From: Dentipellis sp. KUC8613
Lineage: Eukaryota > Basidiomycota > Agaricomycetes > Russulales > Hericiaceae
DNA length: 64,000 nt
Direction of reading: 5' to 3'
NCBI GenBank assembly: GCA_002286715.1
Contig: NSJX01000017.1
Location: forward strand, 127,654-191,653
Below are positions 1 to 64,000 of this stretch, one piece after another. Both the position numbers and the translations under genes were made by a program. Position 1 is the stretch's first letter, and every line of letters begins with the position of its first letter. The notes beneath the pieces are model-generated. The model was not told where the DNA came from and did no database searches. It saw only the letters and a list, made by a program, of their open reading frames with translations.

Positions 1-1443
1 AGGCGTTTGGTTCGGTGCCTGGACTTGGGCCGGGGTCATGTTGATTAGGTTAGGTGAGGTTAGGTTGGGGCGCGCGGGGAGGGGAGGGGCGGGGAGAAGG
101 GGGAGGAGTGAGGAGTGAGGAGCGAGGGGGTAAGTACGGTTTATGCTCTCGAAGGGGGAGGCGGGAAGATGAAGCGAAGACGCCGCTGCGGGGGGGAGAC
201 GATTTATCGGCCTGTTTCGAGGCGGTGTATACGTCTTCTTCTTTTCTTGTCCTCGTTCTCGTCCTTGTTCTTGTTCCAAGCGGAAAAGCGACGGCGACGG
301 CGAGGGGAAAGAAGGCGGACGGACGCGTAGGTGGGCGCCGAAGATGGATACAATCCATGCAGGAGCGCAAGATCCGGCAAATTTTCTCGGTTTCGTTTGC
401 TTCGAATTCCTTTTTGCTTCCCCCTTCTTGTTGCGGCTGAAACAGAAACAGTAACTGTAACTGTAACTCCATCTTCCAGAACCAGGAGGGCCAGGAGAAG
501 ACGGCGGAAACGGCGAAGAAGGCGACCGACTCCCGCAACCAGAAGAAGGTCCCGTCCACGCAGCAGCGAAGAAAGAAGAAGATCCGGCCAATTTTTGGTT
601 CTCGCTCGCTTCTCCAGTTGCGAGGGTGCGGTCATGTCCAGTTGCCCTTCGCCAGTCGCCAGTCGCCAGTCGCCAGCCGTGAGGAAACCGGGCATCCCCA
701 TGGAGTCTCGAATCGAATCTGGCCAACCGTCCACGTCCACAATCTCAAACTCGAAATCTGTAATCTGTAACCTGTTACCTGAAATCTGAATTTTTGGATC
801 TGCAATCTGGCAACAACATAAGTATCCGTTAACGTGAACACTAACGTTACCGGCCCATCGTATATCAGAGACTCACGTACACCCATTGCTCACATATCTG
901 CATAAGCACACTTCGCGCTTTGAAACCAAAACCAAAACCTGATGATGCTTGCAGATGATTCTGGAAGAGTGACGACGATCCCGCCGCGGCCGCCGGTGCC
1001 GGGATAACGTTGGACAATGGCGGCATTGTGGCTTGTTGACGGGATGTGGATGCGTGTATATGCTACTTACGGGGTGAGGCCAGGGGGGGAGAGGGATAAG
1101 CGTGCTTACCGCCCATCGTACCGATTCGTCAGGAACGAACACGCACCGCGCAAGACGCAAGAGGATGCGAGCGTCAGGTCGCAGGTAGCAGGTAGCAGTC
1201 AACTCGACACGCCACATACATAGCATGCGCAGAAGATGTAAGTATACGTAGATCCACGCACTCGAGCTCGCAGCGAGGAGTCTGGGGTCCAGCATTGACG
1301 CGGAGGGGCGAACACAGCAAGCCCTCGCCTCGCCTCGCCTCGCTTCGTCTGGTCCGCCGAGTACGCGAATAGTCGCAGCTGGGCAGAAGTAGGGGATCGT
1401 AGGTCCTAACAGCTCGGGCACAGCTCCAGGTCCAGGTCCTAGC

Positions 1444-1478
1444 TGTCAGTGTCAGTGTCAGTGTCAGTGTCAGTGTCG
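1444..1478. repeat. GTCAGT hexanucleotide microsatellite
   Basis: About five to six uninterrupted copies of GTCAGT are seen. They lie in a non-coding spacer together with other short arrays (650-676, 1743-1780). Confidence 0.9.
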
Positions 1479-1742
1479 ACGTCAACATCACCAGAGCGAA
1501 GATGGCCTCGCAGGCTGCAGTAGCGGCGGCGCTCGAAGGCGCAACCTGCAACCCGCAACTTGCAACCTGCAAACCGCAAAGTGCAACACTGCACAGCATC
1601 GATGTCAAGCGTCAGCGCCAGGTCAGCGTCAGCGTCACGCGCCAATCGCCCGCCCGCCAAGACCAGCCAGACGCGCCAGTCGATCCAAGGGCGGGTGCAA
1701 TACCCACACCAGCGTTCGTACGCACGCAGGATATATATACCT

Positions 1743-1780
1743 CGACAGCAACATCGACAGCAACATCGACAGCAACATCG
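1743..1780. repeat. 12-nt tandem repeat (CGACAGCAACAT)
   Basis: Three near-perfect copies of a 12-nt unit occur in non-coding spacer. Confidence 0.9.
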
Positions 1781-3564
1781 CGACCGCACCGTGGTTCGCA
1801 CCGTCCATATCCGCACCCACATCCGCATCCATTCGCTGCATTGACATCTGTGCATTCGAAGATCTATGTGCCTGTTGCAGATGCGGCGTGAGGCAAGAAA
1901 CGTGAGTGGCTGGCTATTCTTTGCGTGTGCGAATGTTCCCAGGGCGACTGGCCTGGTTCTGTGGTTCCGGTTCTGCGAGTGTAAGCGAATGGAGGGGGTG
2001 CTATGGGTGCGGCGGGAGGGCGGGGGGGAGGGTTAAGAAGGGGTAGGAATAGACGCGGTGTGGTATGGTATCGGTGACGAAGGTGGCCATGGAGTATGGG
2101 GATTGCGAGAGATAAAGGCTCGAGGCGATCTCATTCGCGCGCGAGAGCCTAAAAGTCAGTGGTAACTGCGCCTCTTGCCCTGTTTCCCTTCTTGGGCATG
2201 CATGGATCGACGTGTTTGCTGATTGCTGATTGCTGATTGCGGGGCACTTGGCGTGCGAGGGACGTGGACGTGGACGAGGTGTGCCTGGTGTCAGTCGCGC
2301 GAAGGGCGAGGGATCGTGTGCTCGGGGTCGAGCTAAGCTGCTAAGCTGCGAGAGAGTCGGAGCACGAGTCTCGAGAACCGGAACACCTGCTTCAGCTCAT
2401 GACGTGGGTAAGTATATCGAGCCAACCCAAACAACAAAGGCGTCCCGCGACTTCGCTCCAGCAGTCACTTGCGCATGCACACTTCTCCTCGCGCCTCGAA
2501 ACGCAGCACCTTCTGCAAAGCGGTGCCCAGGACGAACGTTGACCCGCGAGTTAGTCAGTATACCCACCGCTATCCCCAACGCCTGCACGATCGGCGCACC
2601 TGCTGGCATCATGCGTGCTTGTGAGATTCAAGAAGGCGAGGAACCTGGGAAGCCCCCGCTGCCGCCGCTGCGTCCCGGCGCCTGCTTGTTCATCGCTGAC
2701 GCATGTACGCACTCATACAGCGCGGTATGTGGGGCTTGTGTGTGGTATTTTGGCGTCGTCCTCCCGCACCCACTCGCGCTTGACGTCAAAAACGGCGCGC
2801 CGCCGATTCGAAGCAGCGCGATGCTGACCTATGCCGCTTCGAAGTAACGACACCGGGAGGGTCAAGTGATGCATATGCCACTGCGCACGGATGGAGAAGT
2901 GGCGCGCTGGACGCAGGTCACGGTCAGTGGGGGTGAACAGAGCAGGCAAAAAACACACCCGCTACGCGCAGAGGCCCAGTGATTGCACTGTATTATTATG
3001 GGTCCGGTCTGCAGGCCCTTACTTGCGATATTAAATTATTGATGCCCGTAACACCACCGATGCTGATTGCGAAAAGGGGACGCGCGAGAGCAGGTTGGCT
3101 GGGGCCGGTGGCATTTTGCAGCAGGAACGTACAGTACGGTTACGCGGCAACAGAGTCGCGCGTAACGCGTTGCGCCCTGGTTACATGCCAGCATGTGCAG
3201 ATGCCGACATCATCATATCGGCCTCCCACGACGCGGAATTTTGCCCAGCAGCAGCGACCCGCACCCTCGTCGCCCTCGCAGCGCGCGCATCAAGTGACCG
3301 GTAACGTCGCGGGCAGGGGCGGGCGGGGCGAGGAGATTGGCGCGAAATTAATTGGGACTGGGAGAGGCTGGGAAGAGCTAACGGTAAGGAGCGATGGGAT
3401 CAGATGGAAGGACGGCGGGCGAGGATCAGAAGAGATGGATCGCCGAGAGGATGATTCCCAGTGTGTTGTTTTGCAGCCCAGCTCAGCCGTCCGTATCTCG
3501 CTTCTGAATCTCTCTGATCGCGCGGCGCACCTCAGAGCGCTCTCTCCCCACCCACGCTCTCGCC

Positions 3565-3571
3565 ATATAAG
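3565..3571 (+). promoter_or_regulatory. TATA box of aldehyde dehydrogenase gene
   Basis: ATATAAG lies about 52 nt upstream of the ATG at 3623. This is the usual position for a TATA element with a short leader. Confidence 0.5.
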
Positions 3572-3622
3572 TCCCCGCCCTCGCATCATGTCTGCCATCC
3601 TCCAATCCGCACCACACTCACC

Positions 3623-5806
3623 ATGGCGTCCGAGCTCAAGTACACCCCCCTCTCCGAGATCCCCAAGGTGCGCTGCGCTGCGTCTGACTCCCGCCGTGCC
3701 CCAGCCCTGACGCCGTATCGTGCAGATCCACGACAAGGCCGTCGCGACGTTCGCGTCGGGCAAGACGCGCCCGCTCGCGTACCGCCGGCAGCAGCTGCGC
3801 CAGCTCGGCAAGATGATCCAGGAGAACGAGGCGCGCCTCGTCGCCGCGCTGCACACCGACGTCGGCAAGCCGCGCCTCGAGACGACCGTCGCCGACCTCG
3901 GCCCCGTCGTGTACGCCGTCGTCGATGCGCTCAAGCACCTCGACGAGTGGTCCGCGCCCGATAAGGTCGCGGAGGTCCCCGAGTGGCGCGCCAGCTGGGA
4001 CACCACCGTGTACAAGACCCCAAAGGGCGTCGCGCTCTTCATCACGTACGTCTCTCTCTTTTCCGCCATTGCAGCCTCTGTAACTTACCCCGCGCTACGG
4101 ACAGCCCGTGGAACTACCCGTACGTGATCACGCTCGGGCCGCTCGCCGGCGCCATCGCCGCAGGCTGCACGGCCGTCTGCAAGCCGTCCGAGCACTGCCC
4201 GACGGTGTCGCAGGCGCTCGCAGAGCTCTTCCCGCAGTACCTCGACCCTGAAGCGTTCTTCCTCGTCAACGGCGCGATCCCCGAGACGACCGCGCTGCTC
4301 GACCTCCGCTGGGACCACATCTTCTACACCGGCAGCAACCGCGTCGGCCGCATCATCGCCGCCGCCGCCGCGCGCCACGTCACGCCCGTCACGCTCGAGC
4401 TCGGCGGCAAGTGCCCCGTCGTGATCGACCCCGAGACCAACATCGAGCTCAGCGCGAAGCGCATCCTGTACGGCAAGCAGTCGAATCTCGGCCAGGTGCG
4501 CCCTTTCCTTTCCTTCCCTCACCATCTCTAGCAACAGGACTGACTGCGTGGGCGTGGTGCAGATCTGCGTCTCGCCGGACTACGTGCTCGTGCCCAAGGC
4601 GAAGCAGGACGAGATCCTCGCCGCGTTCGAAAAGGTGTACAACCAGTTCTGGCCGAACGGCTGCCTCGCGTCGCCCGACATCGGCCACGTCATCTCGCCC
4701 GCGCACCACGCGCGCCTCAGCCGCCTCATCAAGAGCACCCGCGGCGAGGTCTTCCTCGGCGGCAAGACCGTCGGCGAGCGCAAGATGGAGATCACGGTTG
4801 TCAAGAATGTGCCGCTGGACGACATTTTGATGGAGGAGTCAGTCTCGTCTTGCTCTCGTCGTTCGCTTTGTGCGGAAAATACTCATCGAGTTCTTGTGGT
4901 GTATAGTGAGATATACGGCCCGATTCTCGCGCTCGTGCCCGTCGATGACGTGCACCACGCCGCGCGCATCATCGCCGAGAGGTGTGTCTCCTTTCTTTCC
5001 CGCCCGCTCTCTGTCCGACGCATGTTCATCTCACTCCATTCCAGGCCGACGCCCCTCGCAGTGTACCTGTTCACCGAGAGCGACGACGTCAAGAACAAAT
5101 GTACGCTCCCGTCGTCTCTTTCTTCCGCTTCCCTATCGTGCTTTGCTGACCTGATGTGATTGGAACTTGGAACGCGCAGTCCTCGAGCGCACCGCGTCCG
5201 GCACGCTCGTGCTGAACGACACGTACCAGCAGCTCGCGGTGCACGAGATGCCGTTCGGCGGGCAGGGCGAGTCGGGGTGTACGTCGTCTTCCTTCCCTCT
5301 CTTCCCTCCCTCCCTTCCTCTCGTTCCCTTCGTTCCTATCCTCTCTCCTCTTCCCTTCCCTCCTTCTCCTTCCGTTCCGTTCCTCCTCGTCCTCCCTTCC
5401 CCTCCGGTAGCGCGTATACATGCTCACACACGCGCCCCACAGACGGCGCGTACCTCGGCAAGACCTCGTTCGACACCTTCACGCACAAGCGCAGCTACAT
5501 CAACGTGCCCTACGCGTACGTCCCTCCCTCCCTCTCCTCCCTCCCTCCTCTCCTCTCCTCTCCTCTCCTTCCCTCCCTCCCTCCCTCCTTCCCTGCATCC
5601 CCCGCCTCCACCCTTCTCCGCGTCCCTCCCTCCCTCCCTCTCTTCCATTCCATCCCTTTCCACGCACGCACGCACGCATCTAACCCGCCCCCGCCCCACC
5701 CAGCGCGGACCCGTACATGGCCTTCCGCTACCCGCCCTACTCGGACGAGGCCGTCAAGGCGCTCGGCACGTTCGGCCTGCACATCCCCATCCCCGAGGAC
5801 GACTAG
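3623..5806 (+). CDS. Class-3 (fatty) aldehyde dehydrogenase
   Basis: NAD(P)-dependent oxidation of aldehydes to acids; ALDH3 family members mostly handle fatty and aromatic aldehydes. Nine exons are inferred: 3623-3667, 3726-4045, 4105-4495, 4563-4837, 4907-4981, 5045-5100, 5180-5278, 5443-5515 and 5704-5806, giving 478 aa, the family's normal length. Visible motifs are TPWNYP near the nucleotide site, ELGGK with catalytic Glu at about residue 220, GQICVSPDYV with nucleophile Cys at about 254, EIYGPILALVPV, and ESGYGAYLGK near the C terminus, all in ALDH3 order. The protein ends in acidic PIPEDD with no C-terminal membrane helix, so it is more like a soluble ALDH3 than membrane-anchored Hfd1/FALDH. 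Introns 7 and 8 (164 and 188 nt) are pyrimidine-only expansions, far longer than the other ~50-75 nt introns. Confidence 0.95.
5279..5442 (+). repeat. Pyrimidine-only expanded intron
   Basis: Intron 7 of the aldehyde dehydrogenase is nearly pure C/T (CCCTTCC and CCTCC units) on the coding strand. It is about three times the typical intron length here. The next intron (5516-5703) has the same character, with CCTCCCTCCC and ACGCACGC runs. Confidence 0.85.
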
Positions 5807-8731
5807 GCTCGCCCGCCCGCCCGTCCACTCACTCGCCCCACATACCCACTTGCTTTATACATATTTCGCGCGCGCGGTCGGGGGTTTGCTGGATTTGCTT
5901 GATGGGAGGTTGTATTTGTTGGGAGGTTGTGTAGATCTGTGCGGCAGCGGGGAGTTGGATACCCTGCGCAGTTTCGTGTGGTGTGGTTCGGTGTGGTGTG
6001 GTGTGGTGTGGTTGGGTCGGTAAGTAAGTCAGTAATGTATGTGATGATGTATGTGTCGAATCAGATGTAGAAGCAAAATATCTAAATGTCAATGTCAATG
6101 TCGAATGCCCGAAGTCGCACCGTCGCCTTGAGTCTGAGCATGAGCTTGTTGGGTAAGTTCGCGATTGCGCCTCGTGGCAGTTTGGTTCGGGCTGGGCTGG
6201 GTTGGGTTGACGGACCAGGACACATACGTCTTGACCAGTTGGCGTTGTTGTTCGCGATCGATCAGGGGAGAGCGTAGTTATAAGCTGGCGTAAGTAGGGT
6301 GCAAGGGACGCGCCCAATTGCAAGATTCTGTCAGGCGTGGTCGCGATCGCCGACTTGTAGGCGAGGCTACTATGTATGTCAGAGTGTTAGGGTGCGGGGG
6401 TGGATAATCCCTGCACCCGATCCCAATTCCTGCGCCGGTACTTGATCCCTGCACCAGTCCTCGAACCCTGCACCAGTCCTCGATCCATGAACTCGAATCG
6501 AATTGAATATGAATTGAAAATGAAAGCTCATTTATTCTCAACTGCGTCCGCGTCCGCGTACGTGCGTGCGGCGTTGCCAGGACGACCAATTGCAAACCCG
6601 CGACGTCGACATGTCAATGTCGATGCTATATTCGAATTGAATGAGGAAGATACATGGCCAGACGCAAGCGTGGAGATGTCGATGTATCCGGGCAAGTTGT
6701 CCCATAGTCCATGTCCGTCTGCGTCCGTGTCCATGTCCGTATTTATGTTCGCGCTTCTGCAGTTCTTCCGTTCTGCAGTTCTGTGGTTCTGAGTTCTTCA
6801 GCACACTCGGGGTCCTCGCCGTCGCGTGTACATGTACAGACGGAACGCGGGGATTCAGACGGCGACGGGGTTCTCCAGCTCGCATACAATTGAGTAAATT
6901 GCCGAAGCCCCAGCCCCGCCTCCGCGCGAAAGAGCACATCGCTGTCGATGGTGTTGTGCATATGCATACGGTCGCAATGTCGCACGGCCGTGCGTGCCAG
7001 TGACCAAAATGGCGAATATCGTGCACGGAGGCTGAGTAGTGCACACGAGCACACGAGCACGCAAGCACGAGCCCTGTCGATGATCGCCGTCATACTTGAA
7101 CATATCTTCCGCATAGATATTATATGCTGTCGACGTCTTGCAGTTACATATAGTGGACAGATCGCACGGCTGTCAGTGTAACTGAGTAGTGTTTGATGAT
7201 GGGTACTGTAGGCGTTGATACAGGTGGGCACTGACACGAACACGACGGAAGGCCGGGGCATCGGTGCACGTGTAGCGGGGGGAGAGCCGTCGCATTGGCA
7301 GAGGGGCGTTGAATTTTGGCACCGGGGAAGGACAGTGGCTGCTACAACGACTGCGATAGAGCGTTAGATATCGAGATGGGGGACTAGGACTAGGGCTAGG
7401 GCTAGGACTAGGAACTAAGGGACGTCCAAGCGACAGCCGGTATTATCTTACTGTACAGTTTCTGGTCCTAAGCTTAAGCCAGGCTGAGTTAGCGTAAGAA
7501 TGGGAAATGGACAGCAAAAACAAACACGCACGCGATATCAGACAACCTCGCATGCGTTGGACGTTGAACGATCGGAGGACCCGGCGAATAATCAAATGGC
7601 GCGTTGGCATCGAGGCAGACTCAGATATCGCCTGTGAGCAGACCTGACTGGACATGGACATTGGACATGCACATCCGCCGACTGCATCTGCATCTGCATC
7701 TGCATCTGCACCGCCGTCGCAGATACCCGCAGCGACATTCACAGATCCACGACCGTCGATAAGTACCGCGTTCGTGGATAACGCCATATCACCATCGCGC
7801 CTCCGAGAAAGCAACGGTGGTACGAATGTGGGTCGGGCCTGGACCTGGACCTGGACAGAAAGTTTTTCAATTCAAACTTCGAGATCAGGACGCGTGCGCA
7901 TACTTACATGTTACAACACATATGCATATACGTACGGCATACCAGGACCAACAGCAGCGGCAGGGTGGGTTCTGCCAGATTGCGCTACAACGCGAAGCTG
8001 ATCACGACCTGGCCGTCCTCGTAGATCGTCCGGCCCAGGGCTAGTTCTCGAATTCTCAGCCGTGGCCACTTACTGGTAGGGATACGGATACCGACAAAGA
8101 CACAGACATGGATGCGAATGGGGATAGAGGTGTGATTGACGTTACCAGTCGCCGTCGGGGCCTAGGACCAGGACCGAGCTCGAGGCCAGGGCACCCGCTC
8201 ACCCGCTCGCCTTTCCCCCAGGAACCTACCCACGCAAATGAGCATACACACTGTCGTCAAGACGCGGCAAGGGGGCACCGTCGACGGGTCTTCCGTCGGA
8301 AAATTTAAATTTGGATACGGGTCCACGGGCGCAGGAAGGCTCTGAATCCAGAGCGGTCGTTCCGCGGTGACGTGAGTTGGAGTTCAGGCGGGAGGCCCGG
8401 GATGGGTGAATGTATACAGCACTGAATACTTTTGGCGGGAGAGAAAAAGGTGAAGGAGCACATCAGATCGAGGTGGAAGCATAGATGTGTACGTTACCGT
8501 ACGACCATGACGCATAACCGTTTCGCCAGCAATCGCCACCGCTGCCGTTCTATCAATCAAAACATATAGCAGAGCGTATAAGTACGTGACGAAATACAGC
8601 GCCGGCAGCGTGCGCGTAAGGGTTGAACCATTATCGCAACGTGGACGTGGACATTAGCGTCCGAGCACCGTCGCCGACCATGCAAATAAATGGGGATCCA
8701 AGAAAGAAGATACAGAGTTCGAGATTCATAT
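5807..8731. other. Spacer with microsatellites, no gene seen
   Basis: This separates the 3' ends of the convergent aldehyde dehydrogenase and UBR7-like genes. It holds GTGTG runs near 5990-6010, dispersed GTCCATGTCC-like units near 6700-6750, a CTAGGG/CTAGGA array at 7381-7412 and GCATCT repeats at 7682-7710. ORFs on both strands are short, overlapping and low in complexity. Confidence 0.55.
7381..7412. repeat. Telomere-like CTAGGR repeat
   Basis: Five tandem hexamers of the form CTAGGG or CTAGGA occur. They are one base away from the TTAGGG telomere repeat used by most basidiomycetes. Confidence 0.75.
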
Positions 8732-10246
8732 TCAGTGCTGATCCTGAGACGCGCGCTCGCGATCGAAGAACGCTCTGATGTCTTCTTCTGCGACGACCTT
8801 GCCCTCCTGCGCGAAGGGGCGGAGGAACTGCACGAGGTCGTCCCTGTGTGTATATATGCGCGAGCGTATGCATGGTCAGCAAAATGCGGACAGGGGAGAA
8901 AAGACGCGGGACGAACCGCATGTTGTTGAACGCGCGGATGCCGTCGAGCGCACGGTCGCGTGGTATACGCTCGAGCGCACGCATGCCGAGCTCTTCCAGC
9001 GACAATTCTAATCGTCCAAACGTCAATTAACCGCCCCACCCAGCCACACGGAGAAGCCGCGACGCACGCGAATCGGGGTCCTCAGGTGGCTCGTACGTCT
9101 CTTCTTCCTCGAGCAGGAACCGATGCGCCTCGAGCTGTGGCAGGCACTAGTAGTCCCCCGAAACCCCGTGGTGTCGTCAGCGCTGCGCATACACGCGCCA
9201 GGTTCGGGACGTGACGCACAGATTCGCAGCGGCACCACCGCGCACGCCATCCCTCCTGCAGGAATACATCCCCCTCGCCCACCGCCCGGTCCGCGGCGGC
9301 CCACACGCGCTGAGCGACTGGGTTCTCCGGCGGCGCGAGACACGGCGCAGGCGACACGCGTGCGCGCTTCGTCTCGGACGTCGACTCCGCAGCTGAAGAC
9401 AAGCGTCGCTTGCTGCCGACCTCAGTGTCTGTGGACGATGAAGGCACGGCGGGCTTGGGCTCGGTGGCAGGAGCGTCGGCGGCGGACGCAGTGACGGGGG
9501 CGCGTTCGTCCTCCGCGGGCGTTCCGTCGAGGATCCGCCAGGGCGCGGAGGGATCGTCGCGCACGACCATCAGCGCGCCCTGCGTGCCTGCGTACCGCTT
9601 CACGATCGGGATGCGCGCGACGCACGACGCACACACGAGCGCGTCGTAGTCGTCGCCTGTGATGAGGGGCGGCGGGAGCCCGGACGAAGAGGCCTCTGAG
9701 TGCGCGTCGTCGTCTGCGGCTGCGGGCGCGTCGGGCGCGTCGTCTTGTGGGCGTTCGCGCAGGTTGAGGCAGGATTCGTGGAACCAGTCCTATATAATAG
9801 ATTGGATGAATAGGGCGCTCTGGACATGCCGCGGGACGCACCTCGCAGGCTAAGCACTGCATCATCGTTTCCCGCTCACTCTGTGCGTCATACGGCCGCT
9901 TGCACCTGCAAAACACGCCCGTAAAGTTCTGCCCGTACACGTTCTCCGTGTTCACGTCTTCAGTTTGTTTATGCAGCGTGCAGGCATGCGGCAGCGCGCG
10001 TGTTGGACAGTCGCAACGGAAGCGGCGCTTCGGAAACAGCTCGAGCTGCTCGTGATCCGTATGGCACGCGATGGAGCATGCGGAGCAGAGGCCGCGCGGT
10101 TCGGCGCAGGTCGTGCAGAGGTAGACGGCTTGGCGAATGTAGCCGCGGGGGTAGGTGCATTGGGAGAACGAGTGCGGGAGCGCGAGCGCGGCCTCTTGGA
10201 CGAGGGTTTCTTGCGAGGCGAGGTAGTTCGCTAGTGTGTCTGTCAT
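8732..10246 (-). CDS. UBR7/Mlo2-type E3 ubiquitin ligase (UBR box + PHD)
   Basis: Putative N-recognin-like E3 ubiquitin ligase; in animals UBR7 acts on histone H2B in the nucleus. Five exons are inferred: 10246-9842, 9789-9220, 9146-9068, 9007-8917 and 8843-8732 (418 aa). An N-terminal Cys/His-rich UBR zinc finger lies at about residues 30-95 (CTTCAEPRGLCSACSIACH, then RFRCDCP). A PHD-like finger follows from GVFCRCKRPYD through MMQCLACE, DWFHESCLNL and ALVCASC. The middle is disordered, Ala/Pro/Ser-rich, with a basic KRARV stretch. The family C-terminal block is present: WRARWCRCESC, LEELGMRALERIPRD, then LRPFAQEGKVVAEEDIRAFF. The start ATG at 10246 directly precedes the conserved N-terminal region. 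Confidence 0.92.
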
Positions 10247-10900
10247 GGCCGGTCCTCGACTGGGTCAAATTTTGAGTTGGGTTCTTTTCACAGCCCTGGG
10301 TAGTTATGAGGGTGAAGAATGGGTTCGTAAGGTCAGTTGGCTACAGCTCGTCGAAGGGGGATGGTAAGTATGAGTAATTACCGTCGAAGCGTTACAGTAA
10401 CAGTTATCTGGCAAGCTTGGATACGGTGCCAAAGTTAGATAATAAAGATCCCGCCTTCGCATCTTATCTTATCTCTGGAATGTCCATTCCGTCGCTCATC
10501 CGCCCAGAGACGCGCACATCAGGGAATTCGCTCGAGAAATGTATGCTCCAATATGCAGCTTATATTAGCTTATAAAGCCTATAATCGTTATAAACGCTGT
10601 AAGTTCATACTGCGGTAGAAATTTTACGTATGCAGCATATAATCGCAGTGTATGCAGAATGTAAGATTGCACCAGTTTTCGTGAACTCTCGATATCTTGT
10701 AACAAAAAGCAGCCCCCGGGGCACCCCGACTGCCCAGAACACGGTCAAATCATCAAGAAATCAATTTATTTGTAGTATTTACAAGTACAAGATACTCGAG
10801 ACACCATCACGTTCATAGCCGCGTCGGACGAAAGGGATGGGCGGGGGAGCAAATGAGGCAGTGAGGTGGGGTAGACACTGTATATGAGCAAGCCCCATCA
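10247..10900. other. Spacer, nothing recognised
   Basis: This upstream region of the minus-strand UBR7-like gene is relatively AT-rich for the window (10430-10800). It contains TTATAAAC-like stretches but no ORF I can support. Confidence 0.5.
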
Positions 10901-10929
10901 GAAATGTGTCGAGAGTTACAGTGAAATGC

Positions 10930-11260
10930 CACGCACCTGTTTCCGAAGTCGACGCATGCGCGCACTATGCCATACTACTTTCCTAGGACCGAGGCGAAGG
11001 CTAAAGCGAAATATTAGCTCGTATGAGCGCACACGTACCTTGCTGTATTATAAACCAATGCCCGTGATGGAGAAGCAGTGGCCCAAACAATTCAGTGAGA
11101 AATCACGTACTTTGATGTTGTCCAGGGCGGGACTCAATCTCAGACACGATGCTCGCAACGGGCTGAAGTGAGGATAAGAACAACTTACATGCATGGAGGT
11201 CAGGTCGACGGCCGCGAAGGTGAGGAAAATAATATCAATACCGAGAGGATTCGCACAGGG
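10930..11260 (-). pseudogene. Possible decayed cytochrome P450 fragment
   Basis: On the minus strand an open stretch ending at 11189 reads IIFLTFAAVDLTSMH. It is followed by a clean GTAAGT donor and joins in phase to 11162-11111 (PVASIVSEIESRPGQHQ), which ends in a GTACGT donor. The first block resembles the I-helix region of fungal ent-kaurene-oxidase-like P450s (compare FAAIHTTS, from family knowledge). Further downstream a segment reading ARMRRLRKQ at about 10935-10960 sits where the K-helix-proximal MRKLDSFLKE would fall. No heme-binding exon or start was found, so I call it a remnant. It could instead be an unrelated short gene. Confidence 0.25.
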
Positions 11261-11811
11261 ATAGCTCACCGTAGGAGATGGGGGTTGGGAACAAAGAGCG
11301 TCGTTTCGACGTGGCACGATATGCCCTGTCTCACGTGTGGGTTTAGGGTAGGCAATGTTAGACTTGGGAGACGCGGCAAGGGCGATCACTTACTTTGGGG
11401 CGGTATATGGAGACCTTATAATCGTGTGGTGGGATTGCAACGCGGTAAAATCTGGCAGCTTGTTACAAGTCCTCTGCATGCGCATGTAGGCGCACGGAAA
11501 CTTCCGGGGTCTTACAAACGCTGAAAGCGCTTACAGTGCAGAGGCGGATTCCCTGATGCAGATCGAGTGTATCTCTTGCAGTCCCCTTCGCGGTGTACTA
11601 TCCTAGAGCGCTATTGTAAGTCGATAGCTGCAGGTTTGCTGATTCTTGAAGGTCTTCTGCGGTAGGTCACTCCGATCATCACTTCCAGATCCCAAAACGC
11701 TACTAACCACGGACCTCCGTATACGTACCTTCACCCTCCATTACGCATCGCAGATCTCAGTAATCACCGAGGACGAAGCTAAGCTCCTAAATTCAGCGGC
11801 ATCCTAACATC

Positions 11812-14377
11812 ATGGCACCCGAACCTTCACCTTCATCGAGAGCCCCGGACCCCATCCTCCTCACGCTCTTCGCGAACCGCTTCATGAGCGTCGCGGAGGC
11901 GATGGGCCGCTCGCTCCAGCAGACCTCCATCAGCACGAACATCAAGGAGCGCCTCGACTTCTCGTGTGCGCTCTTCGCGCCCGACGGCGACCTCGTCGCG
12001 AATGCGCCCTTCATCCCCATCCATCTCGGGTCCATGAGCTTGTGCGTGCCTACGTTCTCCTCGTCTTGTAACGTCTCGGGCGCTGACGTGCATGCTGGGA
12101 TAGCGCCGTGAAGTACCAGATGCAGCTCTACGGGAAGGACCTGAAGGAGGGGGATGTGATCATGACGAACTCACCACACGCCGGCGGCTCGTACGTCTCC
12201 GTCTTCCCCCTCCTTCCCTGTAATTACATACCTACTAATCGCATCCACGATCCCCCCAGCCACCTCCCCGACATCACGATCATCTCGCCCGTCTTCTCGC
12301 CGGGCACGCACGACATCATCTTCTTCACCGCCTCGCGCGGGCACCACGCCGACATCGGCGGCATCCTCCCGGGCAGCATGCCCCCGACGTCCGTCACGCT
12401 CGGCGAGGAGGGCGCGGAGATCGTCAGCTTCAGGATCGTGAGCGGGGGCGTGTTCGATAAGGCGGGCCTGTATGAGCGTATGATTGATCGCCCGGCGCAG
12501 TACCCTGGTAGCTCGGGCTGTAGGAACATAAGGGATGTGGAGAGCGATTTGAAGGCGGTAAGTCTCGGATGGGTCGTGCGTGTCTATGTTCTTGTGACTC
12601 ATGCTGGTGACTGTCGTAGCAAATTGCGGCGAACCATAAGGGTGTACAGCTCATCCATGCTAGTACGTCGTGCGCTACCGTGCTATCTGCGCCCTGTCTG
12701 ACGAGCGATTTGAAGTTGTGGACGACTATGGATTGGAGACGGTACAGGAGTACATGTACCACATCCGCAAGAACGCAGAGAACTCGGTGCGCAGCCTGCT
12801 CAAAGACGTCGCGAAGAAGGCAGGTACGACCTCCCTCAACGCAGTCGACTACCTCGACGACGGCTCCCCGGTGCGTAATCTTCACTTCCACTAAAAGTCC
12901 CCTCCGTACAATCATCCATCCGCTCCCCACATCCACACCCAACCGATTCCCGGTGATATACTTACCTGCCCGGCACACAGATCCACCTGCGCGTCGACAT
13001 CGACCCCGCACAAGGCTCCGCCGTCTTCGACTTTGCCGGCACCGGCTGCGAAGTGCGCGGGAACCTCAACGCGCCGATCTCCGTCGTGCACAGCGCCGTC
13101 ATCTACTGCATGCGCGCGATGCTCGACGCCGACATCCCGCTCAACGCAGGCTGCCTCGTCCCGCTCGACAGTGCGTCCCCGCCCCGCCCTTCCTCTTCCT
13201 CTTCCTCCGCTTTTGTCCTTTGCCAACCACCGTCCGTCGAGCGCAGTCCGCATCCCGCAGGGCAGCCTGCTCGCGCCCTCGCGCACGGCGGCCGTGTGCG
13301 GCGGCAACGTGCTCACCTCGCAGCGCATCGTCGACGTCGTGCTGCGCGCGTTCCGCGCGTGCGCGGCGAGCCAGGGGTGCACGAACAATCTCACCTTCGG
13401 CGCGGGCGGGCGCGACGCCGAGGGGCGCAATGTCGCCGGGTGGGGGTACTACGAGGTGCGGCTCCGCCCCTCCATATGCCCTCATCGCACACCCTCTGAC
13501 CTCCCTCATCGCACACCCTCTGACCTCCCTCACCCTCACCCATCGTCTCGCCTCCCGCCCGGCGCGCTTCACCACACCGCCCAATGCGCCCCACCACGCC
13601 GCCCAATGCGCCCCACCACGCCGCCCGGCGCGCAGACGATCGCCGGCGGCTCCGGCGCAGGCCCCGGCTGGCACGGCACGTCGGGCGTGCACACGCACAT
13701 CACGAACACGCGCATCGGCGACGTCGAGCTCCTCGAGCGGCGCTACCCCGTGCTCGTGCACCGCTTCGCGCTGCGCGCGCGCGCGCGCGACGGCGGCGAC
13801 GGCGACGGCGCGTGGCGCGGCGGCGCGGGCGTCGTGCGCGAGCTCGAGTTCACAGAGGCGCTCCAGGTGTCCATTTTGTCTGAGGTGCGCCCCCCCCCCC
13901 GCGTTTTGTTCCTCCGTCCTTGCTTCCTTCTTTCCTCGTGAGTGTGGTATGCTGATATGTGTGGTGCGTGGTGACGGTGGTGTGCAGCGGCGGACGAGGC
14001 AGCCGTATGGCCTCGAAGGCGGCGCGCCCGGTGCGCTGGGGCGCAACACCTGGGTGAAGCAGCCGCGCGCGGCGGACGGCGACCTGCTTCCCTCCCTCCC
14101 AGGAAAGGAGAACGCCTCAGCACCGACGACACAGGAGCCGCGGCGCATCAACATCGGCGGCAAGGCGACGGTGCGCATGGGCAAGGGCGACCGGCTGCTC
14201 ATCGAGACGCCCGGCGGGGGCGGGTGGGGCGTGCCGCGCGCGCTGGAGGCCGAGCTGGAGCGCGAGGTCGCGGACTGGGCGGAGGGGGAGCGCAGGGCGG
14301 AGGCGCTGCGGCACGTGCGCAGGTGGGCCGCGCGGGGCAGTTTGGCGGAGCGCGAGGCGGCGCAGGCGGGCTTCTAG
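11812..14377 (+). CDS. HyuB-type hydantoinase B / 5-oxoprolinase C-terminal half
   Basis: ATP-dependent 5-oxoprolinases open 5-oxoproline in the glutathione cycle. The HyuB half normally works with a HyuA half, which in eukaryotes is fused in one ~1,280-aa protein. Nine exons give only 616 aa: 11812-12041, 12104-12190, 12260-12557, 12620-12662, 12716-12870, 12981-13170, 13247-13455, 13636-13884 and 13988-14377. The HyuB signature is complete: [37 protein letters not shown]-like [42 protein letters not shown] and TPGGGGWG near the C terminus. The start Met sits about 11 residues before the domain, behind a Ser/Pro-rich leader. I see no HyuA sequence in the 1.5 kb upstream. It is therefore either a stand-alone HyuB or a 5'-truncated duplicate with an intact reading frame. 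Confidence 0.9.
13479..13627 (+). repeat. Two tandem repeats inside HyuB intron 7
   Basis: The 180-nt intron 13456-13635 contains two copies of a ~24-nt CTCATCGCACACCCTCTGAC unit, then about 2.5 copies of a 21-nt unit built on CCGCCCAATGCGCC. This explains its length against the usual ~50-70 nt. Confidence 0.8.
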
Positions 14378-16750
14378 CGGCCGGTGGTATGGCGTTAGGG
14401 CCTCGGGGCGAGAGCGGTATGAATCTGGTGGAGCGTCATTGGTAGAACGGCGGAAATTGTAAGCTTTGGTGTATGGACACGTTTTTGGGTTTTGCGGGAG
14501 ATGGATGAGGATGGTGCAGGTTCTGAACGCCGGAGTGTGAGATGGGGGCGGAGGGAGATTCACGAGATGTCCACGAATCGCCGGTTGGACTCGGTTATTC
14601 TTTGGGATCTGAGTGATGCTGGATGAGTGCGGGGCGTCTGTGCAGCGTGCGCGAGCCATCGCTGGTCAGTTGTCACTAGTCAACCCAGGAACATCTGCAC
14701 GGTGTGCAACACGGCGTTACTCATGTGGTGAGAGGGGGCACATACATATCCCTGGGATCAAATTTCTCTGAGTCAGTCGAAGTCAGATGGATATGAGCTG
14801 CGTAGAGGTGCGCATTCCTGTCGAGCCTGTCTGTAAGTACGATGTGTAAGGCAGTCGCAGTCTCACCGCTCGGATAAATGTGCCGTGGTGTGAATGGAAG
14901 CCCAGCGCCACGGTTTGGAAAACTGAGAACATTCCGGTGCTATAGGCGGCGAAGCCACGGCGGCAGTCGTGCAAACGGTCCGTCTGGTGAGGAGATGATA
15001 TGAGCCTGGAAAAGGCTGTGCTTGAACGGAGTGCATGCACCGGGGTGTACGTACTGAGCGGCGCTAGAAAATTGCACTTGCAGTTTTGGTCGCAGAGAGC
15101 GAGAGGTGCTCAAGGACGGGGATCGTGTCGACGCTTGCATGGAGTGGTTGGAGGATGTGGGGTTTTTCTGAACCGGTATCAAAGTGGCTCGTCATGTCAG
15201 TGTGTAGGCTTTCTATTTACGGCTCGCTTACCCACGTAACATACGACGTAGGTCAGACAAACGCCGCTTGTCGGCACATCATTGATTCGAGGCCATGAAG
15301 GAATGAGGAGGCTCTGACGCTGCATTTCTGTCGAGACAGAGTCGTGACTCGTAGTCCTGCGTCAATGTCCACATTCTCCCCGCCCGTTCAGAGTTTGACG
15401 TAGCTGTGGCAGGCAGGAGCGTTGCTAGAGCGGAAGAGAGTCTGGCGTTCCCTGCAGGAGTCTCTCCACGCGAGAACAGCCAAGCGCATTGAAGAAGCTG
15501 CGGATGAACCTTGTGGTCTGTTGACTGTGTATGTGCGCGTGGATTGCTAGATAGACCGAATGAGCTCGGTGTTGCGTGGATACTCCAAACTCGATTGGGA
15601 GGATCAGCCCTCACGGGCTCGTTTGTATGAACCTAATTGCCAGAACGAGGAAGGCAATATGATTCATTGGTCAGTCATACTGGACGACACCGGGCTAGGA
15701 TAGATGCAGATGATATCATTCACGCTGAGATGGCAGAGCGACTGACCTGGGTTGTTTTGGTAAGAACAGCGCAGCCGGAATAACGATAGGTTTCCTAGTG
15801 ATCTGTCCACGAGTGGGAGCTGACTGGTATACGTAGCCATGCCATGAGAACGAGTATCCCAAACACTTGACAAAGTTTAGCTGAGTGCGTGTACGACGAC
15901 GAGGCCGCATTTCGGCTGAACAGCGCGGTAAGGGCCGGGCCGGGGGATGGCCGGGACAAGCGCCGGGTTGGGCGATAGCAGAGTCCGTGAACGCGTCCGG
16001 TTCTCTGTAGAATCCTCCTGCTCAAGACGGCCTGGCCAATTGTCGCTCAATGTCCGTGAACTTTGATTTTCTTGTGGAACATCTTCCTTTCTTGGTCTCG
16101 CGGCTCGCTTCCGTGTTGCTTTGAGTTCTGCTCGTCTTCGGCCTCGTGCTGGCGGGCCCGCGTTAAGATGCTATGGCGGTTCGCGACACAGCGCCAATCC
16201 TTCCCATTGTCATACAGGTGCAACTGCTTAGTTGCATCCGTGAGTCATTTATCTCCAGTTCCAGGCGCTTGACACCCATTTCACCATGCAGTGACGTCGA
16301 CAGCGCAGATGTCCCAAGCGACGACACCCCGAGAACACTCGGATCCGGCGCACAGATCTACCTTGCCTTCACGCACGTATTGACACCGCTGTCGCGCTGA
16401 GAAGCTGGACGCAGGACAATTGGGAGTGCGTTCGTGAGAACCGCGGCGGTCTTCTGGTCTGCGGAATGGAGCCTGGATCGAGATTCTGCGTTCCAGGGAG
16501 AGCGCTGCGTGTCCGTTCAGGACTGGGAACCACAATCTGCGCTCGTCCGGCGTCTGTGGGTGATGGGGATAGCCGTCCTTGGACGCTTTGCGGCTTTCCA
16601 GCCATTCGCTCATTCCGGCCTCGCATGCGTCCAACCATCCTTCTTCTCCGACTCCAGTGACCGCCGTATTTTCCCCAATCACCTTTTTACGTCAGACTGC
16701 AAATACCGCCTTTCGCTTTGCGAACTTCTCCACCTCCGAGCCCGCATTCG
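14378..16750. other. Spacer, no gene supported
   Basis: 2.4 kb between two plus-strand genes. ORFs are short and none shows a family motif or a convincing splice series. The last 100 nt include the P450 TATA box. Confidence 0.5.
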
Positions 16751-16752
16751 AC

Positions 16753-16760
16753 TATAAATA
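16753..16760 (+). promoter_or_regulatory. TATA box of P450 gene
   Basis: TATAAATA lies 78 nt upstream of the ATG at 16838. Confidence 0.55.
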
Positions 16761-16837
16761 CGCTGCCCGCTCGATGCAGTTTCCGCACTTCCTCAGTCTT
16801 CATTTCCCCTCAGCGCATCGGTGGTCTACTGTCTACC

Positions 16838-19099
16838 ATGCCTTCGCTGACCCCAGATGGCTTCTCGCTCGGGGACGTCCCCTTCATTCGCGAAGCCGGC
16901 ATAGGCGTGCTCGCACTACTCGCCCTGTTCGCCCTCTGGCAGCGCGTCGTGCGCACAAGACTCGATCTCCCCCCAGGCCCTCCAGGTCACTGGTTCTGGG
17001 GCAACACGATCCCCGACAAACAGTGAGATTGTTCACCCGTCTACCGAATGATATTTTGCTTAACTCCGAGGTCTCGGTATTGCGGCGGACAGCTCGTTTC
17101 TGAAGTTCACCGAGTGGACCGAGCAGTACGGCCCTATCTTTTCGCTGCGGTGCGGTCTGCGCACCATCGTCGTCCTCGGGACGTTCCAGGTAAGAGTCAC
17201 GAGCTGCATACTGGTGAAGCCTTCTCATACAACCCGGTACCAGTCCGCGATGGACATCTTGGAGAAGGAAGGCGCGGTATCTGCCGACCGCCCTCGGCTG
17301 GTCGCCGGCGACGAAATGATGTCGGGAAACATGCGCGTCCTTCTTGTCGGTGCAAACGAACGCCTGCGCAGGTTACGGAGGTGCGTCGCGGCCCTGGCTG
17401 CTCGCTTGACGTCATTCCTCACGAGATTGCTGATGCCGGGTGTCCGTTTCATTATTGCAGAGCGCTGCACGCACACCTCCAGCCTAAGGTCGCGGCGACG
17501 TACGAGCCGCTGCAGATGCTCAACTCGAAGGTGCTGATCCGGGACATCCTGGACGACCCCAGCGGGCACTACGATCACGCGAAACGGTACGCGCGTAGCC
17601 CCTTCTGTCCCGCGCCCGTTTCTCATGTCGGGCACTGGCAGGTATGCGGCATCAGTCATTCTGTCCCTCACGTATGGCAAGCCGTCCCCGTCGTTCAAGT
17701 CGGATCCCGACGTCGTCCTGGTCACCCAATGCCTGATGCGCCTAGGCGCCGCTATCCGCCCCGGCGCGCACCTCGTCGAGCACCTTCCTTGGCTCCAGTA
17801 CATCCCGTTCTACGGCAAGACGCTCAGGCAGTACCACCGCGAGGAGCTTGATCTGTTCAGGAGGCAGCTGCGCGAGACGAGGCAGCAGATGGTGATTCAA
17901 TCAGCGGTGATAGCTCGTGTTGACGGGAGAAGCTCACTCGTCACCTTTTCGCAGGCTATGGGCAAGGCGCCGTCGTCCTTTGGCAAGTACCTTCTCGAGC
18001 GGCAGCAGGAGCTCTCTCTGTCCGATGACGAAATCGCGTACCTCTGTGGCTCTATGTTTGGCGCTGGATCAGAGACCGTGCGCCCTTTACTTTTCTGAGC
18101 ACGGGAAATCCCATACTAACTCCTGATTGTCACCTTTCATAGACCGCAGCAGGCATCAGCACCGTGATTCAGGCAGCAGCATGCCACCCCGCCGCACAGG
18201 CCCGGGTGCAGGAAGAGCTCGATAGGGTAGTCGGGCGGGATCGATGTGCGTGCGCTCCCCCAGCCTCACCAGAACCGGCTTATCGATGCGGGGCATGGCT
18301 TTTCTAGTGCCCTCCTTCAACGACCTGGACGACCTGCCCGAAGTGCAAGCATTCTTCCTCGAGACGTTCCGCTGGCGCCCGGGCGCGCCCGGCGGCCTGC
18401 AGCACCGCGCGACGAAGGAGATCGTCTACGTACGTCCCGTGCCCGTCCTTCCCTTCGCGTCTCACGTCCCGCTTCTCCCGCGCGCACCCCTATCTCCCTC
18501 CCTCGCTCTATTGTCTTCGCGCTGACAGCAAGGCTATCGCATCCCCGCGGGCGCCACCGTAATCGGGAACCACTGGTGCGTGTCTGCCCCCCCGCGCGCG
18601 TGCCGGCGACCCATGCTCATCCCGCCTGCAGGTCGATTGGCCGCGACCCTGCGCTCTTTCCGGATGGGAACACGTTCCGCCCGGAGCGCTGGCTCGACGA
18701 GGACGGGCGCATTCGGACGGACCTCAGGTTCCCCAACTTCGGTTTTGGACGACGGTGCGTATTCGGCGTCTGTGCTTTGTGTGCTGCCCAAGCTGACTGC
18801 GCTGTTGCTGCTGCTCGTGTTCGCAGGGTGTGTCCTGGTTCCCCGGTCGCGCAAAGGTACGTGTACGCTCGCTAGGTCCTTGTGCAGCTGCTAATAATAC
18901 GTGTGTACTGTGTAGGTCGCTGTACATCAACACCGCGTGCATCCTCTGGGCTTTCTCCATCTCGCAGGACCCGCTCCGCCCCATCGACACGCTCGCGATC
19001 GGCGAGGGCGTCACCGCGCACCCGCTGCCGTTCGTCGCGCGCTTTGCGCCGCGCCACAGCCCGGACATGATCAAGGCCCTGCTGGCGGAGGAGTCGTAA
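16838..19099 (+). CDS. Cytochrome P450 monooxygenase
   Basis: Microsomal heme-thiolate monooxygenase; the substrate cannot be read from sequence. Twelve exons give 508 aa: 16838-17022, 17093-17189, 17244-17380, 17461-17586, 17642-17891, 17955-18077, 18143-18245, 18308-18429, 18529-18575, 18632-18754, 18827-18856 and 18916-19099. An N-terminal signal anchor (about residues 20-38, GVLALLALFALW) is followed by the LPPGPPG hinge. The I-helix motif is AGSETT (302-307), the K-helix ExxR is ETFR (359-362), then PERW, and the heme loop FGFGRRVCPG has the ligand Cys at about 440, split by the intron between exons 10 and 11. The overall look is that of multi-exon basidiomycete P450s with the CYP2-like LPPGP start. 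All key residues are present, so it is probably functional. Confidence 0.95.
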
Positions 19100-20610
19100 G
19101 GGGGGGCTGGTCGCGCGGACTGGGTGGGCACGCGCGGACGTGGTCGCATGCTCGTTGTGCTTGGCATCCAGGTTTGTTCGCATACTCGTGAGGCAACGGT
19201 GTTTCCTGTTTCCTGTTTCCTCGTGTTACGACTTTCACGCCCCCATGATGTCTCCGTTCCGGTGCTTCGTTCATTCTAAGGATCCGAAGATACCATCTCC
19301 CTTCATACACGCATACCACGAATGCCGGTAGCCAGTACTCAGTAGCCACTTCTTATGCCTGTTCGTATCCGTTTGTATACCAAATTTAGATGTGTCGCAC
19401 TTGCACAGAACGGTCGACGTCCCCACTCAGGCTCTCCATTTCCCCCTTCGCGGAACAGGTATGAATCGACACCGCGGAGCGGAGAGACGTATGTCGCGCT
19501 CGGAGGGAACATGTCCAGTCTTCGTCGGACTCTTCTTTTTCTGCATGGGGGAGCGTGATAACGACTAGGAGCGGCGGCTTTCTGCTTGGCTGGGCTCTAG
19601 AGGCCTCTGAGGAAGACGCGTGACCATGTAGAGGGTACACGGTGTGACGTAACGCGTCAGACGCGGTCCGTGTGACAACTCGTGGAACGAGTCTTCGTCG
19701 AGCGTCATTAATTCATTACCTTCACCGAGAGAACGAGGCTCCCATAGCCAAATTCTCTCCCATTCAATACTTTCTCGAGGGCGAACCAGGTTCAAATGAT
19801 TTGATATGTTTTTTATGCAGGTCTGTCCACGACACACGGCGGCGCATCGGCGGCGGCCTTACGAGCCAAGTTCAGCCAGGCCTTCGATAGCCAGAAGCAG
19901 GCCGCCGCGCGCGACGCCCACGACAGACGATCCCTTTGCAGCGAATCTAGACGCCACGGCACCCGCGTAGAACACCGGGCCCGCACGTCGCCTTGCAAGT
20001 TGGAACCTTCGTCGCCATTTCGGCCACGAAGGTACCAATGATGATTCTGCAGCTCCCAGGGACTTACTGGCACGTCCCACTCATTAATATTGACGGGCGC
20101 TCTGAGTTCTCACTTCTGTGGATCGGAAGAACTGTTGCTGGGTGCTGCCAGTGGGACTTACGTACGTGCATTCGAAGGTTCTTTCGATTCGTTCGACTTC
20201 GACGGTGGCTAACTTTGGGTCGAGTTTGGGAGCGTGGATTTCGATAGGCTTTGCGTTTGGGGTTCTGGAGGAGCGGATAGCGACATAGCCGGGTGCCAGT
20301 GGCTGCGCGCATGTCGCCGAAAGCCGTGGGCTGTGGGGCGGGCTATTTCAGGAGCAGGAGGGTGGGTCGTCAAGGGCGCGGGGGTTCAGAATCCCCTGTC
20401 TGACGAGATGTCGTCAGCGTCTGAAGTGAGCTTGTCGGACTGGTGGGTTCTATTCATGTGCATGTTGGCTTAGCCGGATGCGCTGTGGGAGGGCCCGCTT
20501 GGCAGGAAGGTGGAACGTTCTGTTGGGCGAATGAAGAAGTGCTTGTAAGTCTACTGCTTCGAATTTACGAAATAGCCGGTATTCCTCGGCTTTTTATTTG
20601 ACAGATAAAT
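19100..20610. other. Spacer, no gene supported
   Basis: 1.5 kb downstream of the P450, before the tentative small minus-strand gene. No ORF carries a recognisable motif. Confidence 0.5.
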
Positions 20611-21192
20611 CTACGATGAGCATGTTACGAGCATTCGATGGTCCGCGTCAAGCTTAGTCGCTAGTGCGCCGGCGAATACTGCGGGCGGAGCTTTTTTCCG
20701 GGTTTCTGGCGAGAAATGGACACCGGTTGTGCTTGATGCTGTGTGCATCTCGATAATTTGCCGTACGTCCAAGGAAGCCAAGAGGTCTTTCTTACTTGCA
20801 ACGTTGAAATGCCGGACATCAAAGGATAGATAACCTTGAGACTGTCTTCCAAAGAATTGAAGCCCAGCGAGTAAAGAAGTTCAATGGAGTGCAAGCGCGA
20901 TTCAGGACTATCCGAACGGTTCTTTACGGTACCCTCAGACAACTCCCAAAAGCGCGAATATGCATCTCTTTCGCCAGCAAACGCAGCTTTGCTCATCATA
21001 ATCACACTTTCCCTTACAGCGGCGACAGACACCTCCAACAGCAAATCAGACAGGTATAAAGTGCACATTGCAACGGGGAGAAAATGTATGCAATTCCACG
21101 ACCTCCCTCGCGTTCATATGCCCGCACTACCCCCACTCCAGCTCCATTAAGGCCTGCTGCAGCAACATAAAGCTGGGGATGGCGTAGTTCAT
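20611..21192 (-). CDS. Hypothetical small protein (138 aa)
   Basis: Unrecognised. Three exons are inferred: 21192-21131, 21012-20796 and 20748-20611, totalling 139 codons with consistent phases. The first exon reads MNYAIPSFMLLQQALMELEW. The second is hydrophilic with hydrophobic heptad-like spacing (ESVIMMSKAAFAGERDAY, then SIELLYSLGFNSLEDSL). The last is Thr/Ala-rich and ends VTCSS. The intron 2 donor (GTAAGA) is good. The intron 1 acceptor (AAG) is weak, and an alternative start inside exon 2's upstream extension (MCTLYLSDLLLEVS) is possible. The regular amino-acid composition supports coding, but there is no homology evidence. Confidence 0.38.
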
Positions 21193-22439
21193 CTATTTCA
21201 CGGAGGGTAAGCCCCCCGCCCACTCCGCTCGGCGCGCACAAGGAGGAAAGCTCACGACGTACCTTTTACTCATAAGAAATGAAGCCGGACTTCATCTCCG
21301 GCGCTCGTTAAGTACGTTCATCATGTCGTTCGTGAATCTACAACCAGCGATCCTGATCAGCTCCGCCCCCGGGGCCCATCGTCATCACAGCAGCGTATTA
21401 TATGTTTCACGTACGAAAGAGCGGCGCGCGGCGCTCACCAGGAGGGCCTCGCGTTAAATCGAGTGCTGCAGGCACAGCGCACAGCGACACCGAGTAGCCT
21501 CGGGGACGCTGTGACGAGGAAGACAGGCGCAGCTGCCCCGGACAGCCCTCCGAAAGAGCCCCACAAAACAGCCACCCACAGTGCCGGTGCCGGTGCGTCT
21601 GCCCTCCGTAATCATCAGCCATGCTCATGCTGAATCGAATCGAGACAGGACTCACACAGTCGGCCGCGCGGCGGCCGGCGCAGCGTTCCTTTTGGTCGGC
21701 AAGTACGACCGACAGCGCAGCGTTCGTGGTTGTCGAGTGACCCGAGCTGCCTCTCCACCCACACTGATACTGCGTTTCTCCCTGACCGTGCGAGGAGGAT
21801 AGGAACGCGGCAGCAGAGTGGGAACGAAAGAGATGGCGCCGGAGCGGGCGTGGGCGTGCTGGGCACGCCGAATCGCTCTTTTATACCGTGCGCCCCGGCG
21901 GCTGATGGGTGGTGCTTGGTGCCCGGGCTGATGCTTGCTTTGTGGTTGGGTTGGCCTTTGTGCTTCCTGTACTTGCTGTCATCCTGATGTGGTGGTGGTG
22001 TTATCTCGTTTGATCTGGCTTGCTTTGTTACTTGCTCCGCGCTGTCCTTTGTGCTACGTACCGGATGTGTAATGCTATACGATGTTATCGCCCTTCTTGT
22101 CTTTGTTTATTTCGAAAGGCCTATGTTGTGAAAGAAGCGCGGAGTCTGTGTGGAGCTGCCTCAATGCACTGTGCATGGGCAGGTCTGATCCATGAGGCCA
22201 GGGTAGATGCGCGGCGCTGGGGTGATACGATAGCCACGAGGCGATGGTCGACAGAGCCAGGCATAAGGTCCGTCTGAAAGCGAGGTTGCATGGCGCGCAG
22301 GCTACGTCGCGCATACATAGTAGCAGATTAGAGTTACAAACATCTCTACTTACAATAGTAGACGGAGCGTCTACAAAACCTAGCCAAACACCAACACCCG
22401 GCATAAACGCCTCGAGTAGGTACGGGATCCTGGAGATTC
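21193..22439. other. Spacer, nothing recognised
   Basis: 1.25 kb between two minus-strand genes. I see no ORF with family motifs or a coherent exon series. Confidence 0.5.
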
Positions 22440-25000
22440 CTAGACATCATCAGGGTACAACTGCGCACACAATCAGACTCCATGGTTCGCAGGCGTAGAA
22501 ACGAAGCGAGTGCCCACCTTCCCAGGATTGAACAGCCCGAGCGGGTCAAGGGTATCCTTGAGCAGCTTCATCGTCTCCACCGTGCCCCGCCCGAGCTCGT
22601 TGATCAAGTACTTCTTCTTGCGAATCCCAACACCATGCTCGCCCGTGCCTAGCCATCCAAACGAAAAGTCAATACCATATCTTCACTGCGAGGTCGCGAG
22701 AAAAACAAGGGACGCACAGGTGCCATCGAGCTCAATCGCCTTCGCGACGATGCGGTCGTTGACGACGCGCAGGCGCGCCAGCTCCTCTGCGTCGCGGTGC
22801 ATGACGACGGCGTGGAAGTTTCCTGCAGATAGCACCATAGAAATTGCACATTGCGAATGAGAATATAAGGGATCAGCATCTCATCAAGGCATATATGTGC
22901 GACAGGGACCCCGCACCGTCGCCGACATGCCCAAATATGAGCGCCGTCAGGCCCGCCTTCTTGAACTCCTCGTGCGCCATGTGCACCAGATCCGGGAGCT
23001 TCGACACCGGGACGCTACAGCCACCCACACGACCCAATCAGCACCCTGTCCAATAGTACCCACCAGCCAGAGCGAAAAATGAAATGAAACGCAAGACGCA
23101 CCACGCGTCCAGCCCGTCCGGCCGCGCGCCCATCTTCTCCGCGAGGGCCATGCAGAACTCAAACGCGGCGCGGCGCTCCGCCCACAGGCCCTCCGCCTCC
23201 TTCGCGTCCTGCGCGAGCTCGTAGCTCGTCGCGCCGTGCTTCTGCGTGACCGCCTCGATGAGGCGCGACGTCGCGAGCATCTGCGCGTCGTCGCTGTCCT
23301 TCTTCGGAGAGGATGCAGAGGATGAGGACGGCAGCGAGGGCGCGCCTTGGATCTTGATGTACAGCGTGTCGCGCACGGGCCGCGGCGCGGTCGAGCGCAG
23401 GCCGGGCGAGTTGGCGAGGAGCGCCATGAAGTCGCGTTCGAGGAACTCGACGCATTCTGGTGCGAGAGCGGTCAGCTGCGGTCGAGGAAGGTGGAAGAGG
23501 CAGTGGGTGCGTACGAATGGATGCGCCGAGGTTGAGCACCTCGCCTGCAGCCTCCGTCGCATCGCGTAGGCTGGGGAATTGCACCACCGCAACAGTGGTG
23601 GGGAGTACCGGTGCGAGGCGGACCGTCACTAGAACGGGCCCAATGGGTCAGATACACGCATATACTAGGGGGGAAGACAAGCGCACCTTCGGTCACGATG
23701 CCGAGTGTGCCTTCGGCGCCGATGAAGAGCTTGCCAAGATCGGGGCCTACTGAGGATTTGCGTGCGCGCCGCCGGGTTTTGATGACTTCGCCGGAAGGAA
23801 GGACGACTGTCTGGATTTATTGGTCGTTGTTAGAAGTCGTGCGATGGTTCGTGGGAGGAATAAGTTGGTACCATGTTAAGGACCCATTCACCGCGCATGG
23901 TGCCGTAGCGCATGGCGTTCGCTGACACACAACGGTGAGGTGGATCCATAAGCACTTGGAGTGGGACTTACTGCCAGAGCAACCCGTACTAATCATGCCA
24001 CCTATTGTCGCCCCGAGACCGGGATCTAGCTATTGTCGAAGTTTGGACAGATACTCTACGAAGCGGGTTCACTACTTACTGGGAAGAACAGAGGGATTCC
24101 TACAACGCGAATGTCAGCAAAGGTTCTATATAGTTCATAAGGGTCTCTTACCTTGGTCTTCAAGCGTAGCGTTGAGAACGTTCCAGGAGACACCCGCTTG
24201 AACGACTGCATCTGCATTTGCCTCTAGATGGTGTTCAAGTTCAATATACTGTCGTCGTCGCATACACAAAACACAGAATACGTACCATTGATCTCCAGAA
24301 TCTGGTCCATCCCAGACAAGTCGATGCATATAGTCCCAACATCGCGCTGAATACCGCATATATGCGTCAACATTTTTCTGCCGAATATCAAAAGTAGGTG
24401 CATACCCCTGCGATACCGCCTTCCAGCGACGTCCCACCCGTGTACGGGACGATTGGTATCCGCTGCTCACGCGAGATGTTGACTACAGCGACGACGTCTT
24501 CTGTGCTGCGTACATGCACAACAGCCCTGTGAGGAACCAATTTCCCTGCAAGCCATATGTTTTAAGTACTGTCATCACGCCGAAATACCAAGCGAGGCGG
24601 ACGTACCGGGCAATTCTCCAGCAGTCCCAAGCGCATACGATTCCCTCTCACCCTCATCCGTCGACACCAAGCCCGGTTCGGGAAGTGCAGCCCGCAGCTC
24701 GTTCAGCGCCTTCGCGAAGTCGGCGTCAGAGCCATACTGCGGCTTCTTTGCGTGCTCTGGCGTCGACGTTTTCTTTGCAGCGAATGGTGTGGACTCGCGC
24801 AGGTACTCGTACACAGCGATCCCGCCTAGACTGCCCGCGAGGAGACTCAAGAAGGCTGGTCCGCGAGATTGTGCTTGTGCTTGCGCTTGCCCGCCGGGCG
24901 CCTTGTCCGCGGAGAACGTCCTCCGTGCGACTCCACTCCTGGGCAGCCTAGGCGCGTACGCGCGCCGGGGAATTGTGCGGAGGCGAACGAGCAGCGACAT
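22440..25000 (-). CDS. D-lactate dehydrogenase (cytochrome), mitochondrial
   Basis: FAD flavoprotein oxidising D-lactate to pyruvate and passing electrons to cytochrome c. Fourteen exons total 580 aa: 25000-24607, 24545-24406, 24346-24286, 24223-24152, 24099-24080, 24029-23972, 23921-23872, 23810-23687, 23628-23515, 23456-23102, 23014-22917, 22822-22718, 22648-22518 and 22460-22440. The Arg-rich N terminus ([17 protein letters not shown]) with a following hydrophobic segment ([17 protein letters not shown]) fits a mitochondrial presequence plus inner-membrane sorting signal. The FAD-binding PCMH part shows [48 protein letters not shown] and [11 protein letters not shown]. The C-terminal FAD-oxidase domain shows [35 protein letters not shown] and ends NPGKLYPDDV. 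Exon 5 is only 20 nt. Confidence 0.95.
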
Positions 25001-26070
25001 GGTGGCCTGTCTGGTAAGCTGGAAGACGGCGCTATATACCCCGGCCCAGAGAGCACCGGGTCAAACGCTCTACCGAGCAGTATGAGTTATATTAGCCATT
25101 ATGGCGTGTGAGACCGGCGAGACGAGTAAGGAAGGTGGACGGAGGAGATCAGAGCTGCATTTGTGCTGCATCACAGCAGGCTTCGCGGAGACGCAGCAGT
25201 GCCTGCGCCGTAAGTGGCCTTCATATCATTTCGTCTGCTCCTGCGAAACTGGGCCGCAGCGCCGTTGAAAGCTCGACGTCGACAAAAGCGTGTTGTCCGC
25301 AGCTGGTCGCAGTGCAGCTAGCGCGCTCGGTGGTGAGGCGGTGACGGCGTAGAAGTGGAAATTGCGCAATAATGTCGCGGATATAAGCTCGCGGCAAGTC
25401 CGAAGTCGTGGACGCGTGTACGGTCACGTAGAGCGAAACGCGTTACGTCACGCGTCCTGCTGACCCTGGCAAGTCACTGGCTCACACGGCCTCCTCTATC
25501 CCCACCATCATGATCTCCGCCATTATTCTCTACGCTCGACGGCCATTGGCGGCTTTCTTATGTCTTGCGGAATACTACGCGTCTCATGGATGAAGCTTGC
25601 TCTTACGAGACGGTTGCGCGCCTCGCATTCAAGCCAATGAAGTGGACAGCGCTAGCTGTGAAAGACGCGACGATCCATGTCCTAGTTCTCAGATACACGT
25701 TTCAGCGAGCATGATCTCCTGGCCAATATTACACGGAGATTTAAGACCAGGTACGTTGATATTCATCATGCTCTTCATATGATCTATGTCCATTATTCGA
25801 TACGATCGAGCGAGGGCACTGAGGCGTGTTCAAAGAGTCTTTCAACGAGCGTCAGCCGACGACGGCGTTACAGTCATACCGATACAGAGTGAAAGGAACG
25901 TAAGGTAAAGGGTGGAGCTACTGCTAAAGAATGAAAGGTACGTCCCAAAGGCAACAAAGAAAGACGGACGTCGTCGCGTCTGCTTAAAATGCCACCGCGC
26001 CCACCGGGAACGCCGCCTCGTCCGCTAGGGACGTTGCCCTCCCCAAGCTGAGCTGGTCTCGTAGGTTCTC
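25001..26070. other. Upstream spacer, nothing recognised
   Basis: Apart from the TATA element near 25035 I see no gene or repeat. Confidence 0.5.
25032..25038 (-). promoter_or_regulatory. TATA box of D-lactate dehydrogenase
   Basis: TATATAG on the minus strand lies 32 nt upstream of the start codon at 25000. This implies a very short leader. Confidence 0.45.
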
Positions 26071-26315
26071 ATGATCTCGGGTGACTCCAGCGCGGATATC
26101 AGACCGTGGAGTACTTTATCTGGGTGATAATTACAGCCAATCAGTAAGAAGACAGCACTGAATGCAGCTCCAACAGATACACACCGGTCGTCGAGGGTTT
26201 GAAGGAAGAAAACGAAGACTTGTGGAAGGATGTCGAGGCATTGACAGCACGGAACGAAGAGCTGGAGGCGAGTGTTCATTGGTTTCCCCATTGCTGGTGG
26301 ATGGAGTTGTCCTAG
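26071..26315 (+). CDS. Tentative small coiled-coil ORF
   Basis: Unrecognised. Two exons (26071-26123, 26177-26315) would give 63 aa. The second contains a charged helix with heptad-like Leu/Val spacing (VVEGLKEENEDLWKDVEAL followed by NEELEASVH). The splice is GTGATA...ACAG with matching phase. The helix could equally be an exon of a longer gene whose other exons I cannot find, or a fragment of a decayed gene. Confidence 0.25.
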
Positions 26316-27632
26316 GTGAAGGCTAGGTGCGTGGTCAGCTTCATGCCCTCAGAATTACAGGCCGAAGGGACTCACTTTACGACTGATACCAGGACTCCAT
26401 ATGCGGTATGATGGTGGAAAGGATGTATCGGCTGGGAACCCCAACCCCACCTTGAGACTCGACAGGTTGAATGTGAAGCGGGTTGTCGAATGTCAAGGTG
26501 GAAGTCGGCTGTTGTTCTCAGCGTCCTGAAGGTAGATGGGCGACGCAGAATGCAGAGTTTTGACGCTTGTGTGCTTTGATTTATATGGTTGGATCGAATA
26601 CGGACGCAAAGGAAGTGTTTTGTTCATGGTAAGCGAAAGGGTTTCTTTGCTGTCTTTCGCGTTCGCTCCTTTGGTTGCTTGTGGCTCGAATGAAGCTTTT
26701 GGCTTTCAACCTAACAACGATTGCCTTCAGGGAGTTGAAAGCGCGCTGGCATTGCTTTCGCAGTCCAAACAGCGCTTTTCGTCTTTTGATTCAAAAAGGT
26801 GCTTTTCACGCGTTTGAGGGCGATCAAAAATGGGCGACGACTGGGACAATCGCCGCCATCTTCCCTTCCCCCAGTGTTCCATCAAGTCTGCTTTATCGGG
26901 CTGTCAAAATGGCTAACAAGTCCCAGAGCCGATATGGTGGGCTAACCACACTTGCGACGGCTGCTGCCTGAGATCCTTATGGACTACTCCCTTGTGAAAG
27001 GGTAAGCTGTACATTATCATGCGTCCCGGAGCGTACCGTATGTGCGTTGCTTTCACGGCTAACTAGCTATAGGTCCAACTTATATTCAGATGTGGAGAAG
27101 GCGAAGAAAGTTCAACTTCGATTCTTCGACGGACCGAATGATAATCATAGTGAGTTTTGCAGTTTGACTGTTCGCTACAATTAGAACTAACACCAATTTC
27201 AAGAATAGCGCATGATTCACCGTCATTACACCTGCGAATCTCGCCTACCAGCTGAATAAACCGCATCGCATCGCATCCGCACCCTCGTGTCAAGCCCAAG
27301 ACACCTTCCCCGCACCGCACCCGCTCACATGCACCCACCACCCACCTCTCGCATCGCACACATGGCCACCCGAGCCAGCACAACCGACCGCCCTGCCGCT
27401 TCGCACGGAGAATAAGCTTAAACCTCGGCCCCGGCGCCCGCCTGTCGCTCCAACAGCGTGCCACCTGACGACACGCGCCTCGCGTCTGCACGCATGCGCA
27501 CCCACAGCAGCGGGTGCGGTCGTGCCCACCGAAGGCATGTCTTTCTCCGGCTGTTTCTCCAGCCACGCATGCCAAGTTGCCCGCGCGGCCGCCGGCGCGG
27601 GCACTGAAAATACGACGGCGGCCAGCGTGCGG
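26316..27632. other. Spacer, nothing recognised
   Basis: Sequence upstream of the GH12 gene. Long minus-strand ORFs at 27063-27701 are Arg/Ala/Gly-rich and look non-coding. Confidence 0.5.
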
Positions 27633-27639
27633 TATATGA
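27633..27639 (+). promoter_or_regulatory. TATA-like element of GH12 gene
   Basis: TATATGA lies 75 nt before the ATG at 27714. Confidence 0.4.
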
Positions 27640-27713
27640 GAGCCAGCGGCCTCGCATGAAGCACAGTGTCGTTGACACACTTCTACACCGAACTGAACCA
27701 ACCCAACCCAACA

Positions 27714-28823
27714 ATGCTGCTCCCCGCCCTCGCCCTAACCTTCGCCCTCCCCCTCCTCCTGCCCCCACTCACCGCCGCCTCGCCTCTCACCCGGCGCCAA
27801 ATCGACACCTCGTCGCACTGCGGCCAGTGGGACACCGTCGCGATCGCCGGCACGGCGTACACGCTCATCCTCGACCAGTGGGGCCTCGCGGGCGCGAGCG
27901 CCGGCTCGGACTGCGCGCGCGTCACGGGCGTGAGCGGCGGCGCGGTCGCGTGGGCGGCGAACTGGACGTGGACGGGCGGGACGGGCGTGAAGAGCTTTAC
28001 GAATGTGGGCCTGGATGACGGGCTGAACGTGCAGGTGGGCCAGATCAGCGCGATGCCGGTGCGTTGTGCCTTCCTCCCTCCCCCCTCCCCCCCTTTCCAG
28101 TTCTTTTCGGACGCATCGTGTGTGGATACTGAGGCTGTGTGCGCGGATTGGATGCGGACGCGGATTGGATGCGAACAGACGACGTGGAAATGGAGCCAGA
28201 AGACCTCGGGCAGCGCCAAAGTTGTCGCAGACGTCGCGTACGACCTGTTCACCTCGCCGACGCCCGGCGGGAGCGCGGCGAACGAGATCATGGTGTGGCT
28301 CGCGAACTACAACGCCGGGCCCATCTCCGCGACGTACGACGCGTCGGGGCAGCCCGTGCCCGTCGCGAGCGCGGTCGCGCTCTCCGGGCAGACCTGGTGC
28401 GTTCGCGTCATGTGTGGTGCGGGAAAGGCGGCTGGCTGACGGCGGTGGGCGGCAGGAACTTGTACTCGGGCTCGAACGGCGCGAATAACGTGTTCTCGTT
28501 CCTCCCCGCGAGCGGCAATCCGGTGACGAGCTTCACGGGCGATATCAACGATTTCCTCAAGGTCTGCAGTGCCTTCGCAGTACCTCCGATAACGTAGCTA
28601 TGCTGATTTTTTCGCTGGCCGCTAGTACCTGTCTGCGAACCAGGGTCTGCCCACCTCGCAGTACCTCACCACGGCGCAGGCGGGGACGGAGGCGACGTCG
28701 GGGAGTGCAACGCTGACTACGTGAGTTTTGATTATTCGGCTCTGTGCTGCAGGTGGGGTAATATGGATTCTGACTGATATATTATTTGTGGATAGGACGA
28801 GTTATAGCCTGAGTATTCAGTAA
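27714..28823 (+). CDS. Secreted GH12 endoglucanase/xyloglucanase
   Basis: Retaining beta-1,4-glucanase that cleaves amorphous cellulose, mixed-linkage glucan or xyloglucan outside the cell. Five exons: 27714-28058, 28179-28396, 28456-28561, 28626-28720 and 28796-28823 (263 aa, the normal size for a single-domain GH12). A signal peptide (MLLPALALTFALPLLLPP...) is followed by a dibasic RR typical of a Kex2 site. Family blocks are CGQWDTV, YTLILDQWG, WAANWTW, NEIMVWLANYN with nucleophile Glu at about 151, and AQAGTEATSG with acid/base Glu at about 245, ending SYSLSIQ. There is no cellulose-binding module. The last exon is 28 nt. The upstream in-frame GTG at 27666 is not a likely start because it would bury the signal peptide. 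Confidence 0.93.
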
Positions 28824-29218
28824 GGGAAGGATAGGGCGGTACGATTATACTGGGTTGCTGCGAGGAATTAGTTCGTCTGAAGTCGTTCCGGTCTTGTTAT
28901 TCTGGATTATTGAACGATATAGTGCCATCTGCGAGATTGGATTTTTACCGCCTCGGGCTTCTGCGCCCGGAAATGTCGATGTATGCGACGGACTCGCGCC
29001 TTGGAGATGATCTATCAAAGGAAAAAAAGTCAGATACCTCGAAGAGAGAAGCGAGTCGCGAATTCGCTCACTTCAAACCCGTCCTCTTCTTAAACTTTAC
29101 AATAGAAGACGAGTCCACGGCACAAAAAGCGGACCATCGGCAGGAACGCGTCAACGTCTGCGTTGCACCGCGCGCCGGCGAATGCTCGTCGGCAGCGCTA
29201 TCCGCCAAAAGCTCCAAG
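28824..29218. other. 3' flank of GH12 gene, nothing recognised
   Basis: Short spacer between convergent genes. No ORF can be supported. Confidence 0.5.
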
Positions 29219-29748
29219 TCAGCACAGACCACACTCCCGCCCAACCGAAAAAGCATTGGGGCCGTATTTGCACCAGGAAAGAATAGCCCCGCACTCGGAA
29301 GACGGGGCGGTGAGCGGGATTCCGCGGCACTCGTAGCCGGCTGTCTCGCATAGGGCGACGATCTGCTTAGGAGATGGCAGGTTCGCGGGATGGCTTCTGA
29401 GAAGTAGGTCGGGGACTCGGGGTGATGGCCACTGGTAAGAGGGTGTCAGCAGTGTGGTAGTTTGTAGGAAGTGAGGTGATGAAAAGGGACGTACTTTGGG
29501 TGAGAAGGTACCGAGCAAGTCGGCGCGATGAGAGCGACGCAAGAGGAGTTTCAGCGAGTGGATGTCTTGTAATGGACTCGAAGGAGTCTTTTTCCATTTT
29601 ACGGAGACACTCGTCCAGACCCGTCCCAGCAACGCACGGGTTCCCTAGAATAAAAGATACTCTAGATGGCTTGGTCGCATGGTGTCGAAACGATGGTGAT
29701 GGTTGGGTTAGGTTCACCATGTGTTCCCCGCGCAACCTTTCCAGCCAT
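29219..29748 (-). CDS. Tentative small Cys-rich protein (139 aa)
   Basis: Unrecognised. Three exons are inferred: 29748-29692, 29644-29495 and 29431-29219. The last two are the stronger part: they join AAA|GTACGT...CAG|TGG in phase and read through HSLKLLLRRSHRADLLGTF and VPDLLLRSHPANLPSPK. They end with a Cys-containing tail (LCETAGYECRGI, SSECGAILSWCKYG, GRECGLC) of seven cysteines. The first exon (MAGKVARGTHGEPNP...) uses a poor GTTTCG donor, so the start is uncertain and the gene could be 5'-truncated. Confidence 0.32.
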
Positions 29749-29848
29749 CCGATGAATACACTTTTCCCTGATGCACAATCACTGACAGTCTAATATACAC
29801 TTCAAACATCTCTCACAATTACGACGAACGACATCCTCTAAACACCGC

Positions 29849-30565
29849 TCAAATGATCATCGCCGGATCTACATGCTCCTCGCCAACCTGCCTTCGCGCC
29901 TTATCCGTCCCCGCGGGCGCCGTCACCGTCGCGCGCTCGTAATCTGCATCCTGGCCCCGACTGCGCTCCTGTCCCTGGTCCTGCTTCTCGCCCGGCTCCG
30001 CGAACGGGTTGTTTGCGGCCTGGTCACAAGACGCGCATTAGGTCTGCGTGTATAAGAAAAGATAGGAAGAGACGAAACACACATCCTGCTCCGCCTGCTC
30101 CTTGCGCTTCAGCTGTCCCGAGCGCAGCTCGCGCCCATGCTCGACCAGCTCCGGGTTCTTCTTCACCTTGCCCAGCGCCTGCTCCTTCAGGCCCGTAATC
30201 TTGTCGCCGACACCCTGTACCAAGCAAATTGAACACCCCATCTCCACACACCATATCGGCAAGGATAACGAGACGAGACGTACCGCGCCGCTCTCGCCAT
30301 AGTGCGGCCCATAGCCGACCTTGCCGGCGTGCCGCTGCGGGGGGTACGCAGAGTTGTCGGACCCGGCACCTGCGGCGGAGCTGTGCGTGTCGAGGCCGGT
30401 GTCGGTGCCGGGTGTGCTGCCGCCGTGCACGGCACGCGTGGATAGGTTGTCGCGCTCGGGCACGACGTCGCGCGCGGGGCGGAAGCTCTGGCCGTGCAGC
30501 TGTCCTTGCGACTGCGAGGGCGACTGCGTTTGCGTTTGCGGGTAGTCGGACTGTTGGGAAGACAT
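29849..30565 (-). CDS. CsbD-like small hydrophilic protein
   Basis: Three exons, 30565-30284, 30214-30083 and 30019-29849, give 194 aa. The N-terminal half is Gln/Ser/Gly-rich and probably disordered (SQQSDYPQTQTQSPSQSQGQ). The central exon (GVGDKITGLKEQALGKVKK, then NPELVEHGRELRSGQLKRKE) has the KxxGxxxQxxGKxxxxxxLxxxGxxxxxxG spacing of fungal CsbD-like, or mismatch/cruciform-binding Hmp1-like, proteins. These are often stress-induced. The tail is charged (PFAEPGEKQDQGQ) and ends DPAMII. Function is inferred from family resemblance only. Confidence 0.75.
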
Positions 30566-31876
30566 GTTGCAGAGTGGTTTGGGGTTTTGTTGGTGGGATT
30601 GGATGTGGTGGAAGTATTTAGTGTGATTTGTAGAGAAAAATAGGAGACGGCTCGGAGAGCACTATTTATTGTGGCTGCTGGGGGAGGCGTGGGGAGGCCC
30701 GGATGACGTACCGAGGGGAGGTGCATCGTCATGGATATCCGTCACCTATGTGTTGCGGAGGCGGAGACTGTCACCGGGTGAGTGACGCCCTCGAGTTTCC
30801 AAAGCGCGGGATGTTGTGCCAGTATGCTCCGCACGCGTCATGCATCGTGGGCGCGGATACCTAGTTGCCCATACGAGTGTATATTTTGGACTCTTGTGGC
30901 GTGTATAGTACAAGATAAGGCGTCCGGCGAATGTTCTCAGGTGGCTTTGTGGATGCTAGACCTGTAGGTTCGTGCGTATGGTGAGGGACATCGGATCAGC
31001 GTAGCGTTAGTGAGGTCCGTGGTCTGACGTCATCCTGCTTGACGACAAAATGCTGTATTTCACCTGGAGAAATGGGTTCATTAATCCTGTATCATAGCGG
31101 CTTGACGTGCATAGAAATGTCAGCGGTACTTATTGCGGAGGTTATGGCAGTGAGCAAGAGTGTACCTCGCGCACGGTGCTGTTGAGATGAAAGTCCCCGG
31201 CCCGGACGGTACCGGCCGGCAAGCGCCGAGCTACCGGTTCCAGAGGTAATTAATGCCAGCCATGCTCTGCTATTGCGTCTCTTCTTTCTCTTTCTCCTCC
31301 GATGAGCCAGGACTACGTCGAATGCTCTGTATACGACCCCACGCTTCTACTTGCCGACTTATCGCCAGATCGATACACGCATACGCCATGCCGCCCAAGC
31401 ATTCGCCTCCGGAAGTCACCGTGACTCATATATCGACCTGAAGCTGTGGACATTCCGGCTCCTCTCCAGTTGGATGGTGCACAGGTGCAGAGGCGTCTCA
31501 GGCGTGTGTTATGCAGACGAAACCGGGTATGTGTGTTGACGTGCGAGGCGTGAGACGTACATGTAGACCCGAGCATTCCGCGTGAATTTCTATTCCAGTC
31601 TCAGACCGTTGCCCTACATCGTGACGGTTGACGGCGTCTTGGAGGCGATGCTTGTCCTTCTCCCTTTGTGCTCCTCAATGCGCCCGGGCCTTGCTTCTGC
31701 ATAAGACGACGGCTGACTTCCAGGCACACCATACTTACTGTCCTATTCTCCCACTTCGCCCACTTTCTCGAATCCAACCGCAGCAGCTGCTCGTATTCAC
31801 GACGACCCGAGTCTCTGAATCACTGCCTCTCAATCCTACTCCACTCCTAGCATCGCTGGCAGGGTTGGTGCCAGCC
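30566..31876. other. Spacer, nothing recognised
   Basis: Divergent promoter region between the CsbD-like gene and the A-domain gene. No supported ORF; the frame upstream of 31877 is open but has no ATG and low complexity. Confidence 0.5.
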
Positions 31877-32976
31877 ATGCCACCAACAACATGCGCTCCA
31901 CCCGCCTACGACCGAGGGCCCGACTCCTCCGCAGCAGCATCGCCCCCCATCGCGAGCGCCCATGGCCCGCCGCTCCCGACCGCCGACCTGCTCCCCACCG
32001 CGACGCACCTCCTCTCGCTCGCCGCGCACATCGACCCGCACCGGCCCCCGCGCGCCCGCACGCAGCACACGCTCGTCTACCTCGCGCTCTCCCTGCACCC
32101 GATCACACACGCACTACACTTCCCCGTCCCCCACGACCCCCGCAGCTTCACCGCGCTCCCATCCCGTACCCGCCCGTCCTACCCGCCGACCCGCACGCTC
32201 CTCCCGCTCATCGACGCCGCGCGCCTGCCCGCCGCCGCCCACGCGCGCGCGGCGGCCGTCGCAGCAATGCTCTGGCTCATCGCGCACCGGTACGACGCGG
32301 CGCTCGGCGCCGCGCTCGTGTCGACGGCAATCGAGGCCGGGCTGCTGCACGCGCGCATGGTGCTCAAGGAGCACGACGCCCCGGTGCCCGCGCCGCCCGC
32401 CGACACGTTCGCCGTGCTCCGCGCGGTCGCGCGCACGACGCGCGCGATCGTGCGCGCCATTCGACGGCGGCCGCGCGCGCGGCGGTGGGGCGCGTTCGCG
32501 TGTCTGTCGCTGGGGAGCGGGGACAACGATGATGATGAGGGGGACGATGGGGACGGGCCTGTCAGGCGCGGGGAGGAGAACGACGCGGTCGCCGGTGCGG
32601 AGGAGGTGCTGTTGAAGGAAGGACAGGCCGCGTACGACCCCGTGCGCCAGCCGTCCGCTGTGCTGCACCCGCAGGACGCGGTGCTCGTGCCCGCGACCAA
32701 GATGGCTGCGTTCGTGCTCGAGTGCATGATTGAGGACTTTGGCGTCGGCGTGCGCGCGCCCGGGCGGCCGTGTGGCGTGTACGTCCCGTGGGCGGCGCAG
32801 CTTCCGCTTCCAGGTGAGCTGGGGATCTTGTTCTTTGTGTGGTCCGTGATTTGGGCAGTGCTGATCGTGGATGGTTGCGGCGCGTAGTTGTCGAGCAACA
32901 GTATGCGGTGGATCCGGGTGTGCCGAGGATGGAGATGGTTGAGTCTGAGGCTCAGATGGCGACGAGGAGTCAATGA
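31877..32976 (+). CDS. A-domain-only member of the local two-domain family
   Basis: Unrecognised family. Two exons (31877-32813, 32888-32976) give 341 aa. After an Ala/Pro-rich leader the protein carries one A domain: HTLVYLALSLHPITHAL, ARAAAVAAMLWLIAHRY, AALVSTAIEAGLLHARM, an acidic Asp/Gly loop (GDNDDDEGDDGDG), then RQPSAVLHPQDAVLVPATK and FVLECMIEDFGVGV. These blocks align with the C-terminal halves of the three minus-strand genes at 38-53 kb (RRLLVYxALxLHPI, LVSxAVEAGL, QPSALLxxQxVALVPxT). It lacks the B domain, is on the opposite strand, and is extremely GC-rich with Ala/Arg/His-biased composition. The ATG at 31877 is the first in a frame open from 31628. Confidence 0.75.
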
Positions 32977-34883
32977 TGGATAGACTGGCTCAAAATGGCT
33001 ATCGTATGTTGCTTGTACCTGTACTGTACTTGTAGCCTGTATTCTATGTCGCATCCTTTTTCTGGATTTATGCATACATATTTACAATACAGCTTCAACA
33101 TAATGTTGTGCGATGGGAGGCTTCGGGCGGCGGAGTACGGTCGTACTCTAGGCCATTCTTCTTCTTTACAAGTGCTGGCATACGATACATATGGCACATA
33201 GTCATAGAGAAGTCGAAATAGGGTTGTCTTTCGAGAACTAGCGAGCATGGGGACAGCTGCGCAATCTAAGACTCGTGGGCACAGATGCAATTGACCGGTA
33301 TGCTACGCGCACCTCACCCCTTGCGTCCCCTTGTCGCCTCGAAGCTAGTAAGGGACGCCAAAAGCACAACTCGCCGCCAATGACGCGCTCTTTCATCCGC
33401 TCACATTTCGCCACCACCGATGTCGAGATACCTCAGACTAGACGACGTCGGGGTGCGCATTGGGAAACTGGTCAGCCCGGATGCGCTCAAGGGGCAGGGG
33501 CCACCAGAACGGCGTGTAGAAGACCTCCGCGTCCGCCTCGCCTGGACCATTGCATATCTCCCAGACCCGCAAACGCAAAGGCCCCCTCGTGTTGCAGCCG
33601 CGCCCACTCCACTGGCATGGACGTCTGCTGAATGGCGCGTCCTGGGGTACTCGCGCACTCGCGCACTCACGCACGGTACTGAAGGCACCGGTCGCGCCGC
33701 ATCGCTGCCTTGACCACCAGCACGCAGGGTTATGCCTGAGACTCGCCATCCGCGTCCGACATCATGTGCGGCCGCGGGTGGCGCAGCAGGACGTCGCGCG
33801 AGAGGGGGAGAGCAGACGATCGTCCGGAAATCTGAACTTCAGCTTCCAGCCGGCGTCGCTGCGGGGGGAACCATGGCACTTGAACGTGAAGTGAAGGCGT
33901 CGGCATCGAGTTTCGTTTCTAGATGTGCGTACTTATAGAAGAGGATATCAGCACGCGGCCTTGGTCGTATATGTTATACAAAAAAAGCATCCCCACCGAT
34001 GCGGGCTGAGAGGGGGCGCCTGCGTAGCAGGAAAAGGCCTCTTCCGTAGAGGCGCTAGCGCTGGATGTCGACTAGGAGATGGTCGGGGAGACAACATCCT
34101 CCTTGGTGACAGTGTTATCGTGAGACCTAGAAAAGCGTATAAACTGCTCGACAATTTCAAGAGAAAGCACTGAGGGAAGAAAGGTGGTAAGTTTCATAGG
34201 GTGACCGTGGTGAAAAGGAGACAGACTGTTGTGCGATTCGAAAGGACGGGAGCGAACCTAATTTGATCTTGGAAAGATGGCCTCTATGGTGTGCCTTTTT
34301 CCTGGAAGTACGTCTAATAAACCACGCTGTGTAACGTACCTGAGAAATAATAAGGGAGAGACGGGACGGGTAGGCGGATGAATATGGACGTCTGAGGGGT
34401 AGCGGCGAGTGAGCCCCCCTTCATCGCGTATAGATTCCCTCTCAGGTGGAAGCTAACCAAATTCGAATCTAGTTGCACGGAACAAACTCGAGGAGACTCA
34501 CGGTGAAGAATATGAAGAGCGGTCTAAGGTCGCGCGAGGCAACAGCCTCAATGAACCTATATTGAGTCGCGATGATAAAGAAGGTGACTCGTCGATTCTC
34601 CATGCTGTATCGTCCTCCTAGACGTATATACGTACGTACTTGCGGTGTCTGTGGCGTACAGCTTCACCAGAAATATGAGTTGCGGGGACGATAAGGGGGT
34701 TCGGGCGTGTGCGCGGTGGTGATGGGAGATTGCCGAGATGCAAAGGGGGCGGGCATGTGATCAGATGGCGGGGCACTGGGCAGAGCAAGCAGAGCAGCGC
34801 CTCCATCATTCTCGCCCCGCCAACACCTACTTCAACCCCTCCCTGCCCCCCACCAGCATACCCACCCCCATCCACCACATACC
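32977..34883. other. Spacer with paired hairpins near 34.0 kb
   Basis: No supported gene lies in these 1.9 kb. At 34019-34053 two adjacent perfect hairpins occur (5-bp stem with GTA loop, 6-bp stem with TCCGT loop). ORFs at 33275-33894 are shadows without motifs. Confidence 0.5.
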
Positions 34884-36016
<1,133 letters not shown>

Positions 36017-36666
36017 TCCCGACCATCCCCCGCCCGCATCCCCCACCCCCAGTTCCAATCCCAGTTCCCGTGTCGTCCCAGTCCCCGTCCCCGTAGCGTG
36101 CCGTGCTGTGAAAGAAGAATTTGATGGAGCCAATGCATAACCAATATATAGCCTCCGAGTGTACCCGAAATACGGACGTTTTTCTCCTGCGTCGAGGGCT
36201 GCGTGTGTACCGTTTGAATATCCTCCTTCTTCATTTGTCCTGCTATTCCAGTTCTGCTTCTTGAGCTCCACCTGCAGGATCCCGATCGCGTTACCGTTGG
36301 ACGTTGATGCCGAATGAGCACCCGCCCTGCGCGCCTCGACGTGCACTTACTCATTGCCCGAGCTCGAGTCAAGAACCAAGAACCATTGACATGATCGTCG
36401 GTGTCGCGTTCGTGTCAATGCGCGCGGGTTTCAGAACGCGCCACGCACGCCTTCTGAATCTCTGCTTCGCGCGGGGCGATCGATCAGATTCATAAGTATA
36501 TTGCAATGGCGGCTGATCTTTGGACTCGTCTGCGACCGTGCATGCTGCGCGGTGGTCAGCCAGGCGATGCAGGGTCGCAAATGGCAGCCTTACATAGAGC
36601 GCCCCGGGTCTCGCCGATGGCGCTTAGCGGTAGCACGCGGAGGGCGCACCACACAGGAGGTCGGCT
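36017..36666. other. Calmodulin 3' flank, nothing recognised
   Basis: Convergent 3' region between calmodulin and the tentative small minus-strand gene. It contains C-rich CCCAGTCCC repeats just after the stop codon, within the probable 3' UTR. Confidence 0.45.
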
Positions 36667-37117
36667 TCACAGAATGTTGCCGCTCCGCCTCTGCTCATTG
36701 AAGCTGTCGCTGGCGCCCTGGAGTCCGAGGAGTGTTTCGTGTTTTTGGAATTCATTGATTTTCTCAGTCAGCAGCTCCAGATTTCCAGCCTGGTCGCCTC
36801 GCGTATACGTATGTTCGAGTCAGGGAGACAGCTGAGATGAGCCGGCGCCAATGTCCTCGGAGGAGGAGCAGGGGGAGAAGCGGGTGGTGTGCTGCGGGGT
36901 GCATGAGACTCGCCGGGCGGATTGCTAATACGATGCATTGCGATTGCTAACACACAGTGATACTTTGGATCAATGAGGGGAGGGAGCGGTGGCCACTCAA
37001 GCTATAGCGCTGGGTCTGCGCCCGCAGGCAGGCGGCGGGGGGCGGATGTGCGTGCGGGGCGGATGTATATAAGGGGTGGGGACGGGACGTACCGACAGCG
37101 ACATACAAGTCGAACAT
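36667..37117 (-). CDS. Tentative small coiled-coil protein
   Basis: Unrecognised. The well-supported part is the exon 36797-36667, which reads as a charged amphipathic helix (NLELLTEKINEFQKHETLL) and ends at a TGA after SGNIL. It can be joined to a start exon 37117-37093 (MFDLYVAV, GTACGT donor) in matching phase, giving 51 aa. An intermediate exon around 36920-36950 is also possible. It is divergent from the DUF1348 gene, only ~50 nt from its ATG. Confidence 0.3.
37066..37073 (+). promoter_or_regulatory. TATA box of DUF1348 gene
   Basis: TATATAAG lies 96 nt before the ATG at 37169. Confidence 0.5.
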
Positions 37118-37168
37118 CGAACTTGCGCCTAGCATCTAACATCTAACAGCCAACACCTCTCCAATATC

Positions 37169-37856
37169 ATGACCACCACTCGCCCCCCTCTCCCGCCCTT
37201 CACGCACGAGAGCGCTACCGGTAAGCCCCTCCTTCTCCCTCCCTCGCCCACCTTCACCCGCCGGTACTAACGCTAACGGCGCACGCACAGTGAAAGTGAA
37301 AGCAGCGCAGAAGCTCTGGAACACGACGGACCCGGCCAAGGTCTCGCTCGCGTACACCGAGGACTCGATCTGGCGCAACCGCGACCAGTTCGTGCGCGGG
37401 CGCGCGGCGGTCGTCGACCTGCTCACGAAGAAGTGGCAGCGCGAGACGCGGTACAAGTGCGCCTTCTCTCCTTCCTCTCTACCCGCTCTTTTTCCTTTCT
37501 AAATCGTTCTGTGCCCGCAGGCTGCGCAAGGAGCTGTTTGCGTTCACGGACAACAAGATCGCGGTGCAGTTCTGGTACGAGTTCTACGACGAGGCGGACA
37601 AGTCGTGGTACCGCTGCTACGGGCTCGGTCAGTCTTCCTCGAGCCCTTTCCCCACCGCCCTTTGCAGACAGGCCTATGCGATGAAATGGAGCTAATATGG
37701 CGCACAGAGGACTGGACGTTCAATCCCGACGGGCTCATGCGCAAGCGCCAGATGAGCGGGAACAACGTCAAGATCGCGGAGAATGAGCGCTGGTTCGCGG
37801 ACGGCGCGACGGACGAGGATGTGGATAAGGTGAATATCACCGAGGCGCACTGGTGA
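37169..37856 (+). CDS. DUF1348/SnoaL-like (NTF2-fold) protein
   Basis: Small alpha+beta-barrel protein of the nuclear-transport-factor-2 superfamily; DUF1348 members are widespread and of unknown activity. Four exons, 37169-37220, 37291-37456, 37521-37627 and 37708-37856, give 157 aa, the usual size. The family blocks are all seen: [96 protein letters not shown] and [12 protein letters not shown]. It is probably cytosolic, with no signal peptide or membrane segment. Confidence 0.92.
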
Positions 37857-38277
37857 ATGATGCAGTTGCGTGATGAGCCTAGATATGGGGTCGGAGGCAA
37901 AATGTCGCGTGTATTATCACAAGGACAATCGAAGCCTATAATTCGGATTGTTCTACGCCGTACACGAGGAAATATTCTGTTTCCACCTTGCCTGACACTC
38001 ACGCTGATTGACAGCTTTGTCGTGCCATGAGACGTTCTGAGCTGCCTTCTCCCTGCGACACATATAAATGTATATTGAATGCATAAGGTGTAGGAGCACG
38101 TCAAGTCGGGTAGTCAGGATGCCTAAGAGAAGCTTGAGTCTGAAGTCAACAAATCAGGATATCACGTCTACCGGTCGTTGTGGTATCCCGTTAGAAGCCA
38201 ATATATCTAATAAACACACGGGTATAATCTTCCTAACAAGAAACATCAATATGCGGCCTCCTCGAAGCCAGCTGTGG
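37857..38277. other. Convergent 3' spacer
   Basis: Between the DUF1348 gene and the first cluster gene. No ORF or repeat of note. Confidence 0.5.
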
Positions 38278-40762
38278 TCAGAGGGATTCACGGGTGCCCA
38301 GCAAATTAGCACTCCCGCGCCGGCTCGGCGCCGCAGACTTCCTGCCGCCCAGCGGCGTTGCGGTTGACTCGGCTGGCATAGGGCTAGCAGGCGGGCTCTG
38401 CGCTGGGCTCGTGGCCAGGGACGTGATGTCCCAGCTGCCCAGTGCGAAGTTGTCCACGAGCTGCGTGAGAATCTTGTGTGTGAGCCTCGTGCGCGGGACG
38501 AGGGCGACTGTCTGCGTCTGTAAGAGGGCGCTAGGCTGCTTCTTCACGTCGTATAGATATCGCTGCGCCCCGTCGTCGTCGCCGTCGCCGTCATCGCTAC
38601 CACCGCCACCGACCGCCAGCAGCACACGATTCGGCAAGTTCATGACGTCGTCGTCGTGCAGGAACTCCTCCGCCAGCGCCTCCGATCCACCACGCGCAAC
38701 CATCGGGTGTGGGTGCGGGGGTATCTGCGCTGCCAGCTCGCCGATCGCCTCTGGGAGAGTGCAGAGGATCTGGTACACGGGCGCGAGGCTCTCAGGCTTC
38801 TTGTCGGCAGCAGCCACCGGTGTCCCCTCTATCTGCACCCGCGTAAGCCCCGCCTCGACCGCCCCGGACACGAGAGACGCCACCTGCGACTCTGGGAGGC
38901 GCCGGCCGATCACGAGCAGCAGCGCAAGCATCGTGCGCGCGCGTTGGAGCGCGTAGGTCGACGGCGAGCCGTCGACGAGCAGCTTCTCGGGGAGCAGGTC
39001 GAGGTCGGGGAAGCGTGCCAGGATCAAGCTGTATCGCTTGCCCTCAGGCTGGTCGGGGGCCCACCGGGGCTCATCCAGGGTATGCTCGAGGATAGGGTGG
39101 AGCGCGAGCGCGAAGTAGACGAGCAGCCGCCGGCTGCGCGGGCTCGTGAGCTGCTGGTACTGGCCACAGCGGCTGCGAACGTGCTGCAAGAGGGTCGCAT
39201 GGGCCGCATTCCGAGAGGACTGAGGCGCAGTAGATTTTCTAGTTTCTCCGCTGTCGACAGTCGGTGCGGGAGGGCGGTAGATGGCGGTCGTGCCATTAAG
39301 AAGCTGAGTGAACGCTGTCTTTGTGCTCGCACTGTCAGACAGCATGGAGTACAGCGAGTCTGATCTACCCGGAGGGTCATCACTTGATCCTGGCGGCGGG
39401 AAGACAAGGCTTGCTGGCTCGTTGAGAGCCGCAGACGTCATTTGCGGGTCCGTTACGGGACTCGGGGGTTCCACCTCCACCTCCGTGGTGCTCGGTGCAT
39501 TGGGGTGCAACGTAGCCGTGCCCTTCTCTGGAATAGGCGAGAGTGGAGCCGGAGGGGAGTTCGAGGAGGATTCAGCAGCAGGCTCTCCCCTCTCGGTGGA
39601 CGTCTTCGGTGCATGGGAATGAGATACCCTGGCTTGTTTCGCGGAAACCTCAGAGGAGTGTGATCTTGTGAAACCTGGTCGGGCCGGCGCATCTGAGGCT
39701 CCGTCAAGATTATTCAAAAAAACGAATTGTTCCGTGGAAGTGCCGGGTGGCGCTGGTGTGTGAAATAGTTGCAAAGGATCTGACATGGAGGCCCCGCCCT
39801 GTGATCCTGCGTTGTCCGCAGCCATCAAAGACTCGGCTGGTGTTCCAGAAGGTGATTTCGTCGGCTTAAATATCCCAATCACCCTGCTACTTAAACGCCT
39901 CCCCACTTTTTTCTTCCGCGAGGGATGCTGGGTTTTGTCGTCGTTTTTCGGCTGCGTGTTCCTTAAGATCAAGCCATCTGGGAATGGGCACTGTCAACTG
40001 TGTGTCAAGGGGAAAGTTGCATGAATACTCACTGGGCTGGGGTAAGAACCCATTCCAGCACGCATTGTCACGGAGTTCGTGGATGTTGGTGACGCGGTTT
40101 CCGACGAATAGGTGGCTGACGAACCACTCCATCAACAGCTTTGTTACAGAATTCACGGGTCTGATGATCTCGAAGCCCTGCGAGTAGAGGAGTATGGAAG
40201 GGGCCTCCGTCACGTCGTATTGCAGGCATCCATCACCGCCGAGCAGATTCTCGAGCGAAGGTGTCAACGCGTGTGATGCGGAGTTGGTCGAAATTCGCGA
40301 GCGCGTTGCATTGAGGACGGTATTGAGTGATTCGGGGAGGGGCGTCAGCAGAATCTCCGCAAGGTCTTTCATGAATTCCTGGTAGTTCCCTATGTACCTC
40401 CCTTGCGGCAACCCCGAGGCGACAGCCTGGCTGACGAGAGCGACGATGTCTGGCTTCTGCTGCATATTCAGGGTTTGCACGATTACCCAAAGCGTGAGGA
40501 TCATGATCTTCGCTCGCAGCCCGACCGACCCATAAAGTGTGACATCGTACAGGACCGCTAAATCCTTCGGATATTTCCAGAGGTTGCAATAATCAAGACT
40601 TTCAAGCTTCGGCTCGACCGGTGTAGGCGGACGGCTGTATTTGAGAGCGGGGTGGCTGGCTAAGGCCTCGTACACATCTTTCTTTTGCTGATCTAGCCCC
40701 ACTGCGTGTCGAGCCCTCGAAGTGGGCGCAGTGGAAGTGTCGGAGATGGTGTTAGAAGCCAT
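38278..40762 (-). CDS. Two-domain (B+A) family protein, copy III
   Basis: Unrecognised family; no function assigned. Exons 40762-40033 and 39977-38278 give 809 aa. The B domain fills exon 1: DVYEALASHPALKY, RAKIMILTLWVIVQT, VALVSQAVASGLPQG, LLTPLPESL, APSILLYSQGFEIIRP, LLMEWFVSHLFVG and CWNGFLP just before a phase-1 GTGAGT donor. Exon 2 encodes a basic, Ser/Pro-rich linker (HPSRKKKVGRRLSSR, many SP sites). The A domain follows: RRLLVYFALALHPILEH, RARTMLALLLVIGRRLP, ASLVSGAVEAGL, AAQIPPHPHPM, an Asp/Gly acidic loop, KKQPSALLQTQTVALVPRT and LVDNFALGSWDI. There is no signal peptide. I chose the ATG at 40762 (MASNTISDTS); the frame is open further upstream to 40990, but that part is less protein-like. 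Confidence 0.85.
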
Positions 40763-42056
40763 GGGTCCCAATGCTGCTGTTGCTGAGACTTGTAATAACG
40801 GGATCACTCTTGGCTCGATGAAAAAGATGGATACTGCGCACCGGAATGGTTCGTACGAATGCGTCCGGCGGAGGGTTGTGGACAACGAAAACAGGTGTGG
40901 AAAATGTACAAGCCGGTGACGGTGATGAAAGAAGGTAAGATAAGGGAACCTGTGTTGTATGCGTGTGCGATGAGGAGACTTGATGATCAACCCTTTTCCG
41001 GGAAAGGCGGCAGGAGAAGGGAAGGGCGTCGTAACCTAGTATAAGGTGGCCTGCGAGTCGGTACCAATCGCAACAGAGGAGAGGGATAATTCTACACGAA
41101 AGTAGCAGATATCGTGGGCCGCGGCATCGACGTAGCGCAGAAACGACAAGAGAGGCTCTTCCGCCTCAGCCCCTGTCACATCTCACGCCATTGTACTGCA
41201 TCTGATGGAATACACTTCCTTTTAGGAAGACGGAAACCTGAGATACGTCGGAATATTGTACTTCTGAATGTATTTTGATAGGTCGAGAACAGGCAGATGC
41301 TAAATGCAGTACTCACAGGATAGCCGCTGGAAAACGGAAAGAAGGCGGAACACATATATAGCATCACACAGCCTAGGTGTGCTATCATTGGATCCATATT
41401 TCCTGATTTCTAGAGATGAATCATCCGTAGCACCTCCCTGAGCTTTGTATTGTGATGAGATTGGCTGGTGGTTGACTTACATGAGGCGGAGTGACAATCA
41501 TCGGAAGTTTAAGCGAGAAAGATACGAGTGTTCTGTCCTTTAGCAGAATACGTAGCATTCAGAGGTTGTTAGCGGCAGCTGGTCGTTTACGCGAGATTGC
41601 GCCAACGTGTCAAGTCAAAGGCGAGGTACGCGCGGCGGCTGCCGCTGCCTTGAATACCGGCCGCCGGCCACGCGTCAGATGTTATGGAGGGATGACATGA
41701 CTATTGTACACATTTCCATGTCTGCCACACCATGATAAATATACCTCCTTATACCGGAGACAGAATGGTATTTCAAGGTCTCCGACCTACAAGCACCTAT
41801 GATGGAACTTTGAATAGTAATGTTCACATTGGTTCGCTTTCAATGGCGACTCGGAGACTAACTCGAAATTGAACATTGTGAACAGGTCTGACCATACGAC
41901 CAAAATGACTGATTACTATGCATGTGTGGAGCCGCTGCCGGCGATTGTAGAAGTACATCGAAGTGATTTGAAGTAATGCAGCACGAAGGCTGGCATGGAC
42001 GGGACAGCTCTATCTTATAAACAACATGAATCTGTATCCTCTGTAATCATCATCAT
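40763..42056. other. Intergenic spacer of family cluster
   Basis: Contains a stretch near 41330-41360 (ACGGAAAGAAGGCGGAACA) matching 48015-48035 upstream of copy II (ACGGAAGGAAGGCGGAACA). This indicates that the flanks were duplicated with the genes. No independent gene is supported. Confidence 0.55.
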
Positions 42057-43070
42057 CTATGATCTGTTCGCAATAGCTCTGTCCTTGAATTCTTCCAATG
42101 TTGATTCCCTCGTCCTGAACAGACTAGTCTCATCAAAAGTAGAGGAAGGTAGGAATCTCCGGCAGCTTACGTTCTTTTCCTGGATAGACCGTACTTTGAG
42201 CCAGCTCTGTTCAGCGGTGGACCTACAAGTAGTCATAACTCATGAAATCACACAAGAATCATACGGGATATTGCTGTACTTGCCTGGGGGAAAGAACGCA
42301 TTCCAACAACGGTCGTTATCATGGTCCTCTACCCTGTCGATCCGTTTCCCAATGGATAGCTTCTCGGTAAACCACAGAAGTGTGAGGTGCGAGGGAAGGT
42401 TCTTAGGAGCGATAATAGGGCTCATCGGAACTTCAGCTTTCTGATCAGTGAGCAGGAGACTCTGCGCTGCGCACGCGTCGTAGACGATCGTCCTTGTGCC
42501 GACGAAGGAGCTATTGAAAGACTCTTCGAACTCTTCAAAGTTGAACAGCTTGTGTGTGTGTTCTGAACGCAGTTCTTCGAGAATCTTCTTCACACGGGAC
42601 GGGAGTGGTGTCCGTAAGGTGTCTGCGAACCTGTCGACGAACATCTGAAGATCACCAATCCGGTACCTCGGTTCTTCTTCCAGGCTCATCTCGAGTGCTG
42701 TGCTAATGAGTTGGCGACAGTCCGATTTGGTCGCCTTCGTTTCGTGCGCGATTATCCATAGCGCCAGCATTATTATCTTCGCCCTCGCCCCAGGTTCCGC
42801 CAAAGCAGACGCGTCGAAGAATATCCTTTGCGAGGGATAAAGCATCTGTGTATCGGACCCCTTCGAATGATCGAAGCGCTGCCATGGTGGGTTCCACGGC
42901 TGAAGCGGCTTGACGTGGTTCAGCGCAGGATGCTTCGCCAGTATTTCGTATGCATCGGATTTGAGAGTTTCCCATTCGTTCTTCCGCTTTTGACGCTTGT
43001 GAACGATACCGGAGAAAATGCTGTGCAGTTCATGGATGACCTGGCCCAGTCCTTTGAGGCTGAAAGACAT
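42057..43070 (-). CDS. B-domain-only family protein (copy b2)
   Basis: Exon 1 (43070 to about 42284) carries one B domain: an N-terminal amphipathic helix (MSFSLKGLGQVIHELHSIF), AYEILAKHPALNHVKP, RAKIIMLALWIIAHET, QLISTALEMSL, TLRTPLPSRVKKILEEL, LTLLWFTEKLSIGKRI and CWNAFFPP. There is no A domain. The 3' end is uncertain. A perfect GC-type donor (AG|GCAAGT at 42283/42282) keeps the phase-1 position used by all paralogues and gives a ~280-aa protein. A GT donor 4 nt later gives 318 aa with a longer hydrophilic tail stopping at 42057. Coordinates use the longer option. Upstream flanking DNA matches that of the B-only copy at 48.8-49.8 kb. Confidence 0.75.
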
Positions 43071-44535
43071 CTAAAAATAATGGAAGTGATTTTTGGTGTC
43101 AGGGTGGGCACGGCTTGATCTTCGAGCACGAGTAGACGCACCTGCGACTTTCCAGTTCTGTGCGATAAGCGTTAGACAACGACACGTAGCCTTCCGGCAG
43201 GAGCGAGCTGGACGGCAGCCAATGAGTCGTTGATACACGAACGTATATCGATGATAAAGATACCTACGGTGAGGGAAAACAAATGGACAAGGAACTGCCG
43301 ACCGTACGGTTAACGATGAGGTCGTGAAGAGCCTGGAGGCTTGTCAGAAGGAGACAAGCTTCGGCAGCCTAGCGGAGGAAGGGAGCATGTAGTGTATCGG
43401 GAGTCTGAGGGAATGGGAAAGAGCAGTGAAGAGTGCGCACGGACACATCGACATCGGAACAAGAAGGTCGGAGTATTTGTCGTATCACGTATGTACAGAT
43501 AAGGCACCACATTGGAAAGATTGTTTCCTCTGTGCATGTCTATACGCTTTAGGAGACTTATGGTCAGATTTACATACCCACGAGCCAACAGGAGTAAGCG
43601 TACCTTGACGGATCTGTCACCTTTTCAAGCAGGAGCGCTGAAATCATGGGTAAACGTATGAATCGAAGCCGAAGACGTTGTTCGGAAATTGGTACCGTCG
43701 CGGAGTATGGGTAACATCTCGCCAAACTATGAGTGCCGAGGCCTCGTGTCAAGTTTGCATTAGTAGCAGCACTGAATAGGTTTTGGATAGTGAGTGAGCG
43801 GCGCGAACAGTCAACTGGACCCGTAAAACGAGGAACTAGCTGAAATATCACTGCAATGTACATACCAAGGACTCTAGCGCAAACGCGACCTGCTTGGGTT
43901 CACCAACACCACTACGGCGTGTGGCACAAGGGATTCTCCCCTCTTCCGCCGATTCTCCGGTGTGGATGAGCGCGGATCGAATGTAGTTATGTACTCTTAT
44001 GAAGGAGCTTCTTACGTCTACATGTTCATGATCAAATTCACGGTGCACTCTTGATACGAGCCATGCGAGGAGGCGAATATGTCGTACTACTGCGACAAAT
44101 TCTGTTGGCACCGATCCCTGTCCTCCGCGAACCCAGTGGCACCGACACAGAAACGGCAGCGGCGGGGGAAGAGGTTCTAGCATGCTGTCAGCTAGAAATA
44201 TGGGAACAGTGTCGAGATCGTAGAGGGCAAACGCCGATACGCGAATAACCTGACGGACAAGAGGTTGGATAATGTGAACTTCACTGGCGCGCATTGATGA
44301 TAGAACAGGTCACCGCAAACCGCGCAGGGAGGGTGTATAGACAGTAGAAGGTGAGTTGAGAGAAGACGATCTGAGGCTGAGGCTGAAAGCAAGCATGTAA
44401 GATCCTGAGACGCGGGGCTAACGGTACCAATATGTGGTAGATCGAAATCAAACGTACGACAGGATTTGGACCTGTGTTCAAAATACAACGAACCTGACCC
44501 ATTCCCGGTAGGCTGGTACGTATGCGCTGTAATAT
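43071..44535. other. Duplicated 5' flank of B-only gene
   Basis: 43180-43800 is recognisably similar to 49900-50520 (for example GGGAAAGAG..., GAGTGCGCACGGAC, AGCGTACCTTGACGG and GCCTCGTGTC appear in the same order). No separate gene is supported; it may contain 5' UTR exons of the B-only gene. Confidence 0.55.
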
Positions 44536-47489
44536 CTATACTACGACACACGCCTGATCCTCATCCCCGTCGCGCTCGCGCCGCGAGGCGGATTCTTCAA
44601 GGATCCGTGAATCGGCAGTTCCGCGCCGCCTCAGCATATGGGGATTTCTCTTCTCCTGCGCCTTTGACGACGTCCGCTTCAGGGTATCTGTAGAGAAAGA
44701 TGGACGAGGGCTTGCGGATGTCAGTGGGGGCGCGACATCCCAGCTACCGAGCGCAAAGATATCGACGAGGTGTCCGAAGACCGTGAGGGTGAGCTTCGTC
44801 TGTGGGACAAGAGCGACTGTCTGCGGACGCAATAGAGCGCTCGGCTGCTTCTTGACATCATATAGACGTCGTGCCATGCCATCCTCGTCCCCGTCGCTTG
44901 CGAGCAACTCGCTGTCCTGCGTGTTTATGATGATGTCGTCCGCCCGGAACTCCTCCACTTTTTGCTCTCTGTCGCCGAGCATCCCGCCGCGCGAATGCAT
45001 CGGGTGCGGATGCGGAGGGATTTGCGTCGCGACTTCGTCGATCGTGTCTGCGAGCACACAGAGGATACTGTATAGCGCCCGCTGTGTGCTCTTCTCGGTC
45101 TCGCCTTCGGGAATTGACGCCTCGCCGTGGATCTGCGCCTGCATGAGACCTGCTTCCACCACGCCAGACACAAGAGACAGAATCTGCGACTGTGGGAGGC
45201 GCATGCCAACGACGAACAAAAGGCCGATCATCGTGCGCGCACGCCTATACGGGTAAGGCGGCTCTAGATCGCAGACAGTCTGCTGCTCCCGATCGGCCTC
45301 GTGTTCTGCCTCGGCCAGCCGCTCCAGATCGTCGAATCGTTTCAAGGCTTTGTTGAAGAGCTTCGCCTGGTAGGGTGTCCACTGAGGCTGGGCCCGAGCG
45401 TGGTCGAGGATGGGGTGAAGAGCGAGTGCGGAGTAGACGAGCAGCCGCCGGTTCTTTGCCGTCATGAGCTCCTCCTGTGTGCTGAGATCGCGGACGCGTC
45501 GCAGGAGGGCCGCATGGGCAGGGTCGACTTCTGCTTGTTCTGCGTTTGTCCGCTGAGCCTCCTCTCCGTTGCTTGCAGCTCGCGTTGGGGGGCGGTACAC
45601 AACGCCGGTGTCGCTGACAGGCTGAGGTGACGCGGCCCGTGGAACCCCATCTCCCGTCGATAGGAAGCTAGACGAGCTCTGCGAGCGGGCGTGGGAGGCA
45701 AAATTAATATCGAGGGCGGGCGGCGCTGCCCCTTCGACCCCTGGAGTCGACGGTTGTCGGACCCGTATCATGCCGGTTTCCTGCGATTGGGAGTTCGCTC
45801 TCTTGGGGAAAGTGCGCCTCCAGGAACGGGACTCAGCCGCATCGACGGGGGCGGATCCATCACCAGCTGCCTTCTCTGAAGATGGCGAGCGGCCGATGCT
45901 TGTTAATCGCTTAAGAACCGTAGGCACCTTCTTCAAACCTGAATCCGGGGTCGCTGGTTCTAAACTCACGTCCGGCACATTCGATGCCTTGGCTGTGAAT
46001 TCTGTGTCCTTAGTCCCAGGGGACGGCATTCGTGGAGTCGACGGTGGGGTCGCGTGAGGAAATTCGGCGATAGACGCTAGCTCATCGGAATTTGGTGTCC
46101 TGGGCGTCTGAACGTGCGACGCGACAATCTGCTCCGGATGAACCGCAGGGGAGAGTGATCTTGTGATTCCGAGCGAAGCTACGTGTGCCGTTTCCCCTAG
46201 ACTTCCGGTGGGAAGGGACTGTCCTACACCGGTAGGCGTCGTCGGTGTATATGCATCCACGAAAGACGATTTGGATATCCTTCGTAGCCCAGCGAGACTG
46301 CTTAACCTTCTTCGCAGCCCCTGGCCTCTGTCTTCATCTTTGGCCTCCAATCCAGTTGATGCGGGGACATTCGTACCTAGGCGCTATCAGTACGATGTCG
46401 AATAGTGCTGCATAGTCACTCACTTGACTGAGGTAGGAAAGCATTCCAGAACGCCGTTTTATCTAGATCGTGGAGATTGACGACGCGCTTGCCAACGAAT
46501 AGATAGCCGATGAACCACTCCATCAGGAGCTGGGCGGCGCTATCTGTTGGTTTGATGATTTCGAAGTCTTGTTGGTAGAGTAGCACGGAGGGCGAGTTCG
46601 TAGCGCTATAGTTAAGGCAGTCTTGAGATCTAAGCAGATCCTCTAGCGACGGAGAACGAAGAGCTGGAGCGTTGAGATCTGGGAGGTGAATGGCGGTGAT
46701 AATGTTCTCCAGGGGCTCTGGAAGGGGCGTCTGGAGAATCAAAGCAAGCTCCTTCATGACCTCTATGTAGTCGCCGACGGACTTGCCTTCCGGTAATCCC
46801 TCGGACGCGGTCTTGCTGACGAGTGCAACGAAGTCCGACTTCCTCTGCATACCCAGCGTCTGCCCAATAATCCAGAGCGTGGTCAGCATGACCTTCGCCC
46901 GTAGGCCGACCGACCCATATAATGCGGCATCAAAGAGGAGCTCCTGATCTTTCGGTACCTTCCAGAGGTTGCAGTAATCAAGAATTTCGAGACTTGGCTC
47001 CATTGGAGTGGGCGGATGGCTGTAATTAAAGATGGGATGGCTGGCCAGAGCCTCGTAGATGTCTTCCTTCTTTGGATCCCGCTTCACGGTGCGTCTCATC
47101 CTTGGAATGAATATGAGAGCAACGTCCGTGGTGGCATCCCCGATAAATTCACGAGCACCGTCTGTTGCGTTACCAGCGGCGTCCTTTGCGTTACCGGCAA
47201 CAGTTATAGCGCCGTCGGCAACAGCTTTAGCACCTTCAGCAACGGCTTTCGCACCATCGGTGGCACTGTCAGCGACGGCTTTGGCGCTGTCGGTGACGGC
47301 TTTGGCACCATCAACGACGGCCTTAGCACCACCAGCGACGATTTTGGTGCTACCATCAGCAACAGCTTTGGCGCTATTTGTGACGGCCTTGGCACCACCA
47401 GCAACAGCTCTGGCACTCCCAGCGACGGCTTTGGCACTACGGGCCGACGCTTGGGCACCCCCAGGGACGACGGCGGCAAAACGACCCAT
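44536..47489 (-). CDS. Two-domain (B+A) family protein, copy II, with Ala-rich heptad repeat
   Basis: Unrecognised family. Exons 47489-46424 and 46376-44536 give 968 aa, the largest member. The N terminus (about residues 17-115) is a low-complexity alpha-helical stretch of about 12 heptads (SAKAVAG, GAKAVTN, GAKAVVD, GAKAVAE and similar). Then the B domain: DIYEALASHPIFNYS, RAKVMLTTLWIIGQT, VALVSKTASEGLPEG, SPSVLLYQQDFEIIKP, LLMEWFIGYLFVGKRV, AFWNAFLPQ. A phase-1 intron leads to a long Ser/Thr/Pro-rich linker (TPTTPTGVGQSLP and others). The A domain closes the protein: RRLLVYSALALHPILDH, RARTMIGLLFVVGMRLP, LVSGVVEAGLMQAQIHG, TQIPPHPHPM, KKQPSALLRPQTVALVPQT, LVDIFALGSWDV. The ATG at 47489 starts right before the repeat. 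Confidence 0.87.
47178..47460 (-). repeat. 21-nt tandem repeat encoding AKAVADG-like heptads
   Basis: On the coding (minus) strand a 21-nt unit is repeated about 12 times with point variation, one eight-residue unit and one short unit. It encodes Ala/Lys/Val/Asp heptads at the N terminus of copy II and is absent from the other family members. Confidence 0.85.
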
Positions 47490-48832
47490 GATTTTTCAAC
47501 GCTGGCAGGCATCCTCGATTACATTGTCGTTCGAAGGGAATATAGATACAACTTACCAGGGTAGGAATTTTGAACGTGGTTCACAAAAGCTGGGACAGTA
47601 GGAGGATATTTCGACACACTGTAACCGGCGGCAGAAGGCGATGAGAATGGCCAGGTGGTGTTTCTGACAGGGCAGGCGAGACGAAGAGCGTTGACAATCA
47701 ACCTTCGGCTTGAAGACGATCGACCAACGGGGAAAGGCACGATAAAAAATGAGCCGCCTGATTAGGGCCAGGTCTGTTACAACAAAGATGCGACGTATGC
47801 CGGAATATGCAGCGCGAAGATAAGCAGGACCGCGGGTTTGACGCGGCACAAGATCGACCGAGCATACATTCTAGGAATCATTTGACCTGCCGCACGATAT
47901 ACATAGTCGATGAGCGTCCTCCACTCAATCAGAATTTGAGCTCACCGTACTTCTGAGCATGTTTGACAGTTCAAGAAGAGGCGGATGCAGAAGAAGGCGC
48001 TGGGAACGACCACCGAAGGATGAACGGAAGGAAGGCGGAACATAGGATTGGGAGATAATCGCAGTTCAACTGAATCAGATGCATCAGGTTTCCCAAGAAC
48101 AAAGGGCACACAGATCAGAATTTGAAGTCGTGTGGTACCTCTGAGAGTTCTATTCTCTGAAGATGCTCGTTCGGAACGAGAGCGCGTGAACGGTGGGACG
48201 GTATCCGCCTGGGAGTCCAAGCTGGCCGTCGTCGTTTACTTGGTTCATTGGTGAGTTTGCCTTTACAGAGAATGTGGTCAATAGCTGGAGGGCCCCGTGA
48301 GCACTAATTGTCGCTGTGAAGATAGCCTGGAATTGAAGGTTTGAAGCAAGATTGAAGACGGTCACGACGCGTAGGTCATCACACCGTGACTTGACACCGT
48401 CACGGTCGACCCACGTGCGCTCTGTTGTCACCACGATGAGTTGAAGTTCAGAACGAAACCCACCAGGTATACACGGAGAGCTAGTGGCGCCCGCATCTCA
48501 AAATCAGACTCAACCCCGTAAACCTACTCGCGGAAAATAATATACTTAAAAATGGTATGGCAATTGGTATCCTCATACGCGCCATAGTATGGCATGGCTA
48601 ACAGTTTGGAAGGAAACACATGATTTGACCATAATCCAATTCCGATTCTCGATCCTCACAAACAATCTGAGGCAATTAAATCCCATGTACATCACGATCC
48701 CCACCTGCAATCGATTCGTGAAAAGAACGCCTTGGCACCATGACGATATTCTGGTCAAGCTTTAGTTTCCTCAGACGAGGGCCATCGTCCCGAGCTGCCG
48801 GTGTCCGATCTATATCACAAAGGTGAGCAGAG
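47490..48832. other. Intergenic spacer of family cluster
   Basis: Upstream of copy II. Shares short blocks with the upstream region of copy III (see 41.3 kb). An open minus-strand frame at 48434-48150 is protein-like, but I cannot connect it to neighbours. Confidence 0.5.
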
Positions 48833-49796
48833 TCAAGTGGTGATCGAGGCGACCCACGTCTTTCTTCTGAATGAAACCGCCAACTTAGGGCGCATAGTCG
48901 GCGTATGTTTACCATCACTCAATCCTTCCGTTTGTGAGGATGGTGAGTTCACCTGCGGGACTGCGAGGACTCTATGAGGCTGAGATAGACAGAATAGAAC
49001 CGGCGTGCATACCGGGGAAGACTGCATTCCAGCAGATGCTGTCATCGTGGTCGTCTTCCTTCACCACTCGCTTCCCGATGTACAGCTTCTCGGTGAACCA
49101 TAGCATCAGAAGGTACGAGGAAGGATTCGAGGGAGCAATGATAGGGCTTGTCGCATCTTCGATTTGGTTCTCAAGCAAAGTATTCCGACCCCTATGCACG
49201 TCAAAGTCAATCACCTTCTTGTCCTTGAAGGCCGTATTGAACTCGTTGCGGAATCCCTCGAAGTCGATCGTCTCCCATTTGTGCACTGAACGAAACTCGT
49301 CGAGGATTTTTTTCACGGGGGATGGAAGGGGCGTCCGCAAGGTCTCTGCGAGCCGGTTGGTGAATTCTTCGTACTTCTCGATGTCGTCCTTCGATTCCTC
49401 GGGGAGGCCCGATTTGAGCGCCATGCTGACCAGGTGGCGACAATCCGATTTGGAGGCCTTCGTCTCCTGAGCAATAATCCACAGCGCTAGCATTATGACC
49501 TTCGCCTTATCCCCAATGTCCGCCAAGGTAGAGGCGCCGAAGAAAACTCTCTGCGAGGATTGGGAAAGGACTCGTTCATCGGAGCCCCTAGAATAATCAA
49601 ATGGTTCCCAAAAAGGCTTTGAGCGCCGGGGGGGCTTGACGTGCTCGAGCGCGGGATGGTTCGCTAGCACTTTGTAGGCGTCGGATCTGAGAGAATACCA
49701 TTCTTCCTTTCGTGTTTCGCGCGACTTCGTGAACGCGGACACGATGTTGAATATTGCATTCAGGAACTCGCCGACACCTTGAAGACTGAAACTCAT
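48833..49796 (-). CDS. B-domain-only family protein (copy b1)
   Basis: Exons 49796-49013 and 48960-48833 give 303 aa. Its N-terminal amphipathic helix (MSFSLQGVGEFLNAIFNIV) is closely related to that of copy b2. Then AYKVLANHPALEHVKPP, DKAKVIMLALWIIAQET, HLVSMALKSGLPEES, LRTPLPSPVKKILDEF, LLMLWFTEKLYIGKRV and CWNAVFP, with a phase-1 GTATGC donor at the family position. The second exon adds a short basic hydrophilic tail (SSQTEGLSDGKHTPT, LAVSFRRKTWVASITT) unrelated to the A domain. An alternative acceptor 8 nt further on gives a shorter tail (273 aa). Confidence 0.8.
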
Positions 49797-50896
49797 CTGA
49801 GAATAGAAGTATGATAGTAAACAATAAGGATCCGAGGGCGATTTCTCTAGGTACCATGGGACGCACTGCTATGCTGCTTTGCTTACACGATAGGCGTTAA
49901 GTGGCGGTAGCTGATTCGTAGGGGACAGGGAGCTGGATGATACAGAACGATAGTCAGGCGTATGTGAGGGTACGATCGCAGGGGGTGCTCACGGCGTGCG
50001 GAAAATTACTGGACCAAGATCCAGAATCGGTATAGGTCTGAGGAACGATATCGTCCACGATGCGAAGACTCACAGAAGGCGACGAGCCCGTACGACACAG
50101 CGCAGTGACGGGAGGCTCGATGGTAGCACAGGTCGTGGGGCAAGGGGGATGGGAAAGAGGCGCAGAGAGTGCGCACGGACGCAATGGCCCTAGGAGACGA
50201 TGCCTCCGCTTGTCGGAGTCAATCAACAAAACTATTACCTACGACTGCATGACAGACACCAGAAGGGTGTCACCGGGGAAGATTCTTCCGTGCGTGACCA
50301 TACGCCATATATCAGACTATTTCTCACTTGGGAAGATAGTGTCAGGTTGAGGTGCCCGAAGCCAGCAAGAGCAAGCGTACCTCGACGGAGCTGCCTTTCC
50401 GCCGGCGATTGTGAGTCTTCAGCTTGTAGTGGGCAGATGAATAGAAGTTGGAGACGGAAATAGCACCGTGGCAGGGTTTAGTAGTCTCCTGCCAGACAGT
50501 TAGCGCTGAAGCCTCGTGTCGAAAGGGTCTTCAGGCGATTGCGTGAGTAACATGGTGGGCGGAAGTCGACGTGGAGTCCATTGAAATCATTGCCAGCGCT
50601 GGCATCAATACGCCGCCACCAAAGTACATTGCAGCTCACTCGGCCAACGGCACGCAGGATTTAGAGGTATTCAGTCTGATATCCAGGGAAAGCTGTGACC
50701 GACGGCCTTGATCATATTCCTATAAGTTACGAATATAACATGGGTATCCATATACGAGCAGCTTGTTCGTCAATCAACTAGCAGAAACGTAGATTACAAT
50801 AGAAAGACGCAACTCCTAGACCACGATGGCGCTCAGCGCCAACTTGACAATGTCGACAGGCGGGGCGGGGCTTCTTCATATCGCATACCACCGACC
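49797..50896. other. Duplicated 5' flank of B-only gene
   Basis: Paralogous to 43.1-43.8 kb (shared blocks in the same order). No separate gene supported. Confidence 0.55.
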
Positions 50897-53340
50897 CTAC
50901 GCGGCCACATACGCATATTCGAACATGTGTGCAGCCTCCACCATCGCGGCGTCTTCTGGCACTCTTTCGACAACTATCCGTTTGACGAAGCCGCTGGGGC
51001 GCGGGGCGCGATATCCACTGCTCTTCAAGCCTATCGGAGCCGGATCAGGGCCGTGGTGGCCGAGCTCGGACACCGTCTGCCTGTCCCGCCGGGGATCGAC
51101 GTCCCAGCACCCGATCCCGAATTTCGACGTCATGCACTCCATGACGGCCTTCGTAACGCGCGTGGTCGGGAGCAGCGCGACGGGCTGCGCGCGCAGGAGC
51201 GCAGAGGGGCATTGCTGGATGTTGTATTCGGACGCGCGCGCGCCGAGGGAATGTTTCGCGAGATGCGAAATGCGGATAGGTTCGTCGGCGGGATCCTTGG
51301 CTATGGGCACTGCGGAGACGACGACTGGATCCTTGCTCAGATACTGCTTTGAGAGATTCGCGCGGATCGCCACCTCGTCGACAATGTCCGACACTGCGCA
51401 GAGAACGTCGTACGACGGCACCGAGTTGGGGATCTGGTAGATCGACTGCGCGTGCTTGAGGCCTGCCTCGACGGCCGTCGAGATGACCGAGATGAGCTGC
51501 GTCTCGGGGAGGGAGAGCCCGATCACCCACAGCAGCGCCAGCACGGTGCACGTCCGCGGGTGCGTGAACGACGCGAAGTTCGTGGAGGACCGGAACAGCA
51601 GCTCCTTGTCGAGGTCCACGAAGAACTGCGCGATGCGCAGGATCCAGTCCGACGTGTGGGACCCCGCCGACTTCTCTTTGAAGTCCGTCCGCAGAGCGTG
51701 GCCCTGCGGCATGAGGTCTGTGATCGGGTGGAGCGAGAGTGCGAGGTACACCAGGAGGCGTCTGTCGTGCGCGTTCGCGGATTCTATGTTCTTGGACAAA
51801 CGAGCGATCTCCTTTGCCACCATCACCTGATCCGACAGACCGTCCTTCATCGTGCTGACCATCCTGGTTCCTGCATGCTGTCCTTGCTGTTTCCCTTCGA
51901 GCCTGGTGAGATACAAAGCCGCATGGTCGCCCGCCCATAAAGGCACTGCTGGCAAAGGCGGGGCAGTCTCCGATAGAAGGCCCAGCGTAGACTCCGATTT
52001 GCTCCTCCGCACGCTCACCGCTCTGAGTGGAGTAGAGACGCGAGGCCCAGAACCAGGCCCGCTGGTTCGGCTGGAGTTTGAGCCAAAGGCCTCGAACCTC
52101 CGCACTCTCAAAGACCGCACCTCCTCTCGCAGGCGTTCGCTTGAAAGGTTCCCGTGCCTGTAGTGCAGGCTGTCCACGGAAGACGCTCTTGTCATTGAGT
52201 CGTCAGCAAGCAAATCTCGTGATGCGAATGACCGAAATTGGGAAGGACGCGTAGTAGGGCGACGCTCTCCGGACGAAGTAGCTCCTCGTGACGAGGAGGG
52301 CGGCGGCGGTGGAGGAGGAGGAGGATGCTGTGGGGAAGAAGAAGACGGTGGAGGCGATGGTGGTGGTGGTGGTGGTGGTGGTGGTGGTGGTGGTGGTGGC
52401 GGCGGCAAGGAAGGTGGCGGCGGAGGCCCAGGTGACAACGAAGACGAGGCTGGCAGTGTCACAGGAGAATGAAGAGACTTATTATCTAGGCTCCCATCCT
52501 CTACGCTCCCGGTCAACGCTAACACACGCGTCAGAAAAGCGGACACACGCCTACGAAACGAAGGGGGAGAAACTTACTGGGAAAGTATGCCGCCCACCAG
52601 ATGTCCGTCCCGCCATTTGCCTTGATGCGCTGAAGGTGGGCGCGGTTGAGGATAGGACAGCCCAAGTAGAGTTGTTTCGTGAACCACAGCATGAGACGGT
52701 AGGTCGACGGGTTCTGCGGAGCGAGGACATCGACGTGCTGCTGATGCAGAAGCATCGAGGGCGAGAGTCCCGCGTCGTATTCGACACGCCGGAACCCTCC
52801 GAATGACCTGCGGAACAAGCGAAGGAAGTCCTGGAAATCGCGAGGAGAATACTGCGTGCAGATGCCGTCAAGCATTCGGTCAACCGGGTGCGGGAGGTCG
52901 GTCTTGCACATCACGACGAGTTCCTTGAGGAGCTTCGTGTACTTGCTAATATTTTCCCCCGGTGGCAGTCCACTCGCGACCGTCTGGCTCACGAGGGTCC
53001 GGACGTCAACCTTGTCCTTGACGGTGTACACGATTACCCACAGCGCCAGCATGACGATGCGGGCCTTCGTGCCGACCTCGCCCCGCCACGCCGCGTCGTA
53101 GAAAAGATGCCCATGGTGCGGCACCTCTGAGTGCTGCGCATAGTCCAGGCTCTCCCACTTCGGCTCGACGGGGTACGGGGGGTTCATGTGCTCGAGAGCC
53201 TTGTTATTCGCGAGCGCGGCGTAGAAGTCGTCCTTCAGCTTGTCCCGCTTCACGCGGCGGCGCTGCCGCCACTTCATGAACGCCGAGACGGACTTCGTGA
53301 ACTCCCTGAGGATGCCGGCAATGTCGAGACTGGCCGCCAT
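50897..53340 (-). CDS. Two-domain (B+A) family protein, copy I, with poly-proline linker
   Basis: Unrecognised family. Exons 53340-52578 and 52518-50897 give 794 aa. The N-terminal helix is MAASLDIAGILREFTKSV followed by a basic cluster. The B domain: FYAALANNKALEHMNPP, KARIVMLALWVIVYT, TLVSQTVASGLPPG, SPSMLLHQQHVDVLAP, LMLWFTKQLYLG and WWAAYFP, then the family phase-1 intron (GTAAGT...TTAG). Exon 2 opens with a proline-rich linker (about residues 285-330, runs of up to 16 Pro) and a Ser/Arg-rich region. It ends with the A domain: RRLLVYLALSLHPITD, TVLALLWVIGLSLPETQ, SVISTAVEAGLKHAQ, QQCPSALLRAQPVALLPTT, CMTSKFGIGCWDV. The A domain looks more divergent here than in copies II and III. The poly-Pro could bind SH3, WW or profilin-type partners. 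Confidence 0.85.
52357..52399. repeat. GGT trinucleotide repeat coding poly-proline
   Basis: About 14 uninterrupted TGG/GGT triplets on the + strand encode the longest proline run of copy I on the minus strand. Such a tract is length-unstable. Confidence 0.9.
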
Positions 53341-53709
53341 GAGGGGCAACGTGGTGATATCCCTTCACACCCCGCGAGCAAGTCAACGCGAAGTAGAAGA
53401 TGCATGCGCCATGGCGAGACGCACCTAATGGGATCTGCGCGGTGGGGGCGTCGGAGCGGCTTTCGCGGCGGAGTGTGAGGTACAAGGCCTGCAGGGGGTG
53501 CTCTGAGATATTATGTGTTGCGGCCATAAGGCTGCCGCGAGGCAATTGTCGCTGGGGAACGCGGATGGTGCGCGTGGCAATGAGGCTGACGGAACAGCAA
53601 AAATGCACTGGCAGACCTGCCGATCGTTTAATGTAAAACCATGAGGATGCCGCCAGCCAGCGATAGAGACTACGAATGATGAAAGACGCCAAGTTGACGG
53701 TGATGCTAG
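53341..53709. other. Upstream of copy I, nothing recognised
   Basis: Likely promoter and leader of copy I, overlapping the 3' flank of the next minus-strand unit. No ORF of note. Confidence 0.45.
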
Positions 53710-54391
53710 TCATAGTTCACTTGGCCGGAGTCCGAGCGGGATCCTCATACTGTGTTGTGTTTCTTGGAGTCTGCTTGAGACACGTGTATCTCGGAATCCT
53801 TTCGGGTGATACAGTAGCTGCACCGTAGGTACCTATTGATCGATGGTGCATGTTTCTCTGACTGTTTGGTGCGTACCCAATCAGCTTTGGAGCCTAGTAC
53901 ACAGAGTTCGCCGCCGACGAAATTGACCAAGCTACGTGACAGACTCAGAGAGCAGTAAGCCAAGGCTGTCGCGTCCTGGCAAAGTGCATAAGAGATAAAT
54001 TCTTTTATTTCCTGCAAATGACCGTTGAATATATGTCGAAAATCCTTCCTTCACTCGGGAGACGTACCTGTACCTCAGACCGAATACCATAGCGTCATGA
54101 CTCTATAGCTATGGCCCTGAGTGACGCGTCCAACGTGTATGTCTGCGCACATAAGTCCGACTTAGCTCGAGGAGCCACGCGGAAACTGGCCTGCACACGC
54201 ACCGTGATAAATTTGAAGCCAGCGTTGGATTCGAACTGAAGTGACTCGTCGTTGACCACGACGGTGCGGCGGTGAGTAAATAGACGCTCGAGCTGTAGGC
54301 GCTCTACTCGGTCCACGGACCAATCGGACTGGACCGTGTTCCCATCGGAGCCCTTCCGCAGCGGGCGTGGCGAGCTCACCATTGTCTCCAT
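53710..54391 (-). pseudogene. Unknown gene with an in-frame TGA
   Basis: Unrecognised. Exons 54391-54074, 54011-53877 and 53832-53710 have good splice sites (GTACAG...GCAG, GTACGC...ATAG) and all junctions are in phase 0. They read as ordinary protein: DGNTVQSDWSVDRVERLQLE, VVVNDESLQFESNAGFKFIT, then EIKEFISYALCQDATALAY, NFVGGELCVLGSKADW, and VQLLYHPKGFRDTRVSSRL. However, exon 1 has a TGA at codon 99, seven codons before its donor, so the product would be either a 98-aa protein or a broken 190-residue one. I cannot exclude that exon 1 is an independent 98-aa gene. Confidence 0.35.
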
Positions 54392-54615
54392 CTCTCATTC
54401 AGCGACGGTGGCCGCCACGGTCTGCATATTGGCTGCGCACCTATCAGAACTGACCACCTTTAGTACCACATACCCCCAAGCAACGGTAGCACACGATCCA
54501 CCAAGCACGAGCCGCGGGCACACCTCCCGCGTGTCCGAATTCGCCGCCAGCACAGTGCTGATCTCCTAACCTCCGCCACTTCTATCACCTTACCACCCCG
54601 ACCTCCGTTCATACG

Positions 54616-56171
54616 ATGCCTGCACAGTCGACGTTCACGCCTGACGACAAGGCAAAGATCAAGTCTTCCCTCCCGAAGACATCCAACAAGATCCTCACCG
54701 CGGCGCTCGTGCGCATCTACTATGCTTACCCGTCCCCGTCCGCGTGGTCGTATGCAGGCCTGCAGGGTGCGCTCGCCTTCGTCGCGGACAAGTCCAAAAA
54801 CGCGTACTTCCTGCGCCTTGTCGATATCACCGGCACGCGGGGCGTCGTGTGGGAGCACGAGCTGTGGGAGGGCTTCGAATACAACCAGGATCGCCCGTAC
54901 TTTCATTCATTTGCTGGTGATGTACGCCACCTCGTCTATTTTCCCTATACATCCTTCTCATAACCTCTCAATAGGAATGCATGATCGGCATTGTCTTCGC
55001 AGATGAAGGCGAAGCGAAGACTTTCCACAAGAAAGTGACTGTACGCAAGGACCTAGCGAGCGGGAGCACAAAAGGTACATTCACGTCCGTCAAATCGTAT
55101 GCATCCACTAATCCCATATATTCTTCACCTACAGCCAAAAAGACTGGTTCCTCCACACCAACAACTAAGAAGAAATCAGGCTCCCGCATCGACAAATCGC
55201 TCATATCAGGCCCAACGCAGGGCTCATTCAAGCACCTCGGGCACATGGGCTACGATCAAGACCACGGCTTCACGAGCACGGGCGTCGACCCGTCCTGGGG
55301 CGCCTTTCTCACGAACCTCGAGAGCCACGGGATCGACTCGGGCACGATCGCGGAGAACATGGACTTCATCAAAGGCTTCGTGCGCGACGCGCAGAAGTCC
55401 AGCGCTGCCGCACCCGCAGCAGGTGGCGGTGGGGAGAAGAAACGGCCCCCGCCCCCACCTGCGCCGCGCCGCCCCGTGTCGCACATGCCGCCGCCCGCGC
55501 CGCCCTCGCACACACCCTCGGCGCCATCCACGCCCAGCGCGCCCACGCCCCCACCCGCGCCGCCTATGCGCGCGCCCCCTCCACCTGCCGCACCGCCCCC
55601 GCCCCCGGCGCGCGCCTCTCCAGCTCCGACGCCGCCACCGGCGCCTCCCAGTCGCGTACCGCCTCCCCCCTCGCGCCCTCCGGCTCCGCCATCTCGCCCC
55701 GCAGCTGCGCCGCCTCCGCCGCCTCCACCTCCCGGCAGGCCTGGGGCGCCTCCACCTCCGCCTCCGCCACCTCCGACTGGCGGTGCGCCTCCTCCGCCCC
55801 CGCCACCTCCACCTCCTCCACCTCCCCCCGGTGGATCCGGCGCTCCGCCGCCACCCCCGCCTCCACCGCCTCCAGGCGCACCTCCACCGCCCCCAGGCGC
55901 ACCCCCGCCCCCGCCTATGAATCTACCCGCGCCGCAGCCCGGCCGCTCCGACCTGCTCGCGTCCATTCAGGGCAAAGGCATCCACTCGCTGCGCAAGACA
56001 GACGGTGGGCCTCCCGCGCGCGCGACGCCGCCGCCGCCGCCCCCGCAGGCAGAGGAGAGCGGCGCGGGCGGTGGAGGCGATTTGACGGCTGCGCTGGCGG
56101 CGGCGCTGTTGCAGAGGAATAAGAAGCTGGGCGATAGTGATGAGGAGGAGGATGAGGAGGAGTGGGATTAG
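54616..56171 (+). CDS. WASP/Las17-type actin nucleation-promoting factor
   Basis: Activates the Arp2/3 complex at endocytic sites and the cell tip. Exon 1 is 54616-54921; exon 2 starts at 54975. A WH1/EVH1 domain begins the protein (residues ~15-130: LTAALVRIYYAYPSP, FVADKSKNAYFLRLVD, WEHELWEGFEYNQD, FHSFAGDECMIGIVFADE). A CRIB/GBD-like motif follows (ISGPTQGSFKHLGHMGYD). A ~200-residue poly-proline region comes next, then WH2 (RSDLLASIQGKGIHSLRKT) and an acidic C-terminal tail ending in Glu-Glu-Trp-Asp, the Arp2/3-binding Trp. A 60-nt in-frame segment at 55075-55134 (GTACAT...CTACAG with CTAAT branch point) is probably a second intron; removing it gives 480 aa instead of 500. Confidence 0.94.
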
Positions 56172-57052
56172 GTGGTGGATGGTGGGTTGTGGATGAAGAG
56201 ATTTCGGGTTACTTTCTTTCTTTGTATTGTGTGATGGAGTATTATCGCGTCGTGGCGCGTAATCATCCTGATTTATTGTTTTCTTCTTCCATTTGGTGTG
56301 TCCAGCATGCTATAGCAGCTTCAGCGTATTTCGTGTAAAGTGTTACTCGAAGGTAGTATGTGAGACGCGTCATTCGTGGACCGTAGTCACGGACCGGTCC
56401 GCCGGTCCGCAGCATAGTACTCGGCCATGACGTCAGTATCGTAGACTGTCTCTTCCTCCCCTTTCGAAGCCCGGAGTCCTTGAAACATGCTATGGAATCC
56501 ATACATACGTTCATACGGCCCGTTCAACTCCATGGCTCCATTATCCTGTGTCCCAATTACCCTATCCCGCCCAAACATAACACGGCCATTCTAATCTGAA
56601 CCTGCCGCTCTTAAAGTGGACGCACCATTGCCCAACGGCGCCTCTAGACCCGCCCATAAGCCCATGACCGACCTCGGTGTATCATGCCCCGAGGGCTACA
56701 CCACTGCCCGCACGGCGCACACCACAGCAAGAGGATCTGACTAACGATGACGGAATCGCCGCGCACGCTTGCGGCTTGGCCAGGTGCGACCGACTGCGGA
56801 TGCAGATACGACCAAGCACTATGTAGTAGTAGCCTAGTCAGACTCAGAGTCAGACAGACCGTGACCGGTACCCGCACCCGCGCCTGGTTCCATGCTCCAT
56901 CCGCGGACCGCAGCCGCGCTATATAAGCTCGCGCTCGCGCGGGCCCTCCTCTCCCTCATTACCCCTAGCTCCGCTATCGGACCTATACCTCGAACCGCGA
57001 ACCGCTAACCGCATATCGCATCCCATCGACCACCTGAACCTCGCACACCACA
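56172..57052. other. Spacer with a tentative minus-strand small ORF
   Basis: A minus-strand frame starting at 56578 reads MFGRDRVIGTQDNGAMELN and ERMYGFHSMFQGLRASKGEE, stopping after DRRTGP near 56390. An overlapping frame (56514-56263) continues with RMTRLTYYLRVTLYTKYAE. A splice or frameshift could join them, but I cannot decide, so no gene is called. The right end holds the promoter of the next plus-strand gene. Confidence 0.35.
56930..56937 (+). promoter_or_regulatory. TATA box of small Ala/Pro-rich gene
   Basis: TATATAAG lies 116 nt upstream of the ATG at 57053, implying a leader of about 85-90 nt. Confidence 0.5.
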
Positions 57053-57565
57053 ATGTCGAAGGTCATCCACAACCTCGTCGAGAAGCTGAAGCCGCAGCAC
57101 CACGGCCACAAGGAGGCCGCGCCCACCCCCGCGGCGCCCGCCGCCTCCGCCCCTGCGCCCGCACCCGCGCCCCAGTCGGAGCCCGTGTCGAACACGCAGC
57201 CGCGCAGCGAGCCCAACGCGGACCAGCAGTTCACCATCCAGCCGCATCCTGCTGTACGTCGCGCGCATGCCTTCTAGGAGTGCGACACTAGTACTGACGT
57301 CACTCTGCAGAAGACGAACGATCCTGCCGATCTCGAGCACCCCGGTCAGCAGGGCGGCGGGCTCAACTCGGGCAACAACCCCGGCGCGTTCTTGGCCCCC
57401 GGGCCTCAGATCCCCACCCGCGATACCTCGGAGGGTCTGCCTCCTCCCGCGGTAAGCCTCCACCATCTTCACTCATTCCGAGACACATCGATACTGATTG
57501 CACATGTGTGGCGCTTGCAGAGTTCCGAGGAGCTGGCAGCCCGCTCCGCTGAGCTGAACCAGTAG
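57053..57565 (+). CDS. Small Ala/Pro-rich hydrophilic protein (128 aa)
   Basis: Unrecognised. Three exons: 57053-57253, 57311-57451 and 57521-57565. It starts MSKVIHNLVEKLKPQHHGHK, an amphipathic basic segment. An Ala/Pro repeat (AAPTPAAPAASAPAPAPAP) and a Gln/Gly/Asn-rich part with DPADLEHPGQQGGGLN and PGAFLAPGPQIP follow. The end is SSEELAARSAELNQ. There is no signal peptide or membrane helix; it is probably intrinsically disordered. A strong TATA box and a very short, intron-dense layout suggest high expression, but this is inference. Confidence 0.75.
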
Positions 57566-57940
57566 ATCTCCTGATTCGCTTGTGCGTGGTGGATTTGTGT
57601 ATTCATGTATCTGTGGTGATTGGACACGATCAGCGTGACTCGGATACCTTCGGATACCGAACCTATGCTATGATCTTCTTGGACTGGACCTTGTATTCTT
57701 GTATTGGTGTAGTATGCTCGTAGATGTTGTATGAGTATAATTTCGTGTCGAGGCGATCGTTGTTGGATGTGGTGGACTTGAACTTCGCCTTATCATGTGC
57801 GCTACAGACGCCACGTTTGAACGTTCGAATATCGGACGACCAGCGACCTTCAGGTTAGCTCCATCCAAGATCGTGTAGCAGAAAAGAGAAACGATTGCAT
57901 TGATACAACACACAAAATAGACGACACGACTGCCTCCCCA
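57566..57940. other. Convergent 3' spacer
   Basis: 3' flanks of two convergent genes. Nothing else seen. Confidence 0.5.
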
Positions 57941-58847
57941 CTAATCCATCCTCGCCTTCAGCGTTCTCGACACGACCTTGTCGGGCGTACTGCAAACCAA
58001 ACCAAATCAGCACACCAACGCCCAGGGAGAAAAAATAAACCAGAAGAAACACGCACATCACATGCACGACCGCCCCCCAGCCCGAATACGCATCCCGATC
58101 CACCGCATTCAACAACGTCTGGCTGATCGTCTCAAACAGATCCTCAGGGCCCAAATCCGGCTCCCACAGGCCCTCGGCGACACCAAACAGCTTGTCCGAC
58201 GCGGTCCCCGTGACGATGAAGTCCTTCGCGAAGTTGAGGCAGCCGATGACGTCCGCGCCCGCGATGAACGGGCGGTACTCGGTCGTCGGCGCGCTGCCGT
58301 CCGCGGGCGTCGTCGTGACGGGCTCGAGCCCCGCGATGATGGGCTCGATGAAGTACGGCCCGAAGCGCCGCTCGTAGAGCGTCGAGGAGACGAGGTGCGC
58401 GAAGGCCTGCGGCGAGATGGCGCGCGACTCTTTGATCGTGTACATGTTCACGAGGAAGCGGAAGCGTTCGCGCCTGCCGGGGCGCGGGTCAGCGTGATCA
58501 CCTCGTATGCAATGAAAGTTGAGTATACAGAGTCTCGACGTCTGTTGCGAGGCCGCACAGGCCGATGTAGAGTTGCTCGGAGACGGGGAAGATCTGTGCT
58601 TTCGTCAGTGTGCAGCGGCGGAGTATGAGCCGCAGTGCGCACCTTCTCGAAGTTCGTCGCCACTGTCAGAGCCTGGTTTCCGAGCCGCAGGTCAGACGCG
58701 ATGGCGACACAGTCTTTGCCGACCATCGCGATGACCGAGCCTCCATTCAGTTCCATTGCCTACAAGCATAACGAAACACATTAGGTTAACGGCTTCGTTC
58801 TTGAGTCGACCTCAGCTAGGCCGTATCTGGGTCGCAGCACGTACCAT
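57941..58847 (-). CDS. PUP3: 20S proteasome subunit beta-3 (Pup3-type)
   Basis: Non-catalytic beta-ring subunit of the 20S core particle. Exons are 58756(or 58759)-58643, 58593-58529, 58473-58057 and 57989-57941, giving about 214 aa. Family features: ELNGGSVIAMVGKDCVAIA at the N terminus, DLRLGNQALTVATNFEK, FPVSEQLYIGLCGLATDV, FRFLVNMYTIKE, FGPYFIEPIIAGLEP, GADVIGCLNFAKDFIVTG, FETISQTLLNAVDRDAYSGW and the tail VVHVITPDKVVSRTLKARMD. There is no propeptide or N-terminal catalytic Thr, as expected for beta-3. The start is either Met at 58756, or a one-codon exon (ATG at 58847-58845 followed by GTACGT), splicing to GCAATGGAA and giving 216 aa. Confidence 0.93.
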
Positions 58848-61800
58848 GTTGGGCTAAGTTCGTCTGGGTGGGTCGTGGGGAATGTAAGGGAAGGATGGGT
58901 GGAGGGAGTAGGAGATTGCGGGCAAGCGTGCAGCGAGGACGAAGACGCGGTGACGCGTACACGCTCTTCGGAGTCTTCCAGAGAACGCGTGACCTACGTC
59001 ACGGTCACGCTGCGCGTTTCTCCCCACCACCACCACGATCCCGTGCGGCCGTAGCTTCAGGCCATTGCGAACGAAGGTATGTGCATGGTTTTATTGACTC
59101 ATAATATGTGTGTCTCTTTCAGGAAACTCCTGGTCCCAGCCTTGGCCGTGAACTGCTGATGTGCTGCTCAAAACCTCTTCATGAACGTGACGCCTCGCAT
59201 CTCTTGCATCGACATTTACTAGCTTTCGACGGAATTGACTTCGGCTTGCTCACGCAATCCAGTGGATTCTTGAGATGAGCTGCGGTCAAACACCTCTTGG
59301 GTTTACTGGTTGTTTCCTTTTGCTAGGATCTTAGCCCCGACCAAGTAGCAATCTTCGGAGCACTGGCAGCGTGCGGCTTCACCAACTATTTATCCAATTT
59401 CCAAAACCCAGTTCTGTCTCGGTCGCACTCTCGGTACTCTTTAGTCTCCGTAGCTTCTTGGTCGACACTGTCTGCGCATGGACTTAAGTGCAGCGTTGGC
59501 GTGGAACGACCATCACGTCTCCGACTGTCTCGTACTCGCTTGAGGATGGAAATACCCTCATACCTCAACCCACGCCCCGACAGACTGTGTGCGGGCCTCA
59601 GCTATGTTCTCTTTACTCTTGGCATCAATCCCCACTGTTTACATGACGTTCGGGTACATTCTGATTGCGCTGGTAAGTACACCAACGGCTCGATTTTTCT
59701 CAACCCTCACATCTTGAACAGGACCTCGCTCATTCCAGGACGATTCAACGATTCATCGAGGAAAATCATAATCTATCCAATCAGGCGCATATATGCGTGT
59801 CCCTGTCCGCACCCGTGCCTTCGGCGGAGCAAGCATGTCTCTTTAGATCTTGTCTGGCTGTTCGTGCTTGCGGTGTCGCTCCGCGTGTGCCCAGTTCTCT
59901 AGGGTTTGCTCCTCTGGACTTGCGTCTCGGTTTTGGCGTCTTTTTCGGTCACGACATTGGCCTTGTGTTCCTTACTTGGAGCGTCCGTGCGCGCAGTATC
60001 CCTTGAATCAATCTTCTCGATCGTATCCTGCATTCGTTTTCGCCCCGCCCCAAATCGCAAATCCGGACGTCCTCGTCCTCCACCAACACTCGTGTCTCAT
60101 GCGTTCAAGGCTGATGCCCTTGAGATCGATCCTTGTCGACGTTCACTGGCACTTCTTCGGCGATACTGGCTTTGACTTGTGGTCTTTTTGGGGGCCGCCG
60201 AATCGCTGCTCTGATTACCTGTCTCGTGGCCTTGAAGTCGCGTTAGTCGCGTTCTTCAAAATCTGGTAGAGAACGTGCCTTCGGTGTCGGCTTTTGTGTC
60301 TTCCATCGTATCTGGCCCTGTCGATCCTTCGTACCTTTCGATTTTCATCTCAATCTTGCCGGCCTTGCTCAACTGCGCCTTGATACAGCTACTTTGGATG
60401 TAGAGCGCATGCTATTCTTCGCGACTACTTGCGGGCACAATCCGAGTTTCTTTTTGCCTTGTGGCAACCTCCGGACCGCACCTCGAAGGTCTTTGTCTTG
60501 CACTGGCACGCGTCGATATCAAATACTGGCGATCCATGGGGATCGATTGCACAGTGAGCATCTGATAGATTTTCATTTATATATACTCAACCTACTGAAC
60601 GGGCCGCATCGCAAAGCCGAAGGTCCATAAGGGTCTACACTGATATCCAATGGTCCTCTGGAGTTCTGGCCTATTGCGGTATCCCTCACCCGGCCCAGCC
60701 CGCGCAATCGTGATGTGTCATGTGCTACCCGTCTATTTTCGAGCGCCCCATTCACTGCAGCAGGACGCCCGGATGGACCCTTTCAGACCCTTGGGTCTCT
60801 TCGTTGGTCCGAGGATATTCATCACGGGCCGATGGCGACTGCGGTATTTGTATTCTTAGGATCGGCGTCCATCTTGCCTGGACATCTCCCTGCAGATCGG
60901 GCAGAAGGCGGTGTATAGGTATAAGAATTTTCGCCTCGATGGAATAGTCCCTGGCCTCCGTGCCTTCATTCGCGCTGGTCTCGCTTGCTCGAATGCTTTC
61001 TCGTGGAGCAAGAGCTTCGGTCTCGAGTAAAGCTTCTTCTGTGCTATTCTCGACACTCATCGCCCTGCAGCATGCATCTCTCATTCGTCTTCAAACCCGT
61101 GTGTAAGTTACCGGTTGTCGACTGCTCTGCGATTCTATGCTGCGGGGTTTACACGTTGCAACAAACTAGTTGGGCTCTTGTCGTTAAGCATCTCGTCCTC
61201 CTACACCCGACCTTCGGGTCCCAGGGCCGCAGCATCTTTCTCGGTGGCTCACCCTTTGTCCGCATCGACAGGCGGGACATTCTGCAAACTGCTCAGCTGC
61301 CAGATGTCGACGTACCTGCTGCGCAAAGGCGGGCGGGCGCCTTCATCGGATACCGCGACCAGGTTTCAAAGTTTGGGCGGCGCGCGCCCACCTTGCGATG
61401 CCGCTCGTCCGTCTGTTTTCTAGAAGACCAATATCTGCGTCATATCAGATGGCCGCCTTCACGTCAACGTCCGATTTGCGTCGTAATCATTGCATTGGAC
61501 ACATTTCATTCCAGTGCACCAAACTTCCCCTTCAATTAGAGTTGCGGCCTGCCGACAGCTATTGTCTCATCTCCAGAGCTTCTATCCAGGTACGGCTACG
61601 TATACTTTCTTCAAGGAGACGGTCTTGAAGCGACGTTTCTGTTATGAATCAACACGGTCGCAGAAGAGCCTTGCGCAGTACGTACGGTTGGTCAAGCTTA
61701 CGCCCTCTTTACTGACGTCTGATCTTCTCGTGGCAGGCGTTCCCTTTGTTCTTACAACACACCTTACAAACTCTGCTGCAATCCTTTTCGCATAAAGCTA

Positions 61801-63307
61801 TCACAACAGCACGGAGGCATGCGTGCGTTCGCCGTGAAGCGCACGCCGGTGTCAGCAGCGACAGTCATACTTGCGATCTGCGAAGACGTCTTTCGGCGTT
61901 CAGTCGGGTCATTCAACACCGCCTATATATACAACGTTGTCGTCTAGCTGCTGCTTGCTCCGACAAGGACTGGGGAAATCTGACGGTTCAGATACATCTG
62001 ATCCGTATTTCGAGCCTTTTTGATACTCCCCATCGACATGCCGCACGGTCTTTGGCAGCCCGTGGCGCACCGTCTTCCCCTTGGGGCGCCCAGCGCTCTG
62101 CCAAGTTACGTTCATATGATCACCTGGGCTCGGCGTATTCTAGCCTCTCAGAACCCTGCACCCTCATGACAAGCGACGTTCCATCGCGCTCTCTGGCAGA
62201 AAATGTCTCAGCTTGCAGAAGCTTGCAGTATTACACATTCCGTTAAATCCGACCACGCACGTCTGCTTGACGATCTGTGCTCGTCGCCTCCCTGCCGCAT
62301 GCAAACGGATACGTCACCACAAACCCGAAACCATCCAAAATTGCCGTGACTGTCACAAGCTGTGGATCTGCGGAAGCGGCGGTTCGTAAGATGACCCTGA
62401 TGAATCTCGACGAGCCCGTTCGCTGTGGCGGCTAATCGAGATGCGATGGGCTGAGACCGACTGTCGGTGCCCGCTGGAGCGCTCGGGTGCGCTGTCGGCG
62501 ACGTAATTCGGTGTATCCGAGCCTGCCAACACACATCCTGCGGTCACCCCAAATTTCCCAGCCATGATCACGCTCGGGGCCCGCCTCTTTTGCAGTCGTG
62601 ACCTGCCTGGACCGTAAAGGCTTGTTCTCGATACACAGTCTCTTTTTCCAGGGATACCGGATTTTTACTGCTCGTTGAAGGGATGACAGTCGTAAACCGC
62701 GACGGGAGCAAAGCGTGTACGGGACACGAGGCGGAGACCTTCCTTAGAAGGCAAGCTCTGTGTCCGCGTTTAGTAACCGAGCGCTTCTTGGCGCATCCCG
62801 ACTTTTTCCTCCGAAGCAGCGGACTGCTTTGCTCCATTCGCAACAGATGCCACTCGCGCGCGGCTTGGCTTCACCGCCTGGTTCAACCGCTGAGCGTGAC
62901 AACGGGGGAGCCTGGCCAGCCATATTTTTAGCTTTCCATGCAATGCCGCCGCCTGCCGAAGCCTAAACACTCTGTTTGTCGCTGATAAGCGAGGTGTCAC
63001 GACAGCTAAGTTGGTGCGTGGGTGACTTCTGTGAAGGTGGGGCGACGCATACGAGGAAAACATGCCTCGATCGTTCAGATTTCCGCTGCGCCGTTCACCG
63101 TGACGGCGCCACGGACGAGATGGGGCCGCCTCTGCCGTTCCATAAATTCAGTTCACGTACGCCCCTCCCTCCATCTTTCCTTCGTCCGTCTCTGTCCCCA
63201 CCCCACCGCCGGTCTTTCCCCCGTCCCCTCTTTCCTCTTCTCCGTGGTCCCTTACGAAGAAGATCAGTCGTTACTAAGAAAAACATAGGACCCACCCCCG
63301 ATTCGAA
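58848..63307. other. 4.4-kb gene-poor, strand-skewed region
   Basis: No gene can be called. From about 59.4 to 62.3 kb the + strand is enriched in pyrimidines. As a result the minus strand reads as hydrophilic Lys/Glu/Arg/Gly-rich frames broken every 20-60 codons by stops. One minus frame spanning roughly 60340-59790 stays protein-like across several TGA/TAG codons. The last ~300 nt are the promoter and leader of the CPL1-like gene. Confidence 0.45.
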
Positions 63308-64000
63308 ATGAAGTTTTCGACCGCTCTCCCGCTCCTCGCGGGCGCAGGTGTTGCGCTCGCATCCCAAGATCTGGACGTCCTGTCCTCCCGTCAGGTCCAC
63401 GTCGACAAGCGTGGTCTGATTGATGTCTGTGTCGGTCTCGATGTGGACCTCGACATCCTCGGCATCGTCGTCGGCCATCTCGACGTTTGCTTGTGTCTTT
63501 CCGTCCTTCCCGACTTCGTGAAGACGAACCCTGTCTGCCAGTCCGGTTCCATGGTTGGTGGCGACCGTGAGGTTCAGAGCACGCTCGAGAACCTGGTATG
63601 CATTTCTTTTCATTCGTATTTTCAGAATACGACTCACCGGCTGTTTGCAGATCAACAACCACGCGAACAAGCAGAACTGCACGTACCCCGACCACGCCGA
63701 TCCTTTCTGCGCCTCTGGCGCGCCTTGCAACTACCACTGCAAGGACGGCTTCCAGCCCCAGTATGACGATGGCGTGGACTGCGACAACCCCGGTAACAAC
63801 ATCCCCAAGGACTGCACGTGCCCTCCCCCCATGTCTGTCTGCAATGGCCAGTGCGGCAACTTCCCCCACGGCTGTGGCTCCCAGGCTCCCTCGTCTCGTC
63901 GTCGCCGCTCGAACGCGCCTAAGTGCGATGCTGGCAAGACCATCTGCGGTGTTCCCGGCGGCAGCCACGGCCGCGGCTGGGAGTGCATTGACACCACTTC
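63308..64000 (+). CDS. Secreted CPL1-like Cys-rich protein (3' end outside window)
   Basis: Partial. Exon 1 is 63308-63595; exon 2 starts at 63651 and runs off the window. A signal peptide (MKFSTALPLLAGAGVALAS) is followed by a short pro-like segment with KR (VHVDKRGLID) and a hydrophobic block (LDVDLDILGIVVGHLDVCL, then LPDFVKTNPVC). Then comes a Cys-rich module (CTYPDHADPFC, CNYHCKDGF, CDNPGNNIPKDCTCPP, CNGQCGNFPHGC). An RRRR cluster, a possible Kex2 site, precedes CDAGKTICGVPGGS...WECIDT, the beginning of the CPL1-like domain found in many secreted basidiomycete proteins, including Cryptococcus Cpl1. Its role is not established; surface or secreted location is inferred. Confidence 0.85.

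Follow-up and report, generated by a model that had tools for sequence, protein, structure and literature searches.

The wood-decaying fungus Dentipellis sp. KUC8613 (Russulales) has an array of five genes on the minus strand, in the order B+A, B, B+A, B, B+A, which encode two protein regions, A and B, which on sequence grounds are homologous copies of one domain. The analysis outlines an undescribed domain and, within one fungal cluster, a traceable domain duplication, a likely gene fusion and a block duplication. The best explanation overall, which we favour tentatively, is an intracellular helical-domain family that arose by duplication and fusion and would act as two-headed adaptors.

Results

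Gene content of the array

The array occupies positions 38278-53340 of the window, the stretch of 64,000 nucleotides that was analysed, with the stop of G1 at 38278 and the ATG of G5 at 53340, exactly the limits given in the original prediction. The five genes placed there, as well as an A-only gene predicted at 31.9-33.0 kb, were recovered as gene models, the intron acceptor of the A-only gene being picked by hand among the listed candidates:

31877-32976, plus strand: A-only gene, 341 aa (model); exon 1 31877-32813, intron 32814-32887, exon 2 32888-32976
38278-40762, minus strand: G1, B+A, 809 aa (spliced model); exon 1 (B) 40762-40033, intron 40032-39978, exon 2 (linker and A) 39977-38278
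38404-39207, minus strand: A domain of G1 (profile/alignment comparison)
42167-43070, minus strand: G2, B-only, 280 aa (spliced model); exon 1 43070-42284, GC-AG intron 42283-42223, exon 2 42222-42167
44536-47489, minus strand: G3, B+A, 968 aa (spliced model); exon 1 (Ala-rich repeats and B) 47489-46424, intron 46423-46377, exon 2 (linker and A) 46376-44536
44719-45519, minus strand: A domain of G3
48833-49796, minus strand: G4, B-only, 303 aa (spliced model); exon 1 49796-49013, intron 49012-48961, exon 2 48960-48833
50897-53340, minus strand: G5, B+A, 794 aa (spliced model); exon 1 (B) 53340-52578, intron 52577-52519, exon 2 (polyproline linker and A) 52518-50897
51077-51832, minus strand: A domain of G5

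The hand-made models of G1 and G3 are identical, letter for letter, to the deposited proteins P0001 (DENSPDRAFT_193382) and P0003 (DENSPDRAFT_193431), respectively. As the closest copies within the array are 57% (B) and 53% (A) identical, the array is not an assembly duplication, an artefact that the original prediction had named as its possible refutation. Together with the orthologues in a second species, D. fragilis, and dN/dS values far under 1 (see below), these findings make it hardly conceivable that we are dealing with duplicated assembly or chance open frames; the array genes look real and under selective constraint.

A and B derive from a single domain

Comparison of A with B by BLASTP gave 31% identity with an E-value of 5e-4, and hhalign aligned them over 188 columns (96%, E 1.9e-9). 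The A-B profile score was 99, whereas none of 30 column-shuffled controls exceeded 17.5 and the reversed one reached 13.2, and an HMM of B picked up five separate A ORFs with E-values of at most 5e-6, the best reversed ORF having 1.5. In 10 of 13 copies (7/7 B, 3/6 A) the domain is immediately followed by a phase-1 intron, and this shared intron serves as a marker of the domain duplication. In the tree B and A separate before the present copies of each diverge. The two-domain family that had been predicted thus stands as an array, whereas its two domains are, judged by profile score and intron, one domain present twice. The domain has a length of ~220-270 residues, the alignment confirmed the conservation of the motif blocks noticed earlier across the copies, and the columns that are invariant in it are mainly hydrophobic, Gly, Pro and Trp.

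Family members and relatives

Six-frame searches of the KUC8613 genome (Park et al. 2019, as cited in PMC10470841) revealed two more B+A genes, on contigs C45 and C123. The family in KUC8613 thereby amounts to at least eight genes with at least seven B and at least six A domains, the counts from genome searches being lower bounds; in five of the eight genes a Ser/Pro-rich linker joins B to A, two have B only and one has A only. The C45 copy is the deposited DENSPDRAFT_838555, and EVG20_g8719 and EVG20_g8506 from D. fragilis group with G3 and C123. Like DENSPDRAFT_193382 and DENSPDRAFT_193431, these three entries bear the name hypothetical protein and list no Pfam domain, so that several "hypothetical proteins" can be merged into one family for annotation.

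Among the matches listed in the protein searches, relatives beyond KUC8613 came from D. fragilis only. One relative search missed P0001 and P0003, which were present in its database at ~31% identity, and for this reason we make no claim of genus restriction. The family resembles taxonomically restricted (orphan) tandem gene families in its tandem array, in having no known domain and in that its relatives here are from one genus; orphan tandem families are lineage-restricted, however, whereas confinement of this family to Dentipellis is unproven at the present sensitivity of the sequence searches. Viral and prokaryotic scans with the B domain revealed no relative, and the best tblastn match in the rest of the window outside known genes (E 0.061 over 45 residues) was taken as chance. 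We found no paper naming the family in its title or the opening of its abstract.

Duplication history

The paralogue trees pair G1 with G3 and G2 with G4; the position of the G5 B domain has a support of 0.147, i.e. is unsupported. The DNA upstream of the two B-only genes was compared:

43071-44535, minus strand: DNA upstream of G2, two stretches of which resemble DNA upstream of G4
49797-50896, minus strand: DNA upstream of G4, resembling DNA upstream of G2

The two regions match with 40.1 bits, the best of 20 shuffles reaching 31.9 bits, where the mononucleotide shuffles used are an easy control. A stretch common to the G4-G3 and G2-G1 spacers scored a borderline 32.8 bits. The pair consisting of a B-only and a B+A gene thus seems to have been duplicated as a block. 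We infer that two adjacent single-domain genes, each with a domain exon and a tail exon, would have fused, the tail exon of the first gene becoming the linker of the fused B+A gene, and that a later block duplication of the B-only and B+A pair would have given rise to G4-G3 and G2-G1. Repeated duplication, as originally predicted, is supported.

Searches for known domains and folds

No Pfam or NCBIfam family was found above cut-off in scans of the proteins, the domain alignments and the emitted consensus sequences, nor did a Pfam scan with the consensus sequences at E-values up to 10 yield such a match, in agreement with the original prediction, which recognised no known domain. Weak matches to DUF3038, SpoVIF, Blr models, Vps4_C, TOR1L1_N and TrbL involved one member each and were treated as chance, and the match to LbR_Ice_bind, below cut-off, was confined to the Ala-rich repeats in G3 and P0002. 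The best E-value was 0.1 in the PHROGs search, and 0.36 and 3.6 when solved structures were searched by sequence with two alignments. EF-hand/troponin C was rejected as a candidate: the best E-value of the consensus B sequence was 0.028, the profile gave 1.2% probability against the calmodulin-like exon of the window (WH1 served as control in the troponin C profile comparison), and there was no EF-hand Pfam match in the family domains or consensus sequences.

Structure models were generated from an alignment of eight rows comprising close relatives only. The model of B is helical and poor (mean pLDDT 52.5, pTM 0.52), that of A unusable (mean pLDDT 40.0); from the B model we tentatively take the domain to be largely α-helical. 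Fold searches with this poor model, on which the comparison with HeLo/Goodbye-like helical bundles also relied, gave no usable match, the best Foldseek E-value being 3.8. The domain might belong to a known helical family, e.g. one of fungal cell-death or repeat-protein domains, from which it has diverged too far for sequence tools to recognise it; it would then work like that family. We consider this possible, if rather unlikely: it agrees with the helical B model and with the C-terminal end of the C45 protein, which by eye resembles helical repeats, and remote homology was poorly tested because the alignment held only close relatives, but both the Foldseek result and the missing Pfam match above cut-off, permissive consensus scan included, argue against it.

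Selective constraint and the question of recognition or conflict

For seven paralogue pairs dN/dS was 0.13-0.35, the ratios being approximate as the dS values (>1) are rough and close to saturation. Two orthologues found in D. fragilis are 81-88% identical in their domains and 65-68% in their linkers, values whose meaning depends on the general divergence between the two species. The fast divergence that had been predicted is thus unsupported. The low dN/dS, the better conservation of domains than of linkers between species and the presence of two 1:1 orthologues in D. fragilis also argue against recognition or conflict genes (allorecognition, defence), as which the array had been tentatively read; such genes would be a stock of diverged paralogues arranged in tandem, their domains recognising non-self and the single-domain copies acting as decoys. 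We regard this role as improbable, although it would fit a tandem array with domain loss or gain, and the C45 copy adjoins a TPR-CHAT gene, its contig carrying 5 of the genome's 18 CHAT matches. By contrast, none of the 18 CHAT and none of the 10 NACHT genome matches is on the contig of the array (C61), and the family proteins have no NACHT, HET, CHAT, HeLo or Goodbye domain.

In particular, Pfam scans gave no NACHT/NB-ARC match for the nine ORFs that cover the array plus the A-only gene, P0001-P0004, P0005 and two C123 ORFs, no match of the HET domain (PF06985) in family proteins or domains, and no match of HeLo/Goodbye-like Pfam models at E-values up to 10 in five B and four A domains. A genome-wide HET search carries no information, as it gave no match even in the control genomes. 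The fungal NLR/allorecognition proteins, as described in PMC9815663, share with the family that they are multi-copy and have helical domains, and the CHAT gene beside the C45 copy provides a further link; unlike them, the family lacks the domains named above and is under purifying selection. Less probable still is a new domain that has a fold of its own and is confined to Dentipellis or close kin, in which B-linker-A would be a paired recognition module and single-domain paralogues would be partners or decoys. A role in recognition, if true, would matter more; the present evidence does not lean in that direction.

Linkers and a tentative adaptor role

No 19-residue window of the family proteins has a mean hydropathy >1.66 and no clear signal peptide was found by eye at any N-terminus, suggesting that the proteins are intracellular. 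As adaptors, a role that we propose only tentatively, they would consist of two helical domains for binding, with a disordered linker between them; no known partner domain was recognised in them. The helical domains of each protein might bind partners, or one another, without catalysis, and single-domain paralogues would then serve as partners or competitors of the two-headed proteins.

Runs of at least five prolines occur in three of the five KUC8613 B+A proteins. In G5, C45, C123 and P0005 the runs are 5-16 residues long, and upstream of G5 the nearest gene encodes WH1 and PBD. Both observations would suit an actin-related function, in which the polyproline linkers would be ligands of profilin or SH3-type domains and would cooperate with the WASP-like protein encoded nearby. 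We consider it very unlikely, as the longest proline run is only 2-3 in G1, G3 and P0002, the surroundings of a single gene count for little, and within the ORFs scanned no WASP gene is found beside the C45 or C123 copy. WH1, WH2 and FH2 had no match in the array ORFs, the A-only gene, P0001-P0005 or the C123 ORFs, WH1 belonging to the neighbouring gene.

In the adaptor reading, which we prefer, the linker may act as docking and control site. The C45 linker contains no RRx[ST], and this motif is nominally above shuffled linkers in only two of seven cases (C123, P 0.005; G3, P 0.044). An RRxS motif, which resembles a PKA-type phosphosite, is located 20-28 residues into the linker in five of the seven linkers examined.

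A tandem gene family in Dentipellis sp. KUC8613

The window covers bases 127654-191653 of contig C61 in the 34.1 Mb, 171-contig genome of KUC8613 (family Hericiaceae, order Russulales), a white-rot fungus studied in connection with aromatic hydrocarbon degradation (PMC10470841). As originally noted, five related minus-strand genes lie within 38278-53340, transcribed in the order G5, G4, G3, G2, G1 and carrying one or both of two conserved blocks, B and A (in a B+A gene, B is followed by a linker and A). Gene models were spliced by hand, and those of G1 and G3 match the deposited proteins DENSPDRAFT_193382 (P0001) and DENSPDRAFT_193431 (P0003) letter for letter. The array gene introns measure 47-61 bases, four being GT-AG and one, in G2, GC-AG.

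Family members and neighbouring genes in the window (ordinary neighbours assigned by Pfam)
12087-12698, hydantoinase B, ordinary neighbour
17538-18095, cytochrome P450, ordinary neighbour
27660-28436, GH12, ordinary neighbour
31877-32976, plus strand, A-only gene; exon 2 depends on an acceptor that we picked among several listed
35334-35771, EF-hand (calmodulin-like), ordinary neighbour
37173-37499, DUF1348, ordinary neighbour
38278-53340, minus strand, array: G1 (B+A, 809 aa), G2 (B, 280 aa), G3 (B+A, 968 aa), G4 (B, 303 aa), G5 (B+A, 794 aa)
54562-56171, plus strand, WASP-like gene; exon 1 encodes WH1, exon 2 encodes PBD together with a long proline-rich stretch
57858-58604, proteasome subunit, ordinary neighbour

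The WASP-like gene is the first neighbour upstream of G5 and is transcribed divergently from it, and the DUF1348 and EF-hand genes flank the array on the opposite side. Since the array copies are only 30-57% (B) and 32-53% (A) identical to each other, the array is not an assembly duplicate.

Six-frame genome searches, in which the queries were a B domain, an A exon, the protein encoded on C45 and the domain of the A-only gene, identified at least eight family genes: the array and the A-only gene account for six, and contigs C45 and C123 each add a B+A gene. Together these genes have at least seven B and at least six A domains; these counts are lower bounds, with only the best-ranked candidates being scored. 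When the window and the C45 and C123 loci were examined by tblastn and with profiles, no additional copy stood out convincingly; beyond the known genes tblastn matched at E 0.061 at best.

The C45 gene corresponds to a deposited protein of 762 aa (DENSPDRAFT_838555, P0004), whose C-terminal end (residues 640-762) resembles ARM/HEAT repeats by eye; Pfam returned TOR1L1_N alone for this tail (E 0.12), and the tail of EVG20_g8506 (P0005), the D. fragilis orthologue of the C123 gene, is unlike it. TPR and CHAT domains adjoin the C45 copy (7700-10000 of the surrounding locus L021, minus strand), and an F-box gene lies near the C123 copy (6921-7349 of locus L022).

A and B are one domain

Comparison of the B and A profiles gave a probability of 96% (E 1.9e-9, 188 columns), and the profile score was 99 (9 B and 8 A sequences), while none of 30 column shuffles exceeded 17.5 and the reversed profile scored 13.2. 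BLASTP aligned the B and A domains of G1 at 31% identity (E 5e-4). The B HMM matched five separate A ORFs, each at E 5e-6 or better, and weakly the A domain of C45, where both domains share one ORF (i-E 0.016). Conversely, of six separate B ORFs the A HMM matched all but G4 with E-values no higher than 3.2e-4, and it matched the B domain of C45 at an i-E of 0.0029; G4 reached 0.05, which is insufficient by itself because reversed ORFs reach 0.16 with this HMM (1.5 with the B HMM). A phase-1 intron directly follows the domain in all seven B and in three of six A copies (A-only, C45, C123); in G1, G3 and G5 the A domain stops sooner, inside the last exon, and lacks such an intron. A and B are a single domain, so that of the two-domain family initially proposed the family stands and the division into two domains does not.

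The AlphaFold2 model of B, calculated from 8 sequences, is mostly helical (mean pLDDT 52.5, pTM 0.52; residues 101-140 at 80-84); the A model, at 40.0, was too low for use. The best Foldseek match had an E-value of 3.8. We describe B as predicted to be largely helical and take the fold reading no further.

Neither Pfam nor NCBIfam contained a family above cut-off, in agreement with the initial failure to recognise a known domain. Searches covering 5.8 billion sequences yielded Dentipellis proteins only among the matches listed, and no relative was confirmed in the viral and prokaryotic contigs scanned. Even the search with a complete list of candidates (1318) missed the database entries P0001 and P0003, which are ~31% identical to the query domain, so equally distant relatives in other fungi would also escape. 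Undescribed helical families are frequent in genomes of this kind. The gene family is real, conserved and undescribed, and its duplication history is readable.

Duplication history and selection

In the trees G1 pairs with G3 and G2 with G4, the placement of the G5 B domain being without support (0.147). Together with the gene order G4-G3-G2-G1 these pairings suggest that a [B-only, B+A] gene pair was duplicated as a block. The DNA upstream of G2 and G4 has two stretches in common (40.1 bits versus at best 31.9 in 20 mononucleotide shuffles), and the G4-G3 and G2-G1 spacers share one borderline stretch (32.8 bits). The D. fragilis protein EVG20_g8719 (P0002) clusters with G3 (B 82%, A 81% identity) and P0005 with C123 (B 88%, A 83%); provided that these trees are correct, the duplications that gave G1/G3 and C45/C123 would be older than the split from D. 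fragilis. No D. fragilis counterpart of G2/G4 was among the matches listed.

The array had been taken to imply fast divergence, as in recognition or conflict gene families; neither the fast divergence nor a conflict role found support in the tests made. Seven paralogue pairs gave dN/dS values of 0.13-0.35 (dS 1.0-2.9), and between the species the domains are 81-88% and the linkers 65-68% identical, which indicates that the domains, taken as wholes, are under purifying selection overall. C61 carries none of the genome-wide CHAT (0/18) or NACHT (0/10) matches; five of the 18 CHAT matches are on C45.

Linkers and a possible adaptor function

The seven linkers examined comprise 109-291 residues and are, by the composition of six, rich in Ser and Pro. 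Runs of at least five prolines occur in three of the five KUC8613 B+A genes (G5, C45, C123) and in P0005. An RRxS motif is found 20-28 residues into five of the seven linkers (G1, G3, P0002, C123, P0005); RRx[ST] nominally exceeds shuffled linkers in G3 and C123 only and is absent from the C45 linker. Most invariant positions in both A and B are occupied by hydrophobic residues, Gly, Pro or Trp, so no catalytic set is seen. Across the array, A-only, C45, partial C123 and D. fragilis proteins mean hydropathy stays at or below 1.66 in every 19-residue window, and no clear signal peptide was seen by eye at the N-termini. From hydropathy, N-termini, invariant residues and linker features we infer that the B+A protein might act inside the cell as a two-headed adaptor whose linker is regulated.

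The G3 coding sequence also contains a 21-bp minisatellite (47195-47439) encoding an Ala-rich 7-residue repeat, which is shorter in P0002.
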